64,000 nt of DNA, from contig NZ_JAGSYB010000001.1 of assembly GCF_025685415.1 (NCBI RefSeq), forward strand, positions 2,976,001 through 3,040,000, written 5' to 3'. The translations under genes were made by a program, and so were the position numbers. The notes below the pieces were generated by a model, which did not search any database, was not told the DNA's origin, and saw only the letters and a program-made list of their open reading frames with translations. Source of the stretch: Terriglobus aquaticus. Its GTDB lineage: Bacteria; Acidobacteriota; Terriglobia; Terriglobales; Acidobacteriaceae. Shown in pieces: positions 1 through 64,000 of the stretch. The first letter of the stretch is position 1. Each line of letters starts with the position of its first letter.

Positions 1-1540
1 GCCAGATGTAAGTGCCACCGCCGCGCGTCAGGTCATACGGCGCCAGCACCGGACTGTAATTCGGATTTGCCGAGAAGCTCGATGCGTTGACCGTCGCGCA
101 CTGGTTGGGACCGACATTTGCCGGATTTCCATTGACGTCGAGGCAAGGCGCATTCAGGTTGGAATCGACCAGACCAAGCACATCGTTCTCGCGCAGAAAA
201 GTCTGCTGGTACATGCCGCCGAACTTCAGGCTGTTGTGCCCCAGGGTCCAGCTCACGTCAGAGCGAACGCCGGCGTTGGTCAGCGAACGCTGCTGACCAA
301 CGCTCTCCTGCTGAATCGGGCCCAGGTCGTTCAAGAGGTTTGCCGAGGGCAGGTAACGATAGCTGTCGTGGCGAATGTAGGGTGCGAAGTTCAGCACCGC
401 GGCCGAGCTCAGCACCCGCGTGTACGTTGGCGCAAACAGGTACGTTTCAATCTTGGAGCGCTGGTCGGTTGCGCCCGTCGTCAGACCCTGCTGTTGGAAG
501 CCGTACTGCGTGTCGTAACTGTTCGGCGTCTGGAACAGCGACCGCGTGTACTGCAGGTTCAGGTGCATCGAGCTCACGTCAGAGAACTGCCCGTCGATGC
601 GGTCGAAGAAGTTCTCCTCGTTGCCCTTGTCGTGGTACACCACGAACTCCGGCGCGTCCAGAAACCGGCCGCTCTCAAGTCCGCTGCCCGTGATGAAGTT
701 GCCCCATTTGGGACCGCCCCACGCCATGTTCGCCAGCAGATGGCTCGTGCCGAAGCTTCCATAGGAGAACGACACCTCGCCCGTGGGCTTGGTGATGCCC
801 TGGCCGGATCGCGTGGTCACCACGACTACCAGGCTGGTCTTGTCGCCGTACTCCGCGGGCGGTGCGCCCTCGATCACCTCGAACGACTGCACCGCGTCCG
901 CCGGCAACTGGTTGCTGAACACCTTGCTCTGCTGATCCGTGATCGGCTGTCCGTCCACCGAGAACGAGACCTCGTTGTGGTCGCCCAGGCCGTGCAGCAG
1001 GCCGTTGGAATCCGCAGCAACGCCCGGCGTCAACTGCGTCACGATCGAACTCAACTCCGACGAAGCGCCCTCCGTGGGCAGGTGGCTGATCATCGCGCGG
1101 TCCACGTCGGTGTGAAAGGTCGGATCGCTCTCCGTCAGGTCGGGCGTCGCCTCCACGTCTACCGTTGTCGAGGACCCAACGACTGCCAGCGTCACATCCA
1201 CCGCCAGCGGCACGGCAGACGAGACCCGCACGCGCTTCGCCGAGGCCTGCAGACCCGCTCCCATTGCCGAAAGCTGGTACTCATCGAACGGGATGTTGGT
1301 GAAGGTGAAGCGGCCGGCGGCATCGGCCGTAACCGTGCGGCTGTAGCCGCTGCCCCGGTTCTGCAGGGTCACCGTTGCGTTGGGCACAAGTGCGCCCGTG
1401 CTGTCCTTGGCTGTGCCGGCAATCACGCCGGAGGTGCTCTGCGCCACCGCGGCCATGGCCAGGGTGATGGGCGCAACAGCAAGCAGCGCTCGGTGAAGCT
1501 GGGACGGCGATGCGAATCGGAAGAAGCCCGATCGTTGCAT
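1..1540 (-). CDS. TonB-dependent receptor, Oar-like, with carboxypeptidase-regulatory N-terminal domain (3' end outside window)
   Basis: Outer-membrane receptor for TonB-driven uptake, or an Oar-type surface protein. Read on the minus strand from ATG at 1540, preceded by a GAGAGG ribosome-binding site. A Sec signal peptide covers about residues 1-33. It is followed by a carboxypeptidase-regulatory-like beta domain (GVIAGTAKDSTGALVPNATV, roughly 37-120) and then a plug domain (VSFSVDGQPITDQQS). The frame stays open to base 1, so the beta-barrel C-terminus is missing. About 513 residues are present; Acidobacteria Oar-like receptors usually exceed 900. The small gene at 1621-2004 lies 80 bp upstream in the same direction and may be cotranscribed. 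The substrate cannot be read from sequence. The family call is confident. Confidence 0.9.
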   Translation of the reverse strand, partial: MQRSGFFRFASPSQLHRALLAVAPITLAMAAVAQSTSGVIAGTAKDSTGALVPNATVTLQNRGSGYSRTVTADAAGRFTFTNIPFDEYQLSAMGAGLQASAKRVRVSSAVPLAVDVTLAVVGSSTTVDVEATPDLTESDPTFHTDVDRAMISHLPTEGASSELSSIVTQLTPGVAADSNGLLHGLGDHNEVSFSVDGQPITDQQSKVFSNQLPADAVQSFEVIEGAPPAEYGDKTSLVVVVTTRSGQGITKPTGEVSFSYGSFGTSHLLANMAWGGPKWGNFITGSGLESGRFLDAPEFVVYHDKGNEENFFDRIDGQFSDVSSMHLNLQYTRSLFQTPNSYDTQYGFQQQGLTTGATDQRSKIETYLFAPTYTRVLSSAAVLNFAPYIRHDSYRYLPSANLLNDLGPIQQESVGQQRSLTNAGVRSDVSWTLGHNSLKFGGMYQQTFLRENDVLGLVDSNLNAPCLDVNGNPANVGPNQCATVNASSFSANPNYSPVLAPYDLTRGGGTYIW

Positions 1541-1620
1541 GAAATACCTCTCTCAAAAGGGGGAGTGCGCGTTTTGCACTCCGGGTAGGGGAATGTCGTC
1601 GGCCCGCTGCGGGCCAGAGG

Positions 1621-2004
1621 TCAAACTGCCCTGGAGAGAGTGGGTGGCGGCCGGCTCAGTCGCGCAAAAGCGACCGGCTCGCTTTCGACGATGACTTCGT
1701 GTTCGAGGACCGTGCTGCGGCACACCGGTAGAACACCGACCGCCGGACCGGCGCTGCTGGGAGCGGCGGACTGCATCGCCACGCACAGCGAGCAGGTCTC
1801 CGCGGTGTCGGCGACAGGGGCGGCCGATCGATCCGACTCTCCGCTGATCGCGTGGCTGGCGGCATGTGCGAGAACCGGCGGCGGCAGGTGGCTGTGAAGC
1901 GCCTGCCCCACAAACGCCAGCAGAAACAGCAAGAGCACGGCCACGCCCGGGAGCTTCGCCAACGGCGAACTCTCGCGCTTCCGGAAGTGCTCTGTTGTTG
2001 TCAT
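1621..2004 (-). CDS. small membrane-anchored hypothetical protein upstream of TonB receptor
   Basis: A 127-residue protein with one strongly hydrophobic segment near the N-terminus (LPGVAVLLLFLLAFVGQAL), so probably an anchored or exported periplasmic protein. A short CSLCVAM motif and a proline-rich C-terminus loosely recall DUF2946-type proteins often found beside TonB receptors. That resemblance is weak. I chose ATG 2004 over a longer frame because GGGGAG lies about 10 nt upstream and the upstream extension is not protein-like. Its position 80 bp ahead of the receptor suggests an operon. Function unknown. Confidence 0.55.
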   Translation of the reverse strand: MTTTEHFRKRESSPLAKLPGVAVLLLFLLAFVGQALHSHLPPPVLAHAASHAISGESDRSAAPVADTAETCSLCVAMQSAAPSSAGPAVGVLPVCRSTVLEHEVIVESEPVAFARLSRPPPTLSRAV

Positions 2005-2247
2005 CGCGACATGGCTCCCCAAACGACCTCGGCGCACGTGCCCGGAAAGCTGCGAAGGCCTCCGCGCCGGCACACCGATGCCGCCTCCCAGGTTGTTACA
2101 GAAACAGACAGGCTCAGTGTAGCGCGTTATTGCGAGCGCATACGCACTAATACCCTGCTTACGTAGACGCAGAGACACGCCGTATGGACTCGCTCCTTCG
2201 TCGATGCGTAACCGCAGCCTGTACTGGTGCCCGGTTACGCGCCGACG

Positions 2248-5145
2248 CTAGTCATCGTCATCATCGCCGCCGTACTTCATGGCGGCTTTCACCAGCGGCC
2301 CCGGCGCCAGCACCTTGTCCTCGCCCGGATAGGGGCGGGTCCAGCCGGTGGTCGCGTACCAGGTCACGTGGTTCAGGAAGTTGGGGTCGACCGAGTCGGC
2401 CTTGTCATACTTGCCCTTCATCACCTTGCCTGTTGCCTTCAGCCATTCCTTCTCTACCGGCGAGAAGCTGGTCAACTTGCCCGGCTCGATGTCCGGCCCC
2501 TGGTCCAGCGGGATGGTGGCGGGAACGACGGTATAGGGCGTCAGGTCAGCGGTGTCCTGGAAGGCGTCGAACATGGGCGACGCGACCAGGTCGAACTGCG
2601 TCAGCGGCTTGGCACCCAGGATGTTCTCGATGGTCCGGTTGATGTTCTCCGCGGTGTAGGTCGTGTGAATCGTCTTTCCGCGGCCCGGTGCGGCGGGAGC
2701 CGCGGTGTACGGGCTGATGACGTATACGGGCTGGCGGTGTCCGTCCACGTGATCGGTGCCGCCCTGCGAGTCATCCTCCTCCACAAAGATGGCCGACGAT
2801 CCCCACACCTTGCTGTGACTGATCGCGTCCACCATGCGGCCCAGCGCCAGGTCGTTGTCGGCCTGGTAGTTGATCGGGTACGGATGCCCCTTGGACGTGC
2901 CCGCCGTGTGATCGTCCGGCAGCCAAAGCACCGTCAGGTTCGGCACCTGGTTCTGTGCATCCATCTCCTTGAACTGCTGAATCCAGTAGTCGGCGCGGTA
3001 CTGGTCAGGAATGTCAAGGTTGAACGGCGGAAAGTGCGGGTCCATGATCTTCGCGGCCGACGGGATTGCCGAACTCACGTGGATCGCGCCATCGGGAACG
3101 ACACACGCCGACGCCGGCGCTTTCCCTTCCTTGCACAAGGAGGTCCTCCAGAAGTCCGCCCACGTATACGCGGTGCCGTCCTTCTTCTTGTCGATCGTGG
3201 TCCCGCTGCTCCACTCGCCGTACAGCCGCGCCGTCATGCCCTTGGCCGCGACCTCCGTCCACAGGAAGCCTCGCGGCGTATTGGTCAAGGCGTCTTCCGC
3301 CTCGCCACCGGGGTACGACCGGATCCAGTCGGGCGAGAGAATGTCGTTCGAATAGAACGACCCCGACATGCCGATCCACGGATGCCCGTCGGCCGACTGG
3401 CGGCTGGGCGCGTACACGTTGTCCAGCAGCGGAAAGCGCTGCACAAACGCATGCTGGTTTGGTACTCCGGAGGCGAAGATCGCCAGTTCCGGCGCCCCAT
3501 TGCCCCACGGCACGTCGCCCAGCATCTGGTCGTAGGTGCGGTTCTCCTTGATGATCAGGAACACGTGCTGAATCAGCGACGGCTCGCCAATGTGCCGCGG
3601 GATTGCCACTGGCTTCGCATCGCGCTGCACGAATTGCGGACCGACCTGGATGTTGGTGGTCAGGTCCCAGTGGTTGTTCTGAAACACCTGCCGGCTCATC
3701 CCGGCCAGGCTGCCCGCATTCGGTTCCGGAATCAGGTTCACCACGCCCATGTCGGCGTGCGTGTTGTAACCGATCACGCCGTCCTTGGTTGTAGTCTTGC
3801 CGCGCGACCCCAGCCCCTTGTCGTCGGCGATCACAAGCTGTTTCCGCGCCGCGTCAAACGCGATCGACGTCGGGAAGTACGCGGTCGGGATGTAACCGAT
3901 CACGGGGTGGGCATCGCGCCCCTGCAGGTCGACGACCGCGACGGCGTTCGCCTGTCCCAGCGTTACGTATGCCGTGCCGCTCTCGGTCACCGCTACTGCA
4001 TTCGGCCCGGATCCAAACGTGCCTCCCGCAATCGGCACGCTCAGGTCGATGGTGCGCACCACCTTATTCGTCGCAAGGTCGATGATCGAAAGGCTGTCGC
4101 CGTACGTGTTGGCCACGAACAGCCGCGATCCCGCAATCGTCATCCCCGCCGGGTGCAGCCCGACCGGGATCGAGGCTGTCTGCTTGCCCGTGGTCAGGTC
4201 AACCACTGACACCGTGCCCGACAGCGTGAATGCATCCGTGCGGTCGACCACGATCGCCGTACCGTCCGAGTCGTTGGTGAAATCGCCTTGCGTAGCAGGC
4301 CGGCCGCCCTCGTTGCTCACATACGCAAAGTTGCCGTGCACCACCACGCTGTTCGGAACATTGCCGATCGGGATTTGCACGACGAGCTTCGCCGGCCTTG
4401 CCTGCAGGTCGATGACGCCCAGCGTGTTGGCCGCGTTCAGCGCAACATAGGCGCGCTTGCCATCGGCCGAGAACGCGATGCCGCCCGGGTTGATCGCCTT
4501 GGCGTTGTGGTAGGTGCGGCCATCCGCCGGCGGCTCCGGCAACGTCACCCTCTGCTCGTGGCTCAGCAAACCCGTCTTGCGGTCGACTGTGGCGACGGAG
4601 ACATAGTTATTGTCCTGGCTGAACAAGAGCCGCGATCCGTCCGGCGAGTACGTCACGCCTGAGAACGAACCGGCGCTGCGATCCTTGTCCGAAGCACCAG
4701 CCTCGCCGCTCGGCACGAAGCGCTGCAGCACCTGCCCGCTCACTGTGTCGATCACCAGAATCGGCTCCGGCGAACCCATCAGCAGCACCGCCGCCGTGTG
4801 CGCACCCTTGGCGGGATTGAGCGCGATCGCCTTGGCCCGCACCGGCGATCCTAGCTCCACCAGCCGGCCCGCCGGCGTGAGCACCTGGTTGCTCGAAGCC
4901 ACAATCGAACCATCGCGCTGCGGCCCCACCGTCCGCTCCGGGCTGCTTACTTCGGACTGCGCCGCGCTTCGACCTGTACCGCGCTCGCTGTTGCCCTCGG
5001 GAGCGTCCTTCATGGGCGCGGTCTTGAAACCGGGGCTGCCCGCCTGCGGCGTTGCCGCCTGAGCTGCTGCCCATTGCAATCCGGGAAAGAACGAGGCCAC
5101 CGCCAACGCAACGGCAGGCCAGGACGAACGATCAGTCGAGCGCAC
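2248..5145 (-). CDS. beta-propeller (YncE-like) / phosphoesterase-family fusion protein, exported
   Basis: A 965-residue two-domain protein. The N-terminus carries a signal peptide ending near WAAAQA. Residues about 90-500 form a YncE/Lactonase-type beta-propeller with repeated blades (VSVVDLTTGKQTASIPVGLH, LSIIDLATNKVVRTI). Residues about 530-930 form an alkaline-phosphatase-superfamily phosphoesterase domain like that of acid phosphatases and phospholipase C, with LIIKENRTYDQMLGDVPWGN as entry motif, EEDDSQGG and DHVDGHRQP. The same fusion is frequent in Acidobacteria. The likely role is periplasmic or secreted phosphoester hydrolysis. The start is GTG 5145, with GGAG about 10 nt upstream. 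The C-terminus ends in a run of Asp. Substrate unknown. Confidence 0.88.
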   Translation of the reverse strand: MRSTDRSSWPAVALAVASFFPGLQWAAAQAATPQAGSPGFKTAPMKDAPEGNSERGTGRSAAQSEVSSPERTVGPQRDGSIVASSNQVLTPAGRLVELGSPVRAKAIALNPAKGAHTAAVLLMGSPEPILVIDTVSGQVLQRFVPSGEAGASDKDRSAGSFSGVTYSPDGSRLLFSQDNNYVSVATVDRKTGLLSHEQRVTLPEPPADGRTYHNAKAINPGGIAFSADGKRAYVALNAANTLGVIDLQARPAKLVVQIPIGNVPNSVVVHGNFAYVSNEGGRPATQGDFTNDSDGTAIVVDRTDAFTLSGTVSVVDLTTGKQTASIPVGLHPAGMTIAGSRLFVANTYGDSLSIIDLATNKVVRTIDLSVPIAGGTFGSGPNAVAVTESGTAYVTLGQANAVAVVDLQGRDAHPVIGYIPTAYFPTSIAFDAARKQLVIADDKGLGSRGKTTTKDGVIGYNTHADMGVVNLIPEPNAGSLAGMSRQVFQNNHWDLTTNIQVGPQFVQRDAKPVAIPRHIGEPSLIQHVFLIIKENRTYDQMLGDVPWGNGAPELAIFASGVPNQHAFVQRFPLLDNVYAPSRQSADGHPWIGMSGSFYSNDILSPDWIRSYPGGEAEDALTNTPRGFLWTEVAAKGMTARLYGEWSSGTTIDKKKDGTAYTWADFWRTSLCKEGKAPASACVVPDGAIHVSSAIPSAAKIMDPHFPPFNLDIPDQYRADYWIQQFKEMDAQNQVPNLTVLWLPDDHTAGTSKGHPYPINYQADNDLALGRMVDAISHSKVWGSSAIFVEEDDSQGGTDHVDGHRQPVYVISPYTAAPAAPGRGKTIHTTYTAENINRTIENILGAKPLTQFDLVASPMFDAFQDTADLTPYTVVPATIPLDQGPDIEPGKLTSFSPVEKEWLKATGKVMKGKYDKADSVDPNFLNHVTWYATTGWTRPYPGEDKVLAPGPLVKAAMKYGGDDDDD

Positions 5146-5252
5146 CCTAGGAGTTCTCCGAACTCAAAGGTATACAGCAGCCGGAAGACACAGTGTTGAA
5201 CAGGTGGATTGAGGCCGTGCGAAGCGGCGAAACCCGGTGCCGGCTCCGGGGG

Positions 5253-6467
5253 CTACGCCGTCCGGAAGATCCGTCGCTGGATCCAGAGCCGCGCCTCGTT
5301 CGTGCGGTACTCCGTGACCCTGGCCAACAGCGCGGCCACTGTAATCAGGATCAGCAGAATACCCATGGCAATGGGCAGGCTCCGCAAGCCAGGCTGGAAC
5401 CGCCCCTGCCGCACAAACCACGCGGCCAGCAGAGTACAGAGTGGAATGTGTACGAGATACAGCGTGAAGGAGAAGCTGGAAAGCCACCGCGCGAACCGCT
5501 CCCACGCGTGGCCGGTCGCGGCGGAGTTCGCCGACAGCATGGTCCACAGCAGCAGCGTCGTCAGCACGCCAAGGCTGAAGTTGCTCAGGTTTACACCAAC
5601 GGTCCAGCGCTTGAAGGTGAGAAATGGAAGAAGGTAGAGCACCGCTGCGCTCCAGCGAATCACCGCGCCTAAACGGGCCGGCCACCGCGGAGCCGGAAGC
5701 CACGCCAGCAGCGCTCCCATAGCCCACACCGCCGCGGAGAGCCCAATGCCCCAACCAACGAACTTGAAGATCGCCACGATGAGCAGCGCATACCCAACCC
5801 GCGCCAGCAACCCAGTGCTGCGCCGAAACACGAGCAGCACAGCCGGAAACAGCAGGTAGTACCAGAACTCGTTGGCTAGGCTCCACAGTGAACCGGCGGA
5901 GCCAAACGTGGGAACCCGAATCGTCTGCACAAAGAACAGGTTCCCCAGGAAGATCGACACGCTGCGGTGCGCCGTCACATCCAGGATCACGTGATCGTCG
6001 GAAAGCCCGTGGTACAGCGCCTGCGCAAACGGCAGGTGGAGGCCGACCGTATCGAACAGCGCGCACAGCAGCAGCGCCGGCAGCAGCACGATCCAGAGCC
6101 GCACAAAGCGATGCAGCAGATACTCCCGCCAGCTCCAGGTACCCTGCCGGAACATGCGCATGGCGCTGCCGCCCACCAGGTATCCGCTGAGCACAAAGAA
6201 CAGCATCACGGCTGCAACACCGCACGACGACACCACGTACGCCGGCGCCCACAGCACCCGGTGCGCCGCCACATCGCGGAAGTCGACAAAGAGGATGTTG
6301 CGCCAGTGCTCCAGCAGCACGAAGACCGCAGCCAGGCCGCGTACCAGGTCCAGCAGAACGGACGCCTGCGTGTCAGTGAAGCGGGGCGTCCGTGTCACAG
6401 CACCAGCCCGAGCGGAATCAACGCTGGCAGAGTCCGCCCGTTTCGTCATTCCCGTCGAATGTAGCAT
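5253..6467 (-). CDS. acyltransferase family 3 (OafA/YrhL-like) integral membrane protein
   Basis: Membrane O-acyltransferase, expected to transfer acetyl or other acyl groups to extracellular or lipid-linked sugars. The N-terminal signature LLDLVRGLAAVFVLLEHWRN contains the R/K-X10-H pattern typical of the family. About ten hydrophobic helices follow, and the last holds LYLVHIPLCTLL. I chose ATG 6467 (404 residues) because GGAG lies 6 nt upstream; ATG 6449 is the alternative. The frame extends further up to 6584 without domain support. Divergent from the radical SAM gene, with about 280 bp between. Confidence 0.88.
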   Translation of the reverse strand: MLHSTGMTKRADSASVDSARAGAVTRTPRFTDTQASVLLDLVRGLAAVFVLLEHWRNILFVDFRDVAAHRVLWAPAYVVSSCGVAAVMLFFVLSGYLVGGSAMRMFRQGTWSWREYLLHRFVRLWIVLLPALLLCALFDTVGLHLPFAQALYHGLSDDHVILDVTAHRSVSIFLGNLFFVQTIRVPTFGSAGSLWSLANEFWYYLLFPAVLLVFRRSTGLLARVGYALLIVAIFKFVGWGIGLSAAVWAMGALLAWLPAPRWPARLGAVIRWSAAVLYLLPFLTFKRWTVGVNLSNFSLGVLTTLLLWTMLSANSAATGHAWERFARWLSSFSFTLYLVHIPLCTLLAAWFVRQGRFQPGLRSLPIAMGILLILITVAALLARVTEYRTNEARLWIQRRIFRTA

Positions 6468-6745
6468 CCAGCGCTCCGGCAGCCGGCCCCTGCCCGTTCG
6501 CCGCCGCACTTTCCCCGTTCGCTGCCGAGCATTGCATTTCAATGAAAACCGCTCTCTCGGCCAGACGTGCGGGCGTAGCCTCATGGAGGCGTAAACCGTT
6601 GTTTTCTGACGGCTTGGGTTAGCGGAGACGAATCAAAGCGGTCATCTTCCGCATCCCACTTCTGTCACTTAAGCTCAGGCGGACAGCTCCTTTCCCAACA
6701 CCCGGGGAGCGCGCAAATCAGGAACAGCACCACTCAGGAGAAATC

Positions 6746-8872
<2,127 letters not shown>

Positions 8873-8901
8873 CTACTGCAAACGCGCTTCGCGCAACAAC
8901 A

Positions 8902-8931
8902 AGAAAGGCCGCCCGCAAGGGCGGCCTTTCT
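8902..8931 (+). terminator. Rho-independent terminator of radical SAM gene
   Basis: Perfect 13-bp stem AGAAAGGCCGCCC / GGGCGGCCTTTCT with a GCAA loop, 29 bp after the stop of the radical SAM gene. Ends the upstream transcript before the hypothetical membrane gene. Confidence 0.85.
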
Positions 8932-8945
8932 GCTTCAATCGGATC

Positions 8946-9452
8946 GTGGGTGACTGGCTTTATCTAGAAGAGGGAGAGTCAGAACTCCGGCTACATGTGC
9001 CTGCTCGGAACAACGCAATTGCGGTGATCATTGCATCTTCCGTAAGCGCATCGTGTGTTCTATATGCCGGTTATTTCTTTTTTCTTTGGCTCTCCCGTTC
9101 GGAACAGGGTTGGTCTTTTCTGTACGACATCCTTTCGAATCTTTTGTTGTTCACAGGCGTCTTTGCAGTCAGAGCGCTCCTGCGTCAGCTAGTTACGCGA
9201 AAGATCATCTTTGAACGCTGGGTGATCGGAGTTGAAGAACGCCTTCTAGGCATCCGAGTACGGCGTCGCTGGATCAACGTTTCTCGGATTACGCGTTGGC
9301 TAGACATTCTCAATCCGCAGGGCACAGCGACCATTGGATTCGAGTTTGCGAAAACGCGCGAAAGAACCAGCAAAGTGATTTGGCAGATGCCGTCCGATCA
9401 ATGGCTGAATCTGATCACGCGAATGCAGCGCAAGGACTTCGTCTATGTGTAA
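8946..9452 (+). CDS. hypothetical membrane protein, 168 aa
   Basis: Unrecognised protein with two transmembrane segments at about residues 24-47 and 60-80. A soluble C-terminal part of beta character follows (FERWVIGVEERLLGIRVRR and on), somewhat like a PH-type or STAS-like fold. The base composition is less GC-rich than the neighbouring genes, which hints at a different origin. The start is GTG 8946, but no good SD is visible because the preceding terminator ends only 14 bp upstream. Convergent with the next gene. No function proposed. Confidence 0.6.
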   Translation: MGDWLYLEEGESELRLHVPARNNAIAVIIASSVSASCVLYAGYFFFLWLSRSEQGWSFLYDILSNLLLFTGVFAVRALLRQLVTRKIIFERWVIGVEERLLGIRVRRRWINVSRITRWLDILNPQGTATIGFEFAKTRERTSKVIWQMPSDQWLNLITRMQRKDFVYV

Positions 9453-9490
9453 CGGTGTACATGGTGGCTCTGCAGCACCGCCGCTGGTCG

Positions 9491-10699
9491 TCACAGTTGC
9501 AGCCGCACCTTCATCCTCGTCAGTAGCGTAGAAATGGCCAGCATCGCTGCGGTGAACACAAGCGAGCGCACTACGCCGCCCCAGCCTGTCGGGTACAGCG
9601 TGCTCCAGGCGTGAATGCTGAACACGCCCAGCAGCACGTACCAGAAGTCGGGCAGCAGGTAGGTCAGCAGCGTGTTGGACCCGGCGGAGCGCACCGGTGC
9701 CGCCCACCCGCGGATTTGCTTTACATCGCAAAGCCAGTACAGCAGCGTGTAGACCCAGCAGCACGCTGCGATCGTGAACAGCACCCACGACGGCGTCGCC
9801 CGGATCTTCGACAGGCCCAGCGGCAGCGCCAGCCACCCTGCAAGCCCGGCAATCACGCCGAACGAACAAGCCAGCACTGCCTTCCTGCGAAACGGCAGAT
9901 CGGGCGACAGAAAGAACAGCGTCGTCAGCAGAACGCCGGCAAACACCAGCGTCTCCATCGATCCGTTCGACACAGGCCAGATCCACCACTTGTCCGTCGT
10001 CGGCAGGATCTTCGCCGTGGCTAGAACGTTGTACACCGCAAACACGGCGAACCAGCCGGCCGGCGCCCACTTCCAGCGCCGCGTCGCCATGTAGCACAAC
10101 GCACCCAGCAGATAGGTGTAGCCGATCAGCCCGAGGATCTCAGGGTACGAATAAGACAGCCACTGAACCGGCCCGCCGTTCTCTGCTTTGCGATACAAAG
10201 CGGCGAGCACAACCAGCATGACCAATCCTGCGACACGCAAGCCAGCATGCAACTGCGCATGCTTCCGCTCAGAATCACGCGGATAGTCGAACCACACCAG
10301 CACCGCCGCCAGCAGCGCCAGCAGACCCCACACCGCACCGGGCAGGCCGTGCATCAGCGCGGCGGTCCCGCTGCTCAGGTTGGCCAGGATCAGGCCCAGC
10401 GTAATCAGCGCCACCGACCGCAGCACCACATACCAGACCAGTTGGGGCGCCGTGTCGCCACGGCGAATGCGGCTGTTCACCGCCAGCGGCAGCGACATGC
10501 CAACGATCAGCAGAAACGCCGGAAACACCATGTCCACATAGGTCATGCGGTTCTCGTAACCGTGCGCGTGATAGGTCCACCGCGGCAGGCCTCGAATCTC
10601 CGCCACTTCGTTCACAAAGATCATCAGCGCGATGTTCAGACCGCGAAAGATGTCCAGCGAAACCACACGCTCTGGTTTGCGCGATTGTAGATCGCTCAT
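9491..10699 (-). CDS. DUF5009 / heparan-alpha-glucosaminide N-acetyltransferase-like membrane protein
   Basis: A 402-residue polytopic membrane protein of the acyltransferase_5/DUF5009 group, related to lysosomal HGSNAT. It begins with the family signature RVVSLDIFRGLNIALMIFVN, followed by TYVDMVFPAFLLIVGMSLPL, and has about ten to eleven hydrophobic helices. Such enzymes are thought to move acetyl groups across the membrane to amino sugars, here perhaps during glycan turnover. The start is ATG 10699. It is 110 bp downstream of the DUF4239-like gene in the same direction. Confidence 0.85.
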   Translation of the reverse strand: MSDLQSRKPERVVSLDIFRGLNIALMIFVNEVAEIRGLPRWTYHAHGYENRMTYVDMVFPAFLLIVGMSLPLAVNSRIRRGDTAPQLVWYVVLRSVALITLGLILANLSSGTAALMHGLPGAVWGLLALLAAVLVWFDYPRDSERKHAQLHAGLRVAGLVMLVVLAALYRKAENGGPVQWLSYSYPEILGLIGYTYLLGALCYMATRRWKWAPAGWFAVFAVYNVLATAKILPTTDKWWIWPVSNGSMETLVFAGVLLTTLFFLSPDLPFRRKAVLACSFGVIAGLAGWLALPLGLSKIRATPSWVLFTIAACCWVYTLLYWLCDVKQIRGWAAPVRSAGSNTLLTYLLPDFWYVLLGVFSIHAWSTLYPTGWGGVVRSLVFTAAMLAISTLLTRMKVRLQL

Positions 10700-10809
10700 G
10701 CTACGTCCCCTTACATGCTGGTCTGTCTGGTATACCAGTCCGCACGTACGGTTGCCTTCGACCTGAACTCAAAGGCCCGGCCTCACCTCACTCAATTGCA
10801 TACAGAGAC

Positions 10810-11574
10810 TTAGTGCAGCGTCTGCTGCAGAGTGACCAGGTCGCGCGGATGCACACGGATCACACCACCGCGCGGGCTATCGATATCGGCCACCAGGAAG
10901 ATCGCGACAGCCACCAGCACCGGCAGCACGATGAGCAGGCCGCTGCGTGCACGCCGGCGACCTGTGCCGTAGCCGACCAGCAGGTTCGACACGCACGCAA
11001 TCGTCACCAGCAGAACCCAAGCCGTAGTCGGAATTCGGTTCCACCATGAGAACTGCGTGTACCCCTGGCTGTTCAGCACGTCGTTCATGCCGCTGACTAC
11101 CAGCGCCGTGACCGGTGTTGGCTGCGTCGCGGCAATGGGCTGTATGGACTTCCAAAGCTGTGTCTGCAACTGCGACGACTGCCGATCGATCACACCCAGC
11201 TTGTTGCCCTCGTCGGAGTTGTAGAAGTCGATGCGCGACTGCACGTACTGCCGAAGCAGCCCACGGGTCGCCGCAGCCTCGCTGGCCGGCATCAGGTCGC
11301 ACCGCACCCACTCCGTGCCGATAGCGTTGGCCTCGCCTTCTTCGTACAGGCGCCGCTGGTCATAGCGGCTGGTCGCCATGGAAAACATGAAGCCGATGAT
11401 CAAGCCCAGCAGTGTCAGCGTTGCGGAGATCACCAGCGTAATGTCTTCGTTCTTGCCGTCGTCTTCCTTGGGGTGCAGAAAGCGAAGCTTGGTCCCGGCA
11501 AACGACAGCGCCGCCATAACGCACAGCAGAACGGCCGACAAAAGGCGTGGGTGGTTGATCATGAAATGGAACAT
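10810..11574 (-). CDS. DUF4239-like (bestrophin-like) membrane protein
   Basis: A 254-residue protein with two N-terminal hydrophobic helices (LLSAVLLCVMAALSFAG and LVISATLTLLGLIIGFMFSM), a soluble middle containing SRYDQRRLYEEGEANAIGTEW, and two C-terminal helices. This architecture fits the bestrophin-like DUF4239 family. The invariant-looking acidic EANAIGTEW segment after the second helix is the best marker. Possibly an ion channel or transport protein; no experimental function can be inferred. It is 64 bp downstream of the MscS gene on the same strand, so the two may be cotranscribed. Confidence 0.72.
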   Translation of the reverse strand: MFHFMINHPRLLSAVLLCVMAALSFAGTKLRFLHPKEDDGKNEDITLVISATLTLLGLIIGFMFSMATSRYDQRRLYEEGEANAIGTEWVRCDLMPASEAAATRGLLRQYVQSRIDFYNSDEGNKLGVIDRQSSQLQTQLWKSIQPIAATQPTPVTALVVSGMNDVLNSQGYTQFSWWNRIPTTAWVLLVTIACVSNLLVGYGTGRRRARSGLLIVLPVLVAVAIFLVADIDSPRGGVIRVHPRDLVTLQQTLH

Positions 11575-11637
11575 GCTCCAGGTTCGATGCTGTTGCGCAC
11601 CGCTGGCCGGTGCAAGGCAGAACTCGCTCGCGCCACG

Positions 11638-12789
11638 CTAACTCCGACCAGACACGCCCGCCGGAGCTTCCATCTTTACTTCCAGCGGTGGCATGCCCAC
11701 AATCTCGTACGTGCCAGAGGCAATGCCGATACCAGCCTTGTCCATCTCGGCAATCACGCGGCGACTCATGCGATCTTTCAGGCCGCGGATGTCGTGATCC
11801 TTGACCAGGAAGCGAACCGTGAGCTCCACCCAGTTGTCCGTCAGCCGCCAGTAGACACGCGGTTTCAGATCGATCGCCTCCAGCAAGAACTTCTGCCGCA
11901 GGTGCTCCAGTTGCGGCGCGGCGAGTGTGCTGATCTCAACCGTTTCGGCCTGTGCCGCCTCCAGCAGGATTTGCTCCGCGGCTGCGCGATTGTCCTTGTA
12001 CGAGATGGGAAGCTGCATCTCCTCCCACAGAAACGGGAAGTCGCGCGTGTAGTTGAAGACGGGCGCGTCAAACAGCGTGGAGTTCGACACCGTCACAATG
12101 CGGCCGGAGAACTGGCGCGACTGCACCCACACATCCGGCTTGGCCGACTGCATGGACGGCGGCTCGCCCATCTCCATAATCACGGTCTGGAAGAAGCTGA
12201 GCGAGATCACGTCGCCACGCACACCGCCTAGGGCGATACGATCGCCCACGTTGAACGTGTTACCCCGCAGGATGATGAAGTAGGCCGCGAAGCTGGTGAT
12301 GACCTTCTGCAGTGCAAAGGCCAGCCCAGCGCCCACCAGACCCACGCCCGTGGCGAGCCGCGCAGGGTTGTCGAACCAGATCGACATGAGCCCGAGCAGG
12401 CCCAGCGCAAAGGTGACCAGCGAGACACCTTGTCCTGTCCAGAACACGGCGATCCGGCTTTCGCGCGACCGCATCGCCTTGGCCGCGGCCTGCAGCACGC
12501 CGCGAATCACCCACAGCAACAGCAGGAACACGATGGAGAACAGCAGCTTGCGGCCGTTCTGCGCGTCCACGCCCAACAGCTTCACGCCATAGATCTGCAG
12601 GTTGTGGGACGGCCCAACGAACTGCACCCAATCGTGGTTCATCTCCGAATGGATGCAGTGGCGACAGCCGAGGGTAGCCGCTGATCCGGCAGCGCAGTTC
12701 ATCGCGAACGCCCACAGTCCCGTCCTGGTCAGCAAGCTCAACGGTGTCTCATGCCGATCCGCCAGGCGCAAAGACTGCGACGCATCCAC
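11638..12789 (-). CDS. mechanosensitive ion channel (MscS family)
   Basis: Small-conductance mechanosensitive channel that would release solutes on hypo-osmotic shock. Three hydrophobic helices are seen at about residues 80-175. The pore-lining helix ATGVGLVGAGLAFALQKVIT is followed by the beta domain FIILRGNTFNVGDRIALG, the classic MscS transition. A soluble C-terminal cage domain ends near GMPPLEVKME. An MNHDW start at 12642 is possible, since the first 49 residues are Cys-rich and poorly hydrophobic and neither start has a strong SD. Divergent from the carboxylesterase. Confidence 0.88.
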   Translation of the reverse strand: MDASQSLRLADRHETPLSLLTRTGLWAFAMNCAAGSAATLGCRHCIHSEMNHDWVQFVGPSHNLQIYGVKLLGVDAQNGRKLLFSIVFLLLLWVIRGVLQAAAKAMRSRESRIAVFWTGQGVSLVTFALGLLGLMSIWFDNPARLATGVGLVGAGLAFALQKVITSFAAYFIILRGNTFNVGDRIALGGVRGDVISLSFFQTVIMEMGEPPSMQSAKPDVWVQSRQFSGRIVTVSNSTLFDAPVFNYTRDFPFLWEEMQLPISYKDNRAAAEQILLEAAQAETVEISTLAAPQLEHLRQKFLLEAIDLKPRVYWRLTDNWVELTVRFLVKDHDIRGLKDRMSRRVIAEMDKAGIGIASGTYEIVGMPPLEVKMEAPAGVSGRS

Positions 12790-12875
12790 GTGAGTAGACT
12801 GATTGCGATCCGCATGGGCCGGTGTGGCTTGTCATTCACCCACGCCGTTGCACCAGTCACCTAGAAGAGGTCTCG

Positions 12876-14456
12876 ATGCCTGCAAAGCGTTGCGCTGCCC
12901 TGTCGTTCCTGCTCGCGGTTGCCACCCTCCACGCCCAAACCAATCAGCCGGTGCAGACGGACAAAGGTGCCGTGATCGGCAAGCTGTCGGACGACGGACA
13001 GGTGCGCGCCTTTCTCGGCGTTCCCTACGCCGCCCCGCCCGTGGGCCCGCTGCGCTGGCAGCCGCCGCAACCTGCTGCGGCATGGTCGGCACCGCGCCTG
13101 GCGCAGAGCTACGGTTCGCATTGCGTGCAGGTGAATCAGTTCGCGGACATGCACTTCCACGACGCCGGTGAAAGCGAAGACTGCCTCACGCTGAACGTGT
13201 GGGTACCGCGCGACGCCGCGCCGGGCGCCAAGTTGCCCGTGATGGTCTGGATCTACGGCGGCGGCTTCTACGCCGGCAGCACGTCCGAGGCGCGGCAGGA
13301 CGGCGAGAGCTTCGCGCGCAAAGGCGTCATCCTCGTCAGCATGAATTACCGGCTGAACATCTTCGGCTTCTTCGCGCACCCGGCGCTGGCCGCGGAGTCG
13401 CCGCAGCACGCCGCCGGCAACTATGGCCTGATGGATCAGGCGGCAGCGCTGCAGTGGGTTCGTCGCAACATCGCGCAGTTCGGCGGTGACCCCGGCAACA
13501 TCACGCTCTTCGGTGAGTCCGCGGGTTCGGCCTCCGTCAGCCTGCAGATGGCGTCGCCGCTGGCGAAAGACACGCTCGCCCACGCCATTGGCGAGAGCGG
13601 CGGAGCGTTCTCGCGCACCGGCCTGTCCGCCATGCCGCTGGCCACGGCCGAAGCCAAGGACGAGAAGTTCGCTCAGCAGGTTCTCGGCAAGACTTCGCTG
13701 GCCGACCTGCGCGCCATGTCCGTCGCAGACATCAAGAAGGCTGTAGAGGCTCAGGCCGCTCCGGCCGTCCGCTTCGGCATCGTGGTCGACGGACTCTTCC
13801 TGCCCGAGCCTGCTGCGCAGATCTTTGCCGAAGGCAAGCAGGCCCACATCCCACTGATGGCCGGATGGGTGCGCGACGAAGGCGGGGCGCCTCGCCCAGG
13901 CATGACTCTGGCCAGCTACCGCGAACAGGCACAGAAGACCTGGGGACCCAACGCGGACGCCTTCCTAAGCGCCTACTCCGCCACGACCGACACCGAGGCC
14001 GCGCGCGCCCAAGCCGATTACATGGCCGACGCGTTCATCGCGGCCTCTACCTGGGAATGGATCGAAGCGCAGGTGAAGACCGGCGGCGCGCCCGTGTACC
14101 GCTTCCACTTTGAGCAGCCGTCCCCCGGTGGCCGCTATCACCCCGTGAACACCGGCGTCTTCCACTCCAGCGAGATCGAATACGTCTTCGGCAACCTGAG
14201 CGCGCGGCCTTCCGCCCCGTTTACCGAGGCGGACTACAAGCTGTCGGACACCATGCAGAACTACTGGGTGAACTTCGCGAAGACCGGCAATCCCAACGGC
14301 ACCGGCCTTCCCACCTGGCCCGCGTACAACCAGGCCGACCGATGGCCGGTGATGCACCTCATCGAGCCCTCGCCAACGGCTGAGCCAGACACAACGCGCG
14401 CACGATATGAATTCCTGCGGGCGAACAAGCCTGTACCAGGAGCCGCCGCGCGCTAA
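12876..14456 (+). CDS. secreted carboxylesterase / lipase family (type B) protein
   Basis: Serine esterase of the alpha/beta-hydrolase superfamily, 526 residues. A signal peptide covers about 1-21 (CAALSFLLAVATLHAQ). The family marks are FLGVPYAAPPVG, an EDCLTLNVW motif, the oxyanion segment IYGGGFYAG, and the nucleophile elbow GESAGS with Ser215. I chose ATG 12876 because AGAAGAGG lies 5 nt upstream and the signal peptide begins there. It probably hydrolyses esters in the periplasm or medium. Convergent with the GGDEF gene. Confidence 0.92.
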   Translation: MPAKRCAALSFLLAVATLHAQTNQPVQTDKGAVIGKLSDDGQVRAFLGVPYAAPPVGPLRWQPPQPAAAWSAPRLAQSYGSHCVQVNQFADMHFHDAGESEDCLTLNVWVPRDAAPGAKLPVMVWIYGGGFYAGSTSEARQDGESFARKGVILVSMNYRLNIFGFFAHPALAAESPQHAAGNYGLMDQAAALQWVRRNIAQFGGDPGNITLFGESAGSASVSLQMASPLAKDTLAHAIGESGGAFSRTGLSAMPLATAEAKDEKFAQQVLGKTSLADLRAMSVADIKKAVEAQAAPAVRFGIVVDGLFLPEPAAQIFAEGKQAHIPLMAGWVRDEGGAPRPGMTLASYREQAQKTWGPNADAFLSAYSATTDTEAARAQADYMADAFIAASTWEWIEAQVKTGGAPVYRFHFEQPSPGGRYHPVNTGVFHSSEIEYVFGNLSARPSAPFTEADYKLSDTMQNYWVNFAKTGNPNGTGLPTWPAYNQADRWPVMHLIEPSPTAEPDTTRARYEFLRANKPVPGAAAR

Positions 14457-14483
14457 CGGCCGCAGCAACGTCCCGCGAACAGG

Positions 14484-15479
14484 CTAAGCCAGAACGGCCT
14501 GCGGCCTCGATTGCATCACGCAGGTGCGATTGCGGCCGCCACGCTTGGCCGCGTACAGGGCTTCATCTGCCCGCGCCAACCATACTTCCGGCTCGTCGCA
14601 ACCGGGCTCCAGGCAGGCCACGCCAAAGCTGGCCGTCACCTGAAAGGGTACCGTCGCGGAAAAGCGGAGCTTCTCGACCGCTGCGCGCAGGCGCTCGGCA
14701 GTAGCCTGACCCTCGTCGAGGTTGGTCGTGTTCAGCAGAACGCCGAACTCCTCGCCACCTAACCGTCCCATCACGTCTTCGCGCCGCAGCATGGGCATCA
14801 GCGCGGCGCAAACTTCTCTCAGAACGCAGTCGCCCACGCCGTGGCCGTGCGTATCGTTCACCTGCTTGAAGTGGTCCACATCCAGCACAATCAGCGCGGC
14901 GGACCTGCCACTGCGCCGGAACGTGGAGATCGCCTTTTCAATCTCCAGCAGAAAGCCCCGGCGTGTGACCGCTTCGGTCAGCGAATCCACTTGCGCGATG
15001 CGGCGCAGCTCCAGCTCTTCCACCACCAGCCCGGCAAAGTTCTTCAAGACTTCGATCTGCGACGGCTCAAACGAGCGCGGCTGCGTATCCAGCGCGCACA
15101 GTGAACCGATGTTGTAGCCATCCGGGGTGCGCAGCGGAACTCCGGCGTAGCTCCGCAGGAAGGGCTTGCCCTGTACCGCCGGCAGGTCGCGGAATCGTTC
15201 GTCCTGCAGCGTGTCCGGCACGAGCAACGGCTCGCGCGACTGGATCGTGTGCGTGCAGATCGATTCGTCTCGCGTCGTCTCGCCACCCGGCATCCCGACG
15301 CACGACTTGAACCACTGCCTCTCTTCGGCAATCAGCGAAATGGTTGAGATGGGAACGTTCAGGACAGCACGCACGAGCTTGGTGATGCGCTCAAACGGAG
15401 CCTCGCGTGGCGTGTCCAGCACCTCGTAGCGACGGAGCGCCGCGATCCTGCCCGGTTCGTCTTGTAGTTTCGCGTCCAT
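14484..15479 (-). CDS. diguanylate cyclase with GAF sensor domain
   Basis: Makes cyclic di-GMP from GTP. Of 331 residues, about 20-160 form a GAF domain (FKSCVGMPGGETTRDESIC, FLRSYAGVPLRTPDGYNIG) and 165-325 a GGDEF domain. The active site reads GGEEF at 241-245, and an RRED inhibitory-site motif (R232-D235) sits exactly five residues before it. Catalysis with product feedback is therefore expected. The start is ATG 15479; its GAGGTG ribosome-binding site overlaps the stop of the 67-aa gene upstream, indicating translational coupling. There is no membrane segment, so it is a cytoplasmic sensor. The longer upstream frame was rejected. Confidence 0.93.
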   Translation of the reverse strand: MDAKLQDEPGRIAALRRYEVLDTPREAPFERITKLVRAVLNVPISTISLIAEERQWFKSCVGMPGGETTRDESICTHTIQSREPLLVPDTLQDERFRDLPAVQGKPFLRSYAGVPLRTPDGYNIGSLCALDTQPRSFEPSQIEVLKNFAGLVVEELELRRIAQVDSLTEAVTRRGFLLEIEKAISTFRRSGRSAALIVLDVDHFKQVNDTHGHGVGDCVLREVCAALMPMLRREDVMGRLGGEEFGVLLNTTNLDEGQATAERLRAAVEKLRFSATVPFQVTASFGVACLEPGCDEPEVWLARADEALYAAKRGGRNRTCVMQSRPQAVLA

Positions 15480-15484
15480 TCCGA

Positions 15485-15688
15485 TCACCTCATCACAGCC
15501 TTGATGGCACGGAGCAGCTCGGTGCGGTACGAGTCCACCAGCGTAGAAACGCTCACCTCGATGTGGACCTCGTCGACCCCGGCCGAACGGAGGTTCTGAA
15601 CAAGCTGGGCAAGCTGCAGCCGATGCCGGTCCAGGCTGTCCTGCAGCACGGGTGGAATGTTCAAATCTGCGAATGGGTCGGCCTGCAT
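15485..15688 (-). CDS. 67-aa protein translationally coupled to diguanylate cyclase
   Basis: Small acidic-basic protein that looks mostly helical (LQDSLDRHRLQLAQLVQNLR), ending 5 bp before the start of the diguanylate cyclase. It has its own strong SD (GAGGGAGTCC directly before ATG 15688). I do not recognise the family. The coupling suggests it acts with the cyclase, for example as a regulator or interaction partner. The coding evidence is the SD, the tight spacing and the amphipathic helical sequence. Confidence 0.7.
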   Translation of the reverse strand: MQADPFADLNIPPVLQDSLDRHRLQLAQLVQNLRSAGVDEVHIEVSVSTLVDSYRTELLRAIKAVMR

Positions 15689-15831
15689 GGACTCCCTCTA
15701 GGCCGCTGGTACCATTCGGCGCTGTGAGAAGCTTCGGGCAACACGGGCTTCCATGGGAATACAACGAGAGTGGAAGACGCGTGGACAGAGGTGCACGCCA
15801 GCACCTACTCGCCGCTTACGCCCGCTGAATC

Positions 15832-15845
15832 CTTCGATATCGAAG
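15832..15845. promoter_or_regulatory. 14-bp perfect palindrome upstream of LLM oxidoreductase
   Basis: CTTCGATATCGAAG is self-complementary and lies 58 bp before the start at 15904, in the divergent intergenic region. It could be an operator for a dimeric regulator. There is no other support. Confidence 0.35.
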
Positions 15846-15903
15846 CATCATCCAAACACCGGAACGCAGCCTGTGTGATCGGCTGCCGCCCAAGGGTGCT
15901 GCC

Positions 15904-16968
15904 ATGAAAAAGCTCGGTTTCCTTTCCTTCGGCCATTGGGCCAACTCTCCGCAGTCGCAGACCCGGTCTGCGTCCGATGTCCTGCTGCAGTCGATCGACC
16001 TGGCCGTGGAGTCGGAGCGCATCGGCCTGGACGGCGCGTACTTCCGCGTTCACCACTTCGCGCAGCAGCTTGCGTCGCCCTTTCCGCTGCTGGCCGCAGT
16101 GGGTGCAAAGACGAAAAAGATCGAGATCGGCACGGGCGTGATCGACATGCGCTACGAGAACCCGTTCTACATGGTTGAGGACGCCGGCTCGGCCGACCTG
16201 ATCGCAGGCGGCCGCCTGCAACTGGGCGTAAGCCGCGGTTCGCCGGAGCAGGTCATCGATGGCTGGCGCCACTTCGGCTATGACGTGAAGGACGGACAGA
16301 CCGATCAGGACCTTGGCCGGGAACACGTGGAGACTTTCCTGAAGCTGCTGGACGGCAAGGGTTTCGCCGCGCCGAATCCGCGGCCCATGTTCCCCAACCC
16401 GCCGGGCCTGCTGCGTCTGGAGCCACACAGCGAAGGTCTGCGCGACCGCATCTGGTGGGGCGCCGGGTCGAACGCCACGGCGGAATGGGCGGCAAAGCTG
16501 GGCATGAACCTGCAGTCGTCCACGCTGAAGTTCGACGAGTCGGGCGAGCCCTTCCACGTGCAGCAGGCAAAGCAGATCCGCGCCTACCGTGAAGCGTGGA
16601 AGGCCGCCGGCCACACCCGCACTCCGCGCGTTTCGGTCAGCCGCAGCATCTTCCCCATCACTACGCAGATGGATCGCATGTACTTCGGCAGCACGGGCAG
16701 CGACAAGTTCGGCTACATCGACGGCCCGTCACGCGCCGTGTTCGGCCGCAGCTATGCCGCCGAGCCCGACAAGCTGGTCGAACAGCTCCGCTATGACGAG
16801 GCCATCGCCGAAGCCGACACGCTGTTGCTCACCATCCCCAACCAGCTTGGCGTGGCGTACAACGTGCACATCCTGGAGACGATGGTGCAGCAGATTGCAC
16901 CGGCGCTGGGATGGCGCAGCAACGCCGCTGCGGCGACGACTCCGGAACTCGAGCTGGCAACGGCGTAA
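15904..16968 (+). CDS. LLM-class (luciferase-like) flavin-dependent oxidoreductase
   Basis: A 354-residue flavin-dependent monooxygenase-like protein of the bacterial luciferase superfamily (TIM barrel, FMN or F420). The N-terminus KKLGFLSFGHW is followed by VESERIGLDGAYFRVHHF, KIEIGTGVIDMRYENPFYM and GGRLQLGVSRGS, all typical LLM strands. It is terminated by a perfect stem-loop. It lies upstream of a zinc-type dehydrogenase gene in the same direction but is separated from it by that terminator. Substrate unknown. Confidence 0.9.
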   Translation: MKKLGFLSFGHWANSPQSQTRSASDVLLQSIDLAVESERIGLDGAYFRVHHFAQQLASPFPLLAAVGAKTKKIEIGTGVIDMRYENPFYMVEDAGSADLIAGGRLQLGVSRGSPEQVIDGWRHFGYDVKDGQTDQDLGREHVETFLKLLDGKGFAAPNPRPMFPNPPGLLRLEPHSEGLRDRIWWGAGSNATAEWAAKLGMNLQSSTLKFDESGEPFHVQQAKQIRAYREAWKAAGHTRTPRVSVSRSIFPITTQMDRMYFGSTGSDKFGYIDGPSRAVFGRSYAAEPDKLVEQLRYDEAIAEADTLLLTIPNQLGVAYNVHILETMVQQIAPALGWRSNAAAATTPELELATA

Positions 16969-16981
16969 TCGGTTCCTCAAG

Positions 16982-17015
16982 ACACAAACAGAGATCTTCG
17001 GATCTCTGTTTGTGT
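16982..17015 (+). terminator. Rho-independent terminator with UUCG tetraloop
   Basis: Perfect 15-bp stem ACACAAACAGAGATC / GATCTCTGTTTGTGT with a TTCG loop, 13 bp after the LLM oxidoreductase stop and followed by TTG. A very stable hairpin. Confidence 0.85.
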
Positions 17016-17135
17016 TTGCTCCGCCTCGCCGATTTGCGGCTCCCGAGTGGCTCGCGACGACATTCAAATGAATGTTTGAGGTCACCGCATCGCGCCCCGC
17101 ACCGGCCTCATCCATTGCAGCAGGAGGCAGAATCC

Positions 17136-18122
17136 ATGCCGAAAGCAGTACGGTTTAGCGAATTGGGCGGACCCGAGGTCCTGAAGTTGGAAGATGTGCC
17201 GGCGCGCGAGCCAGGCCAGGGCGAGGTGGCGCTGGATGTGAAGGCCGTGGGCCTGAATCGCGCCGAAAGCATGTATTTTCACGGCCACTACATGGAGCAG
17301 GCGCAGCTACCCAGCGGCCTGGGCTACGAGGCCATCGGGACCGTGACGAAGGTCGGCCCCGGCGTCGACAGCAAGTGGGTCGGCAAGCGCGTCGGCACCG
17401 TGCCCGGCTACTCCATGAACAAGTTCCCGGTGCTGGCAGAAAAGGCTGTCGTTCCCGCTGACGTTCTCGCCGAAGTGCCGGAAAGCCTCTCGGTTGAGGA
17501 GGCAGCCGCGGTGTGGATGCAGTACGGCACCGCCTACGGCGCTCTGGTTCCGCTGGGCAAGGTCACGGCGGGCGACTTCGTCATCATCACCGCCGCCAGC
17601 TCCTCCGTTGGCCTCGCCGCCATCCAGATCGTCAAGGCAGAGGGTGGTAAGTCCATCGCAACAACGCGCACGTCCGCCAAGAAGCAGGAGCTGCTCGACC
17701 TCGGCGCAGACTTCGTCATCGCCACCGAAGAGGAGGACCTGGTCGCGCGCGTGAACGAGATCACTGGCGGCAAGCTGGCCCGCGTCGTGTTCGATCCCAT
17801 TGGCGGCGACGGCATGAACGCCCTGGGCGCGGCCACGGCCAACGGCGGCATTATCTTTCTGTACGGCATGCTGTCGCAGACGCCAACACCGTTTCCGCTA
17901 ACCACGTTTGCGCGCGGCGTTGCGATGTACGGCTACTCGCTGGTGCAGATGAAGGCGCCCGAGTTCTACGAGCCGATGAAGAAGTACATCTACGACCATC
18001 TGGCGGACGGCAGCTTCAAGCCCAAGGTGGACCGCACCTTCCCGCTGGACAACATCGTGGAAGCCTACCAGTACCTCGAGAGCAATCAGCAGATCGGCAA
18101 GATCGTCGTAACCGTCTCGTAG
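17136..18122 (+). CDS. zinc-dependent alcohol dehydrogenase / quinone oxidoreductase family (MDR superfamily)
   Basis: A 328-residue medium-chain dehydrogenase/reductase. The N-terminal GroES-like domain has VRFSELGGPEVLKLEDVP and GLNRAES. The NAD(P)H-binding Rossmann domain starts at FVIITAASSSVGLAAIQIVK (about 145-165). The catalytic zinc cysteine of true alcohol dehydrogenases is absent; GLNRAES replaces the usual Cys motif. A quinone oxidoreductase-type, zinc-independent enzyme is therefore more likely. I chose ATG 17136 for its strong AGGAGGC site. Substrate unknown. Confidence 0.9.
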   Translation: MPKAVRFSELGGPEVLKLEDVPAREPGQGEVALDVKAVGLNRAESMYFHGHYMEQAQLPSGLGYEAIGTVTKVGPGVDSKWVGKRVGTVPGYSMNKFPVLAEKAVVPADVLAEVPESLSVEEAAAVWMQYGTAYGALVPLGKVTAGDFVIITAASSSVGLAAIQIVKAEGGKSIATTRTSAKKQELLDLGADFVIATEEEDLVARVNEITGGKLARVVFDPIGGDGMNALGAATANGGIIFLYGMLSQTPTPFPLTTFARGVAMYGYSLVQMKAPEFYEPMKKYIYDHLADGSFKPKVDRTFPLDNIVEAYQYLESNQQIGKIVVTVS

Positions 18123-18152
18123 CCCGTTCGAGACCGCTTGTTCCAAGCCTCG

Positions 18153-18272
18153 GGATGACACTCCACTTTGCAGTGTCATCCTGAGCGCAGCGAAGGACCT
18201 GCTGTTCGCTCGAAGCTGCCATACAGCTCCCGGCAAACAGCAGATCCTTCGTCGCTACGCTCCTCAGAATGA
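18153..18272. repeat. REP-like intergenic palindromic repeats
   Basis: Two nested inverted repeats lie between convergent genes. GGATGACACT pairs with AGTGTCATCC (18153-18181). A longer imperfect pair follows: GTCATCCTGAGCGCAGCGAA-type sequence at 18175-18206 against its complement at 18235-18272. The TCAT(T/C)CTGAG...AGCGAAGGA wording is a common dispersed palindrome in acidobacterial and other genomes. It may also act as a bidirectional terminator. Confidence 0.7.
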
Positions 18273-18311
18273 CCCCGCTCAGAAGAAGTGCCCGCCGAAG
18301 AAGTAGCATCG

Positions 18312-20183
18312 CTACTTACGCCGCATCAGCTCGTCACGCCAGGCCTGATCCACCACTGGATCGAACTCCGGCGTTGCGGCCGGCGCATGGGCCCCATTCC
18401 CGCTCGTCGCTCGCGCGATCTGCTGTAGCGGCGCCTTGGGCGTGCGGTCGGCGTAGAGCAGGCCGTTGATCTCCTGGTAGGTGTCCGTAAACTGCGTGTA
18501 GCAGAAGCCCGCCAGCGCGGGCATGTCTCGCACCGCTTCAAGCAGAGCGCGGTATCTCTCCAGGAAATCCTCAGGCGTTTCGGCGCGGGAGTAGCCCCAA
18601 CCTTCGGCATCGGCCACGTCCTGGACCTGCGGCGGTCCTCCATAGGCTATGCCGCCGAACTCCGTGATCATCAGCGGCTGCTCGCAGCCCACCTGCTGGC
18701 CTTCCAGGGTCAGGATGCGTCCTCCCGGACGCTCGCGCTTCAGCAGCTTCGACTCGACCTCGTTCAGGCCGTAGCGTGCCATCATCCGCGCCGGCTTGTC
18801 GTCGTAGTCGTGAATGCCGATGATGTCGGTCGCCACGCTCTCCCAGCCGTCGTTGCCGATCACGGGGCGGCTCGGGTCCAGCGTCTTGGTCATGTGGTAC
18901 AGCGACTGCACGTAGTGCCGCTGCGCCGGGCTGTCCGGCAGGTCGGGCACACCCCAGCTCTCGTTGAACGGCACCCAGGCCACGATGCAAGGGTGACTGC
19001 GATCGCGCTCCAGCACGTCCATCCACTCGTGGGTCAGCCGGCGGATGCTCTGTGTGGTGTACCGATACGCGCTCGGCATCTCCTCCCACACCAGCAGGCC
19101 CATGCGGTCGGCCCAGTACAGGAACCGCGCGCTTTCGATCTTCTGGTGCTTGCGCACGCCGTTGAAGCCCAGGTCCTTGACCAGCGTGATGTCCTTGCGC
19201 AGCGCCGCATCGTCGGGCGGTGTCAGGCCGGTCTCGGGCCAGTAGCCCTGGTCCAGCACCAGCCGCAGATTCATCGGCCGGCCGTTCAGGATGAAGCGGT
19301 CGCCCTGCGTTGCGACCGACCGCAGAGCGGTGTAGCTCTCCACCCTGTCCAGCACCTTGCCGTCGCTGGCGCGCAGTTCGACTTCGGCCTCAATGAGCGT
19401 GGGCGACGACGGCGACCAGAGCAGCGCGTTGCGGAAATCGTCGATGCCCGGGTCGGACAGTGCAATGCGGCGATGAACCTCGCCCGCGATCACCTGGTAG
19501 GTGTCGTTGGCCAGCACCTGGTCGCCGACGCGCAGCCTCACCGCGAGCTGCATGGGCTGCGGCAACTGGCCGATGATCAGCGCTTCCAGCCCGATCTCCC
19601 ATCGGTCCAGGCTGCTGGTCCAGTGCAGCGCGTGGATGCGCTCTTCGTTCACCGTCTCCAGCCACACGCTTTGCCAGATGCCGGTCGTCCGCGGGTACCA
19701 GATGGAGTGCGGCTCGCGCAGCCAGTCCTGCTTGCCGCGCGGTTTGGCCAGGTCGGCGGGATCGTCTTGCGCACGCACCACCACCGTCTGCGTGGAGCCC
19801 GGCACCAACTCTGACGTGATGTCTGCCTGGAACGGCGTGTAGCCGCCCTCGTGTGTGCGGACACGCTTGCCGTTTACCCACACCGTGGCGCGCCAGTCCA
19901 CCGCTTCAAAGTGCAGCATCAGGCGCTGCCCCGGCTCTAGCGGCGGCTGCTCCCACGTGCGCCGGTACCACACCGTGTCGTAGAAGCCGGTATCCGCGAT
20001 GCCGCTGGCCTCTGTCTCCGGGCTGAACGGAACCTGGATGCTGGTCTCGAAGACCACGCGATCATGCTGTGCAAACTGCTGATCGCGGCCCTTGCTGAAC
20101 TCCCAGGTGCCGTCCAGGCTTTGCCACGGACGGCGCATCTGGGGCCGCGGGTGCGTTGAAGTGCGTTCGTCCAGGGAACTCAT
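18312..20183 (-). CDS. glycoside hydrolase family 2 protein
   Basis: Retaining beta-glycosidase of the GH2 clan (beta-galactosidase/glucuronidase type), 623 residues without a signal peptide, so cytoplasmic. It has an N-terminal jelly-roll sugar-binding domain (RRPWQSLDGTWEF to about residue 185), an Ig-like domain (about 190-300), and a TIM barrel (about 300-600). The acid/base Glu408 is in VPFNESWG and the nucleophile Glu508 in MITEFGGIAY. Both catalytic residues are present. ATG 20183 was chosen; a GTG seven codons upstream is possible. The preferred sugar cannot be told. Confidence 0.92.
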   Translation of the reverse strand: MSSLDERTSTHPRPQMRRPWQSLDGTWEFSKGRDQQFAQHDRVVFETSIQVPFSPETEASGIADTGFYDTVWYRRTWEQPPLEPGQRLMLHFEAVDWRATVWVNGKRVRTHEGGYTPFQADITSELVPGSTQTVVVRAQDDPADLAKPRGKQDWLREPHSIWYPRTTGIWQSVWLETVNEERIHALHWTSSLDRWEIGLEALIIGQLPQPMQLAVRLRVGDQVLANDTYQVIAGEVHRRIALSDPGIDDFRNALLWSPSSPTLIEAEVELRASDGKVLDRVESYTALRSVATQGDRFILNGRPMNLRLVLDQGYWPETGLTPPDDAALRKDITLVKDLGFNGVRKHQKIESARFLYWADRMGLLVWEEMPSAYRYTTQSIRRLTHEWMDVLERDRSHPCIVAWVPFNESWGVPDLPDSPAQRHYVQSLYHMTKTLDPSRPVIGNDGWESVATDIIGIHDYDDKPARMMARYGLNEVESKLLKRERPGGRILTLEGQQVGCEQPLMITEFGGIAYGGPPQVQDVADAEGWGYSRAETPEDFLERYRALLEAVRDMPALAGFCYTQFTDTYQEINGLLYADRTPKAPLQQIARATSGNGAHAPAATPEFDPVVDQAWRDELMRRK

Positions 20184-20315
20184 CGTTGCTGGATGATGAC
20201 ACACTCCGGAAGGCAGCGTAGTCAGGCTTGCAGGAAAGCGAAATCAGATCGGGAAGAGCGCTTGCGAGAGGCGCAGACGGAATGCCCAGAACAGGCCACC
20301 GCGGCCCGGAGATGC

Positions 20316-20561
20316 TTAGTGAACGATCTCTGCGCAGCGCTGGAAGCCCGATGCCTCCAGGGGATCGGTGTCGAACACGTCTGGAAGCTTGAAGTCTCCC
20401 ATAAACGACGAGGTATCAGTGTCGTGCAATAGGTGGATCCGGTGCAGGTCGGAGATGGCCTGCAGGTCGTGCTCATAGTGCTTGGTCCACACCGAACCCG
20501 CCGCGCGCACGATCACCACAAAGCCAAGTTCGAATGGATAAATCGCAGCCCGGTTCTTCAT
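20316..20561 (-). CDS. hypothetical protein, 81 aa
   Basis: Unrecognised short frame with reasonable amino-acid composition (FELGFVVIVRAAGSVW, then HLLHDTDTSSFMGDFKLPDV). The local GC content is lower than around it. There is no clear SD before ATG 20561. It sits alone in a 660-bp region between the GH2 gene and the terminator of the sucB operon. The rest of that region (20184-20315 and 20562-20768) shows nothing I can support. It could be a real small gene or chance coding. Confidence 0.35.
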   Translation of the reverse strand: MKNRAAIYPFELGFVVIVRAAGSVWTKHYEHDLQAISDLHRIHLLHDTDTSSFMGDFKLPDVFDTDPLEASGFQRCAEIVH

Positions 20562-20768
20562 GAGAGAAGACTAATGAAGGACTATGCCCCGAAAATCGGC
20601 ATAAGTCCGCATTCGAATCACCCGGAAGTTGCAGTCCGGCGGGCAACTCAAACACCTTTTCCACAAAGTGGGGCGCTAACACCCAACTGGTTCATTCCGG
20701 GCCAGTTGCATGTCGCAGGATGGCATGCCAAGGATCTACTCTGCTCGCTCCCGATAAGCAAAAAGCAA

Positions 20769-20794
20769 GGCCCGAACACGTCTGCGTTCGGGCC
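20769..20794 (-). terminator. Rho-independent terminator of lpdA-hicBA-lipB-sucB operon
   Basis: Stem GGCCCGAAC / GTTCGGGCC (9 bp, 8-nt loop), followed in the minus direction by TTGCTTTTTGC. It lies 50 bp beyond the sucB stop. Confidence 0.85.
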
Positions 20795-20844
20795 AATACA
20801 ACGAGGGTGTAATCCTGCTGGCTTTCCGCCAGGCAATCACTCCG

Positions 20845-22959
20845 TTATCCGATGTCTTCGTTCCAGTTCTCCAGAACGTTCTTGAAGTCGGTCATGAACT
20901 TGCCGGCATCGGAGCCGTCGATGATGCGGTGGTCGAAGCCGAGCGTGAAGCGCTGCACGCTGCGCACCGCGATCACGTCGCCGCCATCCTTGTCCTGCAC
21001 CACGAGCGCTTCCTTGTTCAGGCCGCCGATGCCCAGGATCGCGACCTGCGGCTGGTTGATCACCGGCGTTCCAAACTGCTCGCCGAAGATGCCCGAGTTG
21101 GTCAGCGTGAACGTGCCGCCCGCCACCTCATCCGGCGCTAGCTTCTTGTTGCGCGCGCGATCCGCAATGTCCACAATGCCGCGCGCAATGCCGAGGAAGT
21201 TCTTCTCCTCGGTCTGCTTCAGCACCGGCACAATCAGGCCCCAGTCCAGCGCCACCGCAATGCCGATGTTGATGTTCTTGTTGTAGCGGATATTCTGGCC
21301 CTCGACCGCGGCGTTCACGATCGGGTGCTTGCGCAGCGCAACGATAGCGGCGCGCGTAATGAAGGGCATGAACGTGAGCTTTACGCCGTTGCGCTGCTCG
21401 TACTTGTTCTTTTCCTTCTCGCGCAGCTTCACAATGCGCGTCATGTCCACCTTGAATACGGTGTGCACGTGCGCACTGGTCTGCTTCGACTCCACCATGC
21501 GCTTGGCGATAATGGACCGCATCTTGGACATGGGCACCACTTCGCCCAGCACCGGCGCGGACTCGACCGCGGCCTGCTTCGGCGCCGTGGTTGCGGGCGC
21601 GGACTGCGCCGTGCTCGCCTCCTGCCGTGCGCTGGTCACCGGCTGCGCCGTTCCGCTGCTCACCTGGGCAACGGAGTGCGACGGCGTTCCCGGAACCGAC
21701 GGCGTACCGGAGCCCTGCTGCTGGCCGGAATTGCCCAGCATCGGCGAGCTGGCGCCCGCAGCAGCCTTACCACCGCTGTTCAGGTAGCCGACGATATCGT
21801 TCTTCGTAATGCGGCCTTCGAAGCCCGTGCCCGCAATGCCGGCCGAGCGCAGGTCCACACCGTTCTCGCTGGCGATTTTGCGCACCAGCGGCGACGAGCG
21901 CGGTCCCTTGCCGTCTGCCACCTGCTGCTGAATCGCCGCACCAGCGCGCTGCGCCTGCGTGTCGGGTGTTGCGGTCGGCATCGGCTGCTTGTTCTGCACG
22001 GGCGCGCCCACACCGGCTCCGCCGATCACGGCAACGACCGTGTTGATCTGGACGGTCTGGCCTTCCTGCGCGCGGATCTCGGTCAGGGTACCGGCCGCAG
22101 GCGAGGGAATCTCCGCGTCCACCTTGTCGGTTGAAATCTCAAACAGCGGCTCGTCGCGCTGAACGGTGTCGCCCACCTTCTTCAGCCACTTCGTGATCGT
22201 GCCCTCGGTGATCGACTCGCCCATCTGCGGCATCGGAACCTCGGTCGCCGGTCCGCCGGCATTGCCGCCGCTGGGAGCCGCCACGCCACCGGGCGCGCCG
22301 GGCTGCGATGCGCTCGAAGCAACGCCATCGCCCTGGCCGGTGCCCGCGGGTGCAACAGAGCCCGCCGAGGCCGCGCCACCGATCACCGCAACCACCGTGT
22401 TGATCGCGACGGTCTGGCCTTCCTGCGCCTTGATCTCCGTCAGCACGCCTTCCGCGGGAGACGGAATCTCGGCATCCACCTTGTCGGTCGAAATCTCGAA
22501 GAGCGGCTCGTCGCGCTGGACGGTGTCGCCCACCTTCTTCAGCCACTTCGTGATCGTGCCCTCGGTGATCGACTCGCCCATCTGCGGCATCGGCACGTCC
22601 GTGCTCGGCGTCGCTCCCGGGGCAGTCTGCGATCCAACCTGCGCGGGCGGAGCCGCGGGTGCGGACTGCGTCGCTGCCGAGGCCTGCGGTGCCGCGCCGT
22701 TCGAAGCGCCATTGCTGGAGCCCGCAGCGTCAATCACGGCGACCACCGTGTTGATCGCGACGGTATCGCCTTCCTTGGCCTTCACTTCCTTCAGCACGCC
22801 TTCCGCGGGCGACGGAATCTCCGCATCGACCTTGTCGGTCGAGATCTCAAACAGCGGCTCATCGCGCTTCACGGTATCGCCGGGCTGCTTCAGCCACTTG
22901 GTCAGCGTGCCTTCGGTGATCGATTCGCCCATCTGGGGCATAACTACGTCGGTCGGCAT
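20845..22959 (-). CDS. sucB: 2-oxoacid dehydrogenase E2 (dihydrolipoyllysine succinyltransferase-type) with three lipoyl domains
   Basis: E2 core of a 2-oxoacid dehydrogenase complex, most like 2-oxoglutarate dehydrogenase succinyltransferase, 704 residues. Three lipoyl domains share MPQMGESITEG and TDKVDAEIPSPA, with lipoylated lysines K43, K160 and K279. They are joined by Ala/Pro/Gly-rich linkers. An E3/E1-binding domain lies at about 355-393 (PLVRKIASENGVDLRSAG). The acyltransferase domain ends in FDHRIIDGSDAG (H677, D681). Enterobacterial SucB has one lipoyl domain, so three is on the high side. ATG 22959 has AAGGA 5 nt upstream. It is the last gene of the lpdA operon and follows lipB, whose product prepares its lipoyl groups. 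Confidence 0.88.
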   Translation of the reverse strand: MPTDVVMPQMGESITEGTLTKWLKQPGDTVKRDEPLFEISTDKVDAEIPSPAEGVLKEVKAKEGDTVAINTVVAVIDAAGSSNGASNGAAPQASAATQSAPAAPPAQVGSQTAPGATPSTDVPMPQMGESITEGTITKWLKKVGDTVQRDEPLFEISTDKVDAEIPSPAEGVLTEIKAQEGQTVAINTVVAVIGGAASAGSVAPAGTGQGDGVASSASQPGAPGGVAAPSGGNAGGPATEVPMPQMGESITEGTITKWLKKVGDTVQRDEPLFEISTDKVDAEIPSPAAGTLTEIRAQEGQTVQINTVVAVIGGAGVGAPVQNKQPMPTATPDTQAQRAGAAIQQQVADGKGPRSSPLVRKIASENGVDLRSAGIAGTGFEGRITKNDIVGYLNSGGKAAAGASSPMLGNSGQQQGSGTPSVPGTPSHSVAQVSSGTAQPVTSARQEASTAQSAPATTAPKQAAVESAPVLGEVVPMSKMRSIIAKRMVESKQTSAHVHTVFKVDMTRIVKLREKEKNKYEQRNGVKLTFMPFITRAAIVALRKHPIVNAAVEGQNIRYNKNINIGIAVALDWGLIVPVLKQTEEKNFLGIARGIVDIADRARNKKLAPDEVAGGTFTLTNSGIFGEQFGTPVINQPQVAILGIGGLNKEALVVQDKDGGDVIAVRSVQRFTLGFDHRIIDGSDAGKFMTDFKNVLENWNEDIG

Positions 22960-23146
22960 AGACATCCTTCGCGATTCGCTCGCGGCGCGCGTACGCACCA
23001 GCAGCGGGTTTGCGCCTCAAACCAATCCGGCCAAAGGCCAGAATCAGGCGAGCGTCATCGCCAACGATTATAGAGAGAAGCGGCGAACCCTCGCTGAAAC
23101 GGCCGGATCACGCGCGTTTACCGGGCCAGGCACCTGCCCGATTGTC

Positions 23147-23893
23147 CTACTGCGAGCTAGCCGCCGCGCGCTGCAGCAGATGCTCCAGCGACTCGGCATG
23201 CAGCATCTGCCGCCCAAACACGCCGCCGAGGCAGCGGCTCACCACGTTGCGCGCGTTCTCCATGGTCGGCGCCAGCGCGGGCGGATCATCCACCTCGTTC
23301 TCCAGCGACGTGGGCACGCGGTCCGTAATGCCGCACGGCACGATCCAGTCGAAATCGCGCAGGTCGGTTGTCACGTTCAGAGCGAAGCCGTGCGACGTGA
23401 TGCCGCACGACACATGTACGCCGATCGCCGCAATCTTCTTCTCCAGCACCGACCCGCCGCCCACCGTCCACACGCCCGTGCGGCCCGCGATCCGCTGCGC
23501 GGGAACGCCGAACTCGCGGCAGGCGCGGATCAGCACCTCTTCCAGCAGGCGGACATAGTCCACCGGTCCAAGGTGCGGCCCCTTCTTCCCGGGCAGGTCG
23601 CCGCGCAGATCGACAATGGGATAGCCGACCAACTGTCCCGGCCCGTGATACGTCACGTCGCCGCCGCGATTGATCTCGTGAATCTCCACGCCACGCGCGC
23701 ACAGCAGGTCATCGCTCGCCAGCACGTTCTCGCGCTTCGCATTGCGCCCCAGCGTTAGCACGGGCGGATGCTCCAGCAACACCAGCGTGTCCGCAATGGC
23801 ACCAGCCTTGCGCGCTGCGATCAGCTCCCGTTGCACGCGCAGCCCCTCGGCATACGAAACACGTCCAAGCTGCAGGAGATGAACGAAGCTCAT
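23147..23893 (-). CDS. lipB: octanoyltransferase LipB
   Basis: Transfers octanoyl from acyl carrier protein to lipoyl domains, the first step of lipoate synthesis. A 248-residue protein with the hallmark RGGDVTYHGPGQLVGYP (76-92). The catalytic lysine is in KKIAAIG (K153) and the catalytic cysteine in IVPCGI (C187). The final 40 residues form a variable tail. ATG 23893 is preceded by GAGAAG. It lies between the HicA toxin gene and sucB, whose product carries three lipoyl domains and is its likely substrate. lipA is not in the window. Confidence 0.95.
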   Translation of the reverse strand: MSFVHLLQLGRVSYAEGLRVQRELIAARKAGAIADTLVLLEHPPVLTLGRNAKRENVLASDDLLCARGVEIHEINRGGDVTYHGPGQLVGYPIVDLRGDLPGKKGPHLGPVDYVRLLEEVLIRACREFGVPAQRIAGRTGVWTVGGGSVLEKKIAAIGVHVSCGITSHGFALNVTTDLRDFDWIVPCGITDRVPTSLENEVDDPPALAPTMENARNVVSRCLGGVFGRQMLHAESLEHLLQRAAASSQ

Positions 23894-23925
23894 GTCTACT
23901 TCTTCTCGCGTCCGATTTCGGGAAG

Positions 23926-24096
23926 CTACAGCCCGCGACAGATTTTGCGGGGCAACAGGTCAGACACTTCCGTGTGGCGCGGCACCGCTTCGGTTTGCCC
24001 CGTCGCGGGGTTGGTCCAAAGAGAGTGCGCTCCGCCCTCCCTTTTCAAATAACAACCGTAGATCCGGAGAAAGCGGAGCAGAGCTTCGCGCTTCAC
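23926..24096 (-). CDS. hicA: HicA-type mRNA interferase toxin (56 aa, GTG start)
   Basis: A short gene on the minus strand whose GTG start overlaps the hicB stop in a GTGA junction. The translation starts VKREALLRFLRIYGCYLKRE and continues GGAHSLWTNPATGQT and EAVPRHTEVSDLLPRKICRGL. This is the HicA fold: a small dsRNA-binding-like ribonuclease with the catalytic His24 in GGAHSLW, then a basic helix. HicA cleaves mRNA and is neutralised by HicB. The gene is complete and ends 32 bp before lipB. The order is hicB then hicA, the reverse of the usual arrangement. It is small and GTG-started, so easily missed. Confidence 0.88.
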   Translation of the reverse strand: MKREALLRFLRIYGCYLKREGGAHSLWTNPATGQTEAVPRHTEVSDLLPRKICRGL

Positions 24097-24308
24097 GCGA
24101 CCTGAACCGTTTGAATCAGCGCGTCCGGAGGAACGCCGCGCAAGCCATCCTCGCGGCGGTCCTCCAGCAGTAAAGCAATCGCCTCAGAAAGATTGTCTCG
24201 GCACTCTTCCAGCGTTTTGCCTTGCCCATTTGCACCGGGCATTTCGGGCGACCAGGCAACAAACCAGTCACCATCCCGCTCGATCACTGCACTGAATTCA
24301 TGACGCAT
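24093..24308 (-). CDS. hicB: HicB-family antitoxin
   Basis: A 71-residue protein with the HicB partial RNase H-like fold: FSAVIERDGDWFVAWSPEMP, then GKTLEECRDNLSEAIALLLE. HicB binds and inhibits HicA. The protein ends right after the core fold, with no C-terminal ribbon-helix-helix or HTH domain. Self-repression by DNA binding is therefore doubtful and the pair may depend on the host operon's promoter. ATG 24308 has a strong GGAGGAG site and starts only 15 bp after the lpdA stop, indicating cotranscription. Confidence 0.92.
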   Translation of the reverse strand: MRHEFSAVIERDGDWFVAWSPEMPGANGQGKTLEECRDNLSEAIALLLEDRREDGLRGVPPDALIQTVQVA

Positions 24309-24323
24309 ACAGTCTCCTCCGCC

Positions 24324-25754
24324 CTACGCGTTCAGGCTCATGCCCTTTACGCTCGCGAATCCGTCCAGCAGGCTCTCGCTCAGCGTGGGGTGCGGGTGCT
24401 GCGTGAACATCAGTTCGTCGATGGTCACCTCCGCCTCGATCGCCAGCACCGCCTCCTGGATCAGCTCCGTGGCGTACGGCCCGATGATGTGCACGCCCAG
24501 CACCTCGCCGTAAGTCTCGTCCGCGATTACCTTCACAAAGCCGTCGTGCGCGTTCAGGATCGTCGCCTTTGAATTGCCGGCCAGCGGGAACTTGCCCACC
24601 TTGATCTTCCAGCCGTTCTTCTCGGCCATTTCGCGCGCCATCGCCTCGTTCAGGCCCACGGAACCGATCTGCGGCTCGCAATAGGTGCACGCCGGAATGC
24701 GGTTGCGCGTGACGGGCTTGTACGGCTTGCCCGCCATGTGCGCCGCGGCCACGGCACCCGCCATGGCTCCGCCGTGTGCGAGCAGCGGCAGACCGGCGAC
24801 GATGTCTCCAATCGCGTACAGCCCCGGCTCCGTCGTCTCGAAGTGATCGTCCACCTTGACCGACGTGCGATCCATCTCGACCTTCACGGTCTCCAGGCCC
24901 ACGTTGGCGGTGCGCGGTGCGCGGCCGATGGCGATCAGCACCTTCTCCACCTCGAGCACCTGGTCCTTGCCGTCCGACGTCTTGAAGTGGACCTTGGCGC
25001 CGCCCTCCACCTTTTCCACCTTGTCCATCAGGGCGCTGGTGTGGAAGTTGATACCGCGCTTCTTGTACTGCCGCGCAAACTCCTTGCTCACTTCCGCGTC
25101 CTCGGCCGGCACCAGTCGGTCGGCCATCTCGATGATGGTGACCGGCACGTTGAAGCTGTTGAAGACGCTCGCGAACTCAACGCCCACCGCGCCCGAACCG
25201 ATCACGGCCAGCGACTTCGGCATCTTGTCCAGCGACAGGATCTCCACGTTGGTCAGGATGGTCTCATCCGCCTGCAGACCGGGGATCATGCGCGCGTCGG
25301 AACCGCTGGCCAGCACGACCTTCTTCGCCTGCACCTGCGACTTCTGGCCGTCGTTGTCCACGTCCACCGAGAACACGCCACCCTTCGCGCCGCCGTTCAG
25401 CTTGCCGTAGCCGCGCACCAGCGTGACCTTGTTCTTCTTCACCAGGTACTGCAGGCCGTTGGTGTGCTTGCTGATGATCTCGTTCTTGCGCTTCAACACC
25501 TGCGGCCAGTTGATCGTGCCGGCGCCGATGTTATCGATGCCGTACATGCCGCCTTCCTTGGCGTGATCGAAGATCTCCGCCGAAAACAGCATCGCCTTCG
25601 TCGGCACGCAGCCCACGTGCAGGCACGTTCCACCCAGCTTGTCGCTCTTCTCAATCAGCGCGACCTTCAGGCCATACTGCGCCGCGCGAAACGCACACGA
25701 ATACCCCGCCGGACCACCGCCGATCACGGCCACATCGAACACTGTCTCTGCCAC
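24324..25754 (-). CDS. lpdA: dihydrolipoyl dehydrogenase (E3)
   Basis: Flavoprotein that reoxidises dihydrolipoyl groups of 2-oxoacid dehydrogenases with NAD+. A 476-residue protein. The FAD-binding start is FDVAVIGGGPAGYSCAFRAA and the redox disulfide is in GGTCLHVGCVPTKAM. The NAD domain has SLAVIGSGAVGVEFASVF. The C-terminal His-Glu pair of the dimer interface is in TQHPHPTLSE. I chose GTG 25754 because the longer frame adds about 49 residues of non-family sequence, and GGAG lies 6 nt upstream. It is the first gene of a five-gene operon ending in sucB. Confidence 0.95.
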   Translation of the reverse strand: MAETVFDVAVIGGGPAGYSCAFRAAQYGLKVALIEKSDKLGGTCLHVGCVPTKAMLFSAEIFDHAKEGGMYGIDNIGAGTINWPQVLKRKNEIISKHTNGLQYLVKKNKVTLVRGYGKLNGGAKGGVFSVDVDNDGQKSQVQAKKVVLASGSDARMIPGLQADETILTNVEILSLDKMPKSLAVIGSGAVGVEFASVFNSFNVPVTIIEMADRLVPAEDAEVSKEFARQYKKRGINFHTSALMDKVEKVEGGAKVHFKTSDGKDQVLEVEKVLIAIGRAPRTANVGLETVKVEMDRTSVKVDDHFETTEPGLYAIGDIVAGLPLLAHGGAMAGAVAAAHMAGKPYKPVTRNRIPACTYCEPQIGSVGLNEAMAREMAEKNGWKIKVGKFPLAGNSKATILNAHDGFVKVIADETYGEVLGVHIIGPYATELIQEAVLAIEAEVTIDELMFTQHPHPTLSESLLDGFASVKGMSLNA

Positions 25755-25829
25755 GAAACTCTCCACTCTTCGCGCGGCCAGCGCCCGCTCTCCGGGCACT
25801 CCGCAAGGGCGCAGACCTCGGCCCGCACT

Positions 25830-25858
25830 CACATAGATAAGTTTACGCTTTCGGTCAA
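25830..25858 (-). promoter_or_regulatory. putative sigma-70-type promoter of lpdA operon
   Basis: On the minus strand, TTGACC (25853-25858) is 17 bp from TATGTG (25830-25835), about 75 bp before the lpdA GTG. The match to TTGACA/TATAAT is fair. It lies in the 231-bp divergent region shared with the small gene at 25986. Confidence 0.4.
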
Positions 25859-25985
25859 TAGGCAGCGTGGCACCGCAACGGTTCCGTGGGGACAAGCGCA
25901 CCCTGATCCTCGTAATGCGAGTCCTCTACGGACGGATATAATTCTTCCGACCGGGCGACCGCATCTGATCTAGCGAGGTGAAGAA

Positions 25986-26180
25986 ATGGTAAGCGATTTG
26001 GCCAAGCTCACAAATGCCCTTCGGTCCGGTACGCCTCCGAAATCGCGCGTCGATGCAGGCAGTCGGGTGCTCGGCGAAGAGGAGATTGCCCGGGTCCGCA
26101 GTGAGTTCGCCCGCACGGGCAAGGCTGTGGTCACGGATCGCAGCGGAAATCGCTTCCTGATCTCGCGCCGCGGAAAGTAG
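25986..26180 (+). CDS. hypothetical protein, 64 aa
   Basis: Small polar protein of unknown family. The C-terminal half (RTGKAVVTDRSGNRFLISRR) resembles short phage- or plasmid-type regulatory peptides, but not enough for a call. It has an SD-like GAGGTG 6 nt before ATG 25986. It ends 5 bp before the TTG start of the interrupted membrane protein, so the two are probably translated from one message. Confidence 0.6.
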   Translation: MVSDLAKLTNALRSGTPPKSRVDAGSRVLGEEEIARVRSEFARTGKAVVTDRSGNRFLISRRGK

Positions 26181-26185
26181 CCTCG

Positions 26186-26875
26186 TTGACTGCACTGGTT
26201 GCAGGCTTTCTGCTGGTCGGATATCTTCTGGCACCCGGTGCCATTTACCGCTTCGTCTTCTCGCAGGTTCTGCCCTCCAAACGCATTCAACGCACCCGGA
26301 CTGAGGAGATCCTCTTCTCGGTTCTTGCTGTGATCCTGCCCTTTGCCGTGGCGTTCGCTGTGTCCCGCACCGCCATCGGATCCTTTCCTCACCTGCACAT
26401 CGGCGGCTCCAAGAGCGCTGCGTACGAAGCGGTTCTCGAGGCCTTGCTGAGTTCGCCGCCTGTACCGAACGTCGTTCCTGCCTTTCAACGGGCATTTTAC
26501 GAACAGGCACGCTTCTTGCTGTACCTGTGGCCGCTCTGCGCGTTCGAGGCGTGGCTCGTGGGCCGCCTGGTTCGCCACTACGGAGATTTTCCGGAGCGCA
26601 GCTTTGCTCGCTGGCTCTGCGACCGATTTCTCCTCAAGCAGGTGTCGGAGTGGCACGTCCTGTTCTCGCGAATGTCCCTTCCCACCGATGATCCGCGAAC
26701 CGTGGTCGTTGTGGATGCGTTGACATCGCAGAACCTGATCTATCGTGGTTCGCTGGTGAACTGGTTCCTGGAGCAGGACGGGAAGCTTGCCGGCATCTTC
26801 CTGGAAGACGCGGAACGCTTCAACCGGGACGACCTGAAGCGGGATCGCGAGGCGGGCGTGGAGCGCGACCACTAG
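26186..26875 (+). CDS. membrane protein interrupted by in-frame TAG (N-terminal 229 codons)
   Basis: Protein with two N-terminal transmembrane helices (LVAGFLLVGYLLAPGAIY and ILFSVLAVILPFAVAFAVS). A soluble region follows (WLCDRFLLKQVSEWHVLFS, TVVVVDALTSQNLIYRGSLV). The layout loosely recalls DUF6338 proteins; I am not sure of this. The start is TTG 26186. Translation stops at TAG 26873-26875, yet the same frame continues for 57 sense codons with convincing protein sequence. The gene therefore looks broken by a single nonsense change, or read through. See the next feature. Confidence 0.65.
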   Translation: MTALVAGFLLVGYLLAPGAIYRFVFSQVLPSKRIQRTRTEEILFSVLAVILPFAVAFAVSRTAIGSFPHLHIGGSKSAAYEAVLEALLSSPPVPNVVPAFQRAFYEQARFLLYLWPLCAFEAWLVGRLVRHYGDFPERSFARWLCDRFLLKQVSEWHVLFSRMSLPTDDPRTVVVVDALTSQNLIYRGSLVNWFLEQDGKLAGIFLEDAERFNRDDLKRDREAGVERDH

Positions 26876-27049
26876 GAGTACTGGACGGCCATCCCCGGAG
26901 CGAAGCTGTATCTCACTTCGGCCTCGATCACCAACTACAACGTGAGCTACCAGACACCCCTGCGTCCCGCGGAAAAAGCAGCCATCACAGCGGAGCTAAG
27001 TCTCGGGGAAGACATTGACATCAAGCCGTTCGGCGAAAACTCGTACTAG
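26876..27049 (+). other. in-frame C-terminal continuation of the interrupted membrane protein
   Basis: After the TAG the same frame reads EYWTAIPGAKLYLTSASITN and YNVSYQTPLRPAEKA, ending FGENSY and then TAG at 27047-27049. It has no start codon or SD of its own. The EYWTAIPG-like turn fits the end of the upstream membrane protein, so the full gene would be 287 codons. Together with 26186-26875 it can be read as a pseudogene. Confidence 0.6.
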
Positions 27050-27106
27050 CTCCATCAGGCGAGAGGCGGTGGGCGACCGCTGGCACGCCCACCGCTTCGT
27101 TCTCGC

Positions 27107-27361
27107 CTACTGCGCCCAGATGCTCGCGTTCAGGCAGGCCACCACGCCATCGATCACGGCGCCCAGACCCTTGGTAAAATCGTCGGCGTTCACAATGTTC
27201 TTCGCCGCCACGGCATCGGTCATTTTGATCGCGGAGCTCACAATCTCCAGCGCGGCCGCGCGCTTTTCGTCGCCCGTCTTGGCGCCATAGATCTGTTCAA
27301 TGCCCTGCACTAGGCTGGGCAGAATCGCGATCCCACGCAGAAACAGCTTCAAGAAATTCAT
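27107..27361 (-). CDS. hypothetical 84-aa protein, last gene of phage cassette
   Basis: Small protein with a short hydrophobic N-terminus (LFLRGIAILPSLVQGI), then an amphipathic helical region (DEKRAAALEIVSSAIKMTDA). It starts at ATG 27361 with GAGGAGAG just upstream. It follows the XhlA-like holin gene on the same strand after 127 bp and is the last minus-strand phage-type gene. It may belong to the lysis module, but no known family is recognised. Confidence 0.6.
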   Translation of the reverse strand: MNFLKLFLRGIAILPSLVQGIEQIYGAKTGDEKRAAALEIVSSAIKMTDAVAAKNIVNADDFTKGLGAVIDGVVACLNASIWAQ

Positions 27362-27488
27362 CCTCTCTCCTCTCGCTCGCCCAGACTGGGCAGCGTTTTA
27401 GAAAGCGCATCCGCCAGCGCCCGCTTACTTTGCAGCGCAAAGCAGATCGGGGCTGCGGTGCGCGTCCTTTTAGTGCGCTTCCGCGCGT

Positions 27489-27704
27489 CTACTTGCGCAG
27501 GGTGTCCATCGCAAAATGAACCACCGTGAGGGCCACGCTCAACACGCCGCCTACGCCCTTCATCCGCTGCACCGTGCGCTCATGCCGGTCCACACGCTCT
27601 TCCAATTGGCTCAGCCGGCCGGGCTGGCCAACGCCAAGCAGGGCGTGCATCTGGCTCTTCAATGCGCTCAGGTCCGTCAGGACCTGGCTCTCGAATTCCG
27701 TCAT
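27489..27704 (-). CDS. XhlA-like holin/hemolysin accessory protein, 71 aa
   Basis: A coiled-coil region (LSQLEERVDRHERTVQRMKG) followed by one C-terminal transmembrane helix (VLSVALTVVHFAMDTL). This is the layout of XhlA-type phage proteins, which anchor at the membrane and help cell lysis. I chose ATG 27704 because AAGGAGATAACG precedes it; the frame upstream of it overlaps the tail gene region and is not convincing. It suggests a lysis function, although no endolysin was found nearby. Confidence 0.65.
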   Translation of the reverse strand: MTEFESQVLTDLSALKSQMHALLGVGQPGRLSQLEERVDRHERTVQRMKGVGGVLSVALTVVHFAMDTLRK

Positions 27705-27818
27705 CGTTATCTCCTTCGCGGCTCCGCCACAGTGGCGGCACCGGGCAAGCACTCCGGCCTGGCAAACGCTGCCAGCCTCCTGTGCTTCCCGGTGCTCACT
27801 CGCGGACACCGCTCCGTC

Positions 27819-29957
27819 TTATCCCGTGGGCAGGTGCGTACAAATCAGGCTTGACTGCCCGGAATACACCGGCGTTTCCGAGCCGTCATACATGCGCACA
27901 TAGAACCGCTCTGCAAACGCCGCCCGCGGAATGCTGAAGCTGCGCACCGGACTGCGCAGCACCAATTCACCGTCGGGTGCGGCACCCGGCTGGTCCGGTC
28001 CCCAGCCTCCATCGTGGCGACGCACCTCAAACCCGCCGCCCACCGGCGGTATGGTGCCCGCGTCCACCTGCAGCGACGTGGTGCCCGCAACCGTCACAGC
28101 CAGTTGAGGCAGTGATGCCGTTGTCACGACCGCGTACACCGGTGCGGGCAACGCCGCATCCGCAGCAGCGCCCATCTCCGTGCGAAAGCTCAGACCATTG
28201 CTCTTCGCCTGCTCGAAATCCACGGCATACTCCAGCGTCTCCGGCACACTATGGCCAGACCGGATGGTCACGCGCGTGACCGGCACACTTACGGGCGTTG
28301 CAGCCACCGGCAGCGCAACCGCATCCCCGGGCTGCACGTCTGCAGTGCGCTCCGCGTTAGCCATCGAGCACTTGCCGCGCACCCCGAAGGCCGGGCTGCC
28401 GTAAAAGCCGAGCAGCGCCTGGGCTGCAGCGGCGCAATCGGCAGAACTGCGCGGTTGCGGATCGGTCACCCGAGAGCTCGCCGTTCGAAAGCCGGGCAGT
28501 CCCATCTGCGCCCGTTGCGCGGTCGCAGTCGCACTTTGCACACGCGCCTGCGACCGCTGCCCCAGCCGGTACGTTGCCGTGACAAGCGCTCCGGCCGCGG
28601 GCTCTCGCCCAGCGAAAAACTCCAGCGACGTCCCGCTGATGCGGTAGTCCTCGCCGGTCTCGGGCGTACCCGGCCTGCGCACCTGCACCGATCCATCGGT
28701 CTGCGTGGTGGCGACCCACGCCGACCCCTGCTGCTGCAACGTGATCGCCGCCGCGGTCATCACCAGGCTCTGTGAATTCACGGGCGCAAAGACCGCACTC
28801 GCAATCGAGCTGCTCACCGCACCCGCATACAGCACCGTCGCCCGCGTGCTGCTGGCAAGGCCTTCGTCCAGCACCTCAATCATCATCTGCATGGGTGCAT
28901 CGACCAGGCCGCCGCCCCATGTCTCGACTGCGCCGTTCACCAGCGCCTGGTAGCTCCCGAGCACACGCTGCGTCTCTCCGCAGTGCAGCCGCACACGCAA
29001 CGTATAGCTGTGACCAGTCGCCCAGTTGTAGGGCGTTCCGGTTGCGGATCCGTTCACCAGGGCGGACAGGCTTTGCGCACCTCCGGATGCATTCACCTGC
29101 ACACCCGCAAAGCAGGTAGGCACAGTGACCACGTTGCCATACATGCCCAGCAGCACACCCGCGCTGCCCGGCTGCAACACCAGGCCACGCATCTCGGCGC
29201 AGAGGGTACCGCCCATCTCTACAGGCTGTTGCGCGGCCATGTAGGTCTGCCCGTCGAAGCCGTTGCCACCAGTGATCCGCAGGCCGCCGGAGCCAAGGCC
29301 GATGTGCTGCCCCGTATCGGCAAAGCGCCACACGGCGCTGCGAAACTGCGAGTCGATGAAGCTGTCCGCGATCAGTGATTTCTGTCCGGAGGGGACAAAC
29401 GGCTTCGCCGTCAGCGCAAAGGTCGCGGTCGTTCCATCGCCTTGGAACAGCTCCGTCACATAGGTAGTGGGTTCCTCCGCGCCGGTCACCAGCACGTCCG
29501 TCGCGCGCTCGCCCGCTGTTTCTGCACTCTCCGGCTGCAGCACAATCGCGTTCTCGCTGAACGCAACCGGGTGCGTTGCCGACGACGTGGGCTGCAGGCT
29601 CACATCCGGCGCGATGTTCACCAGATAGGCGTCCTCCATCGCCTCGAACGCCACCGGTGCGCTGCCGTTCAGCACCGATCCGGCTCGCACCGCCGGCGAG
29701 ACGATCACGCCCGAGAACAGTTGCGCACCCGAGGTGGCGTGGACGGTGACGCGGCAGCCCTGCTGTGGTGGCTCCAGCCCGGAGGTTCCAACCTCGACCG
29801 TACCGAAGCAGCGTGCGTACTGCCCGCGCTTCCGCTCAATCCGGAACGTTTCGATCGTTGTCGAAGCGTTTGAGTGTTGTGCCGGCGGCGGCGCAACCAG
29901 CGTCGCCGTGTAGTCCACCGGGCCGTTGCCGTCCCCAAAATCGAATGAGATTCGCAC
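27819..29957 (-). CDS. phage tail/baseplate structural protein, 712 aa
   Basis: Large, Gly/Ala/Ser/Thr-rich beta protein. The N-terminus (RISFDFGDGNGPVDYTATL) looks like a tail or hub domain. A region at about 540-610 (SSADCAAAAQALLGFYGSP, then RTADVQPGDAVAL) resembles hub/baseplate proteins. The end (GGFEVRRHDGGWGPDQPG) looks like a fibronectin-type module. I chose GTG 29957 because of a strong AAAGGAGGAG site 8 nt upstream; the longer frame upstream is spurious. Probably a tail-tip or baseplate component. Moderate confidence in phage origin, low in exact role. Confidence 0.72.
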   Translation of the reverse strand: MRISFDFGDGNGPVDYTATLVAPPPAQHSNASTTIETFRIERKRGQYARCFGTVEVGTSGLEPPQQGCRVTVHATSGAQLFSGVIVSPAVRAGSVLNGSAPVAFEAMEDAYLVNIAPDVSLQPTSSATHPVAFSENAIVLQPESAETAGERATDVLVTGAEEPTTYVTELFQGDGTTATFALTAKPFVPSGQKSLIADSFIDSQFRSAVWRFADTGQHIGLGSGGLRITGGNGFDGQTYMAAQQPVEMGGTLCAEMRGLVLQPGSAGVLLGMYGNVVTVPTCFAGVQVNASGGAQSLSALVNGSATGTPYNWATGHSYTLRVRLHCGETQRVLGSYQALVNGAVETWGGGLVDAPMQMMIEVLDEGLASSTRATVLYAGAVSSSIASAVFAPVNSQSLVMTAAAITLQQQGSAWVATTQTDGSVQVRRPGTPETGEDYRISGTSLEFFAGREPAAGALVTATYRLGQRSQARVQSATATAQRAQMGLPGFRTASSRVTDPQPRSSADCAAAAQALLGFYGSPAFGVRGKCSMANAERTADVQPGDAVALPVAATPVSVPVTRVTIRSGHSVPETLEYAVDFEQAKSNGLSFRTEMGAAADAALPAPVYAVVTTASLPQLAVTVAGTTSLQVDAGTIPPVGGGFEVRRHDGGWGPDQPGAAPDGELVLRSPVRSFSIPRAAFAERFYVRMYDGSETPVYSGQSSLICTHLPTG

Positions 29958-29977
29958 CGTTGTTGCTCCTCCTTTCG

Positions 29978-30970
29978 CTAGATCGTGCTTGCCGGCGCCG
30001 GCAAGTAGCTGCGGTAGCACAGGACCGCGTCGCCGTCGTTGCCGTCCGTTACCGGCAGCGCCAGGAGGCTGGCCTGCAAGCGCCACCGCTCCAGGCCAGT
30101 TGCCAGCGCCTGTCGCGTTTCAGTCGCGCCGGGAGCTACCTGCAGCCGCGGGTAGTGCAGCAGAACGCGATCACCCGCCACGCCATCCGCAACGAACAAC
30201 GCCGACCACTCACCTAGAAAGCTGCCGCCCACGCGATCCACGCAGCCCACCACCACGCTCACCTGCATGGCACCAGCCGGCGCGCCCGCCGGCAGCGGTG
30301 CCGACAAAACCAAGATCTGCGCCGTCGCCGCGTTCGGATCCGGCACCACGCTAGAGACGCGCGCGAGGTTGAAGCTGATCCTGCGCAGGTAGTGCACATC
30401 GTTGTTCACCCTGGCCGCGCTCGCCACATACGCTCCTGCCATCGGCGAGCCCAGGAACCCGGTCTGCCCGGCATAGTCTGCGTCCACCACAACGGTGTCT
30501 CCGGCGTTCACCTCAAAGCTTGCTGGCACGCGCAGGCTGTTCGCTGTCGACCCGCTCAGCACCGCTGCACTGTCGGGTGTGCCGCCACTGTCGGCCGCGG
30601 TGAAGATCGCCGCGGTCCGCAGGAGATTCATCTGCTGCGATCCGCTCGAAAGCGCCATCGCCAGCTTGGACCATGCCGCAAAGGTCACCTGCAGCGAAGC
30701 TCCGCTGCCCGAGCGTGCGCGTGTGCCGATGGTCGCCGGGGCTCCGGTCCAGATCTCCGCAAACGTGCCCGTATCCTTGCGCTCCATAGCCGCAACTGCA
30801 CCCAGCGCCAGCCATCCCGAGGGCGGTGTTGCAACGGCGAAGCGCCCCTGGCGCGCCGGATCAAACGTCTTTGCGCCGCCACCATTGCGGTCCACGGGCG
30901 CGACAAACATCTGCGCGCCGCCGCTCACCACCGGCGACACGGCCGGCGTCCATCCCGCTGCACCGCTCAT
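29978..30970 (-). CDS. phage tail tube-like structural protein, 330 aa
   Basis: A protein of mainly beta character that follows the tail terminator-like gene with an ATGA overlap, the usual place of the major tail protein. Segments such as TFAEIWTGAPATIGTRARSG, VVVDADYAGQTGF and YLRRISFNLARVSSVV fit a tube-type beta fold, but no motif is decisive. ATG 30970 has a GGAGGG site. The position and the tightly overlapping genes are the main support. Confidence 0.65.
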   Translation of the reverse strand: MSGAAGWTPAVSPVVSGGAQMFVAPVDRNGGGAKTFDPARQGRFAVATPPSGWLALGAVAAMERKDTGTFAEIWTGAPATIGTRARSGSGASLQVTFAAWSKLAMALSSGSQQMNLLRTAAIFTAADSGGTPDSAAVLSGSTANSLRVPASFEVNAGDTVVVDADYAGQTGFLGSPMAGAYVASAARVNNDVHYLRRISFNLARVSSVVPDPNAATAQILVLSAPLPAGAPAGAMQVSVVVGCVDRVGGSFLGEWSALFVADGVAGDRVLLHYPRLQVAPGATETRQALATGLERWRLQASLLALPVTDGNDGDAVLCYRSYLPAPASTI

Positions 30971-31461
30971 GGTTCCCTCCACGCAAACACGTCCACCGAG
31001 TACGCCGCGTTGAGCGTGTCGGCAGTTTCCTTCAGATCCTCCGCGACCACGCCGCTCCAGAAGACCGGCGTAGCCGCGGCGGTTGCACTTGCGCCCGCGT
31101 AGCTCGCCTTCGCTGCGCTGCCTGCCGCAAGCAGCGACTGCAGCTCCGCGCGCATAGCCGCCATGGTTCTTCCGCGATCCATGCCGGCGACCTCGGGCGA
31201 TCCGCTCGTCTGCACCTGGATCGTGCAACGGGCAGACTCCAGCGGCATAGCTTCCGAACCGTCCACGGCAACCGCGCCCCAGTGCAGCACAAACGCGTTC
31301 AGCGGCTGCTCCGCGCTTCCCGACGGCAACTCGTTCTCCGCTACCAGCACAGCCGGCCGGGTTGCGCCGCGCACCACGATCGTGCGATCCGGATTCAACG
31401 TCGCCAGCCCGTTCCGCAGAAGCAGGTAGAAGCTGTCTTTCGCATCCTGAAACGTCGTCAT
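30967..31461 (-). CDS. phage tail terminator/minor tail-like protein, 164 aa
   Basis: Starts FQDAKDSFYLLLRNGLATLN, then a beta-rich middle, and ends VAEDLKETADTLNAAYSVDV. The size and position (after the head-tail connector, before the tube) fit a tail terminator or completion protein. It overlaps both neighbours by 4 bp (ATGA), so translation is coupled. Confidence 0.62.
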   Translation of the reverse strand: MTTFQDAKDSFYLLLRNGLATLNPDRTIVVRGATRPAVLVAENELPSGSAEQPLNAFVLHWGAVAVDGSEAMPLESARCTIQVQTSGSPEVAGMDRGRTMAAMRAELQSLLAAGSAAKASYAGASATAAATPVFWSGVVAEDLKETADTLNAAYSVDVFAWREP

Positions 31462-31865
31462 ACGCGCGCCTCCGCTCTGGTTTCACGCAGGAACAAGCGG
31501 TATAAGTACGCCCGGCCACGAATCGCGAGCGGCTGCACTTCCCGCAGCAGCAACGAATCGCTGCCCACCTGTACAAACGCGGCGCTTGCCAACGTCTGCC
31601 TTGCGGCGTCGCTATCGCTCACGCCCAGCGCCGTCTCCAACGTTGGCGCGGCCACCAGCAACTCGCGCGATCCGTCGCTGCGCATACGCACCGCGCACGG
31701 CGCGATTGAAATATCGTGGAACTCCGGCGACGGCAGACCCAGCTCCTCACCAGGCGTTGCCGCCAGCGGCGGAGACGGCAGCCGCACCAGGGCCGCGGTT
31801 CGGCCAAGCGTTCGCGCGGCCGACAGCGCAGACGCACGCGCTCCCGACGCAAACCCCGCGCTCAT
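31458..31865 (-). CDS. phage head-tail joining-like protein, 135 aa
   Basis: A 135-residue protein beginning SAGFASGARASALSAARTLG and ending LAIRGRAYLYRLFLRETRAE. ATG 31865 overlaps the upstream stop and the downstream start overlaps its own stop, both as ATGA. The family is not identified. The position between the gp6-like connector and the terminator-like protein suggests a head-closure or neck protein. Confidence 0.6.
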   Translation of the reverse strand: MSAGFASGARASALSAARTLGRTAALVRLPSPPLAATPGEELGLPSPEFHDISIAPCAVRMRSDGSRELLVAAPTLETALGVSDSDAARQTLASAAFVQVGSDSLLLREVQPLAIRGRAYLYRLFLRETRAEARV

Positions 31866-32470
31866 CCGAGCCTCGTTGCGCAATACGGCTGCAAAAGCCG
31901 CTGCACATCCGCATCCAGCAACGTGTTGCTGAAGTAATCCATCTCCAGCGCATCCACGTGCTGCCGCTTCACATTCAGTCCCGGCGTGCTCTGTGCATTG
32001 CGCACAATCTGCGCACACGCCATCTGCACCGGCGCGGGAATCGTGGCGTAACCCGCCGTGTAGGTGATCTCCGCTTCATCCGCAGGCACACCCAGCAGGT
32101 TGGTGGGCAGCTCGGCTTCGCCATCCACTGAGATCGAAAGCGTCGTCGGATCGATCGTGTTCCATGTGCCGCCCAGGCCAAATGCCATGGCGTCGGCCTG
32201 CAGTTGCGTAAACGGCATCGCCGACCACCGGTCCGGCCGCATGCGCCGCAGGCGCGTACGGCATGCCGTAATCGCGACCACCGGGCCGTAACTCAGCCGC
32301 AGCGTGCGTCCATCGCGCGCGAAGCGCAGTCGCTCCACGTACGAAATCACGCCCAGCGAGGCGCGGCGGCAGAACGCATCGATCAGCGCGCTCGCCGCCG
32401 CCACCAACGCATCCGGGGTTTCGTCGTCCAGGCCGTTCAGCGCGTAATCGCCTGGCTGCAAATACACCAT
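31862..32470 (-). CDS. phage head-tail connector (gp6-like), 202 aa
   Basis: An N-terminal region DDETPDALVAAASALIDAF followed by a beta region and C-terminal helices with QHVDALEMDYFSNTLLDADV fits the gp6-like/HK97 connector family, whose helical bundle docks to the portal. ATG 32470 is preceded by AAAGGAGGG, while the longer frame lacks support. It lies just downstream of the capsid gene, as in HK97-type phages. Confidence 0.68.
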   Translation of the reverse strand: MVYLQPGDYALNGLDDETPDALVAAASALIDAFCRRASLGVISYVERLRFARDGRTLRLSYGPVVAITACRTRLRRMRPDRWSAMPFTQLQADAMAFGLGGTWNTIDPTTLSISVDGEAELPTNLLGVPADEAEITYTAGYATIPAPVQMACAQIVRNAQSTPGLNVKRQHVDALEMDYFSNTLLDADVQRLLQPYCATRLG

Positions 32471-32599
32471 GCACCCTCCTTTCAAAGGTTCCATGTGCAA
32501 CGAAAAAGAGAGCGGCGCATGCCTCGAACCGATCGAAGCCTGCGCCGCCAAATCCATCAACTCATCAGCCATCCGCGGCGCCGTCACTCAGCGATCATT

Positions 32600-32636
32600 C
32601 CGCTGACTCGCTCACCTGCTGATCCGCTGACTCGCT
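32600..32636. repeat. 13-bp direct repeats between capsid and connector genes
   Basis: CCGCTGACTCGCT occurs at 32600-32612 and again at 32624-32636. On the minus strand the area reads as degenerate heptamers around GAGTCAG. GCTGACTCGCTGACTCG recurs at 37177-37193 between the HipA and DUF3037 genes, so this is a short dispersed repeat inside the phage cassette. Confidence 0.55.
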
Positions 32637-32641
32637 ATCTC

Positions 32642-33613
32642 CTACCGATCCACCAGCACCTGGTAATGCGCGTAGTTCGCGCCCTTCACCACCAGGCCGC
32701 CGAACTTGACCGCGACGTACTGCGATGCCAGCGATCCAGGCGTGCCAAGCTGGAAGACGCGCGGGTTCGGGTCGCTCAGCCAGTGGTACTCGATCATGTC
32801 TTCGGTGACGATGTACGCCGGCAGAACCGCGGAGCCCGAGCCCGGCGTTCCGGTGTAACCCAGCGTCCACTCCGGAATCAGCGGAATGTCGCCGGCCTGC
32901 GTCGAAAGCATCTTCACCGTGATGCCGCCGGTGATCTGCTGCGTGTTCAAGACCACGTTGAAGGCGGTCTTCGTCTCGCGGTCGATCAGGTCCAGCAGCA
33001 CCGGGTTGGCGTAGATGGCGGTGGGCCGAACGGCGTAGTTGCTGTTGGCCACCATCAGCGCGATGGTCGACTTGAACGCGTCCACGATGCTCTGGTTTGC
33101 GCCCACCGTCACGGTATTACCGCCGGCAACGATCTGCCCCGCTGCACCGTAGTACTGCGCGGTGGTCGGCGTGGAGAGCGACGTATCCGAGCCGTTCCAC
33201 AGCGCCACGTCGTGCGCGCGCATCACGCCTTCCACGGTGTCGTGCAGGTCCTTCGCCTGCAGATAGGCGAACTGGGACTGCTGCACGCCCAGCTCCATGT
33301 CAAACAGGTTGTAGTTCAACTGCGCCACCAGCGCCTTCAGCGGAACACTGCGTTCCACGCGCGTCGGCGTCACCACTGGTGCAACGATGTTGCGCGGGTC
33401 CACAAAGCCTGCAGCCAGCGCGGGCGAAGGGATGCCGGTCTCCTCAAAGAAGCGCGAGGGGTGACCCGTGGCAGGCACCTGCTTGATGCGCTGTCCGAAA
33501 GCGCCGCGGCGGCGAACGATGTCGGTGATCTCCGTCTGGTACTGCGGAACTTCGATCGCGCCCGGCCCAATGTAGTCGGCGGCGGCGTGCAGGTCACGAA
33601 ACTGTGCGATCAT
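32642..33613 (-). CDS. phage major capsid protein candidate (HK97 fold)
   Basis: A 323-residue protein in the capsid position: after the protease and scaffold-like genes and before the connector. The sequence includes DIVRRRGAFGQRIKQVPATG, PLKALVAQLNYNLFDMELG, and a long central region ending in AYIVTEDMIEYHWLSDPNPR and YVAVKFGGLVVKG. These fit a beta/alpha coat protein of the Encapsulin/HK97 type. ATG 33613 has an AGGAG site. A strong hairpin (33641-33668) lies just upstream. Confidence 0.7.
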   Translation of the reverse strand: MIAQFRDLHAAADYIGPGAIEVPQYQTEITDIVRRRGAFGQRIKQVPATGHPSRFFEETGIPSPALAAGFVDPRNIVAPVVTPTRVERSVPLKALVAQLNYNLFDMELGVQQSQFAYLQAKDLHDTVEGVMRAHDVALWNGSDTSLSTPTTAQYYGAAGQIVAGGNTVTVGANQSIVDAFKSTIALMVANSNYAVRPTAIYANPVLLDLIDRETKTAFNVVLNTQQITGGITVKMLSTQAGDIPLIPEWTLGYTGTPGSGSAVLPAYIVTEDMIEYHWLSDPNPRVFQLGTPGSLASQYVAVKFGGLVVKGANYAHYQVLVDR

Positions 33614-33640
33614 TCTGGTCTTTTCTCCTGAAACGTGCAT

Positions 33641-33668
33641 CGGCGCGCCGGAGTCCTCCGGAGCGCCG
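33641..33668 (-). other. GC-rich hairpin upstream of capsid gene
   Basis: CGGCGC/GCGCCG and CCGGAG/CTCCGG arms with one mismatch form a nearly continuous palindrome between the scaffold-like and capsid genes. There is no T-run after it on the minus strand. It may be an RNA-processing or stabilising element rather than a terminator. Confidence 0.45.
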
Positions 33669-33712
33669 TTCCAACGGTTGTTTGAATGTTGAAGTGTGCT
33701 GAAATGCGCGGG

Positions 33713-34057
33713 CTACAGGATGCCCGCCCGCAACAAGCCGGCCTTTACAGCAAATCGCTGTTCCACGCTCAGGCTGCTCAGGGCATCATCCACAGCGGCG
33801 GGCCGTACCGGCTCAGCGCCCTTCGCCAGCAGATGCGGAGCGTAGCTTGGCTGCGTTTTGCGCCCACTCGCAACAGGGCTGGTGGCAGCCGACGCGCTCA
33901 CCGTGCGCAGGTCCGCAATGGCTGCTTCCAGATCGCGAATGCGACGGTCCAGATCCTCAAGCCGCGGGTCGGCAACGGCGGTCGCAGCCTCCTGCGCGGG
34001 CGCAGCAATCTCCGCCACAATCGCGCCCACTTCGTGTTGCATCATCTCTTCGTTCAT
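33713..34057 (-). CDS. phage scaffold/decoration-like protein, 114 aa
   Basis: Mostly helical, with a coiled-coil stretch (DPRLEDLDRRIRDLEAAIAD), an unstructured Ala/Pro region, then a short conserved-looking end (VEQRFAVKAGLLRAGIL). ATG 34057 was chosen because GAGG lies just upstream; ATG 34066 is the alternative. A coiled-coil gene between protease and capsid is typical for capsid scaffolds. The role is inferred from position only. Confidence 0.55.
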   Translation of the reverse strand: MNEEMMQHEVGAIVAEIAAPAQEAATAVADPRLEDLDRRIRDLEAAIADLRTVSASAATSPVASGRKTQPSYAPHLLAKGAEPVRPAAVDDALSSLSVEQRFAVKAGLLRAGIL

Positions 34058-34116
34058 CGTCCTCATCTCTCCTCTTCCGCTCACGCGTCTGCGGTGGCAC
34101 ACACGCTTCGCAGTGC

Positions 34117-34875
34117 CTACGCACCAGGCGTTCCCCTACGCACGCGCATCGGTGCAGTGGTTTGCGTGGGCACTTCCACCGGCCGCACGGCCCCGGCGCG
34201 TGGCCGTTCCGCCTGCCGAAGCGGCTGACGCTGTGAGTGCGTGCGCTGCTCCGCCAACTTCGGAGCACCAGGCAGCTCCACCTCCGCGGCCGGCTTCGCC
34301 ACACCGGACCGATCCACGCGAAAGCTGGTGTTGCGATACGCTGCCTTGGATCGCAGCAGGATGGCCGCGCCAGTGAAGGTCACCCGGTTCAGCCGCCACT
34401 CCTGCGCGCGCATGTCGTCCACGTGCGCATCGGCCAGCTCATAGCTCATGCCCAGCGCTTCATCGCCGTGCGCATGGATTTCGTTCATCATCTCGGCCCA
34501 GTCGCGGGCGAAGAGGTAGCCCTCCACGCGAACGTCGTTGCCGTCCAACTCTGCAGCCGTCACGATGCCGCATTTCTGCTTCGCATCATGGCCGTCCCAC
34601 CCGCTCTTCCAGTCCACCGCCATGCCCAAGAGGCTTGGCAGCGCAGCCTCTGCGGCGGCACGCGTCAGCACCACGCGATGGCCGCGCGCACCGGACGGCG
34701 CCTTGTCGCTGGGCTCATCCACGCGGGTCAGCACGCCCGAGAACGGAACACGGTTGGGATGGCCCGCCACTTCTGGGAAGCGAACCGCCATCGCATGCAC
34801 GTTGCGCAGCCGGCGATGGGCAAACGCGTCCACGCTGCGGTACGGTGTGCCTGTCTCAGCCATTCGGTTCTGCAT
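34117..34875 (-). CDS. phage prohead protease-like protein, 252 aa
   Basis: Begins PYRSVDAFAHRRLRNVHAMA. The central segment GYLFARDWAEMMNEIHAHGD, then EALGMSYELADAHVDD and WRLNRVTFTGAAILLRSKAA, resembles head-maturation proteases, with a His in HAHGD and a possible Ser in GMSYE. The C-terminus is Pro/Arg-rich. The start overlaps the portal gene's end by 20 bp, with a GAGGAGG site. A protease or its catalytically dead relative is likely; the family assignment is tentative. Confidence 0.6.
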   Translation of the reverse strand: MQNRMAETGTPYRSVDAFAHRRLRNVHAMAVRFPEVAGHPNRVPFSGVLTRVDEPSDKAPSGARGHRVVLTRAAAEAALPSLLGMAVDWKSGWDGHDAKQKCGIVTAAELDGNDVRVEGYLFARDWAEMMNEIHAHGDEALGMSYELADAHVDDMRAQEWRLNRVTFTGAAILLRSKAAYRNTSFRVDRSGVAKPAAEVELPGAPKLAEQRTHSQRQPLRQAERPRAGAVRPVEVPTQTTAPMRVRRGTPGA

Positions 34876-36133
34876 CGTCCTCCTCGGTTGATGGTTCGTT
34901 GCTTGCGGGCTGGCCGGCCGCGGCTACCATGGGCGGCAAACCGCGCTGCGCCCGCACCTCATCCACGGTCAAAATGCCCGCGCTCAGCAGTTGCACCTGC
35001 TGCGAGATCACCGTCGCTTCGTCCCGCGCCTCCGTGACAAACTCAAAGCGGAATTCGTCCCACCCCAGCGCCCGGTCGAAGACATCCCGGGTGATGTGAT
35101 CGGCCAGCAGCGAGGCCACTGGCAAGACCGCACTTTCAAAGCTCTGCGCGCTCATCTCTGTCGCCGTGGACCGGTTGACATCCTCCTGCAGACCCAGAAA
35201 CATGGGCGGCATATCGAAGGCGTTAGCGATCACACGCACCAGAAACTGCTGCCACTCCAGGCGCAGGTCCGCGTCCGTCCCCTGTCCAAACCGCAGGACT
35301 TCAGGCTTGGAGTCGGTCGACAGGATCGGCACCTGCCCTGTGCCTTCTACCTCGTCCTGCCACCACCGGATCAGCCGCTCATGCTGCGCTGGTGTCGCCT
35401 CGTCCAGCCACAACGCATACTGCACCACGCTGTTGCTGGCCAGCCGGCCGGCGTAGCGGTGCGCGGTCAGGAACTGGTTCACCGTGTCGAACGCCACTTC
35501 TACGCGGCCCAGGCCGAGCGGCGTGTGCGTGCGCGGGTTCAGCCGGATGTACATCAGCTCGCCGTTCAGCAGCGGCTTCGCTTCCGACGGGCTGAACGGG
35601 TTGGCCGCATAGGCATATCGTGGCACCGCCGGATCGCCGTTCCACGCCGCGTCCACCTGGATGGCCGCCCCGTCGATCGGCCACAGCCGCAACGGCTCGT
35701 CCGGATCGTCCGTGTGTTCGATCTCCACCGATCCGAAGCCGCCGACGATCACGTCTTCCAGCACCGGCTCGATCAGCGTGCGAAAGCTGTCCTGTGGATT
35801 TGGCGCGTCCATCAGCCGCAGCAGCACAGCCTCGCGCGCATCGGTGTTCTTATCACGCTTCCGGTCCGGCTTCAGCGACACCTGCCACCGCATGTTGACC
35901 ACGCGGTCTTTCACCAGGTTGATCGCGCGCCGCACCACCGGCTGCTCTGCCATGCGGCGCAGGTTTGCGGCCGTTGGCTTGGGCAGCGCGCCTACGCCCT
36001 GCGGCCGCCAGGGCTGCAGCAGCGCGGGCAGGGCACGCGCCGCTGCCGGCGGCTCAGGCGTGTGTTGCTGCTGCGCGGGATGTTTCTCTCGCAGGGTGCG
36101 CAGCGCACCTTGCAATCGGGTTACAGCACCCAA
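34856..36133 (-). CDS. phage portal protein
   Basis: A 425-residue portal protein (HK97 family), forming the channel through which DNA enters the capsid. Key segments are VVRRAINLVKDRVVNMRWQV, DVIVGGFGSVEIEHT, IRLNPRTHTPLGLGRVEVAF and AFDMPPMFLGLQEDVNRST. TTG 36133 was chosen: AAAGGAG sits 7 nt upstream, and the region further upstream contains two hairpins that belong to the preceding unit. It is separated from the terminase by the HipA/DUF3037 insertion. Confidence 0.85.
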   Translation of the reverse strand: MGAVTRLQGALRTLREKHPAQQQHTPEPPAAARALPALLQPWRPQGVGALPKPTAANLRRMAEQPVVRRAINLVKDRVVNMRWQVSLKPDRKRDKNTDAREAVLLRLMDAPNPQDSFRTLIEPVLEDVIVGGFGSVEIEHTDDPDEPLRLWPIDGAAIQVDAAWNGDPAVPRYAYAANPFSPSEAKPLLNGELMYIRLNPRTHTPLGLGRVEVAFDTVNQFLTAHRYAGRLASNSVVQYALWLDEATPAQHERLIRWWQDEVEGTGQVPILSTDSKPEVLRFGQGTDADLRLEWQQFLVRVIANAFDMPPMFLGLQEDVNRSTATEMSAQSFESAVLPVASLLADHITRDVFDRALGWDEFRFEFVTEARDEATVISQQVQLLSAGILTVDEVRAQRGLPPMVAAAGQPASNEPSTEEDDAEPNG

Positions 36134-36164
36134 ATGCTTTCTCCTTTCTCTGTTCCAAAGCAAA

Positions 36165-36190
36165 GGGCGTGACCCGTATGGATCACGCCC
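36165..36190 (-). terminator. terminator-like hairpin after HipA-DUF3037 unit
   Basis: GGGCGTGA pairs with TCACGCCC (8 bp, 10-nt loop). In the minus direction it is followed by TTTGCTTT. It stands between the DUF3037 stop and the portal start. Confidence 0.6.
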
Positions 36191-36204
36191 CTCTTTCATG
36201 CAGA

Positions 36205-36231
36205 CCGGGCGACCGCATTGCGATCGCCCGG
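36205..36231 (-). terminator. second hairpin after DUF3037 gene
   Basis: CCGGGCGA pairs with TCGCCCGG (8 bp, 11-nt loop), 21 bp past the DUF3037 stop. With the hairpin at 36165-36190 it makes a tandem pair. It has no T-run of its own. Confidence 0.5.
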
Positions 36232-36251
36232 ATGTAGACAAGCCGCTGACG

Positions 36252-37136
36252 CTACACTCGCAGTTCCCGCCGTGCCGTCTCGGCAACGCGCGCCAGGTCG
36301 CTCAACGTAACCACGCGAATGGCCGCTTCCTCCATCGTCTCCACGCCAAAGCGGTACCGGTCCGCCGCCTCGGAGTCGTCCCCCGTCACGCTGCGCAGGG
36401 GCTCCACCACCGCAGCCAAATCCAGCGCCGCGCGCTCCACTCGCTCCACCCCGGCACGCAGCCGCGCGGCGGAGTAGCTGAGCACCTTTGCCGCTTCCAG
36501 GTCGCCTTCCAGCGAAACCGCGTGAAAGATGCGAACCATGCCTCGTTCCATCGCGGCGCCGCCGTCCAGGTCCGGTGCGCCGTCCCGCACACTTTGCGGC
36601 GCAAAGCGATATCCGCAGTCCAGGCGCAGAGGGTCGCCCGGCCGAGTGTACTCGCTCGCCGGGATCCGCTTGCGCATCAGATCCCACACGCCAGCGCGTT
36701 CGAACTCCGACCGCATCCCGTTCACAATCGCGGCACGCCCGCTCACCCGGCGCGCCTTTTTCTCGCGCACGGGCTCCACGTACAGCCGCATCAACTGCTC
36801 CATCTCCGCGGCAACTGATTCGGCCAGGGCACCGCGGCCCTCGCTCATCTGCACGCCGGTCGACAGCGACTCTTCCAGCAACTGCATCGCGGGCTTCGAG
36901 GCGTAGCCACCATCGCGGATGCGCGTGGCCAGCTCCGCCTCCATCGACTCCAGCAGCGCCGTGTCGGCATCCGGATCCATGCAGCGAACCCGGCTCCAGT
37001 CGCGCGTCAGCTTTACCCGCGTCGTTTCCACGCGGCCGGCCTCCCGCAGCAGAACGCCGATGTTCACGAATTCGTTCTTCACCGCATCCGGAACATAGCG
37101 GAGCAGAAAGAACTCACATGGAATGCGTGCCGGCAT
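36252..37136 (-). CDS. DUF3037 domain protein, partner of HipA-like kinase
   Basis: A 294-residue protein starting with the DUF3037 signature CEFFLLRYVPDAVKNEFVNI GVLL (two adjacent blocks), then RDWSRVRCMDPDADTALLES. DUF3037 genes are commonly found beside HipA-family kinases as here, suggesting a functional pair of unknown role, perhaps toxin and antidote or a defence module. ATG 37136 has a GGGAG site. The gene follows the kinase after 67 bp and is followed by two hairpins. Confidence 0.85.
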   Translation of the reverse strand: MPARIPCEFFLLRYVPDAVKNEFVNIGVLLREAGRVETTRVKLTRDWSRVRCMDPDADTALLESMEAELATRIRDGGYASKPAMQLLEESLSTGVQMSEGRGALAESVAAEMEQLMRLYVEPVREKKARRVSGRAAIVNGMRSEFERAGVWDLMRKRIPASEYTRPGDPLRLDCGYRFAPQSVRDGAPDLDGGAAMERGMVRIFHAVSLEGDLEAAKVLSYSAARLRAGVERVERAALDLAAVVEPLRSVTGDDSEAADRYRFGVETMEEAAIRVVTLSDLARVAETARRELRV

Positions 37137-37203
37137 CTCGTTCTGCTCCCTTCCGCGACGGCTTCACCGTCGCCCTGCTGACTCGCTGACTCGAGCCAGG
37201 AGC

Positions 37204-38094
37204 CTACATCACGTACTTGGCCTCAACATTAGACAGCATCGCTTCCTCCCCGAACTGCCCGGCCACTGCGAAACTCTTCCTCGCGCCCCAATTCGGGAAT
37301 GGCTGGCGATCCGAATCGCGAAACGCCTCGATCAGTTCGCGCACCCGTCCGCGCCGATGCAGTAACTGCTCCATCAGGCGTTCCAGCGGCGCCGTATCGC
37401 CGCCGTACCACTCCGGCGGAGCCTCCTCCGCAATGCGGAACAGCGCGTCCGCCTCCATCGCCTCAATGCGTCCCAGCCACGGCTCGAAGCTCTCCCAACC
37501 CGTGACCGCCTCGTACACGCGGTTGCGCTGATACACGCCGCGCAATGGGCTGTCCGGAAAGCTCCACCCGTTCGCGTTGAAACAGAAGCCCTGGTCGATG
37601 AACGTCGCGCGATACTTGCGTTCGCGTGGCTTGCGGTGAAACACCGCCTGCCGCCCGTTCGCATTGCCAGTCCACTTGTCCAGGCACAACATCCCGGCAA
37701 ACTCCTGCACATTGCGCACCTCCGGCAACATATCTTCCGGCAGGTAGTCCACCACGTGGCCGGGCATCAGCCCGCCAACGAACAGCGATCCAAACGCCAG
37801 CCCAGCCGCGCAACGTTCGCGCGCTCCACGACCAGCCGCAGCATCCACCCACATCTCCGGCGAGTTCTCCACGAGCCACGCGCTCACGTCGATAACATCG
37901 GTCTGTGGCACCGACAGACCAACTGCCTCGGCCAGCCGCGTCGCGATCAGCTCATTCGCCAGAACGCGCTCGCCCTGCGGATTGTTGCGAAACTTGACGA
38001 CCCACAGCCGGCCGTCCGCACCCAGCATCAACTGGCTTTGCGCTCCGCCTCGCATCCTCCGAATGGTCTGTACCGCCGTGACCGCCACGAGCAT
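37204..38094 (-). CDS. HipA-family kinase (HipA_2-like)
   Basis: A 296-residue HipA-like Ser/Thr kinase lacking the usual HipB. The ATP-site lysine is in LWVVKFRNN (K34), the catalytic loop in LDKWTGNANGRQ (D139, N144), and the metal-binding motif in FIDQGFCFN (D167). All key residues seem present, so it should be active. It is paired with DUF3037 and inserted between the terminase and portal genes of the phage cassette, where no kinase is needed for particle assembly. Likely a moron-type cargo gene for defence or host control. Target unknown. Confidence 0.85.
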   Translation of the reverse strand: MLVAVTAVQTIRRMRGGAQSQLMLGADGRLWVVKFRNNPQGERVLANELIATRLAEAVGLSVPQTDVIDVSAWLVENSPEMWVDAAAGRGARERCAAGLAFGSLFVGGLMPGHVVDYLPEDMLPEVRNVQEFAGMLCLDKWTGNANGRQAVFHRKPRERKYRATFIDQGFCFNANGWSFPDSPLRGVYQRNRVYEAVTGWESFEPWLGRIEAMEADALFRIAEEAPPEWYGGDTAPLERLMEQLLHRRGRVRELIEAFRDSDRQPFPNWGARKSFAVAGQFGEEAMLSNVEAKYVM

Positions 38095-38106
38095 CTCCCT
38101 CGTTGC

Positions 38107-38134
38107 AGCATAGCGAAGCGGTGGAGTTAGTGAA
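38107..38134 (-). promoter_or_regulatory. weak promoter candidate of HipA-DUF3037 unit
   Basis: On the minus strand, TTCACT (38129-38134) is 16 bp from TATGCT (38107-38112), directly before the HipA gene. Each box matches consensus at 4 of 6 positions. Confidence 0.3.
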
Positions 38135-38264
38135 GTAGGGAGCAGGGAGTAGAGAGGGGTTAGGAAGTAGGGAGTAGGGCACAGATCTCGTCGCTCTTGC
38201 CTGAGCCCTGTTCCCTGCCAAGTCCTGTTCCCTGATCCCTGTTCCCTACTCCCTCTTCCTACCC
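38124..38264. repeat. inverted arrays of heptamer repeats between HipA and terminase genes
   Basis: On the minus strand, 38199-38264 reads as tandem heptamers AGGGAGT, AGGGAAC, AGGGATC, AGGGAAC, AGGACTT, and later AGGGAAC, AGGGCTC. From 38124 to 38182 the complementary CCCTACT-type words recur, so the two arms could fold on each other. The first array supplies the last codons and stop of the terminase gene. It resembles short tandemly repeated repetitive (STRR) sequences known from other bacteria. Confidence 0.65.
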
Positions 38265-39778
38265 TCCCGCCGCACCGCCTGCGCGATCGCCATCGCCATC
38301 ACCAGGTCGTCGTGGGCCCCGGCGGCTGCCTCCATGCGACCCTTCTTGTCCACAAAGCTGCGGCACTCCGTCAGCAAACGGCCGCTCTGCACCAGCGCCG
38401 CTTCGTTGCTCAGCAACACTTGCAAAGCACCCAGCATGCTGTCGCGCGATGCCGAAGTGGTCAGCCATCCCAGGTCGCCGTCCGGACCGCGATAGAGTTG
38501 AAAGCCCGACTCCCGCTCCAGGTACGCCATCACCGCCGCGCCATGATTGTTGCGCTCCACCACCAAGAGCGCACCTCCATACTCCCGCGCCAATTCGGCC
38601 GCCGCTCTCGCCGTGTCCCGCGGATTGAACCGCGCCTGCATCTCCGCGCACTGCATGCCGGACGCACGATCGACCACCTGGGCGGTGCTGAAGTCGCTGT
38701 CCTCGCCGCCGCCCGCAGGGTCGATGGCCACCACATACCGCCGTCCCGGCTGCGGTGGCCAGTAGATCTCCACCGCGCCATTCCGACGCCGTTCGATCGG
38801 TCCGCGCAGCGCCGCCATGCGTCGCAGCAGGACCCGCGACTCAAATACACAGGCTCCACTCTCGCGGAAGCACGTCGCCGGATCCTCCGCGAACTCCTGC
38901 AACCGCAGCGGGCCGTATCGCTCCGCCAGCTCGCGTCGAAACGCGATCTGCTCCAGCCGCAGCGCCGCCGGCCCGCTCATCAGCGCAGCCTCATCCTCGC
39001 TCAGCGAATCGGTATCCACCGCTCGCTGCGACACATACCCGGGCTCGATCCACCACGGAAAGAAGTGCCGTGTCACACCATTGCGCTCGGCCGCGACCCA
39101 CTGCTCATAAAAGCAGCCGAAGGCACCGTTGGGTGTCGACTCCATCACCAGCTCGCCGCCCGGAGCGAGCGCCGCGCGCAGGCCTGCCAGCGTCTCCGCC
39201 GCATCACCCTGCCACCGCGACAGCTCACTCACGTGCAACTGATGGATCGTCAGGCCACGCCCCGCATTCGGCTCGGCCGCGCTCACCACGCGAATCTCCG
39301 AATCGCCCGCCGCAAACACCATCTCTCCCGCGTTGTTGCGCAGGAGCTTGGCTTGGTTGGCACGCATGTCCTCGGGCAGGTTCGCCCACATGCGTCCGAC
39401 CATGCGAAACAGCGCGGTGGCCGCCTCGCGCGTGTGCGCCACGTGTACCGTTACGGTGCCCGGCAGCGCCATGGCCCGAAGAAAGAAGCGGCCCGCAATC
39501 CACGTGCTCAGCCCCATTTGCCGCGCCTTCAGCACGATGCTTTCGCGCCTGTGGTGCTGTTCAAACAGCATCTGCGCCGCGTTGGCACGCAGAGGCTCCA
39601 CCCCGCCCATCTTGGTGCGGATCCGGAGTAAGTCCTCCGCCAGGGCGATCCGGCCTTCTGCCGTCGCAACGCGCTGCCGCAGCGCCGAACCGCCCCACTC
39701 GGTCCTCTCAGTGCTAGCGCCTTCCACCTCACGGGCCGCGTTCTCTACGACCTTCGCTGTGCTCTTACGGCTGGCCAT
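38246..39778 (-). CDS. phage terminase large subunit
   Basis: ATPase-nuclease motor that packages phage DNA, 510 residues. The Walker A-like segment is ESIVLKARQMGLST (84-92 core), and a Walker B-like acidic segment follows in HVSELSRW. The RNase H-type nuclease has YVVAIDPAGGGEDSDFSTA and AHDDLVMAMAIA. The start ATG 39778 overlaps the SGNH gene by 14 bp. The C-terminal codons lie in a heptamer repeat. No small terminase subunit was recognised. Confidence 0.9.
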   Translation of the reverse strand: MASRKSTAKVVENAAREVEGASTERTEWGGSALRQRVATAEGRIALAEDLLRIRTKMGGVEPLRANAAQMLFEQHHRRESIVLKARQMGLSTWIAGRFFLRAMALPGTVTVHVAHTREAATALFRMVGRMWANLPEDMRANQAKLLRNNAGEMVFAAGDSEIRVVSAAEPNAGRGLTIHQLHVSELSRWQGDAAETLAGLRAALAPGGELVMESTPNGAFGCFYEQWVAAERNGVTRHFFPWWIEPGYVSQRAVDTDSLSEDEAALMSGPAALRLEQIAFRRELAERYGPLRLQEFAEDPATCFRESGACVFESRVLLRRMAALRGPIERRRNGAVEIYWPPQPGRRYVVAIDPAGGGEDSDFSTAQVVDRASGMQCAEMQARFNPRDTARAAAELAREYGGALLVVERNNHGAAVMAYLERESGFQLYRGPDGDLGWLTTSASRDSMLGALQVLLSNEAALVQSGRLLTECRSFVDKKGRMEAAAGAHDDLVMAMAIAQAVRREGRKRE

Positions 39779-41225
39779 ACAGCGCCAGCGGTGACGGCAC
39801 CGTGTAGGTCACCGGTCCTGCCGCCGCCGTCAGCCCCGATTGCGCGACGAAGTCCGCCGCCACCACCGCATAGCCCAGGTAGTTCGGGTGAATGCCGTCG
39901 CCGATCAGCATGGTGCTCGCGTTGAAGTTCACGGAAGGATCGACCACCGTGTCTCCCGCGCCGCTCGGCCCATACGTCTGGCTCACCCAGGCGTTCGCAG
40001 CCGTCGCATTCACCTGCCCATTTGAGGTCGGGATCGACAGCATGTGAATCACCTTCATGCCCGCGGCCTTTGCCTGGCTTACAACGCTGGAGTAGTTCGC
40101 CTGCCAAGTTGCAGTCGCTGTCCCCCATCCCAGGTCGTTGTAGAAGGGCGACGCCAGCACGACCGTGGAACAGCCTTTCTGCACCAGCACCGGGAATGCG
40201 GCCAGCACCTGCGCGGTCATGTCGCCACCGCCCGCGAACACGTCCACGGGGCCGTACTGGTCGATCATGCTCGCCCACCGCGAACTCATGGTGAACGCAC
40301 CCACACCGTCGGTCTTGCTGTCACCCAGGATGCACAGGTTCGGGTTTGAAGCGCTGTTCTCGGTGATCGCAAGATTCGTCATCGTGTACGTGCCGCCGAA
40401 ATCCAAAACGGCAAACTGCGATGTGTTCGGCAGGATGCTGTTACCGCTGGTGCCGCGCAGAGGATCGGTCCACTGCACCGTCGTCACGGCTCCACCGTTC
40501 TGCGCAATGCCGTACATCGTCGCGCCGCGCCGCGCAAACACCAGGGTCACCGTGTCCCCCACAGACGGTGTTGGCAACGCCACACTGGCCAGCGGCGAAG
40601 ATCCCTGGCCGGTTCCGGAGAATGTGCTGATCGAAAGCGCGCCAGCCGAAGTGGAGTAGTTCAGCAACATGCCCTGTGGCGCGTTCGGGTTCACGCTCTT
40701 TGCGCCAAGCACCAGGCCGTATCCACCAGCCGGGCTCCCGGAGCTGCCCACCGTCCCCAGCACAAACGTGGCTTTCATCGCCCAGTTCTCACTGTTCGTC
40801 ACCACCGAGCTGACCACCGCTTGCTGCCCCGTGACCGAGCCGGCCGTCGAGTTGAACTGCAGATGACCCACCGCATCAATGGCGGGCGCAGTGCCCACCG
40901 TGGTGTAGTCGTTCGCATAGCTCGTGCTTGTATAGGCGTAGCTGCGGTACAGGATCGTTCCGTTGCTGCTCGCGGGCATCTGCGTGCCGCGCAGTCTGCC
41001 GCTCACAATGTTCGCCGCATTGGTCGTGTCCGTGGTCGCACTAGGCGCAAATCCGACGCCTCTGGTCTTCGTACACTGAACCGATCCGGTCGAGGTCGTC
41101 GCGCAATCGCCGGTCGTCAGCGCCGGCATCCCAAGCGTCTGCCCTTCGACCGTTGCCGCGAACAGCAGGCCGGCCGCAAAGACAAAAGGCAGCCACCTGG
41201 CTGCCCCTGCGTGCATGCTTTGCAA
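39765..41225 (-). CDS. secreted SGNH/GDSL hydrolase with tail-fibre-like motif
   Basis: A 486-residue protein with a Sec signal peptide at about 5-29 (WLPFVFAAGLLFAATVEG). The N-terminal part carries the fibre-type motif ATTDTTNAANIVSG, also found in the neighbouring fibre gene. A lectin-like beta domain spans roughly 95-290. The SGNH esterase domain follows: GDSKTDG (Ser303), a FYNDLG block, and GDGIHPN (Asp443, His446). It probably removes acyl groups from polysaccharides. TTG 41225 has AAAGGAG 7 nt upstream; ATG 41216 is the alternative. It sits directly before the terminase gene. Confidence 0.75.
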   Translation of the reverse strand: MQSMHAGAARWLPFVFAAGLLFAATVEGQTLGMPALTTGDCATTSTGSVQCTKTRGVGFAPSATTDTTNAANIVSGRLRGTQMPASSNGTILYRSYAYTSTSYANDYTTVGTAPAIDAVGHLQFNSTAGSVTGQQAVVSSVVTNSENWAMKATFVLGTVGSSGSPAGGYGLVLGAKSVNPNAPQGMLLNYSTSAGALSISTFSGTGQGSSPLASVALPTPSVGDTVTLVFARRGATMYGIAQNGGAVTTVQWTDPLRGTSGNSILPNTSQFAVLDFGGTYTMTNLAITENSASNPNLCILGDSKTDGVGAFTMSSRWASMIDQYGPVDVFAGGGDMTAQVLAAFPVLVQKGCSTVVLASPFYNDLGWGTATATWQANYSSVVSQAKAAGMKVIHMLSIPTSNGQVNATAANAWVSQTYGPSGAGDTVVDPSVNFNASTMLIGDGIHPNYLGYAVVAADFVAQSGLTAAAGPVTYTVPSPLALYGQP

Positions 41226-41332
41226 CGTACATCTCCTTTCGCCCGGCGACGGGCTGTTCTCATTCCAATGCTTGTCGAAGCGTTGAACTGAGCGGTTGAA
41301 GCTCGTAGCTCTCTCGCGCTCCATGCCCCGCA

Positions 41333-44300
41333 TCACTGGTTCACCGCCTGCGGATTCAGCAGCGTTGCGCCGTCGGTGTCGACCACAAATTCCTGAACAA
41401 AGTACTTGCCGGAGTTCGCATACAGCGGCGATCCAGCAGTCGTGCTCACCGTGAACGCGCCGTGCACCGTGGCTGGCCACTGCAGCGAGTAACCGCCCGC
41501 TCCGCTCACCTGCAGGATCATCGTGATGTGCTGACCCGGGATCAGGTTGGCGAAGTTCATCGTGGTCACGTTGCCCGACCACGCGAAGTGGAACACTTGG
41601 CGAGCGCATCCGCTGGTGAACGTCGGCGTTGCGGAGAACGCAACGTTCGACGTGCACAAGCCCGCGGTGCCGGGCAGCCGCGCCTGGCTGATCACGCCAC
41701 TGGTGATGTTCGCCGCGTTCGTCGTATCCGTCATAGCCGAAGGCGCAAGCCCCGTCAGGTCGCTTGCACTGCCGCTGGTTGCAACGTTGGCCAGCACGGA
41801 GCTGGTCGCCGTCGGTCCCAACTGCACCGTACCCTGCGCGGTGCTGGTGGCTGGGCTCGCACTCGTTCCGCCGCCGCCGTTAATGTGGGCCGCATTAAGG
41901 TTGGTCACATTCAGCGTGCCGACCGTCATCGCCGTCGGACTCATGGTGTACTGCGTTCCGCGCAGGTTCCACTGCATCGTGCCATTCTGCGGAGCGTAGG
42001 TCACCGTGTCGTACTGCGATCCACCCGGAACGAAGTCCAATTGGAACAGGTTGTACGTCGAGTTGAACCGATTGCAGCCACGGCCGTTGCAGTGCAGCCG
42101 GATCGCCGTCTGCTCACCCGCCTGCATGTCCAGCGACGTGTTCCAGATGCCCTGCGTCTGCAACGCAATGTCCGGCGGTGTGTGCGTTCCACCCGATCCC
42201 AGGTAGCCGCCCGCCACGTTGTTGATCACCCATCCGCGCAGACCCGGGCCGTTGTTGCCTTGGTAGTAGATGCCCGCCTGCTGCTGCGAAGCCGGCCGCG
42301 GCGTGTACTGCGTGATGTAGCTGATGTCCGCCGACACCTTCTCCTGGAAGTAGTGCGGCTGCTCCACCGGATCGTTCGCCGCCCACGCCACCGTGTTCGG
42401 CGCCAGCGTGAACTTGCCGCTTACATTCTGCGTGGCGGGGTCATACACATCCAGCACCTCGGCCATCGGGTACAGCACGTACCCGCCGGTCAGCAGTTGC
42501 AGCGTTCCGCCGGTGCTCGATGCGTTCGGTCCCGACTGCGCAAACTGGAACTGGCCGTAACCGGTCGCGGTCATGGGAAAGCTGCCGTTGAAGCTTGAAT
42601 CGCTCACGCCGCTCAACGTCATGGTCACGCCAGAGGAGTCGAGTGCGCTCACGTTGTTTGTCGTCACCGTGACCACGCCGTTGTTACGCGCCACCTGCGT
42701 CACCGTGTACTGCAGATTCAGAAATCCGCTGGTGCTCTGCGATGCGCCAACGATCGACGTAACGCCGCTCGCCACGTACAGGTCCGTCGCATCCACCGTC
42801 CCGATCACCGGGAACACCTGCCGGATGCCGCCCGTGGTGTCCACCGTCTGCTCCAACCCGTAGCCGCACATGCCGCCGATCGCAACGATCGCGGCCGGTC
42901 CATGCGGCTTGTTCAGCGTTAACTGCAGATGCGTTCCGTCGACCACAGTGAACGTCGCCATCTCATAGTTCTCCGGCGCAACCGTGCCACCCGAGATGGA
43001 ATCCGCAACGCAGGCCACGCCCGCGCCTGCCGGGCTCACCGCAGTGTTGGTGCTGAAGCCCGCAGGCACGCCCGACGTAGCAATCGCCACCGTCACCGTT
43101 CCCGGTGCCATGTTGTTGCTTTGCGGCGGAATGGCCGTTGCCGTCGAGAAGAACGTGCTCGGCGCAAACGTCGTGCCGCTGAACTGTGCGGTCGCTGCCG
43201 GGAAGTTCCCCTGCAGACCGCCGATCAACTGCCCGGTGCTGATCGTCTTGCCCGGCGCCTTGTCGATCAGGAAGCGTCCGCTGCCTTGCGTTCCGGGGTT
43301 TGCGGTCGCCGTCACCTGCAGCACCTGCGATCCCGTGGTGCAGCCCGTGGTGCAGGTTCCGGTAAACACGCGCGGATCTTCGGTAAACTGCAGATCCGCC
43401 GGGTGTGAACCCTCGTCCGCCGAATCGCGGAAGCCACCCGATGCGCGCATGTAAAAGCTGTTCGCAATGCAGTCGCCCACGCCGAAGCAGTCCATCGTGT
43501 GCGAGTTCATCACGTGCTGACCCTGCGCAAACTGCGTGTACAGCGTGTCCGTCACCGAAAAGGTGCTCTTGAAGTACGGCAGCGAAAATCCGTAGTTCTC
43601 CGGGAACAGGTTGTTGCCGCCGCGATACCCGATGTGCACATACTGCTGTGCCGCCGCAAAGAAGTTCGACGTTGCCGACTCCGCAAACTTCGTCGTCAAC
43701 TGGCGAGGGATGTCGACGCTGCCCGTGCCCGGGCTCATGAAGTACTCGTAGACGTGACCGTTGCGCTCGTCTACCAGGTGCTGACGCGCCTGCGTCGGCA
43801 ATGCCGTCTCGCCGCCGCTATAGTCCGGGTCGGCAATCACGGTGCACGGCACTCCCGTACACTCCGGCGCTGCAAACGCGTTGGCGATGCCATCGCCACC
43901 TGCCTGCGAGATGAACTCCTGCGCGTGCAACTCACCGTTCAGGCGATTGGTGCGCAGCTCGGTGCTGGGTGGCTGTGTGACCACCTGCGTGCCCGTCGGC
44001 ACCTTGCTCACCTTCTGGTCCAGACCGGCCTGCAACGCGGCAGTGGTGCTGTCCACGTAGTTCTTGTCGGCAGCCTGCAGCGGTGTCGCCGGATCGCCCG
44101 AGAGTTGCAGCGGTCCGGTCATGGTGTCGCCGCTCTTCATCACATAGGGCGACGTGTCTGCCGGGGACGCACCGGTGGCCATCGCGCGTGAAATGGCCTG
44201 GTCCACGTACTGCTTGCTCACGGTCTGCACCGCCACGGTGCTGGGCAACACGCTTGTGCGGACCGCCGCCAGGTTCACCGGCGTGCCCGACGCCGGCACC

Positions 44301-44689
44301 TGCCAGTACTCCCGCGTCACCGTGCCGTCCGCCAGGTGGTAGACCGCCGTATAGAACGTGCCGATGGGCGTCGCGCCCACCGTGGGCGCCAGCGACACTG
44401 TCAGCGCACCGTTTGCGCCCAGTGTCACGCTGGTGGAGCCCTGCTGCACCGCTGCTCCGTTCGCCGCAGTAAACGTGGGCCAACTGATCAGCACAGTTCC
44501 CTGCGCCGGCGCACCGCTGGCCGACAGCACCGTATCGCTGACCGAGGTCAGTCCTGCCGCGCTTTGGCCGGCCGACTGGGCGTGCAACCTGCCCGTCAGC
44601 CACGGGTTGGCGGGGAACATCGCCAGTGCAAACAGAGCTGCGCCAAGTACCTTGCGGGCCCATGCAAACTGTTCAAATTTGGCTTGCAA
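41333..44689 (-). CDS. secreted phage tail-fibre-like protein, 1118 aa
   Basis: Very long Gly/Ser/Thr-rich protein with an N-terminal signal-peptide-like helix (VLGAALFALAMFPANPWLTG). Fibre marks are MKSGDTMTGPLQLSGDPATP with AADKNYVDS (a classic tail-fibre repeat) and, near the C-terminus, DTTNAANITSGVISQARLPG. The central 600 residues look like parallel beta structure with paired cysteines (CTTGCTTG). It starts at TTG 44689, preceded by AAAGGAGAGCG. A predicted Sec signal on a fibre is unusual; it may be a surface adhesin built from fibre parts. Confidence 0.7.
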   Translation of the reverse strand: MQAKFEQFAWARKVLGAALFALAMFPANPWLTGRLHAQSAGQSAAGLTSVSDTVLSASGAPAQGTVLISWPTFTAANGAAVQQGSTSVTLGANGALTVSLAPTVGATPIGTFYTAVYHLADGTVTREYWQVPASGTPVNLAAVRTSVLPSTVAVQTVSKQYVDQAISRAMATGASPADTSPYVMKSGDTMTGPLQLSGDPATPLQAADKNYVDSTTAALQAGLDQKVSKVPTGTQVVTQPPSTELRTNRLNGELHAQEFISQAGGDGIANAFAAPECTGVPCTVIADPDYSGGETALPTQARQHLVDERNGHVYEYFMSPGTGSVDIPRQLTTKFAESATSNFFAAAQQYVHIGYRGGNNLFPENYGFSLPYFKSTFSVTDTLYTQFAQGQHVMNSHTMDCFGVGDCIANSFYMRASGGFRDSADEGSHPADLQFTEDPRVFTGTCTTGCTTGSQVLQVTATANPGTQGSGRFLIDKAPGKTISTGQLIGGLQGNFPAATAQFSGTTFAPSTFFSTATAIPPQSNNMAPGTVTVAIATSGVPAGFSTNTAVSPAGAGVACVADSISGGTVAPENYEMATFTVVDGTHLQLTLNKPHGPAAIVAIGGMCGYGLEQTVDTTGGIRQVFPVIGTVDATDLYVASGVTSIVGASQSTSGFLNLQYTVTQVARNNGVVTVTTNNVSALDSSGVTMTLSGVSDSSFNGSFPMTATGYGQFQFAQSGPNASSTGGTLQLLTGGYVLYPMAEVLDVYDPATQNVSGKFTLAPNTVAWAANDPVEQPHYFQEKVSADISYITQYTPRPASQQQAGIYYQGNNGPGLRGWVINNVAGGYLGSGGTHTPPDIALQTQGIWNTSLDMQAGEQTAIRLHCNGRGCNRFNSTYNLFQLDFVPGGSQYDTVTYAPQNGTMQWNLRGTQYTMSPTAMTVGTLNVTNLNAAHINGGGGTSASPATSTAQGTVQLGPTATSSVLANVATSGSASDLTGLAPSAMTDTTNAANITSGVISQARLPGTAGLCTSNVAFSATPTFTSGCARQVFHFAWSGNVTTMNFANLIPGQHITMILQVSGAGGYSLQWPATVHGAFTVSTTAGSPLYANSGKYFVQEFVVDTDGATLLNPQAVNQ

Positions 44690-44749
44690 ACGCTCTCCTT
44701 TCCGTCGAGTGCCTCAGCACTTCGACCAAACAGAATCAGGAACGCAAAA

Positions 44750-44780
44750 ACGCGGAAGGCCTCTGCTGCACCTTCCGCGT
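44750..44780 (-). terminator. Rho-independent terminator after sigma-like gene
   Basis: Stem ACGCGGAAGG / CCTTCCGCGT (10 bp), followed in the minus direction by TTTTTGCG. It separates the zinc-ribbon/sigma pair from the fibre gene that starts at 44689. Confidence 0.8.
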
Positions 44781-44902
44781 CTCGCGTTTCTCAAGTTGTC
44801 CGGGAGCCTTGAGGACGACCGCGTCGCCTCAACTCACCCGCCTATTCAGAATACCAATTACGCCGGAAATACCATGCCAACTATTTTTCCGGCGCAAGCT
44901 GC

Positions 44903-45544
44903 TCATTCGGCGTAGCTTACGGCGACGCCTCCAGTTTCTTCCTCTTGACAGGATTTCAGCAGGGCATCGGAAATGCCCGGCACCTGCTGCATCAGGCCAC
45001 GCTTCTGAAAGATCGCGGTCAGTTCATCCAGCGCCTCGTGGTACCGGCGCTGCGTGGACCGCATGCTCCACCGCAACATCGACGCAGTCTCCGCCAAGGT
45101 GTACTCCTGCACGGCAACGCGCACGATCAGCCGCTGCTGCTCCGGGGAGAGCAGCTTCAGGCAACGCTCCACGTCGGCGACAAAGATGATCACATCGTCG
45201 AAGCCGTGAATGCGGTAGCTGGTCACCTTGCCCCGGAACAGCTCGCGCCCCAGCAGGCTGGGAACGCGGCCCTTCTGCAGCGCCATGGCGCCATAGCGTC
45301 GCAGCATGGCCTCGGTGTACTTGCGGTAGAACGCCGTCTGCGGTGTGATGACAACTCGCAGCGGCGACCGTGGGACGGCGACCGGTTGCGACTCCGTGGA
45401 CGCAGACGCGTGCAGGAAGGCGACCGCCTTGGCCAGGTTCCCCTCGGTTGACCAAACCGGTGATCCGGCCGGCGCGGCACTGTCGCCGGCGTTGGAACGT
45501 GTGGGCATGGTCAGGATCTTGGCAGCGGGAACGGTCTGGTTCAC
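44903..45544 (-). CDS. sigma-70 region-4-like transcription factor
   Basis: A 213-residue protein. The second half, from RLIVRVAVQEYTLAETASML through RWSMRSTQRRYHEALDELTA, is a helix-turn-helix of sigma region-4 type. Part of it (FVADVERCLKLLSPEQQRLI) resembles the start of ECF sigma region 4. No region 2 was recognised in the N-terminal half, so this is a phage-type regulator or a divergent sigma factor. GTG 45544 has GGAGG 6 nt upstream and overlaps the stop of the zinc-ribbon gene (GTGA). Probably activates the phage cassette. Confidence 0.7.
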   Translation of the reverse strand: MNQTVPAAKILTMPTRSNAGDSAAPAGSPVWSTEGNLAKAVAFLHASASTESQPVAVPRSPLRVVITPQTAFYRKYTEAMLRRYGAMALQKGRVPSLLGRELFRGKVTSYRIHGFDDVIIFVADVERCLKLLSPEQQRLIVRVAVQEYTLAETASMLRWSMRSTQRRYHEALDELTAIFQKRGLMQQVPGISDALLKSCQEEETGGVAVSYAE

Positions 45545-45954
45545 TGGGCACCTCCGGCAGGGTTGCGATGCGATTCAGAAGACGAGCGATGGACGAGTAC
45601 GGGACGTCCCGCTTGGAGAGCCGGGATCGTTGCGGGGGAGCAAACATTTGCCGGATCGCCCGGTGCGGCGTTCGGCTTGGTGGTGGTTACGAGTTGTGGC
45701 AGGGTCCGTTCCGAGCTTTGGGCCTGGCAGCGGCGTGAGACGAGGTGCAGCCGTACCTCCGGCGCCTGCTGAACCGTGCGGCCAACCGCGGGCACGGAAC
45801 GGCAAGGGCGACCCGGACCGCGGCGCCGGCGTGCCGGCAGCGCAGCGATGTACGGGCTGCAGTGCCGGCAATACACGCCGGCCTCGACCCCGGTGCGGAC
45901 CCAAAGGCCACCGCACCCTTCGCATACTTTCAAGTCCCTTCGCAAAAGCTTCAC
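45541..45954 (-). CDS. zinc-ribbon-like protein upstream of sigma-like gene
   Basis: A 137-residue protein. The N-terminus KVCEGCGGLWVRTGVEAG with YCRHC holds two Cys pairs (CEGC and CRHC), a treble-clef or ribbon pattern. The rest is basic and without clear structure. GTG 45954 has a TGGAG site 6 nt upstream. The stop overlaps the start of the sigma-like gene, so the pair is translationally coupled and is likely a regulatory module at the head of the phage cassette. Confidence 0.6.
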   Translation of the reverse strand: MKLLRRDLKVCEGCGGLWVRTGVEAGVYCRHCSPYIAALPARRRRGPGRPCRSVPAVGRTVQQAPEVRLHLVSRRCQAQSSERTLPQLVTTTKPNAAPGDPANVCSPATIPALQAGRPVLVHRSSSESHRNPAGGAQ

Positions 45955-46531
45955 AAGTTACTCCAGGATCTGTTCGGCCTGTCGCTGTCCGTGCCGGGCT
46001 GTCGACATCCGAAGGTTGGGGACCGTCTCCGTGGCGAAGGCTCTCTGTTGGCCTTTGCGGGTTGCCCGGGTACGTATCCGGTGACTGCATGGGCGGCTCC
46101 GGTCGGGCTTGTGAGGCGGCTGCCTCCCTGTCCCGATCTCTCTCGCCACCCCGGTCTGCGGTGAAGAAGTTTGCTGACAGTATCGAAGTGTGCCGGGCCC
46201 TGTCAACGGGGTTGCCCACAGCTTTCCACTGGACGGCAACTCTCACGATATGAACAGGTTGCACAACATGAATGGTGCCCCAAGTCACACCTGCTAGGCC
46301 GCCGTATTTTCGCTTTATCTTCGCTACCAGAACAAGTTACAGGTCCGGGGTCAAGTGGTGATTCAGCTCCCTGATTTTTTCTGCAATCCGTTCCACTGCT
46401 CCAAGCGCGGTGCACATTGGCCTCTGTGCGCCATGCCGCAGCTCTTTTCACCCCCGGAGGCGTTGCGGCGCCTCTGTCGTCTAATCTGCTGAAAGGGTCG
46501 GACCTCGGCCGCGGAGACTGTTGCGCTGGGT
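45955..46531. other. 577-bp region without supported genes; head of phage cassette
   Basis: Several open frames exist but none has a good SD, family resemblance or a natural composition. I see a likely minus-strand promoter (46179-46206) and its leader running to 45954. A 93-codon minus frame ending at 45958 could be a leader peptide, but is not supported. No tRNA or att-like duplication was recognised. Confidence 0.5.
46179..46206 (-). promoter_or_regulatory. putative sigma-70 promoter of the phage cassette
   Basis: On the minus strand, a perfect TTGACA (46201-46206) is 16 bp from GATACT (46179-46184). Transcription would begin near 46172 and reach the zinc-ribbon gene after about 220 nt. 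Confidence 0.5.
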
Positions 46532-48436
46532 TTGGCTTTGGAAATTCGACCGGACGGGCGGCGGGAAGCCGCGAAACCCGCCCGCGACAGCTCGGCTGCA
46601 TCGCGCCGGCCGGGCGCACTGCTGGGCCCTCTGCGCCGATGGGCAGGCGCGCTGGCCCTCGCCTGCGTAGGAACGCTGCTTACCCCCGGTGACGCCCATG
46701 CCCGGCCCGCTACCCGGCCCACGGCCCAGCACCCCGCCACCAATCGCTCTGCGAAGTCCCACGCCCATGCCAACGAAGCTGTCGCAACGCGCAGCCGCAC
46801 CGTTTCGCGCACCTCCGCGCAGACCCGCGCCGGAGGAAGACTTGCACGCCCGACCGGCCGCGCGGCTGCGAGTGCATCACTGCGCGGCGGCACACGTCGC
46901 GCTGCGCAGGGTCTCTCCAATGCGTACCAGGCACCCGCGCGCGACGGCACCTACCGCAACGGCGGCGTCGTGCTATCCCCGGCTCCCAGCCGCCCGGCGG
47001 CACCGGGGGACAGCGCCAGCGAAGAGACTGTGGTGGAGCCCGACACCACGGCCAGCACCCTGCCGCCGGTGCAGCAGATTCTGGCCCGCGGATCGTCGGC
47101 CCTGCAGTACCCGGCGGCCCTGCGTGGCTTCTTCCAGCAACTGCGGAGCCGCGAAGACGAGCCCGGCAACGGCACCGTCCGCGTGATGCAGTGGGGCGAC
47201 TCCCACACCGCGGCCGACATGTTCACCGGCGAGCTGCGCGCCCGCATGCAAGCCCGCTTTGGCGACGGCGGCGTCGGCTTCACCTATGCCGGCCACCCCT
47301 TCGCGGGGTATCGCATCCTGGGCTCGGGCCGCAATCAGAGCGGCGGCTGGCGCACGCTCGGCACCCACTTCACCGACCTGGGTGATCGCCTGCTGGGCCT
47401 GGGCGGCGTTGCCATTGAGGGCTATCGCGCCGGCGAGACCGCCACCCTGGACGCGCCCTGCCTGACCTTCACGCTGCAGTACCTGCGGCAGCCCGGCGGC
47501 GGCGGTCTGCAGGTGAGCGACAACGGCCAGACCGTAGCAAACCTGAGCACCGCCGACGCCAACGCCGCTCCCGTGCAGTCCGGAAACGGCAACGCTCTGC
47601 CGCCTGACGCGAGCACGCCCGACGCGGACGCGGCCATCGATAATCCGAGCGCCGTACCCGACGACGCCGCGCAGGACACCGCCGCGCCCACCGGCACCGG
47701 CAACGCCACCGCTGGCTCCGGAGGCATCTTCCATTACAACTGCCAGGCCGGATCGCACCACTTCACCTTTACGACGGGTGGCGGCGGTCCCGTCCGCCTG
47801 CTGGGAAGCGTTGCCCTGCAGCCCGGCATCACCTGGGAGGCGATGGGCATCAACGGCGCCGAAGCCCCGCTGATTCTGCGCTGGAACCAGCCGCTGTTCC
47901 AGGGCTACCTGGCCGGCGCGAACCCCGCGCTCATCGTGCTCGCCTACGGCACCAACGAGGCCGCCGCGCGCTGGACCGGCGAGGACTACCGCCAGACCTT
48001 CACGCGCCTCATCCAGATGCTGCACACCACGTCGCCGTCGTCGTCAATTCTGGTGCTGGGGCCGGGCGACCGCTCCATCGGCTCCACGTACTACACGACT
48101 ACGTACAGCAAGGTGGGCCGTGGTCGCCGCGCCCGTCGCGTTGCCCATCGCGTTGCGCACCGCGTCTACACGCCGTACCGCGGAACGGACCGCATCCTGA
48201 ATGCGCAGCGCAGCGTTTGCTCCACCACAGGCCTGTGCGCGTTCTGGGACTGGCGCGCGCGGCAAGGCGGCTTCGGCAGCATGAACCGCTGGGTCGGCGC
48301 CGGGTACGCCCAACCCGACCACACGCACCTGACCGGCACCGGCTATCGCGCCCTGGCCGACGCGCTCACCGCGGATCTGCTGAGCGCCTACAGCGCCTTT
48401 GGCGCCGACCGTAACGGCAGCCCCACTCTCCCGTAA
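46532..48436 (+). CDS. secreted SGNH/GDSL-type hydrolase
   Basis: A 634-residue protein. An Arg-rich N-terminus is followed by a membrane/signal segment (WAGALALACVGTLLTPGDAHA, residues about 37-57), then a long low-complexity Ala/Arg/Thr linker. The catalytic domain starts at VRVMQWGDSHTAADM (Ser224 in GDS). It has a beta-sandwich insertion, the block YGTNEAA, and the C-terminal Asp-His in QPDHTHLTGTGY. It probably acts on cell-wall or exopolysaccharide esters. The start is uncertain: TTG 46532 is given, and no strong SD was found. Ends before a hairpin shared with the convergent gene. Confidence 0.82.
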   Translation: MALEIRPDGRREAAKPARDSSAASRRPGALLGPLRRWAGALALACVGTLLTPGDAHARPATRPTAQHPATNRSAKSHAHANEAVATRSRTVSRTSAQTRAGGRLARPTGRAAASASLRGGTRRAAQGLSNAYQAPARDGTYRNGGVVLSPAPSRPAAPGDSASEETVVEPDTTASTLPPVQQILARGSSALQYPAALRGFFQQLRSREDEPGNGTVRVMQWGDSHTAADMFTGELRARMQARFGDGGVGFTYAGHPFAGYRILGSGRNQSGGWRTLGTHFTDLGDRLLGLGGVAIEGYRAGETATLDAPCLTFTLQYLRQPGGGGLQVSDNGQTVANLSTADANAAPVQSGNGNALPPDASTPDADAAIDNPSAVPDDAAQDTAAPTGTGNATAGSGGIFHYNCQAGSHHFTFTTGGGGPVRLLGSVALQPGITWEAMGINGAEAPLILRWNQPLFQGYLAGANPALIVLAYGTNEAAARWTGEDYRQTFTRLIQMLHTTSPSSSILVLGPGDRSIGSTYYTTTYSKVGRGRRARRVAHRVAHRVYTPYRGTDRILNAQRSVCSTTGLCAFWDWRARQGGFGSMNRWVGAGYAQPDHTHLTGTGYRALADALTADLLSAYSAFGADRNGSPTLP

Positions 48437-48458
48437 CCACGTTAGCCCGAAGACGAAA

Positions 48459-48484
48459 CATGCCTGCCGCGTTCGGCAGGCATG
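48459..48484. terminator. bidirectional terminator hairpin
   Basis: Perfect 11-bp stem CATGCCTGCCG / CGGCAGGCATG with a CGTT loop, between the convergent SGNH and dienelactone hydrolase genes. T-runs are poor on both sides. Confidence 0.65.
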
Positions 48485-48507
48485 GCTTCTGCTACCCGGT
48501 TCCGCTG

Positions 48508-49449
48508 CTACATCCCCGCGGCAGTGTCATGGCACCGGCTGATGGATGCCTCAGCGACCGCGCTGCCTTTGCCCTTCAAGCCGGGCTGGGTCAGCTTGCC
48601 GTGGCTGGTAGTGTGGGCCCGGCTGTGCTCATGCGCGCGAAGCTGCAGCAGGAGCCGCGCGAACCCCTGCGCAAAGGCCTGCTGGTCGGCAGGCTTCGCG
48701 TCTGGCGCCTGGCCCGCGCGCATAAAGCCGTGACCGGCGTCAGGGTACGTGACCGGTTCGTAGAACTTATTCGCGGCCTTCATGTCGGCCACCGTTTGCG
48801 GGATGGTCGCGTCGATGCGGTTGTCGTTGCCACCGTAGAAGCCGTAGACGGGCGCGCTGATCGCGACCATGTCGGCGGCCGGTGGCGGCGGGCCGTAGAA
48901 CACGAACGCCGCGGCCAGATCTTTGCGGTGCGTCGCAAACGCGAAGCTCTTGCCTCCGCCCCAGCAGAAGCCGGCCACGAACAGCTTGCCATCCGCAGAG
49001 GGCAGCGACTTGCCGTAGTCGGACACCGCGTCCAGATCCGTCACGACTTCAGCGGCATCCAGCTTCATCACGGCCTGAACCACGTTGTCCTGTCCGCCCA
49101 TGGCGTCGGTGCCGCCACCGTCCGCGCCTTTGCCGCTCAGCAGGTCGGGAGCGACCACGATGAAGCCCTCGGCTGCAAGCTCATCCGCCTGCAACTTCAT
49201 CCAGTTCGACAGGCCGAAGATCTCGTGAATCAGCACGACAACCGGAGCCTTGGTGCTGCGCTCGGGATAGATCACCAGCGTATTCAGCGTGCGGCCGCCG
49301 GCTTTCACCGGAACGTATTCGCGGTGGCGGGTACTCTGTTCCAGCTTGGCCTTGGCCCAGTCCTGCGAATTGTCGTGCGGCATTTGGGCGCGAAGAAACG
49401 GCACGGCGGCAATGGTCGCAATTAGCAGAAGAAGGGCGCGGCGGGTCAT
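48508..49449 (-). CDS. dienelactone hydrolase family protein, exported
   Basis: A 313-residue alpha/beta hydrolase with a signal peptide (ALLLLIATIAAVPFLRAQ). The family marks are VVVLIHEIFGLSNWMK, the nucleophile Cys in VAGFCWGGGKS, and the His in YPDAGHGFMR. The Cys nucleophile fits dienelactone hydrolase. The 40-residue C-terminal tail (GKLTQPGLKGKGSAV) is unusual. ATG 49449 was chosen because the signal peptide begins there. Its substrate in the periplasm is unknown. Confidence 0.88.
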   Translation of the reverse strand: MTRRALLLLIATIAAVPFLRAQMPHDNSQDWAKAKLEQSTRHREYVPVKAGGRTLNTLVIYPERSTKAPVVVLIHEIFGLSNWMKLQADELAAEGFIVVAPDLLSGKGADGGGTDAMGGQDNVVQAVMKLDAAEVVTDLDAVSDYGKSLPSADGKLFVAGFCWGGGKSFAFATHRKDLAAAFVFYGPPPPAADMVAISAPVYGFYGGNDNRIDATIPQTVADMKAANKFYEPVTYPDAGHGFMRAGQAPDAKPADQQAFAQGFARLLLQLRAHEHSRAHTTSHGKLTQPGLKGKGSAVAEASISRCHDTAAGM

Positions 49450-49628
49450 GGTGCGGAGTGTACCGCAAGGTCCGCGCACCCGACCGGCGCGCAGGCTGCC
49501 TTTGTGGCGAGAATTCCGTGCCGTGGACAGCCCTAGCTGTTCCTGACCGCGCCACGGATCTGCCACTGCTGGCGCTCTGTCAGATTCGTACTGATGATCG
49601 CGAAACTCCGTACTAATAATTGGCGTCT

Positions 49629-50327
49629 ATGGTCAGCCGCCGCAGCGTCCTACGTCTTATGAGTATCGGTGTGGTTCTGTCGTCCCTCTTGGTCGCCTTC
49701 AGCTTGGCCGGAGGCTTGTTCCCGGTCCGATCGCAAACCGGAGGGGTACCACCCCAGCATCCGACCAGCACACCGTATACCGGCTCCACGGACATCTTTG
49801 AGTACCCGGACCGGGCACGAAAGCTGCAGATCGACCGCGTCATGAACATCCTGCAACTGGGGCCAGGCAAGACCGTGGCTGACCTGGGAGCGGGCGGGGG
49901 CTGGTTTTCCATGCTGGCAGCTCGGCGCGTGGCACCAAACGGGATGGTGTTTGCCGAGGACATCAACCCCACGTTTGTCTCGGGCATTACACAGAGGGCT
50001 ATGCGCGAGGGTCTGCGCAACGTAAAACCTGTGTTGGGGACGCCCACCGATCCCCGTCTGCCCGATCACTCCGTGGATGCGGTTCTGATGCTGAAGGTGT
50101 ACCACGAGATCGCCGACACTGCGGCTCTGCTGGGCAATCTGAAGCCCGCCCTCAAACCGGGTGCCCGGGTCGGCATTATCGACCGTAACGGCAACGGAGC
50201 CGACCACGGCCTGAAGCAATCCGTGGTGGAAGCGGAGATGCACGCGGCAGGGTACCGCGAGATAGAGCACTACACCTTCACCAAAGCCGACGGGCAGGAC
50301 TACTTCCTTGTCTTTGTAGTCAACTAA
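49629..50327 (+). CDS. class I SAM-dependent methyltransferase with N-terminal membrane anchor
   Basis: A 232-residue protein. The SAM-binding motif is KTVADLGAGGGWFSMLAARR, followed by VFAEDINPTFV and VDAVLMLKVYHEIADT. A hydrophobic N-terminus (LMSIGVVLSSLLVAFSLAGG) looks like a signal peptide or anchor. SAM is not expected in the periplasm, so it may instead be an anchored cytoplasmic enzyme. ATG 49629 is preferred to TTG 49620 but lacks a strong SD. Substrate unknown. Confidence 0.82.
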   Translation: MVSRRSVLRLMSIGVVLSSLLVAFSLAGGLFPVRSQTGGVPPQHPTSTPYTGSTDIFEYPDRARKLQIDRVMNILQLGPGKTVADLGAGGGWFSMLAARRVAPNGMVFAEDINPTFVSGITQRAMREGLRNVKPVLGTPTDPRLPDHSVDAVLMLKVYHEIADTAALLGNLKPALKPGARVGIIDRNGNGADHGLKQSVVEAEMHAAGYREIEHYTFTKADGQDYFLVFVVN

Positions 50328-50497
50328 CTACGTAGCGCATCGGCTTTATCCGACAGACCCATTTTGATACTGGCCAGTAAGCGCCAATTCATCTGACAGA
50401 TACGTCATTTGTTCCAAACCGTGTAGAAATTTCCCTACTTGAGATTTCGTTTGTCGCCAGCTACAGTCAGCTCGGTCCTCGACGTACAAACTAAGTA

Positions 50498-51208
50498 GTG
50501 GAGACTCCCCCCTTGCCTTCTCTTGCACGCACTTCCAAGCGCTCAAACTGCCTTGATCGTAAGTTAGCCGTATACACCCTGGCCGCCACGGCGGTTGCCG
50601 CCGTTCCGCAGATGATGCATGCAGAAAGCATCACCTATGTTCCGGGAGTCAACCAGACCGTAACCTACACCAGCGATCCGGCTACCGGGCAGCACAGCAC
50701 TCCCGATGTCATCCTGACCCTCCCGGGCACCAATCAGTCGATCGACTTCGCCGCGAGCGGCATCGGCAACACCGCGGCCGTAGCGACCGGCACAGAACTG
50801 TTGCAGGATACGGATCTCGATCCGGCCGCGCTTGCAGCCGGCGCCCTGATCGACCCGACCGCCACCGCCAGCTTTGGGACGAGCGGCAAACTCTCCTCCA
50901 CCACCGCCGGTAAAGGGAACTTTCCGCTGAATGGTGAGGCGTATCTCGGCTTCTACTTCACCGAGGCGGACGGGCTGCACGCCGGCTGGGCAGACCTGAC
51001 CACCACGGGTTACAGCGATGCGAGCGGTGCTGTGGGCTACTCCCTCACCCTGAACTCCTATGCATACGAGAACGACCCCAATACGTCCATCCTGGCCGGC
51101 CAGACCGTGGCCACGCCGGAGCCGACCAGCCTGAGCCTGATCGCGATGGGTGCGGCGGGCGTGGCAGAGCTTCGCCGTCGTCGCCGCAAGTATGCCGAAG
51201 CCGCATAA
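50498..51208 (+). CDS. PEP-CTERM sorting domain protein
   Basis: A 236-residue exported beta-rich protein. The N-terminal signal is LAVYTLAATAVAAVPQMMHA. The C-terminus carries a PEP-CTERM tripartite signal: ATPEPTSLSLIAMGAAGVA, then an Arg-rich end. Exosortase/PEP-CTERM systems sort such proteins to the cell surface, often with exopolysaccharide. No exosortase gene was found here. The start may be GTG 50498 or TTG 50513, the latter with GGAG 9 nt upstream. The 3' end overlaps the next gene by 17 bp. Confidence 0.85.
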   Translation: METPPLPSLARTSKRSNCLDRKLAVYTLAATAVAAVPQMMHAESITYVPGVNQTVTYTSDPATGQHSTPDVILTLPGTNQSIDFAASGIGNTAAVATGTELLQDTDLDPAALAAGALIDPTATASFGTSGKLSSTTAGKGNFPLNGEAYLGFYFTEADGLHAGWADLTTTGYSDASGAVGYSLTLNSYAYENDPNTSILAGQTVATPEPTSLSLIAMGAAGVAELRRRRRKYAEAA

Positions 51209-53057
51209 CGTCCTTCTGGTCGGTTGGGACGGAGCGGATTGGAAACGGGTGCAGCCACTGCTGGAAAGCGGTGCGCTGCCCAACCTGGCAAGGCTGGTGG
51301 AGCGGGGAGTGATGGGCGATGTCGCCCCGCTGACTCCCCTGGTCCCACCCATGCTTTGGACCAGCATCTCTACGGGCGTCACACCGGACCGGCACGGCGT
51401 GCTGGACGGCGTGGAAGACGACCCGCAAACCGGCGGTGTGCGGCCAGTGACGCGACAGTCGCTGGCCGCGCCGCACGTTTGGGACCTGCTGGCAGCCACC
51501 GGCGTGCCCTGCCGAGCAGTGGGTTGGCCGGCGACGCATCCCGCTGCGGCACCTGCCCGTAACAGTCCGGGTGCAACTGACTTCCTCTGCGTTTCGGACC
51601 GCTTTGCCGCCGGGACCTCGGACTCGGTCTGGCCGCGTGAGCTCGAGCCCGAGATTGCCGACCTGCGCTTCAGCGCAGACGAGTGGACCGGCGCCGATCT
51701 GCAACTGTTTGTCCCGGAGCTGGGCAAGATCGATCAGGACAAGGATCGCCGGCTGGCAAAGCTGGCAATCGCCCTGGCCGAAACGGCGACCCACCATGCC
51801 GCCGCGACCGCCCTGCTGGAGCGCAGCAACGCCGGCCTGACCGCGGTTTGGTACGGCGCTGCAGCGCGGATCACCGAACTTTTTCCGGAGACAAGCGGGC
51901 CTCTCCCCGCAGAAGACGCGGTCTACGCAGAGGCCGTGAACGGGGCGTATCGCTTTCTGGACCTCTTGCTGGGCCGCCTAGTGGAACTGGCCGGACCCGA
52001 GGCACTGGTCCTGGTCGTGTCAGACAGGGCAGCGGGCGAACCGGAGTTTCACCCCGAAACCGGCACGGGATCGCAGGGCATTCTGTGCGCCGGCGGTCCC
52101 GGGATCACCGCGGAAGAACTTCTGTTCGAGCCGGGCGTTCTGGACATTGCGCCGACACTGCTGGCGATCTTCGGCTTCCAGGCGCCCTCCGGCATGCCCG
52201 GCTATGTCATCGAGGAACTCTGCCCGGAGGCACCGACTCGAGAGCTTCCCGGAACCGGGAGGATAGGCAGAGAAAGCGCTGGCCCGGTCGACGGCCACGA
52301 GGACGAGAGCACAGACGCCAGCATTGATCTCGCGGAACTGCGGCAGGCCGGATACCAGGACACCGTGGCGGCGCAGCGGCGTCCGGAGGCCATCGAAGCC
52401 TGGGTTCGGCGCACACTGAACCTCGCCCGCGTGCTGTGGTCGCAGGGCCGCACACCGGAAGCCGTACCGCTGTTGGAGGCTGTAGTCCCCACCGTGGCGA
52501 GCAACCCCGCCCTGAGCAGATACGCGGACGCGCCGCTCTACCTCGCGACGGCCTATCTGGAAACGGGGCGCTCCGCAGATGCGCGCCGGCTGGCAAACGA
52601 CCTGCTGCAGGCCGATCCGCAATCTCCGCTGGCATCTCTGGCCGCTGCCCACCTGGCCATGGCCGATGGAAACGCCCGCGGCGCCGAGCAGATCCTGCGC
52701 AAGGAAGCGCTCGAGAACCAGAGACCCGCGGCTGCAGTTTCCCCGACGACGCATGTGGCGCTGGGCAACGCCTGGCTGCGTACGGAGCAGTGGCGGGAGG
52801 CAGCGGAGGCGTTCCGATCGGCGCTCGCGGCGGATCGGCGCATGCTGGGCGCGTCGAGCGGGCTGGCCATTGCGCTGTTCCGGCAAGCGAAGTTTGAAGA
52901 AGCCGCGGAAGCCGCGCTTGACGCCATCCGCTTGCAGCCTCACCAGCCGGCGATGCATGACCTGCTGGGCCGGTCGATGCACGCTCTCGGACGGCATGAC
53001 GACGCTGCCGCCGCGTTTGCCATGCGCGACAGCATGCAGCCGGTCGGCTCCGCGTGA
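51192..53057 (+). CDS. alkaline-phosphatase-superfamily phosphodiesterase fused to TPR repeats
   Basis: A 621-residue protein. The N-terminal half is an AP/nucleotide pyrophosphatase-type phosphodiesterase: VLLVGWDGADWKRVQPLL, then PPMLWTSISTGVTPDRHGVL with the likely metal-binding Asp and nucleophilic Thr, and FHPETGTGSQGI. The second half (about 395-615) contains TPR repeats such as APLYLATAYLETGRSADARR and AEAFRSALAADRR. No signal peptide. It starts inside the PEP-CTERM gene and ends in a GTGA overlap with the GNAT gene, so the three are one operon. Possible role in lipid or glycan phosphoester turnover. Confidence 0.85.
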   Translation: MPKPHNVLLVGWDGADWKRVQPLLESGALPNLARLVERGVMGDVAPLTPLVPPMLWTSISTGVTPDRHGVLDGVEDDPQTGGVRPVTRQSLAAPHVWDLLAATGVPCRAVGWPATHPAAAPARNSPGATDFLCVSDRFAAGTSDSVWPRELEPEIADLRFSADEWTGADLQLFVPELGKIDQDKDRRLAKLAIALAETATHHAAATALLERSNAGLTAVWYGAAARITELFPETSGPLPAEDAVYAEAVNGAYRFLDLLLGRLVELAGPEALVLVVSDRAAGEPEFHPETGTGSQGILCAGGPGITAEELLFEPGVLDIAPTLLAIFGFQAPSGMPGYVIEELCPEAPTRELPGTGRIGRESAGPVDGHEDESTDASIDLAELRQAGYQDTVAAQRRPEAIEAWVRRTLNLARVLWSQGRTPEAVPLLEAVVPTVASNPALSRYADAPLYLATAYLETGRSADARRLANDLLQADPQSPLASLAAAHLAMADGNARGAEQILRKEALENQRPAAAVSPTTHVALGNAWLRTEQWREAAEAFRSALAADRRMLGASSGLAIALFRQAKFEEAAEAALDAIRLQPHQPAMHDLLGRSMHALGRHDDAAAAFAMRDSMQPVGSA

Positions 53058-53959
53058 GCGGTCCGGTTGACGCGACCGCCGGTGCGCCCGTCCGCTTGCG
53101 GCCACCGCGGCCGGCCGAGTGGCCGGCCTGCCGCATGCTGCTGCCGGAGACATTCGCCGACGTGGAAGGACGAGAGTACCGCCTGTGCCTGCGCGACGAG
53201 TCGCCGCGCCTGGTGGGGGCGGTCTCGTTTCGTCGCTCCGGCACCGCGCTGACCGGGCTGCGTCTGCATCTGGTGCCCGCGATGCGTCGCCAGGGGCTGG
53301 GCCGGCAAATCGTGCAGGCGCTGCGATCCGACGGTGCGACCACCCTCACCGGCCTGATCGATGTACGGCAGGAACCCGCGGCAGCAAGCTTCTGCGAGGC
53401 GGTGGGGTTTCAACGGACCGACGGGCTGACCACCGTAGAGGCCGATCTGACAGTTTTCCGCGAGTACCTGCGCGGGCTGATGCAGCGCGGATCGCTGCCG
53501 GACGGCCTCTGTACCGTGCCTCTGCGCGAGGCTTCGCTGCGGGACGTGGCACGGCTGCACGCGCAACATATCGCGCACGGCAGCGCGCTGAACCCCTGGC
53601 GGGCGCAGTTTGCCGAGATGCCGGGCCTGGGCGACTCGCCCGTAGCCTTGCTGCACGGCAGGGTGGTGGGCATGCTGCTGTGGGAGCCCGAAGGAGATCT
53701 GGGCGTCGTGCGGTCGCTGGTCGGCGAGGCGGGTGCGGTCACTCGCTGGGTCAACCTGTTGCTGCTGTCCACCACGGCGGATCTGATCCTTGCCGGTGGC
53801 ATGCAGCGGGTGCGCTTCGACTTTGTGGACAGCAATCGCAACACGCGCAAGCTGGCGCAGCGCCTGAATGCGGTGGTGGTGCGGGAGCTCGCCGAGTACA
53901 CCTTGCGCGACAATTCCTCGCCGGTCAACGAAGCCGGAGCGAAGGCACCGCTGCGGTAG
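53054..53959 (+). CDS. tandem GNAT-family N-acetyltransferase
   Basis: A 301-residue protein with an N-terminal GNAT fold. The acetyl-CoA loop is LVPAMRRQGLGRQIVQALRS and the end is CEAVGFQRTDG. The second half (SLRDVARLHAQHIAHGSALN, VALLHGRVVGMLLWEPEG and VRFDFVDSNRNTRKLAQRL) looks like another, degenerate GNAT fold. The start GTG 53054 overlaps the previous stop (GTGA). It presumably acylates an amine or sugar in the same pathway as the neighbouring genes. Confidence 0.82.
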   Translation: MSGPVDATAGAPVRLRPPRPAEWPACRMLLPETFADVEGREYRLCLRDESPRLVGAVSFRRSGTALTGLRLHLVPAMRRQGLGRQIVQALRSDGATTLTGLIDVRQEPAAASFCEAVGFQRTDGLTTVEADLTVFREYLRGLMQRGSLPDGLCTVPLREASLRDVARLHAQHIAHGSALNPWRAQFAEMPGLGDSPVALLHGRVVGMLLWEPEGDLGVVRSLVGEAGAVTRWVNLLLLSTTADLILAGGMQRVRFDFVDSNRNTRKLAQRLNAVVVRELAEYTLRDNSSPVNEAGAKAPLR

Positions 53960-54200
53960 AAGCCGCGACTACTCGCATCCAGTCGTGCCAACGCAAGTAG
54001 GTGGCGCCTGCGGCGACGTGGTGCTGCTCATCGGTCGTGAAGCTGTCAAAGCTGGTGGCCCTAGCGCATGCAGCAAGGCGAGCGCGAGCAAACGACCCGT
54101 TGCGGAGTCAAACGCAGGCTGCGGGGTTGCAACATAGCTTCGCGTGCGAGAACATCCCGGACTGTTCCTGCGTATGGTGTTTGTGGAAAGAGGGATTTGC

Positions 54201-55706
54201 TTGGAACAGGCAGAGAAGAGGCAGGCAACGTGGTGGCTGTTGAGCTTGGCAGCAGCGTTGCTGGTCGTGCATGTCTTGATCGGGAATCGGTATGGCTACC
54301 ACCGCGATGAACTGCAGTTCCTGGAGGACGCGCGGCACCTCGACTGGGGGTACGTCCCCTTTCCGCCGCTGACCTCCTGGCTGGGGCGGGCTTCGATCGC
54401 CGTGTTTGGCTTGTTCGGAGTGCGGCCCGAAGCGGGGCCGCTCGGCTTGCGTCTCCCGGCCATGCTGATCACCTCACTCATGCTGCTGATTGCAGGCTGG
54501 ATTGCACGAGCGCTGGGTGGAGGGCGCTTTGCGCAGGTGTTTGCGGCGCTACTCATGCTGCCCATCGAACTGGCCATGGGCCAGTGGCTGATGTACACGG
54601 TCACGGACGGCCTCGCCTGGGCACTGGTCGCACTTTGCATTGCAAAGCTGCTCCAGACGCGCGATGCACGCTGGTGGATCGGCGTGGGTGCGGCGCTCGG
54701 CATCGGCATTCTGTCGAAGTACTCGATCAGCTTTCTTCTGGCGTCGCTCCTGATCGGGCTGGTGGTGTTGCCAGCGGAGAGGGTGTGGCTGCGATCCAAG
54801 TGGTTTTGGGCCGGCGCCGCCGTGGCTCTGCTGATCGCCGCGCCAAACCTGCTGTGGGAGTGGCGCCACAGCTGGGTGACGCTGCACATGCTGCAGCACA
54901 TTCACGCGCGCGATGTGCGGATCGGCCGGGCAAACGGCTACTGGACCGACCAGTTGAAGTACATGGCGCTGGCACTGCCCTTTGCGGTCGCGGGTGTTGT
55001 GTGGCTGGCACGCAGCGCGCGGTTTCGGCTGCTGCTGTTCCTGTATGCGGGGCCGTTGGTGCTGTTTGCGCTGGCAAAGGGCCGCGGCTACTATGCCATC
55101 CCCGGATACATTGGCGTGTACGCCGCGGGGGCGGTGGCCTTTGCGCAATGGACCGGCCGCTTGCGCTCGCGATTGCAGTCCACGTGGCGCGGAGTCGCCG
55201 TTGCATCCACGGCTCTTGGCCTAGTCGCGGTGACCCTGATGATGGTGGCCGTGGCGCCACAGGGATCGCGGCTGCTGCACTTTCAACTGCGCACCAGCAG
55301 CGATGTGCGCGACCAGTTCGGATGGCGGGAGATGGCCGCGGCGGTCGCGGCGGCGCGCGACACCCTGCCGCCGGAAGAGCGGGCGCGCGCCGGTGTCGCG
55401 GTGGACAACTACGGCGAAGCGGGAGCGATCGCGCTCTACGGCCCCGGTTACGGCCTACCCTATCCGATCAGCAGCGCCAACGACTTTTACTACCGCGGGT
55501 ACGGCAGCGCGCCAGATATTTTGGTGACGCTCGGCATCGGGCGCAAGGACCGGCAGCGCCTGTTCGATCGGTGCGAAATGCGCGGGCAGTTCGTGAAGCC
55601 GAATTCGGTCGGCAACGACGATGAGGAAGGTCAACCCATCTACGTCTGCTGGGGCATGAGAACGCCCTGGGACGTGCTGTGGCGGACCGAGCAAAGCTTC
55701 GGATAG
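54201..55706 (+). CDS. glycosyltransferase family 39-like membrane protein
   Basis: A 501-residue polytopic protein of the ArnT/GT39 (GT-C) type, using polyprenyl-phosphate sugars at the outer face of the membrane. The key first loop YHRDELQFLEDARHLDWGYV has the acidic catalytic pair, followed by PPLTSWLGRASIA. About ten hydrophobic helices follow, then a soluble C-terminal domain. I chose TTG 54201 because AGAGGG lies 6 nt upstream; ATG 54174 and GTG 54144 are other options. Acceptor unknown. Confidence 0.85.
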   Translation: MEQAEKRQATWWLLSLAAALLVVHVLIGNRYGYHRDELQFLEDARHLDWGYVPFPPLTSWLGRASIAVFGLFGVRPEAGPLGLRLPAMLITSLMLLIAGWIARALGGGRFAQVFAALLMLPIELAMGQWLMYTVTDGLAWALVALCIAKLLQTRDARWWIGVGAALGIGILSKYSISFLLASLLIGLVVLPAERVWLRSKWFWAGAAVALLIAAPNLLWEWRHSWVTLHMLQHIHARDVRIGRANGYWTDQLKYMALALPFAVAGVVWLARSARFRLLLFLYAGPLVLFALAKGRGYYAIPGYIGVYAAGAVAFAQWTGRLRSRLQSTWRGVAVASTALGLVAVTLMMVAVAPQGSRLLHFQLRTSSDVRDQFGWREMAAAVAAARDTLPPEERARAGVAVDNYGEAGAIALYGPGYGLPYPISSANDFYYRGYGSAPDILVTLGIGRKDRQRLFDRCEMRGQFVKPNSVGNDDEEGQPIYVCWGMRTPWDVLWRTEQSFG

Positions 55707-55751
55707 CCTGCCTGCGCAAGCGATAGTCTACTGAGGAAGAGGTGGTCGACC

Positions 55752-55991
55752 GTGAGTGACAAGAAACCAGGCATCTTGAAAGTGCTGCAGGCCGTGGCAG
55801 GCAAACCCATCACCCCCGAAGATGACGAGTCGCTGTTCGGTTCGGGCCTCTTGGATAGCTTTGCGCTGCCCGATTTCGTCAGCGGCCTGGAGTCGGAGTT
55901 CGGCGTGACCGTGCCCGACGGCGACCTGTCGGCACGCAAGTTCGACACCATCGACAAAGTCGAGGCCTACCTGGACAGCAAAGGCGCGTAG
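55752..55991 (+). CDS. stand-alone acyl carrier protein-like protein
   Basis: A 79-residue acidic, helical protein with the phosphopantetheine site GLLDSFALPDF (Ser36). The size fits an ACP or DltC-like carrier. GTG 55752 is preceded by GGAAGAGGTGG. It lies 45 bp after the glycosyltransferase. A KAS III homologue follows 330 bp further on. A dedicated carrier beside a KAS III suggests acyl groups made for a surface glycan or lipid. Confidence 0.82.
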   Translation: MSDKKPGILKVLQAVAGKPITPEDDESLFGSGLLDSFALPDFVSGLESEFGVTVPDGDLSARKFDTIDKVEAYLDSKGA

Positions 55992-56010
55992 CTGCACCGC
56001 ACCACTGCAT

Positions 56011-56196
56011 TCAGGCGCGATTTGAACGTTTGTACGCTGTGTAAAGGTTCCCGCCTGCGGTAAACAGCAGCAATACTCCCGCCGCCGGCAACTTGTCGCC
56101 TCGTCGCCAAAGAAGTGCGGCAACCAGGCAAGCAATCGCAAAGCACAGAACCATAAATACAATCCGTAGCTTTCCCTCGAGCGGAACAGGGCGCAT
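56011..56196 (-). CDS. small membrane protein, 61 aa
   Basis: Two hydrophobic helices (LRIVFMVLCFAIACLVAALL and PAAGVLLLFTAGGNLYTAY) joined by a short charged loop. A good SD, GGAGGTG, precedes ATG 56196. It is oriented opposite to its neighbours and lies between the acyl carrier and KAS III genes. Function unknown. Confidence 0.6.
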   Translation of the reverse strand: MRPVPLEGKLRIVFMVLCFAIACLVAALLWRRGDKLPAAGVLLLFTAGGNLYTAYKRSNRA

Positions 56197-56321
56197 CGAA
56201 CACCTCCAGGATCGCTTTGCCGTCGCTGGCGGCCAGGTTTCGTCCCGCAGGACGGTAAACGCGGCTCCGCACCACTCTTCGACGCGGGAGCGTCTACCCT
56301 GAACAACGGACGGAGCGGCCG

Positions 56322-57266
56322 ATGAGTTTCATTCGAGCAACAGGGGTGCATCTGCCCTCGCGCGTGGTGGGCAACGACGAGCTGGCGGCGGCGGTGGGCG
56401 AACCCGCTGCATGGATCGAGCAGGTCTCCGGCATTCGCGAACGTCGCTATGCTGCGGAGGGCGAAACAGTCGTCACCCAGGCGCTCTCCGCCGCACAGGC
56501 GTGCCTGGACCGCGCAGGCGTCACGGCCAGCGACGTTAGCATGCTGCTGCTGAGCAGTGGATCGGCCGACCGCAATGTGCCCGGCCCCGCCGCGCAGGTG
56601 GCCGCCGAACTGGGCATGGGCACCGCGCCCGCACTTGATATCGCAATCCCCAGCGCGGGGTCTCTCTGGGCGCTTTGTCTCGCAAAGCAGATGGCGCCGT
56701 TAGCTGCCGGCGGAAAAGTTCTGGTGGTCGCCTCGGAGATCATGAGCCGCCGCGTCGATCGGTTTGCAGAAGGCAAGAACACCGCGATCCTCTTCGGCGA
56801 TGGAGCCGCCTCGGCTCTCATCGACGCCTCGGCTGGCGCGCTTCGCCTGGGCGACGCCGTGCTGCAGAGCGACGGCACCGGTGCCGAGATCCTGCACATG
56901 ACGGGCAGCGGCGATGCAGCCCGGCTGCACATGGACGGAGGCTCGGTGATTCTGCGAGCCTCGCGCAAGCTGCCAGCCGTGACCCAGGAGCTGCTCACGC
57001 GCAACCACCTCTCCGCCGACGCTGTCACCCGCTTCGTCATGCACCAGGCCAATGGGAACCTGATTCTGAAAGTCGCCGCGACGCTTAAGGTACCGGCGGA
57101 CCGCTTCTTCCAGAACATCGCGCGCTACGGCAACACGTCGTCGGCATCACTGCTGATCGCGCTGCACGAGTTCCTCGAGGAAACGCCGTCGCCCACCGGA
57201 CCGGTGGTGCTCAGCGCATTTGGCGCCGGCCTGAACTGGGGTGCCATGCTGGCCACACCGGCGTAA
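56322..57266 (+). CDS. KAS III (FabH-like) protein with Ser replacing catalytic Cys
   Basis: A 314-residue thiolase-fold protein starting SFIRATGVHLPSRVVGNDEL. Residues ALDIAIPSAGSLWAL (105-117 area) align to the FabH active-site loop but have Ser111 where the catalytic Cys should be. The His in FVMHQANGNLI (H241) and the Asn in ARYGNTSSAS (N271) are kept. Such proteins may transfer acyl groups or form esters or amides rather than condense malonyl; DpsC-type enzymes use Ser in this way. It sits near an acyl carrier protein gene. Confidence 0.85.
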   Translation: MSFIRATGVHLPSRVVGNDELAAAVGEPAAWIEQVSGIRERRYAAEGETVVTQALSAAQACLDRAGVTASDVSMLLLSSGSADRNVPGPAAQVAAELGMGTAPALDIAIPSAGSLWALCLAKQMAPLAAGGKVLVVASEIMSRRVDRFAEGKNTAILFGDGAASALIDASAGALRLGDAVLQSDGTGAEILHMTGSGDAARLHMDGGSVILRASRKLPAVTQELLTRNHLSADAVTRFVMHQANGNLILKVAATLKVPADRFFQNIARYGNTSSASLLIALHEFLEETPSPTGPVVLSAFGAGLNWGAMLATPA

Positions 57267-57374
57267 GTCTCGCCGCCATAGCCTTACGTTCCTCGATCGA
57301 GGATGCTCCCGCGCCGGCTTCCCGCGTCTAACGGAGCAAGCAACCGGTCACGCGCCGGAACACAAGGAGCGGGT

Positions 57375-58367
57375 ATGACACCGCAGGAACAGGAAATGCT
57401 CGACGGCCTGATTGGCCGCGTTCGCAATGCGCAGATCACCACCAAGGATGCCGACGCGGATCGCCGCATCCAGGAAGCCCTCGGCAGGGATCCCAACGCG
57501 CTCTACATCCTGTGCCAGACGGTGCTGCTGCAGGGGTATGCCCTGGAGCAGGCGCAGAAGCAACTGGCCGTTCTGAAGTATCAGGCCGCGCAGGCGACAC
57601 AGCAGCCGCAACACGAGCCCACCTTCCTCGAAAAGATCTTTGGCAAGAGCGATCCCGAACCCGACAAGCAGCAGGCCAGTGGTCCGGGCGGATCGCAAGC
57701 CGCGTACGGCACACCCGTCTACAACAACCCGCAGCAGAGCGGTCAGCCGCCCTATGGTCAGCCGCAATATGGCGGTCCTCAGTACGGTTCTCCCCAGTAC
57801 GGCGGACAGCCGCCCGCCGGCTATCCGGCCTACCCCGCGCAGCCAGGCTACGGACAGCCCGGCTATGGGCAACCCAGCGGAGCTTACCCCGTCAGCTCCG
57901 GCGGCGGCGGCTTCCTGCAGGGAGCGCTCCAGACCGCGGCTGGCGTAGCGCTGGGCGAGATGGCCTTCCAAAGCGTGGAGAGCCTGTTCCGCGGCTTCGG
58001 CCACGCTGCTGGCTACGGCTCCGATCGCGCCATGGGCTTCGGTGACGTGAACGCCGGCAATAACGACACCGACTACGGCCAGGGTGGCGGCTTCTTCAGC
58101 CGCGAGCAGGCCGAGAACGGCGTCAACGACCAGCTCAGCCCCGACATCGAGGACCGCCGCGGCGACTCCGCCAGCGGCTTCGCCGACACGGGCGACCGGG
58201 GCTCCGCCGACGGCTTTGTGGGTGGCGACGATTCCGCAACCGACAACGGCTACGACGTGGACAACTCTGTGCTCGAAGCCGACGGCAGCGACTTCTCCGA
58301 TGGCGGCTCCGACTTCGACAGCGGCGACGGCGGCTTCGACGACGGCGGCTTCAGCGACAACAGCTAA
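57375..58367 (+). CDS. DUF2076 domain protein
   Basis: A 330-residue protein. The N-terminal DUF2076 helical domain is TPQEQEMLDGLIGRVRNAQI with the segment PNALYILCQTVLLQGYALEQ. A Gln/Pro/Tyr/Gly repeat region follows (PQYGGPQYGSPQYGGQ), then a hydrophobic stretch (AAGVALGEMAFQSVESLF) and a very acidic, Asp/Gly/Ser-rich C-terminus. ATG 57375 is preceded by AAGGAGC. It is an envelope-related protein of unknown role. Confidence 0.85.
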   Translation: MTPQEQEMLDGLIGRVRNAQITTKDADADRRIQEALGRDPNALYILCQTVLLQGYALEQAQKQLAVLKYQAAQATQQPQHEPTFLEKIFGKSDPEPDKQQASGPGGSQAAYGTPVYNNPQQSGQPPYGQPQYGGPQYGSPQYGGQPPAGYPAYPAQPGYGQPGYGQPSGAYPVSSGGGGFLQGALQTAAGVALGEMAFQSVESLFRGFGHAAGYGSDRAMGFGDVNAGNNDTDYGQGGGFFSREQAENGVNDQLSPDIEDRRGDSASGFADTGDRGSADGFVGGDDSATDNGYDVDNSVLEADGSDFSDGGSDFDSGDGGFDDGGFSDNS

Positions 58368-58497
58368 GCGCGTCCGCATGATGCGGGATCCTCAACGACC
58401 GAGGGCGGCTAACCGAAGACAGCCGGAACGCGACGGCAGCGCCCCTGGTCTGCGAGACTGAACCCAACTGCGCCACCGCGCCAACGAGGTTCGTCTC

Positions 58498-60048
58498 TTG
58501 AGCACATCTGCGGCTCCGGCTGTCTTCCACGCCATCAACCCCGTCGACGGCTCCTCGCTTCCAGAGACCTTCGAAATCTCCACGGCAGAGGACGTCCATC
58601 GCCTGGCAAGCCGGGCGCAGGTCGCCCATCTGACCCTCGCCGCTACGCGCGGTGTGGATCGCGCGCGACTGCTGCGTGCCATCGCGGACGGCCTTGCCAG
58701 CAACGGCGAAGCGATCGTAAGCCGCGCCCACCTGGAGACCGGCCTTCCGCTGGCCCGTCTTCAGGGTGAGCTGCTGCGCACCACCGGCCAACTGCGCCTC
58801 TTTGCCGAGGTGGCCGAGGAAGGCTCGTGGGTCGACGCCCGCATCGACGAAGCCCTGCCCGACCGCAAACCGCTGCCCCGCCCGGACATCCGCTCCATGC
58901 TGCGGCCGGTGGGCCCGATCGCCGTCTTTGGTGCCAGCAACTTCCCGCTGGCGTTTTCGGTGGCGGGCGGCGATACCGCCTCTGCGCTCGCCGCCGGCAA
59001 TCCCGTTGTCGTCAAAGCCCACCCCGCCCACCCGGGCACCAGCCGCCTCGTCGCCGACGCCATCCACGCGGCCGTTGCCGCATGCGGCCTGCCCGAGGGC
59101 ACCTTCGGCATCGTCTACGACCAGGGCACCACCGCCGGGGAAGCCCTGGTGCTGCATCCCGCCATCCGGTCCGTCGCCTTTACCGGCTCCACCGCCGGCG
59201 GGCAGGCGCTGATGCGCCTTGCGGCCTCGCGGCCCGAGCCCATTCCGTGCTTCGCCGAGATGGGCAGCACCAACCCCGTCTTTGTTCTGCCCGGCGCGCT
59301 GCGTGAGCGCGGCGCCGCACTCGCCACCGGCCTGCAGACGTCGTTCACGCTCGGTTCCGGCCAGTTCTGCACCAAGCCGGGCCTTGTTTTCGTTCCACAG
59401 GACGGCAGCGACGCCTTTCTGCACCAGTTACAGGAAGGTGTGAACGGCCTGGGCAGCCATGGCATGCTCACGCCCGGCATCGCGGAGCGCTACGCCGCCA
59501 GCGTGGAGGCGCGGCGAGGCAGCGGAGCCGCGAAGTGGCTTGCCGGTCAGCCTGCGGGGCCCTCGGGCCCGGGCGCCAGCGCCACCGCCGCGGTCTTCGC
59601 CACCTCGCTGCCGGCGTTCCTGGGCGACCCCTCGCTGCAGGAGGAGATCTTCGGTCCATCCACCCTGCTGATTCACTATGGCGCGTTGGATGACCTGCTG
59701 GCCGCGGCGGCTTCCCTGCACGGCCACCTGACCGCCACTCTGCACGGTACCGACGACGATCTGGCCGCTGCCGGCCCGCTCGTCCATCTGCTGGAAACCC
59801 GCGTCGGGCGCATCCTCTTCAACGGATTCCCCACCGGCGTGGAGGTGTGCCACAGCATGGTGCACGGCGGCCCGTTCCCTGCCACTAGCGACAGCCGGTT
59901 CACCAGCGTGGGAACGCGCGCCATGCTGCGATTCGCCCGCCCCGTGTGCTATCAGGACTTCCCGGAAGCTTCGCTGCCGGAAGCATTGCAGTCGGGCAAT
60001 CCGCTGGGCATCCTGCGCATGCGCAACGGCGTGGTGGGACGCGCCTAG
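58498..60048 (+). CDS. aldehyde dehydrogenase (NADP+), 2,5-dioxovalerate dehydrogenase-like
   Basis: A 516-residue aldehyde dehydrogenase. NAD(P) binding is shown by AVFGASNFPLAFSVAGGDTA and VAFTGSTAGGQALM. The catalytic Glu is in FAEMGSTNPVF and the Cys in TLGSGQFCTKPG. The best fit is the alpha-ketoglutarate-semialdehyde dehydrogenase group that ends sugar-acid breakdown. The start is TTG 58498, with ACGAGG 8 nt upstream. Followed by a terminator at 60106. Substrate inferred from family only. Confidence 0.88.
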   Translation: MSTSAAPAVFHAINPVDGSSLPETFEISTAEDVHRLASRAQVAHLTLAATRGVDRARLLRAIADGLASNGEAIVSRAHLETGLPLARLQGELLRTTGQLRLFAEVAEEGSWVDARIDEALPDRKPLPRPDIRSMLRPVGPIAVFGASNFPLAFSVAGGDTASALAAGNPVVVKAHPAHPGTSRLVADAIHAAVAACGLPEGTFGIVYDQGTTAGEALVLHPAIRSVAFTGSTAGGQALMRLAASRPEPIPCFAEMGSTNPVFVLPGALRERGAALATGLQTSFTLGSGQFCTKPGLVFVPQDGSDAFLHQLQEGVNGLGSHGMLTPGIAERYAASVEARRGSGAAKWLAGQPAGPSGPGASATAAVFATSLPAFLGDPSLQEEIFGPSTLLIHYGALDDLLAAAASLHGHLTATLHGTDDDLAAAGPLVHLLETRVGRILFNGFPTGVEVCHSMVHGGPFPATSDSRFTSVGTRAMLRFARPVCYQDFPEASLPEALQSGNPLGILRMRNGVVGRA

Positions 60049-60105
60049 CGCTTCCCGTCGAGCCGCGTCACCGAGCAAAGCGCCGGAAGGTGTCGCCAAC
60101 ACAAA

Positions 60106-60125
60106 AGCCCGGCTGCGGCCGGGCT
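60106..60125. terminator. terminator hairpin between convergent genes
   Basis: AGCCCGGC / GCCGGGCT (8 bp, TGCG loop), preceded by AAA. It can serve the aldehyde dehydrogenase and the convergent Ig-domain gene. Confidence 0.7.
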
Positions 60126-60148
60126 CGCACATTCTCACGCTGTGAGTC

Positions 60149-60673
60149 TTACTTCCCGTCGTCGTTGTAGAAGCGCACCGGTGCGCTCTGCGATGGCAAG
60201 AAATTGCTGTCGCCCTCATAAGCCGCGGCCAGGCTGCTCAGGCCGGCTGGCAACGTATCCAGCGTCAGCGTGGCCGAGCCGTTCGCGACGGCGGCCTGCC
60301 CGATCCGCTTGCCTCCAATGGTGAAAACCACCGAGCCGGCCGGAGTGGCATGCGACTTACCATCCACCGTCGCCAGCAGGGTCACACCGCTGCTGCTTCC
60401 GCTCTCAGAAGACGCAACCGTCAAGGCCGTGGTGGTGGTTGCCCGGGTTCCCACCGACATCGCGTGCGAGCCGGCGGCGTTCTCAGCGGGCTTCGCCGGC
60501 GTTTCTGCCACAGCACACCCGCACAGCACGCCGCATACCAGAACTGAAACAACCCGCAGACCCCCGCTCCGCAGAAAACGGAACGCATTCGCGCCCGGAC
60601 GCGATCCAGTAAGGGCATCGAGCTGCTGCTCGTGCCTTGCTCTACCGACTTGGGCGAAATCCGGAATCGTCAT
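60149..60673 (-). CDS. exported protein with one bacterial Ig-like domain
   Basis: A 174-residue protein. A hydrophobic segment, VVSVLVCGVLCGCAVAET, is a signal peptide with possible lipobox cysteines. A single Big_5-type Ig domain follows: VTLLATVDGKSHATPAGSVV, FTIGGKRIGQAAV, then LSSLAAAYEGDSNFLPSQSA. Such domains are adhesive or structural. I chose ATG 60673; the frame extends 75 codons further up, but without protein-like sequence. A palindromic operator candidate lies 83 bp upstream. Confidence 0.75.
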   Translation of the reverse strand: MTIPDFAQVGRARHEQQLDALTGSRPGANAFRFLRSGGLRVVSVLVCGVLCGCAVAETPAKPAENAAGSHAMSVGTRATTTTALTVASSESGSSSGVTLLATVDGKSHATPAGSVVFTIGGKRIGQAAVANGSATLTLDTLPAGLSSLAAAYEGDSNFLPSQSAPVRFYNDDGK

Positions 60674-60755
60674 CTCTGCACGCGCACTTGCCACAAATGG
60701 CGCGTGTACAGTCTGACGCGAATTTGTCGTCGTCAAGCAGCACTGTAGTTTTATG

Positions 60756-60770
60756 GCGACATAATGTCGC
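60756..60770. promoter_or_regulatory. 15-bp palindromic operator candidate
   Basis: GCGACAT-A-ATGTCGC is a perfect inverted repeat in the region upstream of the Ig-domain gene. Its shape fits a dimeric winged-helix or HTH repressor site. Confidence 0.4.
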
Positions 60771-60839
60771 TGGTTAGCTACGGCCCTCAACTTCAACCGC
60801 CTCGCCTCAGAGCACCAATACCCGGGGTCGATCCGAGGT

Positions 60840-62252
60840 CTAATACGCGCGCTGGTACATCCGCGAGATGCGGTCGTGCCAACCGAGCTTGTCATCGTCC
60901 AGCATGGCCCAGGCGAAGCCTAGTCCCAGCGACACCGCGCTCAGGCCCATGGCAAACAGCCTGCGCCGCATAGCCGAGCGCGTCGGGTTGTCGTCGCCAA
61001 AGGTGCACAGTGCGATGCGCGCGTAGCGCATGCCTACCGTCTGGCCCGACAGTGTGAAGCTGAGCAAAAGATAGCCCACCCCAAACAGCAGCAGCGTTAC
61101 TGCCGACGCGCCCAGGGCGAACAGCCCGGTCGGCAAAGCACCGCCGGCCATGCCCGCCGCCGCAACAGCCAGCAGAAACGCAACGCCCACGCAGCATCCG
61201 TCTACCGCTGCGGCCATCACCCGGCGCTCCAGGGAGGCGGCATACACCGGCAGCGCCATCGACATCTGCGCATCCGGCTGCGACATTTCATGTTCCGCTG
61301 TCGAGCTGTCCAGCCGGATGCTGGACCACTCCGGCAGCGTGCTCACCGGCTCCGCGGTCGGCGTTGTGCTGAACGAGCTCGCCTCCACCTCGAAAATGCG
61401 CAGTTGCGCGCGCTCGGGCGTGCTGTCGGCGTCTTCGCGCAAGGGTCCCTCGGCAAACCGGGGACGCGCCTTGCGTGCCGCCACCAGTTGCCGCGGAAAC
61501 TCAATCAGGTTTGCCGGAATCGGCACGGGCGGCTCTGCCGGGTCGGGCACCGGCATGGCGATCTTCACGGGCTGCGGCACCACGGCAGCCGCCGCAACAG
61601 GCACCGCCTCCACCGGAACAGCCTGCCGCTCCACCGGAGGCTCTGCGACAGAGGCGCGGGTCTCCGTAAGCAACGGGGCAGCCACCGCTTCGCGCAGCGC
61701 CTCGGACGGACCGAGCACCTCCATCTCGCGCACCGGCGCTGCCATCATCGGCAACAGAACGCCCGGCTCGGGAGCACTGGCCACGTAGGTGTGCTGCGGC
61801 TCAATCTCGCTGGCGAACTCCACCGCAGGTTCCGCTGACGCGGCCTGCTGGCGCTCCTCCCACTCCTGCATCTCGTGTAGCAACTGCTGCTGCGAAGCGG
61901 CGATGGCTTCGGCGTTACGACGCGCGACCTCGGCTGCCGCCTCGGCCTGACGGGTTGCCGATTCGGCTTCCTGCTGTAGGAATTCGCGGTAGCTCTGCGA
62001 CCGCGCAAAGCGGGCCGCCACGCTGTCGGCGACGCGGTTCGGCTTGGCAGCGTTGCGCTCGTTCATCCCGGCCATGCCTGGCAATGCCGTTTGCGCCGAC
62101 AACGTTGCCCCGGTGCCGCGCTTGCGGCGGTGCTGCTCCAGGCGCTCAGCCACGGCCTGGCGCAGGGCCTGCGCTTCGGACGACGCGGCATGCGCTGCGG
62201 CAACTTCCTGGAGGTGGAGGGGTTCCAGCGGCAAAGGAACGGCTGTGCTCAA
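60840..62252 (-). CDS. RDD-family membrane protein with long Ala/Glu-rich N-terminus
   Basis: A 470-residue protein. The C-terminal 150 residues form an RDD domain: LERRVMAAAVDGCCVGVAFL, a second helix ALGASAVTLLLFGVGYLLLS, then TVGMRYARIAL and DDDKLGWHDRISRMY. The N-terminal 300 residues are low-complexity and coiled-coil-like (RQAEAAAEVARRNAEAIAAS) and may extend in the cytoplasm. The start is uncertain: TTG 62252 is given, and ATG 62432 would run into the divergent lptD gene. Function unknown; RDD proteins are often transporters or anchors. Confidence 0.75.
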   Translation of the reverse strand: MSTAVPLPLEPLHLQEVAAAHAASSEAQALRQAVAERLEQHRRKRGTGATLSAQTALPGMAGMNERNAAKPNRVADSVAARFARSQSYREFLQQEAESATRQAEAAAEVARRNAEAIAASQQQLLHEMQEWEERQQAASAEPAVEFASEIEPQHTYVASAPEPGVLLPMMAAPVREMEVLGPSEALREAVAAPLLTETRASVAEPPVERQAVPVEAVPVAAAAVVPQPVKIAMPVPDPAEPPVPIPANLIEFPRQLVAARKARPRFAEGPLREDADSTPERAQLRIFEVEASSFSTTPTAEPVSTLPEWSSIRLDSSTAEHEMSQPDAQMSMALPVYAASLERRVMAAAVDGCCVGVAFLLAVAAAGMAGGALPTGLFALGASAVTLLLFGVGYLLLSFTLSGQTVGMRYARIALCTFGDDNPTRSAMRRRLFAMGLSAVSLGLGFAWAMLDDDKLGWHDRISRMYQRAY

Positions 62253-62295
62253 CGGGAAAACTCGCTTTCCGTGATAATCAAAGGAACGGCTGTGC
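62232..62295 (+). repeat. 17-bp direct repeat duplicating the lptD ribosome-binding site and start
   Basis: CAAAGGAACGGCTGTGC occurs at 62232-62248 and 62279-62295. Each copy holds an AAGGA site and a GTG start. The first GTG (62245) would open a nine-codon frame (VLNGKTRFP) ending in TGA-TAA at 62272-62277, just before the lptD GTG at 62292. Confidence 0.7.
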
Positions 62296-64000
62296 AACCG
62301 CGTAGAAGATCCGAAACCAAACCCAAGATCACTCGCAAGAGCGCCTCGAGCCGTTCTGCCCTTTCGCTGGCTGCCGCCTGTTGCTTGTGTACCACGCTGC
62401 TTGCCCCTTCCAGTGCACGGTTGTATGCGCAAGAGGTAGCGAGGAAGGCACCCTCCTCAAGCACAGCTCAAAGTCAATCCGCCACCGTGTCGGCGGACGC
62501 GCCATCCGGCGACACACCTGCTGCCACCGCGCTGCCCGAAGATCCCGCCGCAAGCCGCTATCCCATGCTGGAAGAACTGCAGGCGCGCCACACCAACGCT
62601 GCCGATCTGCAGTACGACCACGCCCAGTACGCCGCCGGCCACCTGATCCTGGACGGTCACGTCACGATCGTCTACGCCGGCTATACCTTCACCGCCGACC
62701 ACGTGGACTACGACCGCAACACCGGCCAGTTGAACGCCAGCGGACACCTGAAACTTACGGGTGGCAAGTCCGACGAATCCGTGCAAGCCAGCCACGGCAC
62801 CCTGAACCTGCGCACACAGGCTGGCACCTTCTACGACGTCGCAGGCTCGGTCGGCCTGCGCCAGGGATCGGGCAGCCGCATATACACCGTCGGCAATCCC
62901 TTCCTGTTCCAGGGGCGCATGCTCGTCAAGCATGGTCCCGAGGACTTCGAACTCTTCGATGGAAGCGTGACCAGTTGCCAGTTGCCGCACCCGGATTGGC
63001 GGCTTTCCAGCGCTCACTTTGTCGTGCACAACGGCAAGGCTGCGGCGCACGGCACCGTCTTCCGCCTGCTGAACGTACCGGTTCTCTACCTGCCCGTCAT
63101 CTCGCACCCGGTACCGCAGCAGGGCGCGGACCAGCGGCAGAGCGGCATCCTCATCCCGGTGGTCGGGCAAAGCTCGACCAAGGGCTTCATCCTGGGCGAA
63201 CAGATCTACTTTGCCCTATCGCGCTCAACAGACATGACCGTAGGTGCCGAGTACTTCAGCCGCCGCGGCTGGCAGCAGTCCGCTACTTTCCGGTGGCGTG
63301 GACGCGGCCTCGACTTCCTGAACGCGCACTACAGCAACCTGCTGGACCGCGGCTTCCAGGGCACCGTGCTGCAGGCCGGCCCGAACGGCACCGTTACCTC
63401 CACAGTCGGCTACGTGAACCAGGGCGGCGAAGACATCCTGGTCAGCGGCCGCAAGGATTTCACACCGCACCTGCGCTCTGCCGTAAACGCCGAATACCTG
63501 AGCAGCTACGCCTATCGCCAGGCCTTCACCGACACCTTCAACCAGGCCGTCGCCACGGACATCGTCAGCGACGCCTTTGCCACCTGGCAGAACAACGGCT
63601 ACATCGGAAGCATTGAGGGCGACCGCTACCAGGGCCTGAAGCGCACCATTACCGGCGAACAGGTCCGCATCCTGCACCTGCCGCAACTGGACGGCGAGAC
63701 CACCGAACACCGCATCGGCAACACACCCTTGCTGTGGACTGCCATGGTCCAAAGCAGTGCGATCAAGCGTACCCAGGGCACCGGCACCGCCAGTACGCAG
63801 TTCAATACGGGCGTGGTCGAGCGCTTCGACGTTCGCCCCTCGCTCTCTCTGCCTCTGCACTTTGATGGCTTCGCCCTGCGCGGCACGGTCGCCGTGCGCG
63901 ACACCTGGTACTCCGCCTCGCGGGTTGCCGCGCCGCTGCCCGGCCCGACGCCGGTGGAACGATCCGGCTCGTTGAACCGCTCTGCGTTTGAGGCCGAGGC
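62292..64000 (+). CDS. lptD: LPS-assembly protein LptD (3' end outside window)
   Basis: Outer-membrane beta-barrel that inserts lipopolysaccharide. A signal peptide covers about residues 20-45 (SALSLAAACCLCTTLL). An OstA/LptA-like N-domain follows (AAGHLILDGHVTIVYAGYTF, LKLTGGKSDESV). The barrel begins near LLNVPVLYLPVISHPVPQQG, with SGILIPVVGQSSTKGFILGE, typical of LptD. The frame is open to the window end. GTG 62292 has AAGGA 6 nt upstream. The Cys pair usual in enteric LptD is not obvious in the part seen. Confidence 0.88.
   Translation, partial: MQPRRRSETKPKITRKSASSRSALSLAAACCLCTTLLAPSSARLYAQEVARKAPSSSTAQSQSATVSADAPSGDTPAATALPEDPAASRYPMLEELQARHTNAADLQYDHAQYAAGHLILDGHVTIVYAGYTFTADHVDYDRNTGQLNASGHLKLTGGKSDESVQASHGTLNLRTQAGTFYDVAGSVGLRQGSGSRIYTVGNPFLFQGRMLVKHGPEDFELFDGSVTSCQLPHPDWRLSSAHFVVHNGKAAAHGTVFRLLNVPVLYLPVISHPVPQQGADQRQSGILIPVVGQSSTKGFILGEQIYFALSRSTDMTVGAEYFSRRGWQQSATFRWRGRGLDFLNAHYSNLLDRGFQGTVLQAGPNGTVTSTVGYVNQGGEDILVSGRKDFTPHLRSAVNAEYLSSYAYRQAFTDTFNQAVATDIVSDAFATWQNNGYIGSIEGDRYQGLKRTITGEQVRILHLPQLDGETTEHRIGNTPLLWTAMVQSSAIKRTQGTGTASTQFNTGVVERFDVRPSLSLPLHFDGFALRGTVAVRDTWYSASRVAAPLPGPTPVERSGSLNRSAFEAE

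Follow-up and report, generated by a model that had tools for sequence, protein, structure and literature searches.

We analyzed a 64,000-nucleotide stretch of the Terriglobus aquaticus genome (referred to here as the window), in which two small genes, hicB and hicA, are lodged between lpdA and lipB (Table 1). Rereading of the minus strand reproduces exactly the lpdA-hicB-hicA-lipB order and the spacings of the original prediction: lpdA and hicB are 15 bp apart, hicB and hicA overlap at GTGA, and hicA ends 32 bp before lipB. The last of these distances results from the TAG at hicA codon 57, past which the frame is still readable as the tail of related HicA proteins. The cluster had been described as an lpdA-lipB-sucB operon; co-transcription of lpdA and lipB is plausible, but the membership of sucB is less sure, as this gene lies about 180 bp beyond lipB with a weak terminator-like site in between. 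Between lpdA and lipB, we found neither a terminator-like site nor, on the minus strand, a sigma70-like match that could represent a separate hicBA promoter (the finding that would have spoken against shared transcription), which makes co-transcription of lpdA, hicBA, and lipB plausible. Because the pair has no visible promoter of its own and HicB no DNA-binding tail, hicBA is probably co-transcribed with lpdA and lipB.

Table 1. Features of the lpdA-lipB locus in the Terriglobus aquaticus window
Feature	Position in window	Strand	Evidence
lpdA, dihydrolipoyl dehydrogenase (E3)	24324..25754	-	TIGR01350, 496 bits
hicB, 71-aa antitoxin, partial RNase H type, without DNA-binding tail	24093..24308	-	UPF0150, 27.5 bits; HicB_lk, 22.6 bits; model (pLDDT 93.8) resembles HicB N-domains
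hicA, 56-aa HicA-type toxin, GTG start, His24 kept; stop at codon 57 removes tail	23926..24096	-	PF07927, 23.1 bits; H-E-E-E-H model resembles HicA chains
Former hicA tail, in-frame LPEIGREKK and old stop, ending 2 bp 5' of lipB start	23896..23925	-	Sequence; tail kept in relatives
lipB, octanoyltransferase	23147..23893	-	NF010925, 196 bits (cut-off 155)
sucB-type E2, three lipoyl domains; start inferred from ATGs near 22959-22965	20845..22965	-	TIGR02927, 655 bits; three Biotin_lipoyl stretches
Weak terminator-like hairpin in lipB/sucB interval	23026..23042	-	4 sites in region versus 4.2 expected by shuffling

A probable prophage-like block, with capsid-, portal-, and terminase-like open reading frames (ORFs) recognized by eye, occupies positions 27100 to 39800 of the window and starts some 1.3 kb upstream of lpdA. 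One of the three ORFs sent to PHROGs matched, to a family of unknown function, and the block contains an ORF that looks HipA-like by eye (38094-37204).

The adjacent, co-directional arrangement of the two small genes is that of a type II toxin-antitoxin (TA) module, and their membership in the HicA and HicB families is supported more clearly by predicted fold than by sequence profile. HicA matches PF07927 (HicA_toxin) with an E value of 7.9e-5, below the 27-bit cut-off, and an NCBIfam search with it gave no match; its relative in genome G125 reaches 43 bits against the HicA profile. HicB passes the UPF0150 cut-off (27.3 bits) and falls under that of HicB_lk (27 bits). The HicA model is confident even without the tail (pLDDT 89.6), and its five best Foldseek matches are all HicA-type chains (6hpb, 1whz, and 6g26, from Escherichia coli, Thermus, and Burkholderia), with TM scores of 0.65 to 0.84 and modest E values of 0.02 to 0.11; the best of these matches have TM scores of 0.80 to 0.84 at E values of 0.02 to 0.07. 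The HicB model matches the N-domains of HicB proteins (6g1c, 6g1n, 6g26, and 4p78), this domain alone being present in the 71-aa protein. Sequence searches of the PDB retrieved nothing useful with HicA and 2yzt with HicB. His24, whose retention had been predicted, is present in the window copy, as it is in all 79 aligned relatives; the role of the active-site histidine in HicA is treated in PMC11594946.

To place the pair among its relatives, we scanned named genomes, which yielded 255 relatives of the window HicA, and analyzed the best 80. HicB lies just upstream of HicA in 79 of these 80 loci, the remaining one being cut by a contig end. In a set of 84 loci that includes the window and four family loci, HicB is 64 to 78 aa long, and the 4-nucleotide hicB/hicA overlap occurs in 80. 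Antitoxin-first order, overlap, and tail-less HicB are thus traits of a cosmopolitan HicBA subclass and not of the operon. The "reversed" order that had been singled out as a peculiarity of this locus is accordingly rejected as a special feature, antitoxin-first being also the usual order of type II modules as described in PMC7167474. The missing tail, from which it had been suggested that the module may be under metabolic-operon control, likewise characterizes the subclass; HicB proteins without a DNA-binding domain are called common in PMC11594946, which also mentions hicBA operons. Three Acidobacteriaceae copies of hicBA outside the junction (L065, L066, and L067, in three genomes) adjoin an opposite-strand gene that resembles pyruvate kinase by eye.

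To establish how widely the lpdA-lipB junction is occupied, we surveyed 150 genomes of the family Acidobacteriaceae, drawn evenly from a larger group, and detected LipB in 140 and LpdA in 126. The two genes are neighbors within 2 kb in 92 genomes, and G034, with a gap of 5.2 kb, brings the number to 93. The gap exceeds 250 bp, the length above which we considered that a TA pair could fit, in 34 of the 92. The contents of 33 of these 34 large gaps, together with that of G034, were read (G129, with a 324-bp gap and lipB split over contigs, was left out). TA genes of five kinds (two HicBA classes, canonical HicAB, VapBC, and Xre-RES) occupy the junction in 21 of the 93 genomes, which belong to 15 genera, and are contained in 20 of the 34 gaps larger than 250 bp. 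The class of the window, hicBA-1, is present in G000, G052, G007, and G125, with a hicB remnant in G090; hicBA-2 in G149, G066, G141, G138, and G108, with hicB alone in G087 and G072; and vapBC in G031, G098, G067, G130, and G034, accompanied in G130 by xre-RES. The canonical hicAB type occurs in G006, G136 (toxin broken), G054 (a relic), and G024 (hicB only), with an intact toxin in none of the four; the G136 frameshift and the G054 hicA relic were judged by eye. Across the 16 junction loci of HicB/HicA type, the toxin is intact in 8, shortened in 1, and broken or absent in 7; hicB is thus often retained where hicA is broken. Two further genomes (G135 and G074), in which HicA adjoins lipB and lpdA is not beside it, are outside the 21.

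These TA labels are assignments by homology. Pfam, run on the window and on G031, G130, G067, G149, G108, G006, G024, G090, and G072, supports HicA, HicB_lk, PIN, RES, and Xre_MbcA_ParS_C in the representatives, with the G090 junction protein just under the cut-off at 26.0 bits; the others of the 21 were assigned by tblastn with probes or by reading. VapB-like partners gave no Pfam match at 0.001 (two sent), and one gave a weak match to RHH_1 (E value of 0.019).

Outside the family, lpdA and lipB are neighbors in 64 of the 69 sampled genomes of the same class that have both genes, so that their adjacency is class-wide, and it is tight, with a median gap of 65 bp. Only 2 of these 64 gaps exceed 250 bp (Fisher P = 1.7e-7 for the family versus the rest of the class, relatedness ignored), and no TA genes were seen in either of the two. 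Among the 80 best loci from the named records, lpdA lies beside hicBA-1 in 7, from Terriglobus, Silvibacterium, Acidobacterium, and unclassified Acidobacteria or Acidobacteriales. With each genome counted once, the arrangement is found in eight genomes, in seven of which lipB is also seen (for L059, lipB was not seen in the remaining 2 kb of the contig). Conservation of the insertion, proposed as a check of the original prediction, therefore extends beyond one strain with a broken HicA (the HicA here is shortened yet keeps His24) but is patchy, with hicBA-1 in 4 of the 93 family genomes plus the one hicB remnant. The rest of the 93 junctions hold unrelated TA modules, other genes, or nothing, and the presence of different TA modules and of empty states at one junction identifies it as a TA-accommodating intercistronic site.

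Several junctions of this cluster are enlarged in the family. In a set of 60 regions, gaps larger than 250 bp occur at 22 of 60 lpdA-lipB, 7 of 33 lipB-pdhA, and 14 of 30 pdhA-pdhB junctions; the frequency of large gaps at the last two indicates that the cluster is generally permissive in the family and that lpdA-lipB is not peculiar in this respect. The cargo between pdhA and pdhB (the pyruvate dehydrogenase E1 subunit genes) is mostly non-TA, as judged by eye and from seven proteins sent to Pfam, although phd-parE modules were found there in two cases, both facing the other way (G045 and G110; loci L191 and L194). A neighborhood that is TA-rich in general was considered and rejected: 11 TA probes matched the gap in 11 of the 60 regions but gave no match across 1.13 Mb of flanking sequence, a control that is partial in that the probes derive from the gaps and missed both phd-parE modules. 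In G151, the lpdA end is preceded, at a distance of about 3.5 kb, by a weak HicA match (E value of 0.002), and in G090, a HicA lies some 7 kb from lpdA. Plasmid and phage searches returned two weak matches each.

Counts of toxin genes over whole genomes give a background for these occurrences. HicA is present in 196 copies in 88 of the 150 family genomes, and by coordinates, six copies fall in the lpdA-lipB junction (G000, G125, G138, G141, G006, and G136); in G066 and G149, the only HicA match should be the one in the junction, which adds two more. At mean density, about 0.01 HicA would be expected in the 32.0 kb of summed gap (with a round figure of 4.2 Mb for mean genome size). For PIN proteins, of which there are at least 1,412 in the family, about 0.08 would be expected in 37 kb versus 5 seen. 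Both expectations are orders of magnitude, as the relatives are not independent.

A terminator-like hairpin occurs within 75 nucleotides after lpdA in 31 of 102 loci (versus 1.7 expected by simple shuffling) and after lipB in 4 of 104. The frequency of hairpins after lpdA suggests that this junction is often a transcription boundary and not the interior of an operon, and 9 of 28 TA loci have one. In the window and in loci L064 and L053, the pair follows lpdA by 11 to 18 bp, and no terminator-like site was found. Two vapBC copies (L224 and L140) are preceded by an inverted repeat, CATCATGATG, with a TTGACA-like box, which may provide these copies with an operator and a promoter. In one subclade (L180, L182, L183, L188, L190, and L193), short lpdA-lipB gaps carry imperfect inverted or CACGGAT-rich repeats like those of repetitive intergenic elements.

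Turnover at the junction is evident within Terriglobus, for which 19 genomes were searched (in G155, G157, G158, and G159, lpdA lies outside the stretch read). The junction holds hicBA-1 in G000, hicBA-2 in G150, and vapBC in G160 and G031; the gap in G161/L223 (the same sequence as L064, from an uncultured Terriglobus) contains tandem hicBA-1 and vapBC plus two opposite-strand genes; and in G152, vapBC lies just before lipB in a stretch without lpdA. Other Terriglobus junctions carry opposite-strand cargo, DUF1684-like in G095, G153, and G151 and AHSA1 plus ArsR-like in G162, and gaps of 119 to 330 bp (G128, G148, G154, G156, and G163) gave no TA matches. On a tree of LpdA plus LipB with 86 taxa, adjacent tips bear different modules (e.g., hicBA-1 in L060 and hicBA-2 in G066), and hicBA-2 in G108 stands beside the hicAB relic in G054. 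A single ancestral insertion kept vertically was rejected, since the distribution on this tree is patchy and copies from the junction are interspersed with others on the HicBA tree. Some junction copies of hicBA-1 nonetheless appear to be old and selected rather than fleeting: a subgroup of the window, L059, L064, and L063 (support of 0.93) looks old, the copies partly share their history, and dN/dS of hicB and hicA is approximately 0.04 to 0.21 where computable (synonymous sites are often saturated), which points to purifying selection on the pair over longer times.

Overall, we consider it likely that the window contains a type II HicBA module within an insertion-permissive boundary that TA modules have entered repeatedly in the family, where they would be tolerated when co-directional with the host genes. 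The window module would be expressed on an lpdA-hicB-hicA-lipB transcript, with hicA translation coupled through the GTGA overlap; HicB would bind HicA over its active-site histidine, and HicA would cut RNA when HicB runs short. Such a module would persist by being addictive and leaving its neighbors undisturbed, and its decay would start with the toxin.

The original prediction tied the toxin to central carbon metabolism and lipoylation, and in its strongest form, this would mean that the module is kept because its transcription is linked to that of the lipoate/2-oxoacid dehydrogenase genes, such that cells losing this transcription would stop growing. Consistent with such an arrangement, all HicBA, HicAB, VapBC, and Xre-RES modules seen in the junction are co-directional with lpdA and lipB, other cargo facing both ways; the closely spaced pairs without a terminator-like site and the low dN/dS of hicBA-1 point in the same direction. 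But the toxins, which are frequently broken, belong to unrelated families, the junction lacks TA genes in most relatives, and the hairpins that precede some TA loci, like the palindrome and TTGACA-like box read in front of vapBC in G031 and G160, would uncouple those copies from lpdA. Moreover, the family-level orientation tally, made by eye, is 9 to 0 for TA genes versus 14 to 8 for other cargo (P = 0.07), and the AHSA1-ArsR pair of G162, a predicted TA type according to PMC2701414, is on the other strand. We therefore find a dedicated link to metabolism unsupported and very unlikely, and give equally little credence to convergent recruitment, whereby unrelated TA families would have been taken up, always in operon orientation, so that expression of the lipoate/2-oxoacid dehydrogenase genes restrains a generic growth-arrest toxin. 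Somewhat less improbable, though still unlikely, is a plain mutational hot spot, a boundary that attracts any DNA, with the excess of TA modules due solely to the difficulty of losing them. The junction does hold other cargo (DUF4126, TMEM175, YHS, DUF1684, and AHSA1 by Pfam; phosphatase-like, methyltransferase-like, and other genes by eye), cargo at the sister junction pdhA-pdhB is mainly of this sort, and the excess of hairpins after lpdA suits such a boundary; however, TA genes are present in 20 of the 34 large gaps, when HicA and PIN together average about 11 per family genome (a minimum for PIN).

The state of the window HicA bears on whether the pair still functions as a TA module. Most of its relatives are 59 to 67 aa long, and a proline in the tail that the window copy has lost is 92% conserved. 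HicA also departs from its relatives at residues 9 and 49 (91% and 89% conserved) and HicB at residues 3, 6, and 47 (93 to 99% conserved), which makes three departures from conserved residues in each protein versus a median of one, and the window branch on the HicBA tree is long. These features would fit a domesticated or dead remnant in which the shortened HicA is inactive and the HicB-HicA pair has another role or none, but no invariant residue, His24 included, has been lost, and the fold is modeled confidently without the tail, leaving this reading extremely improbable. We favor a type II module whose HicA, shortened by the in-frame stop, may be at an early step of decay.

The junction illustrates that regulation need not be assumed when a toxin gene adjoins a metabolic gene. 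It exists in about ninety natural variants, some empty, others occupied by a module from any of several TA families, and others in decay, which make it a good test bed for how TA modules insert, are retained, and decay toxin first. According to PMC7167474, the mobility and integration of TA modules are unelucidated, and their insertion does not take place at random. In a literature search, we found no paper that treats lipB, lpdA, and toxin-antitoxin systems together. The window pair shares with other HicBA operons whose HicB lacks a tail (PMC11594946) both proteins, the active-site histidine, the antitoxin-first order, and the absence of a DNA-binding domain, and differs from them in being lodged between lpdA and lipB and in the stop that shortens its HicA. 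In E. coli and Salmonella, intercistronic gaps are documented to contain TA modules, which can be exchanged at a given site and can decay (PMC7167474 and PMC7232551): mazEF lies between relA and mazG in E. coli, where Salmonella has parDE, and ccd lies between folA and apaH. In E. coli dinB-yafNO, TA genes are similarly transcribed within a host operon and hence under its control; that link, to the SOS response, is reported as known (PMC7167474), whereas co-transcription in the window is our inference. The lpdA-lipB junction resembles the relA-mazG and folA-apaH sites in its intercistronic position, in hosting different modules at one site, and in showing decay in some strains and an empty gap in others; it is unlike them in that five kinds of TA genes are accommodated, among 15 genera of the same family, at a single lipoate/2-oxoacid dehydrogenase junction. 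It represents a new and unusually varied case of the known intercistronic TA sites.
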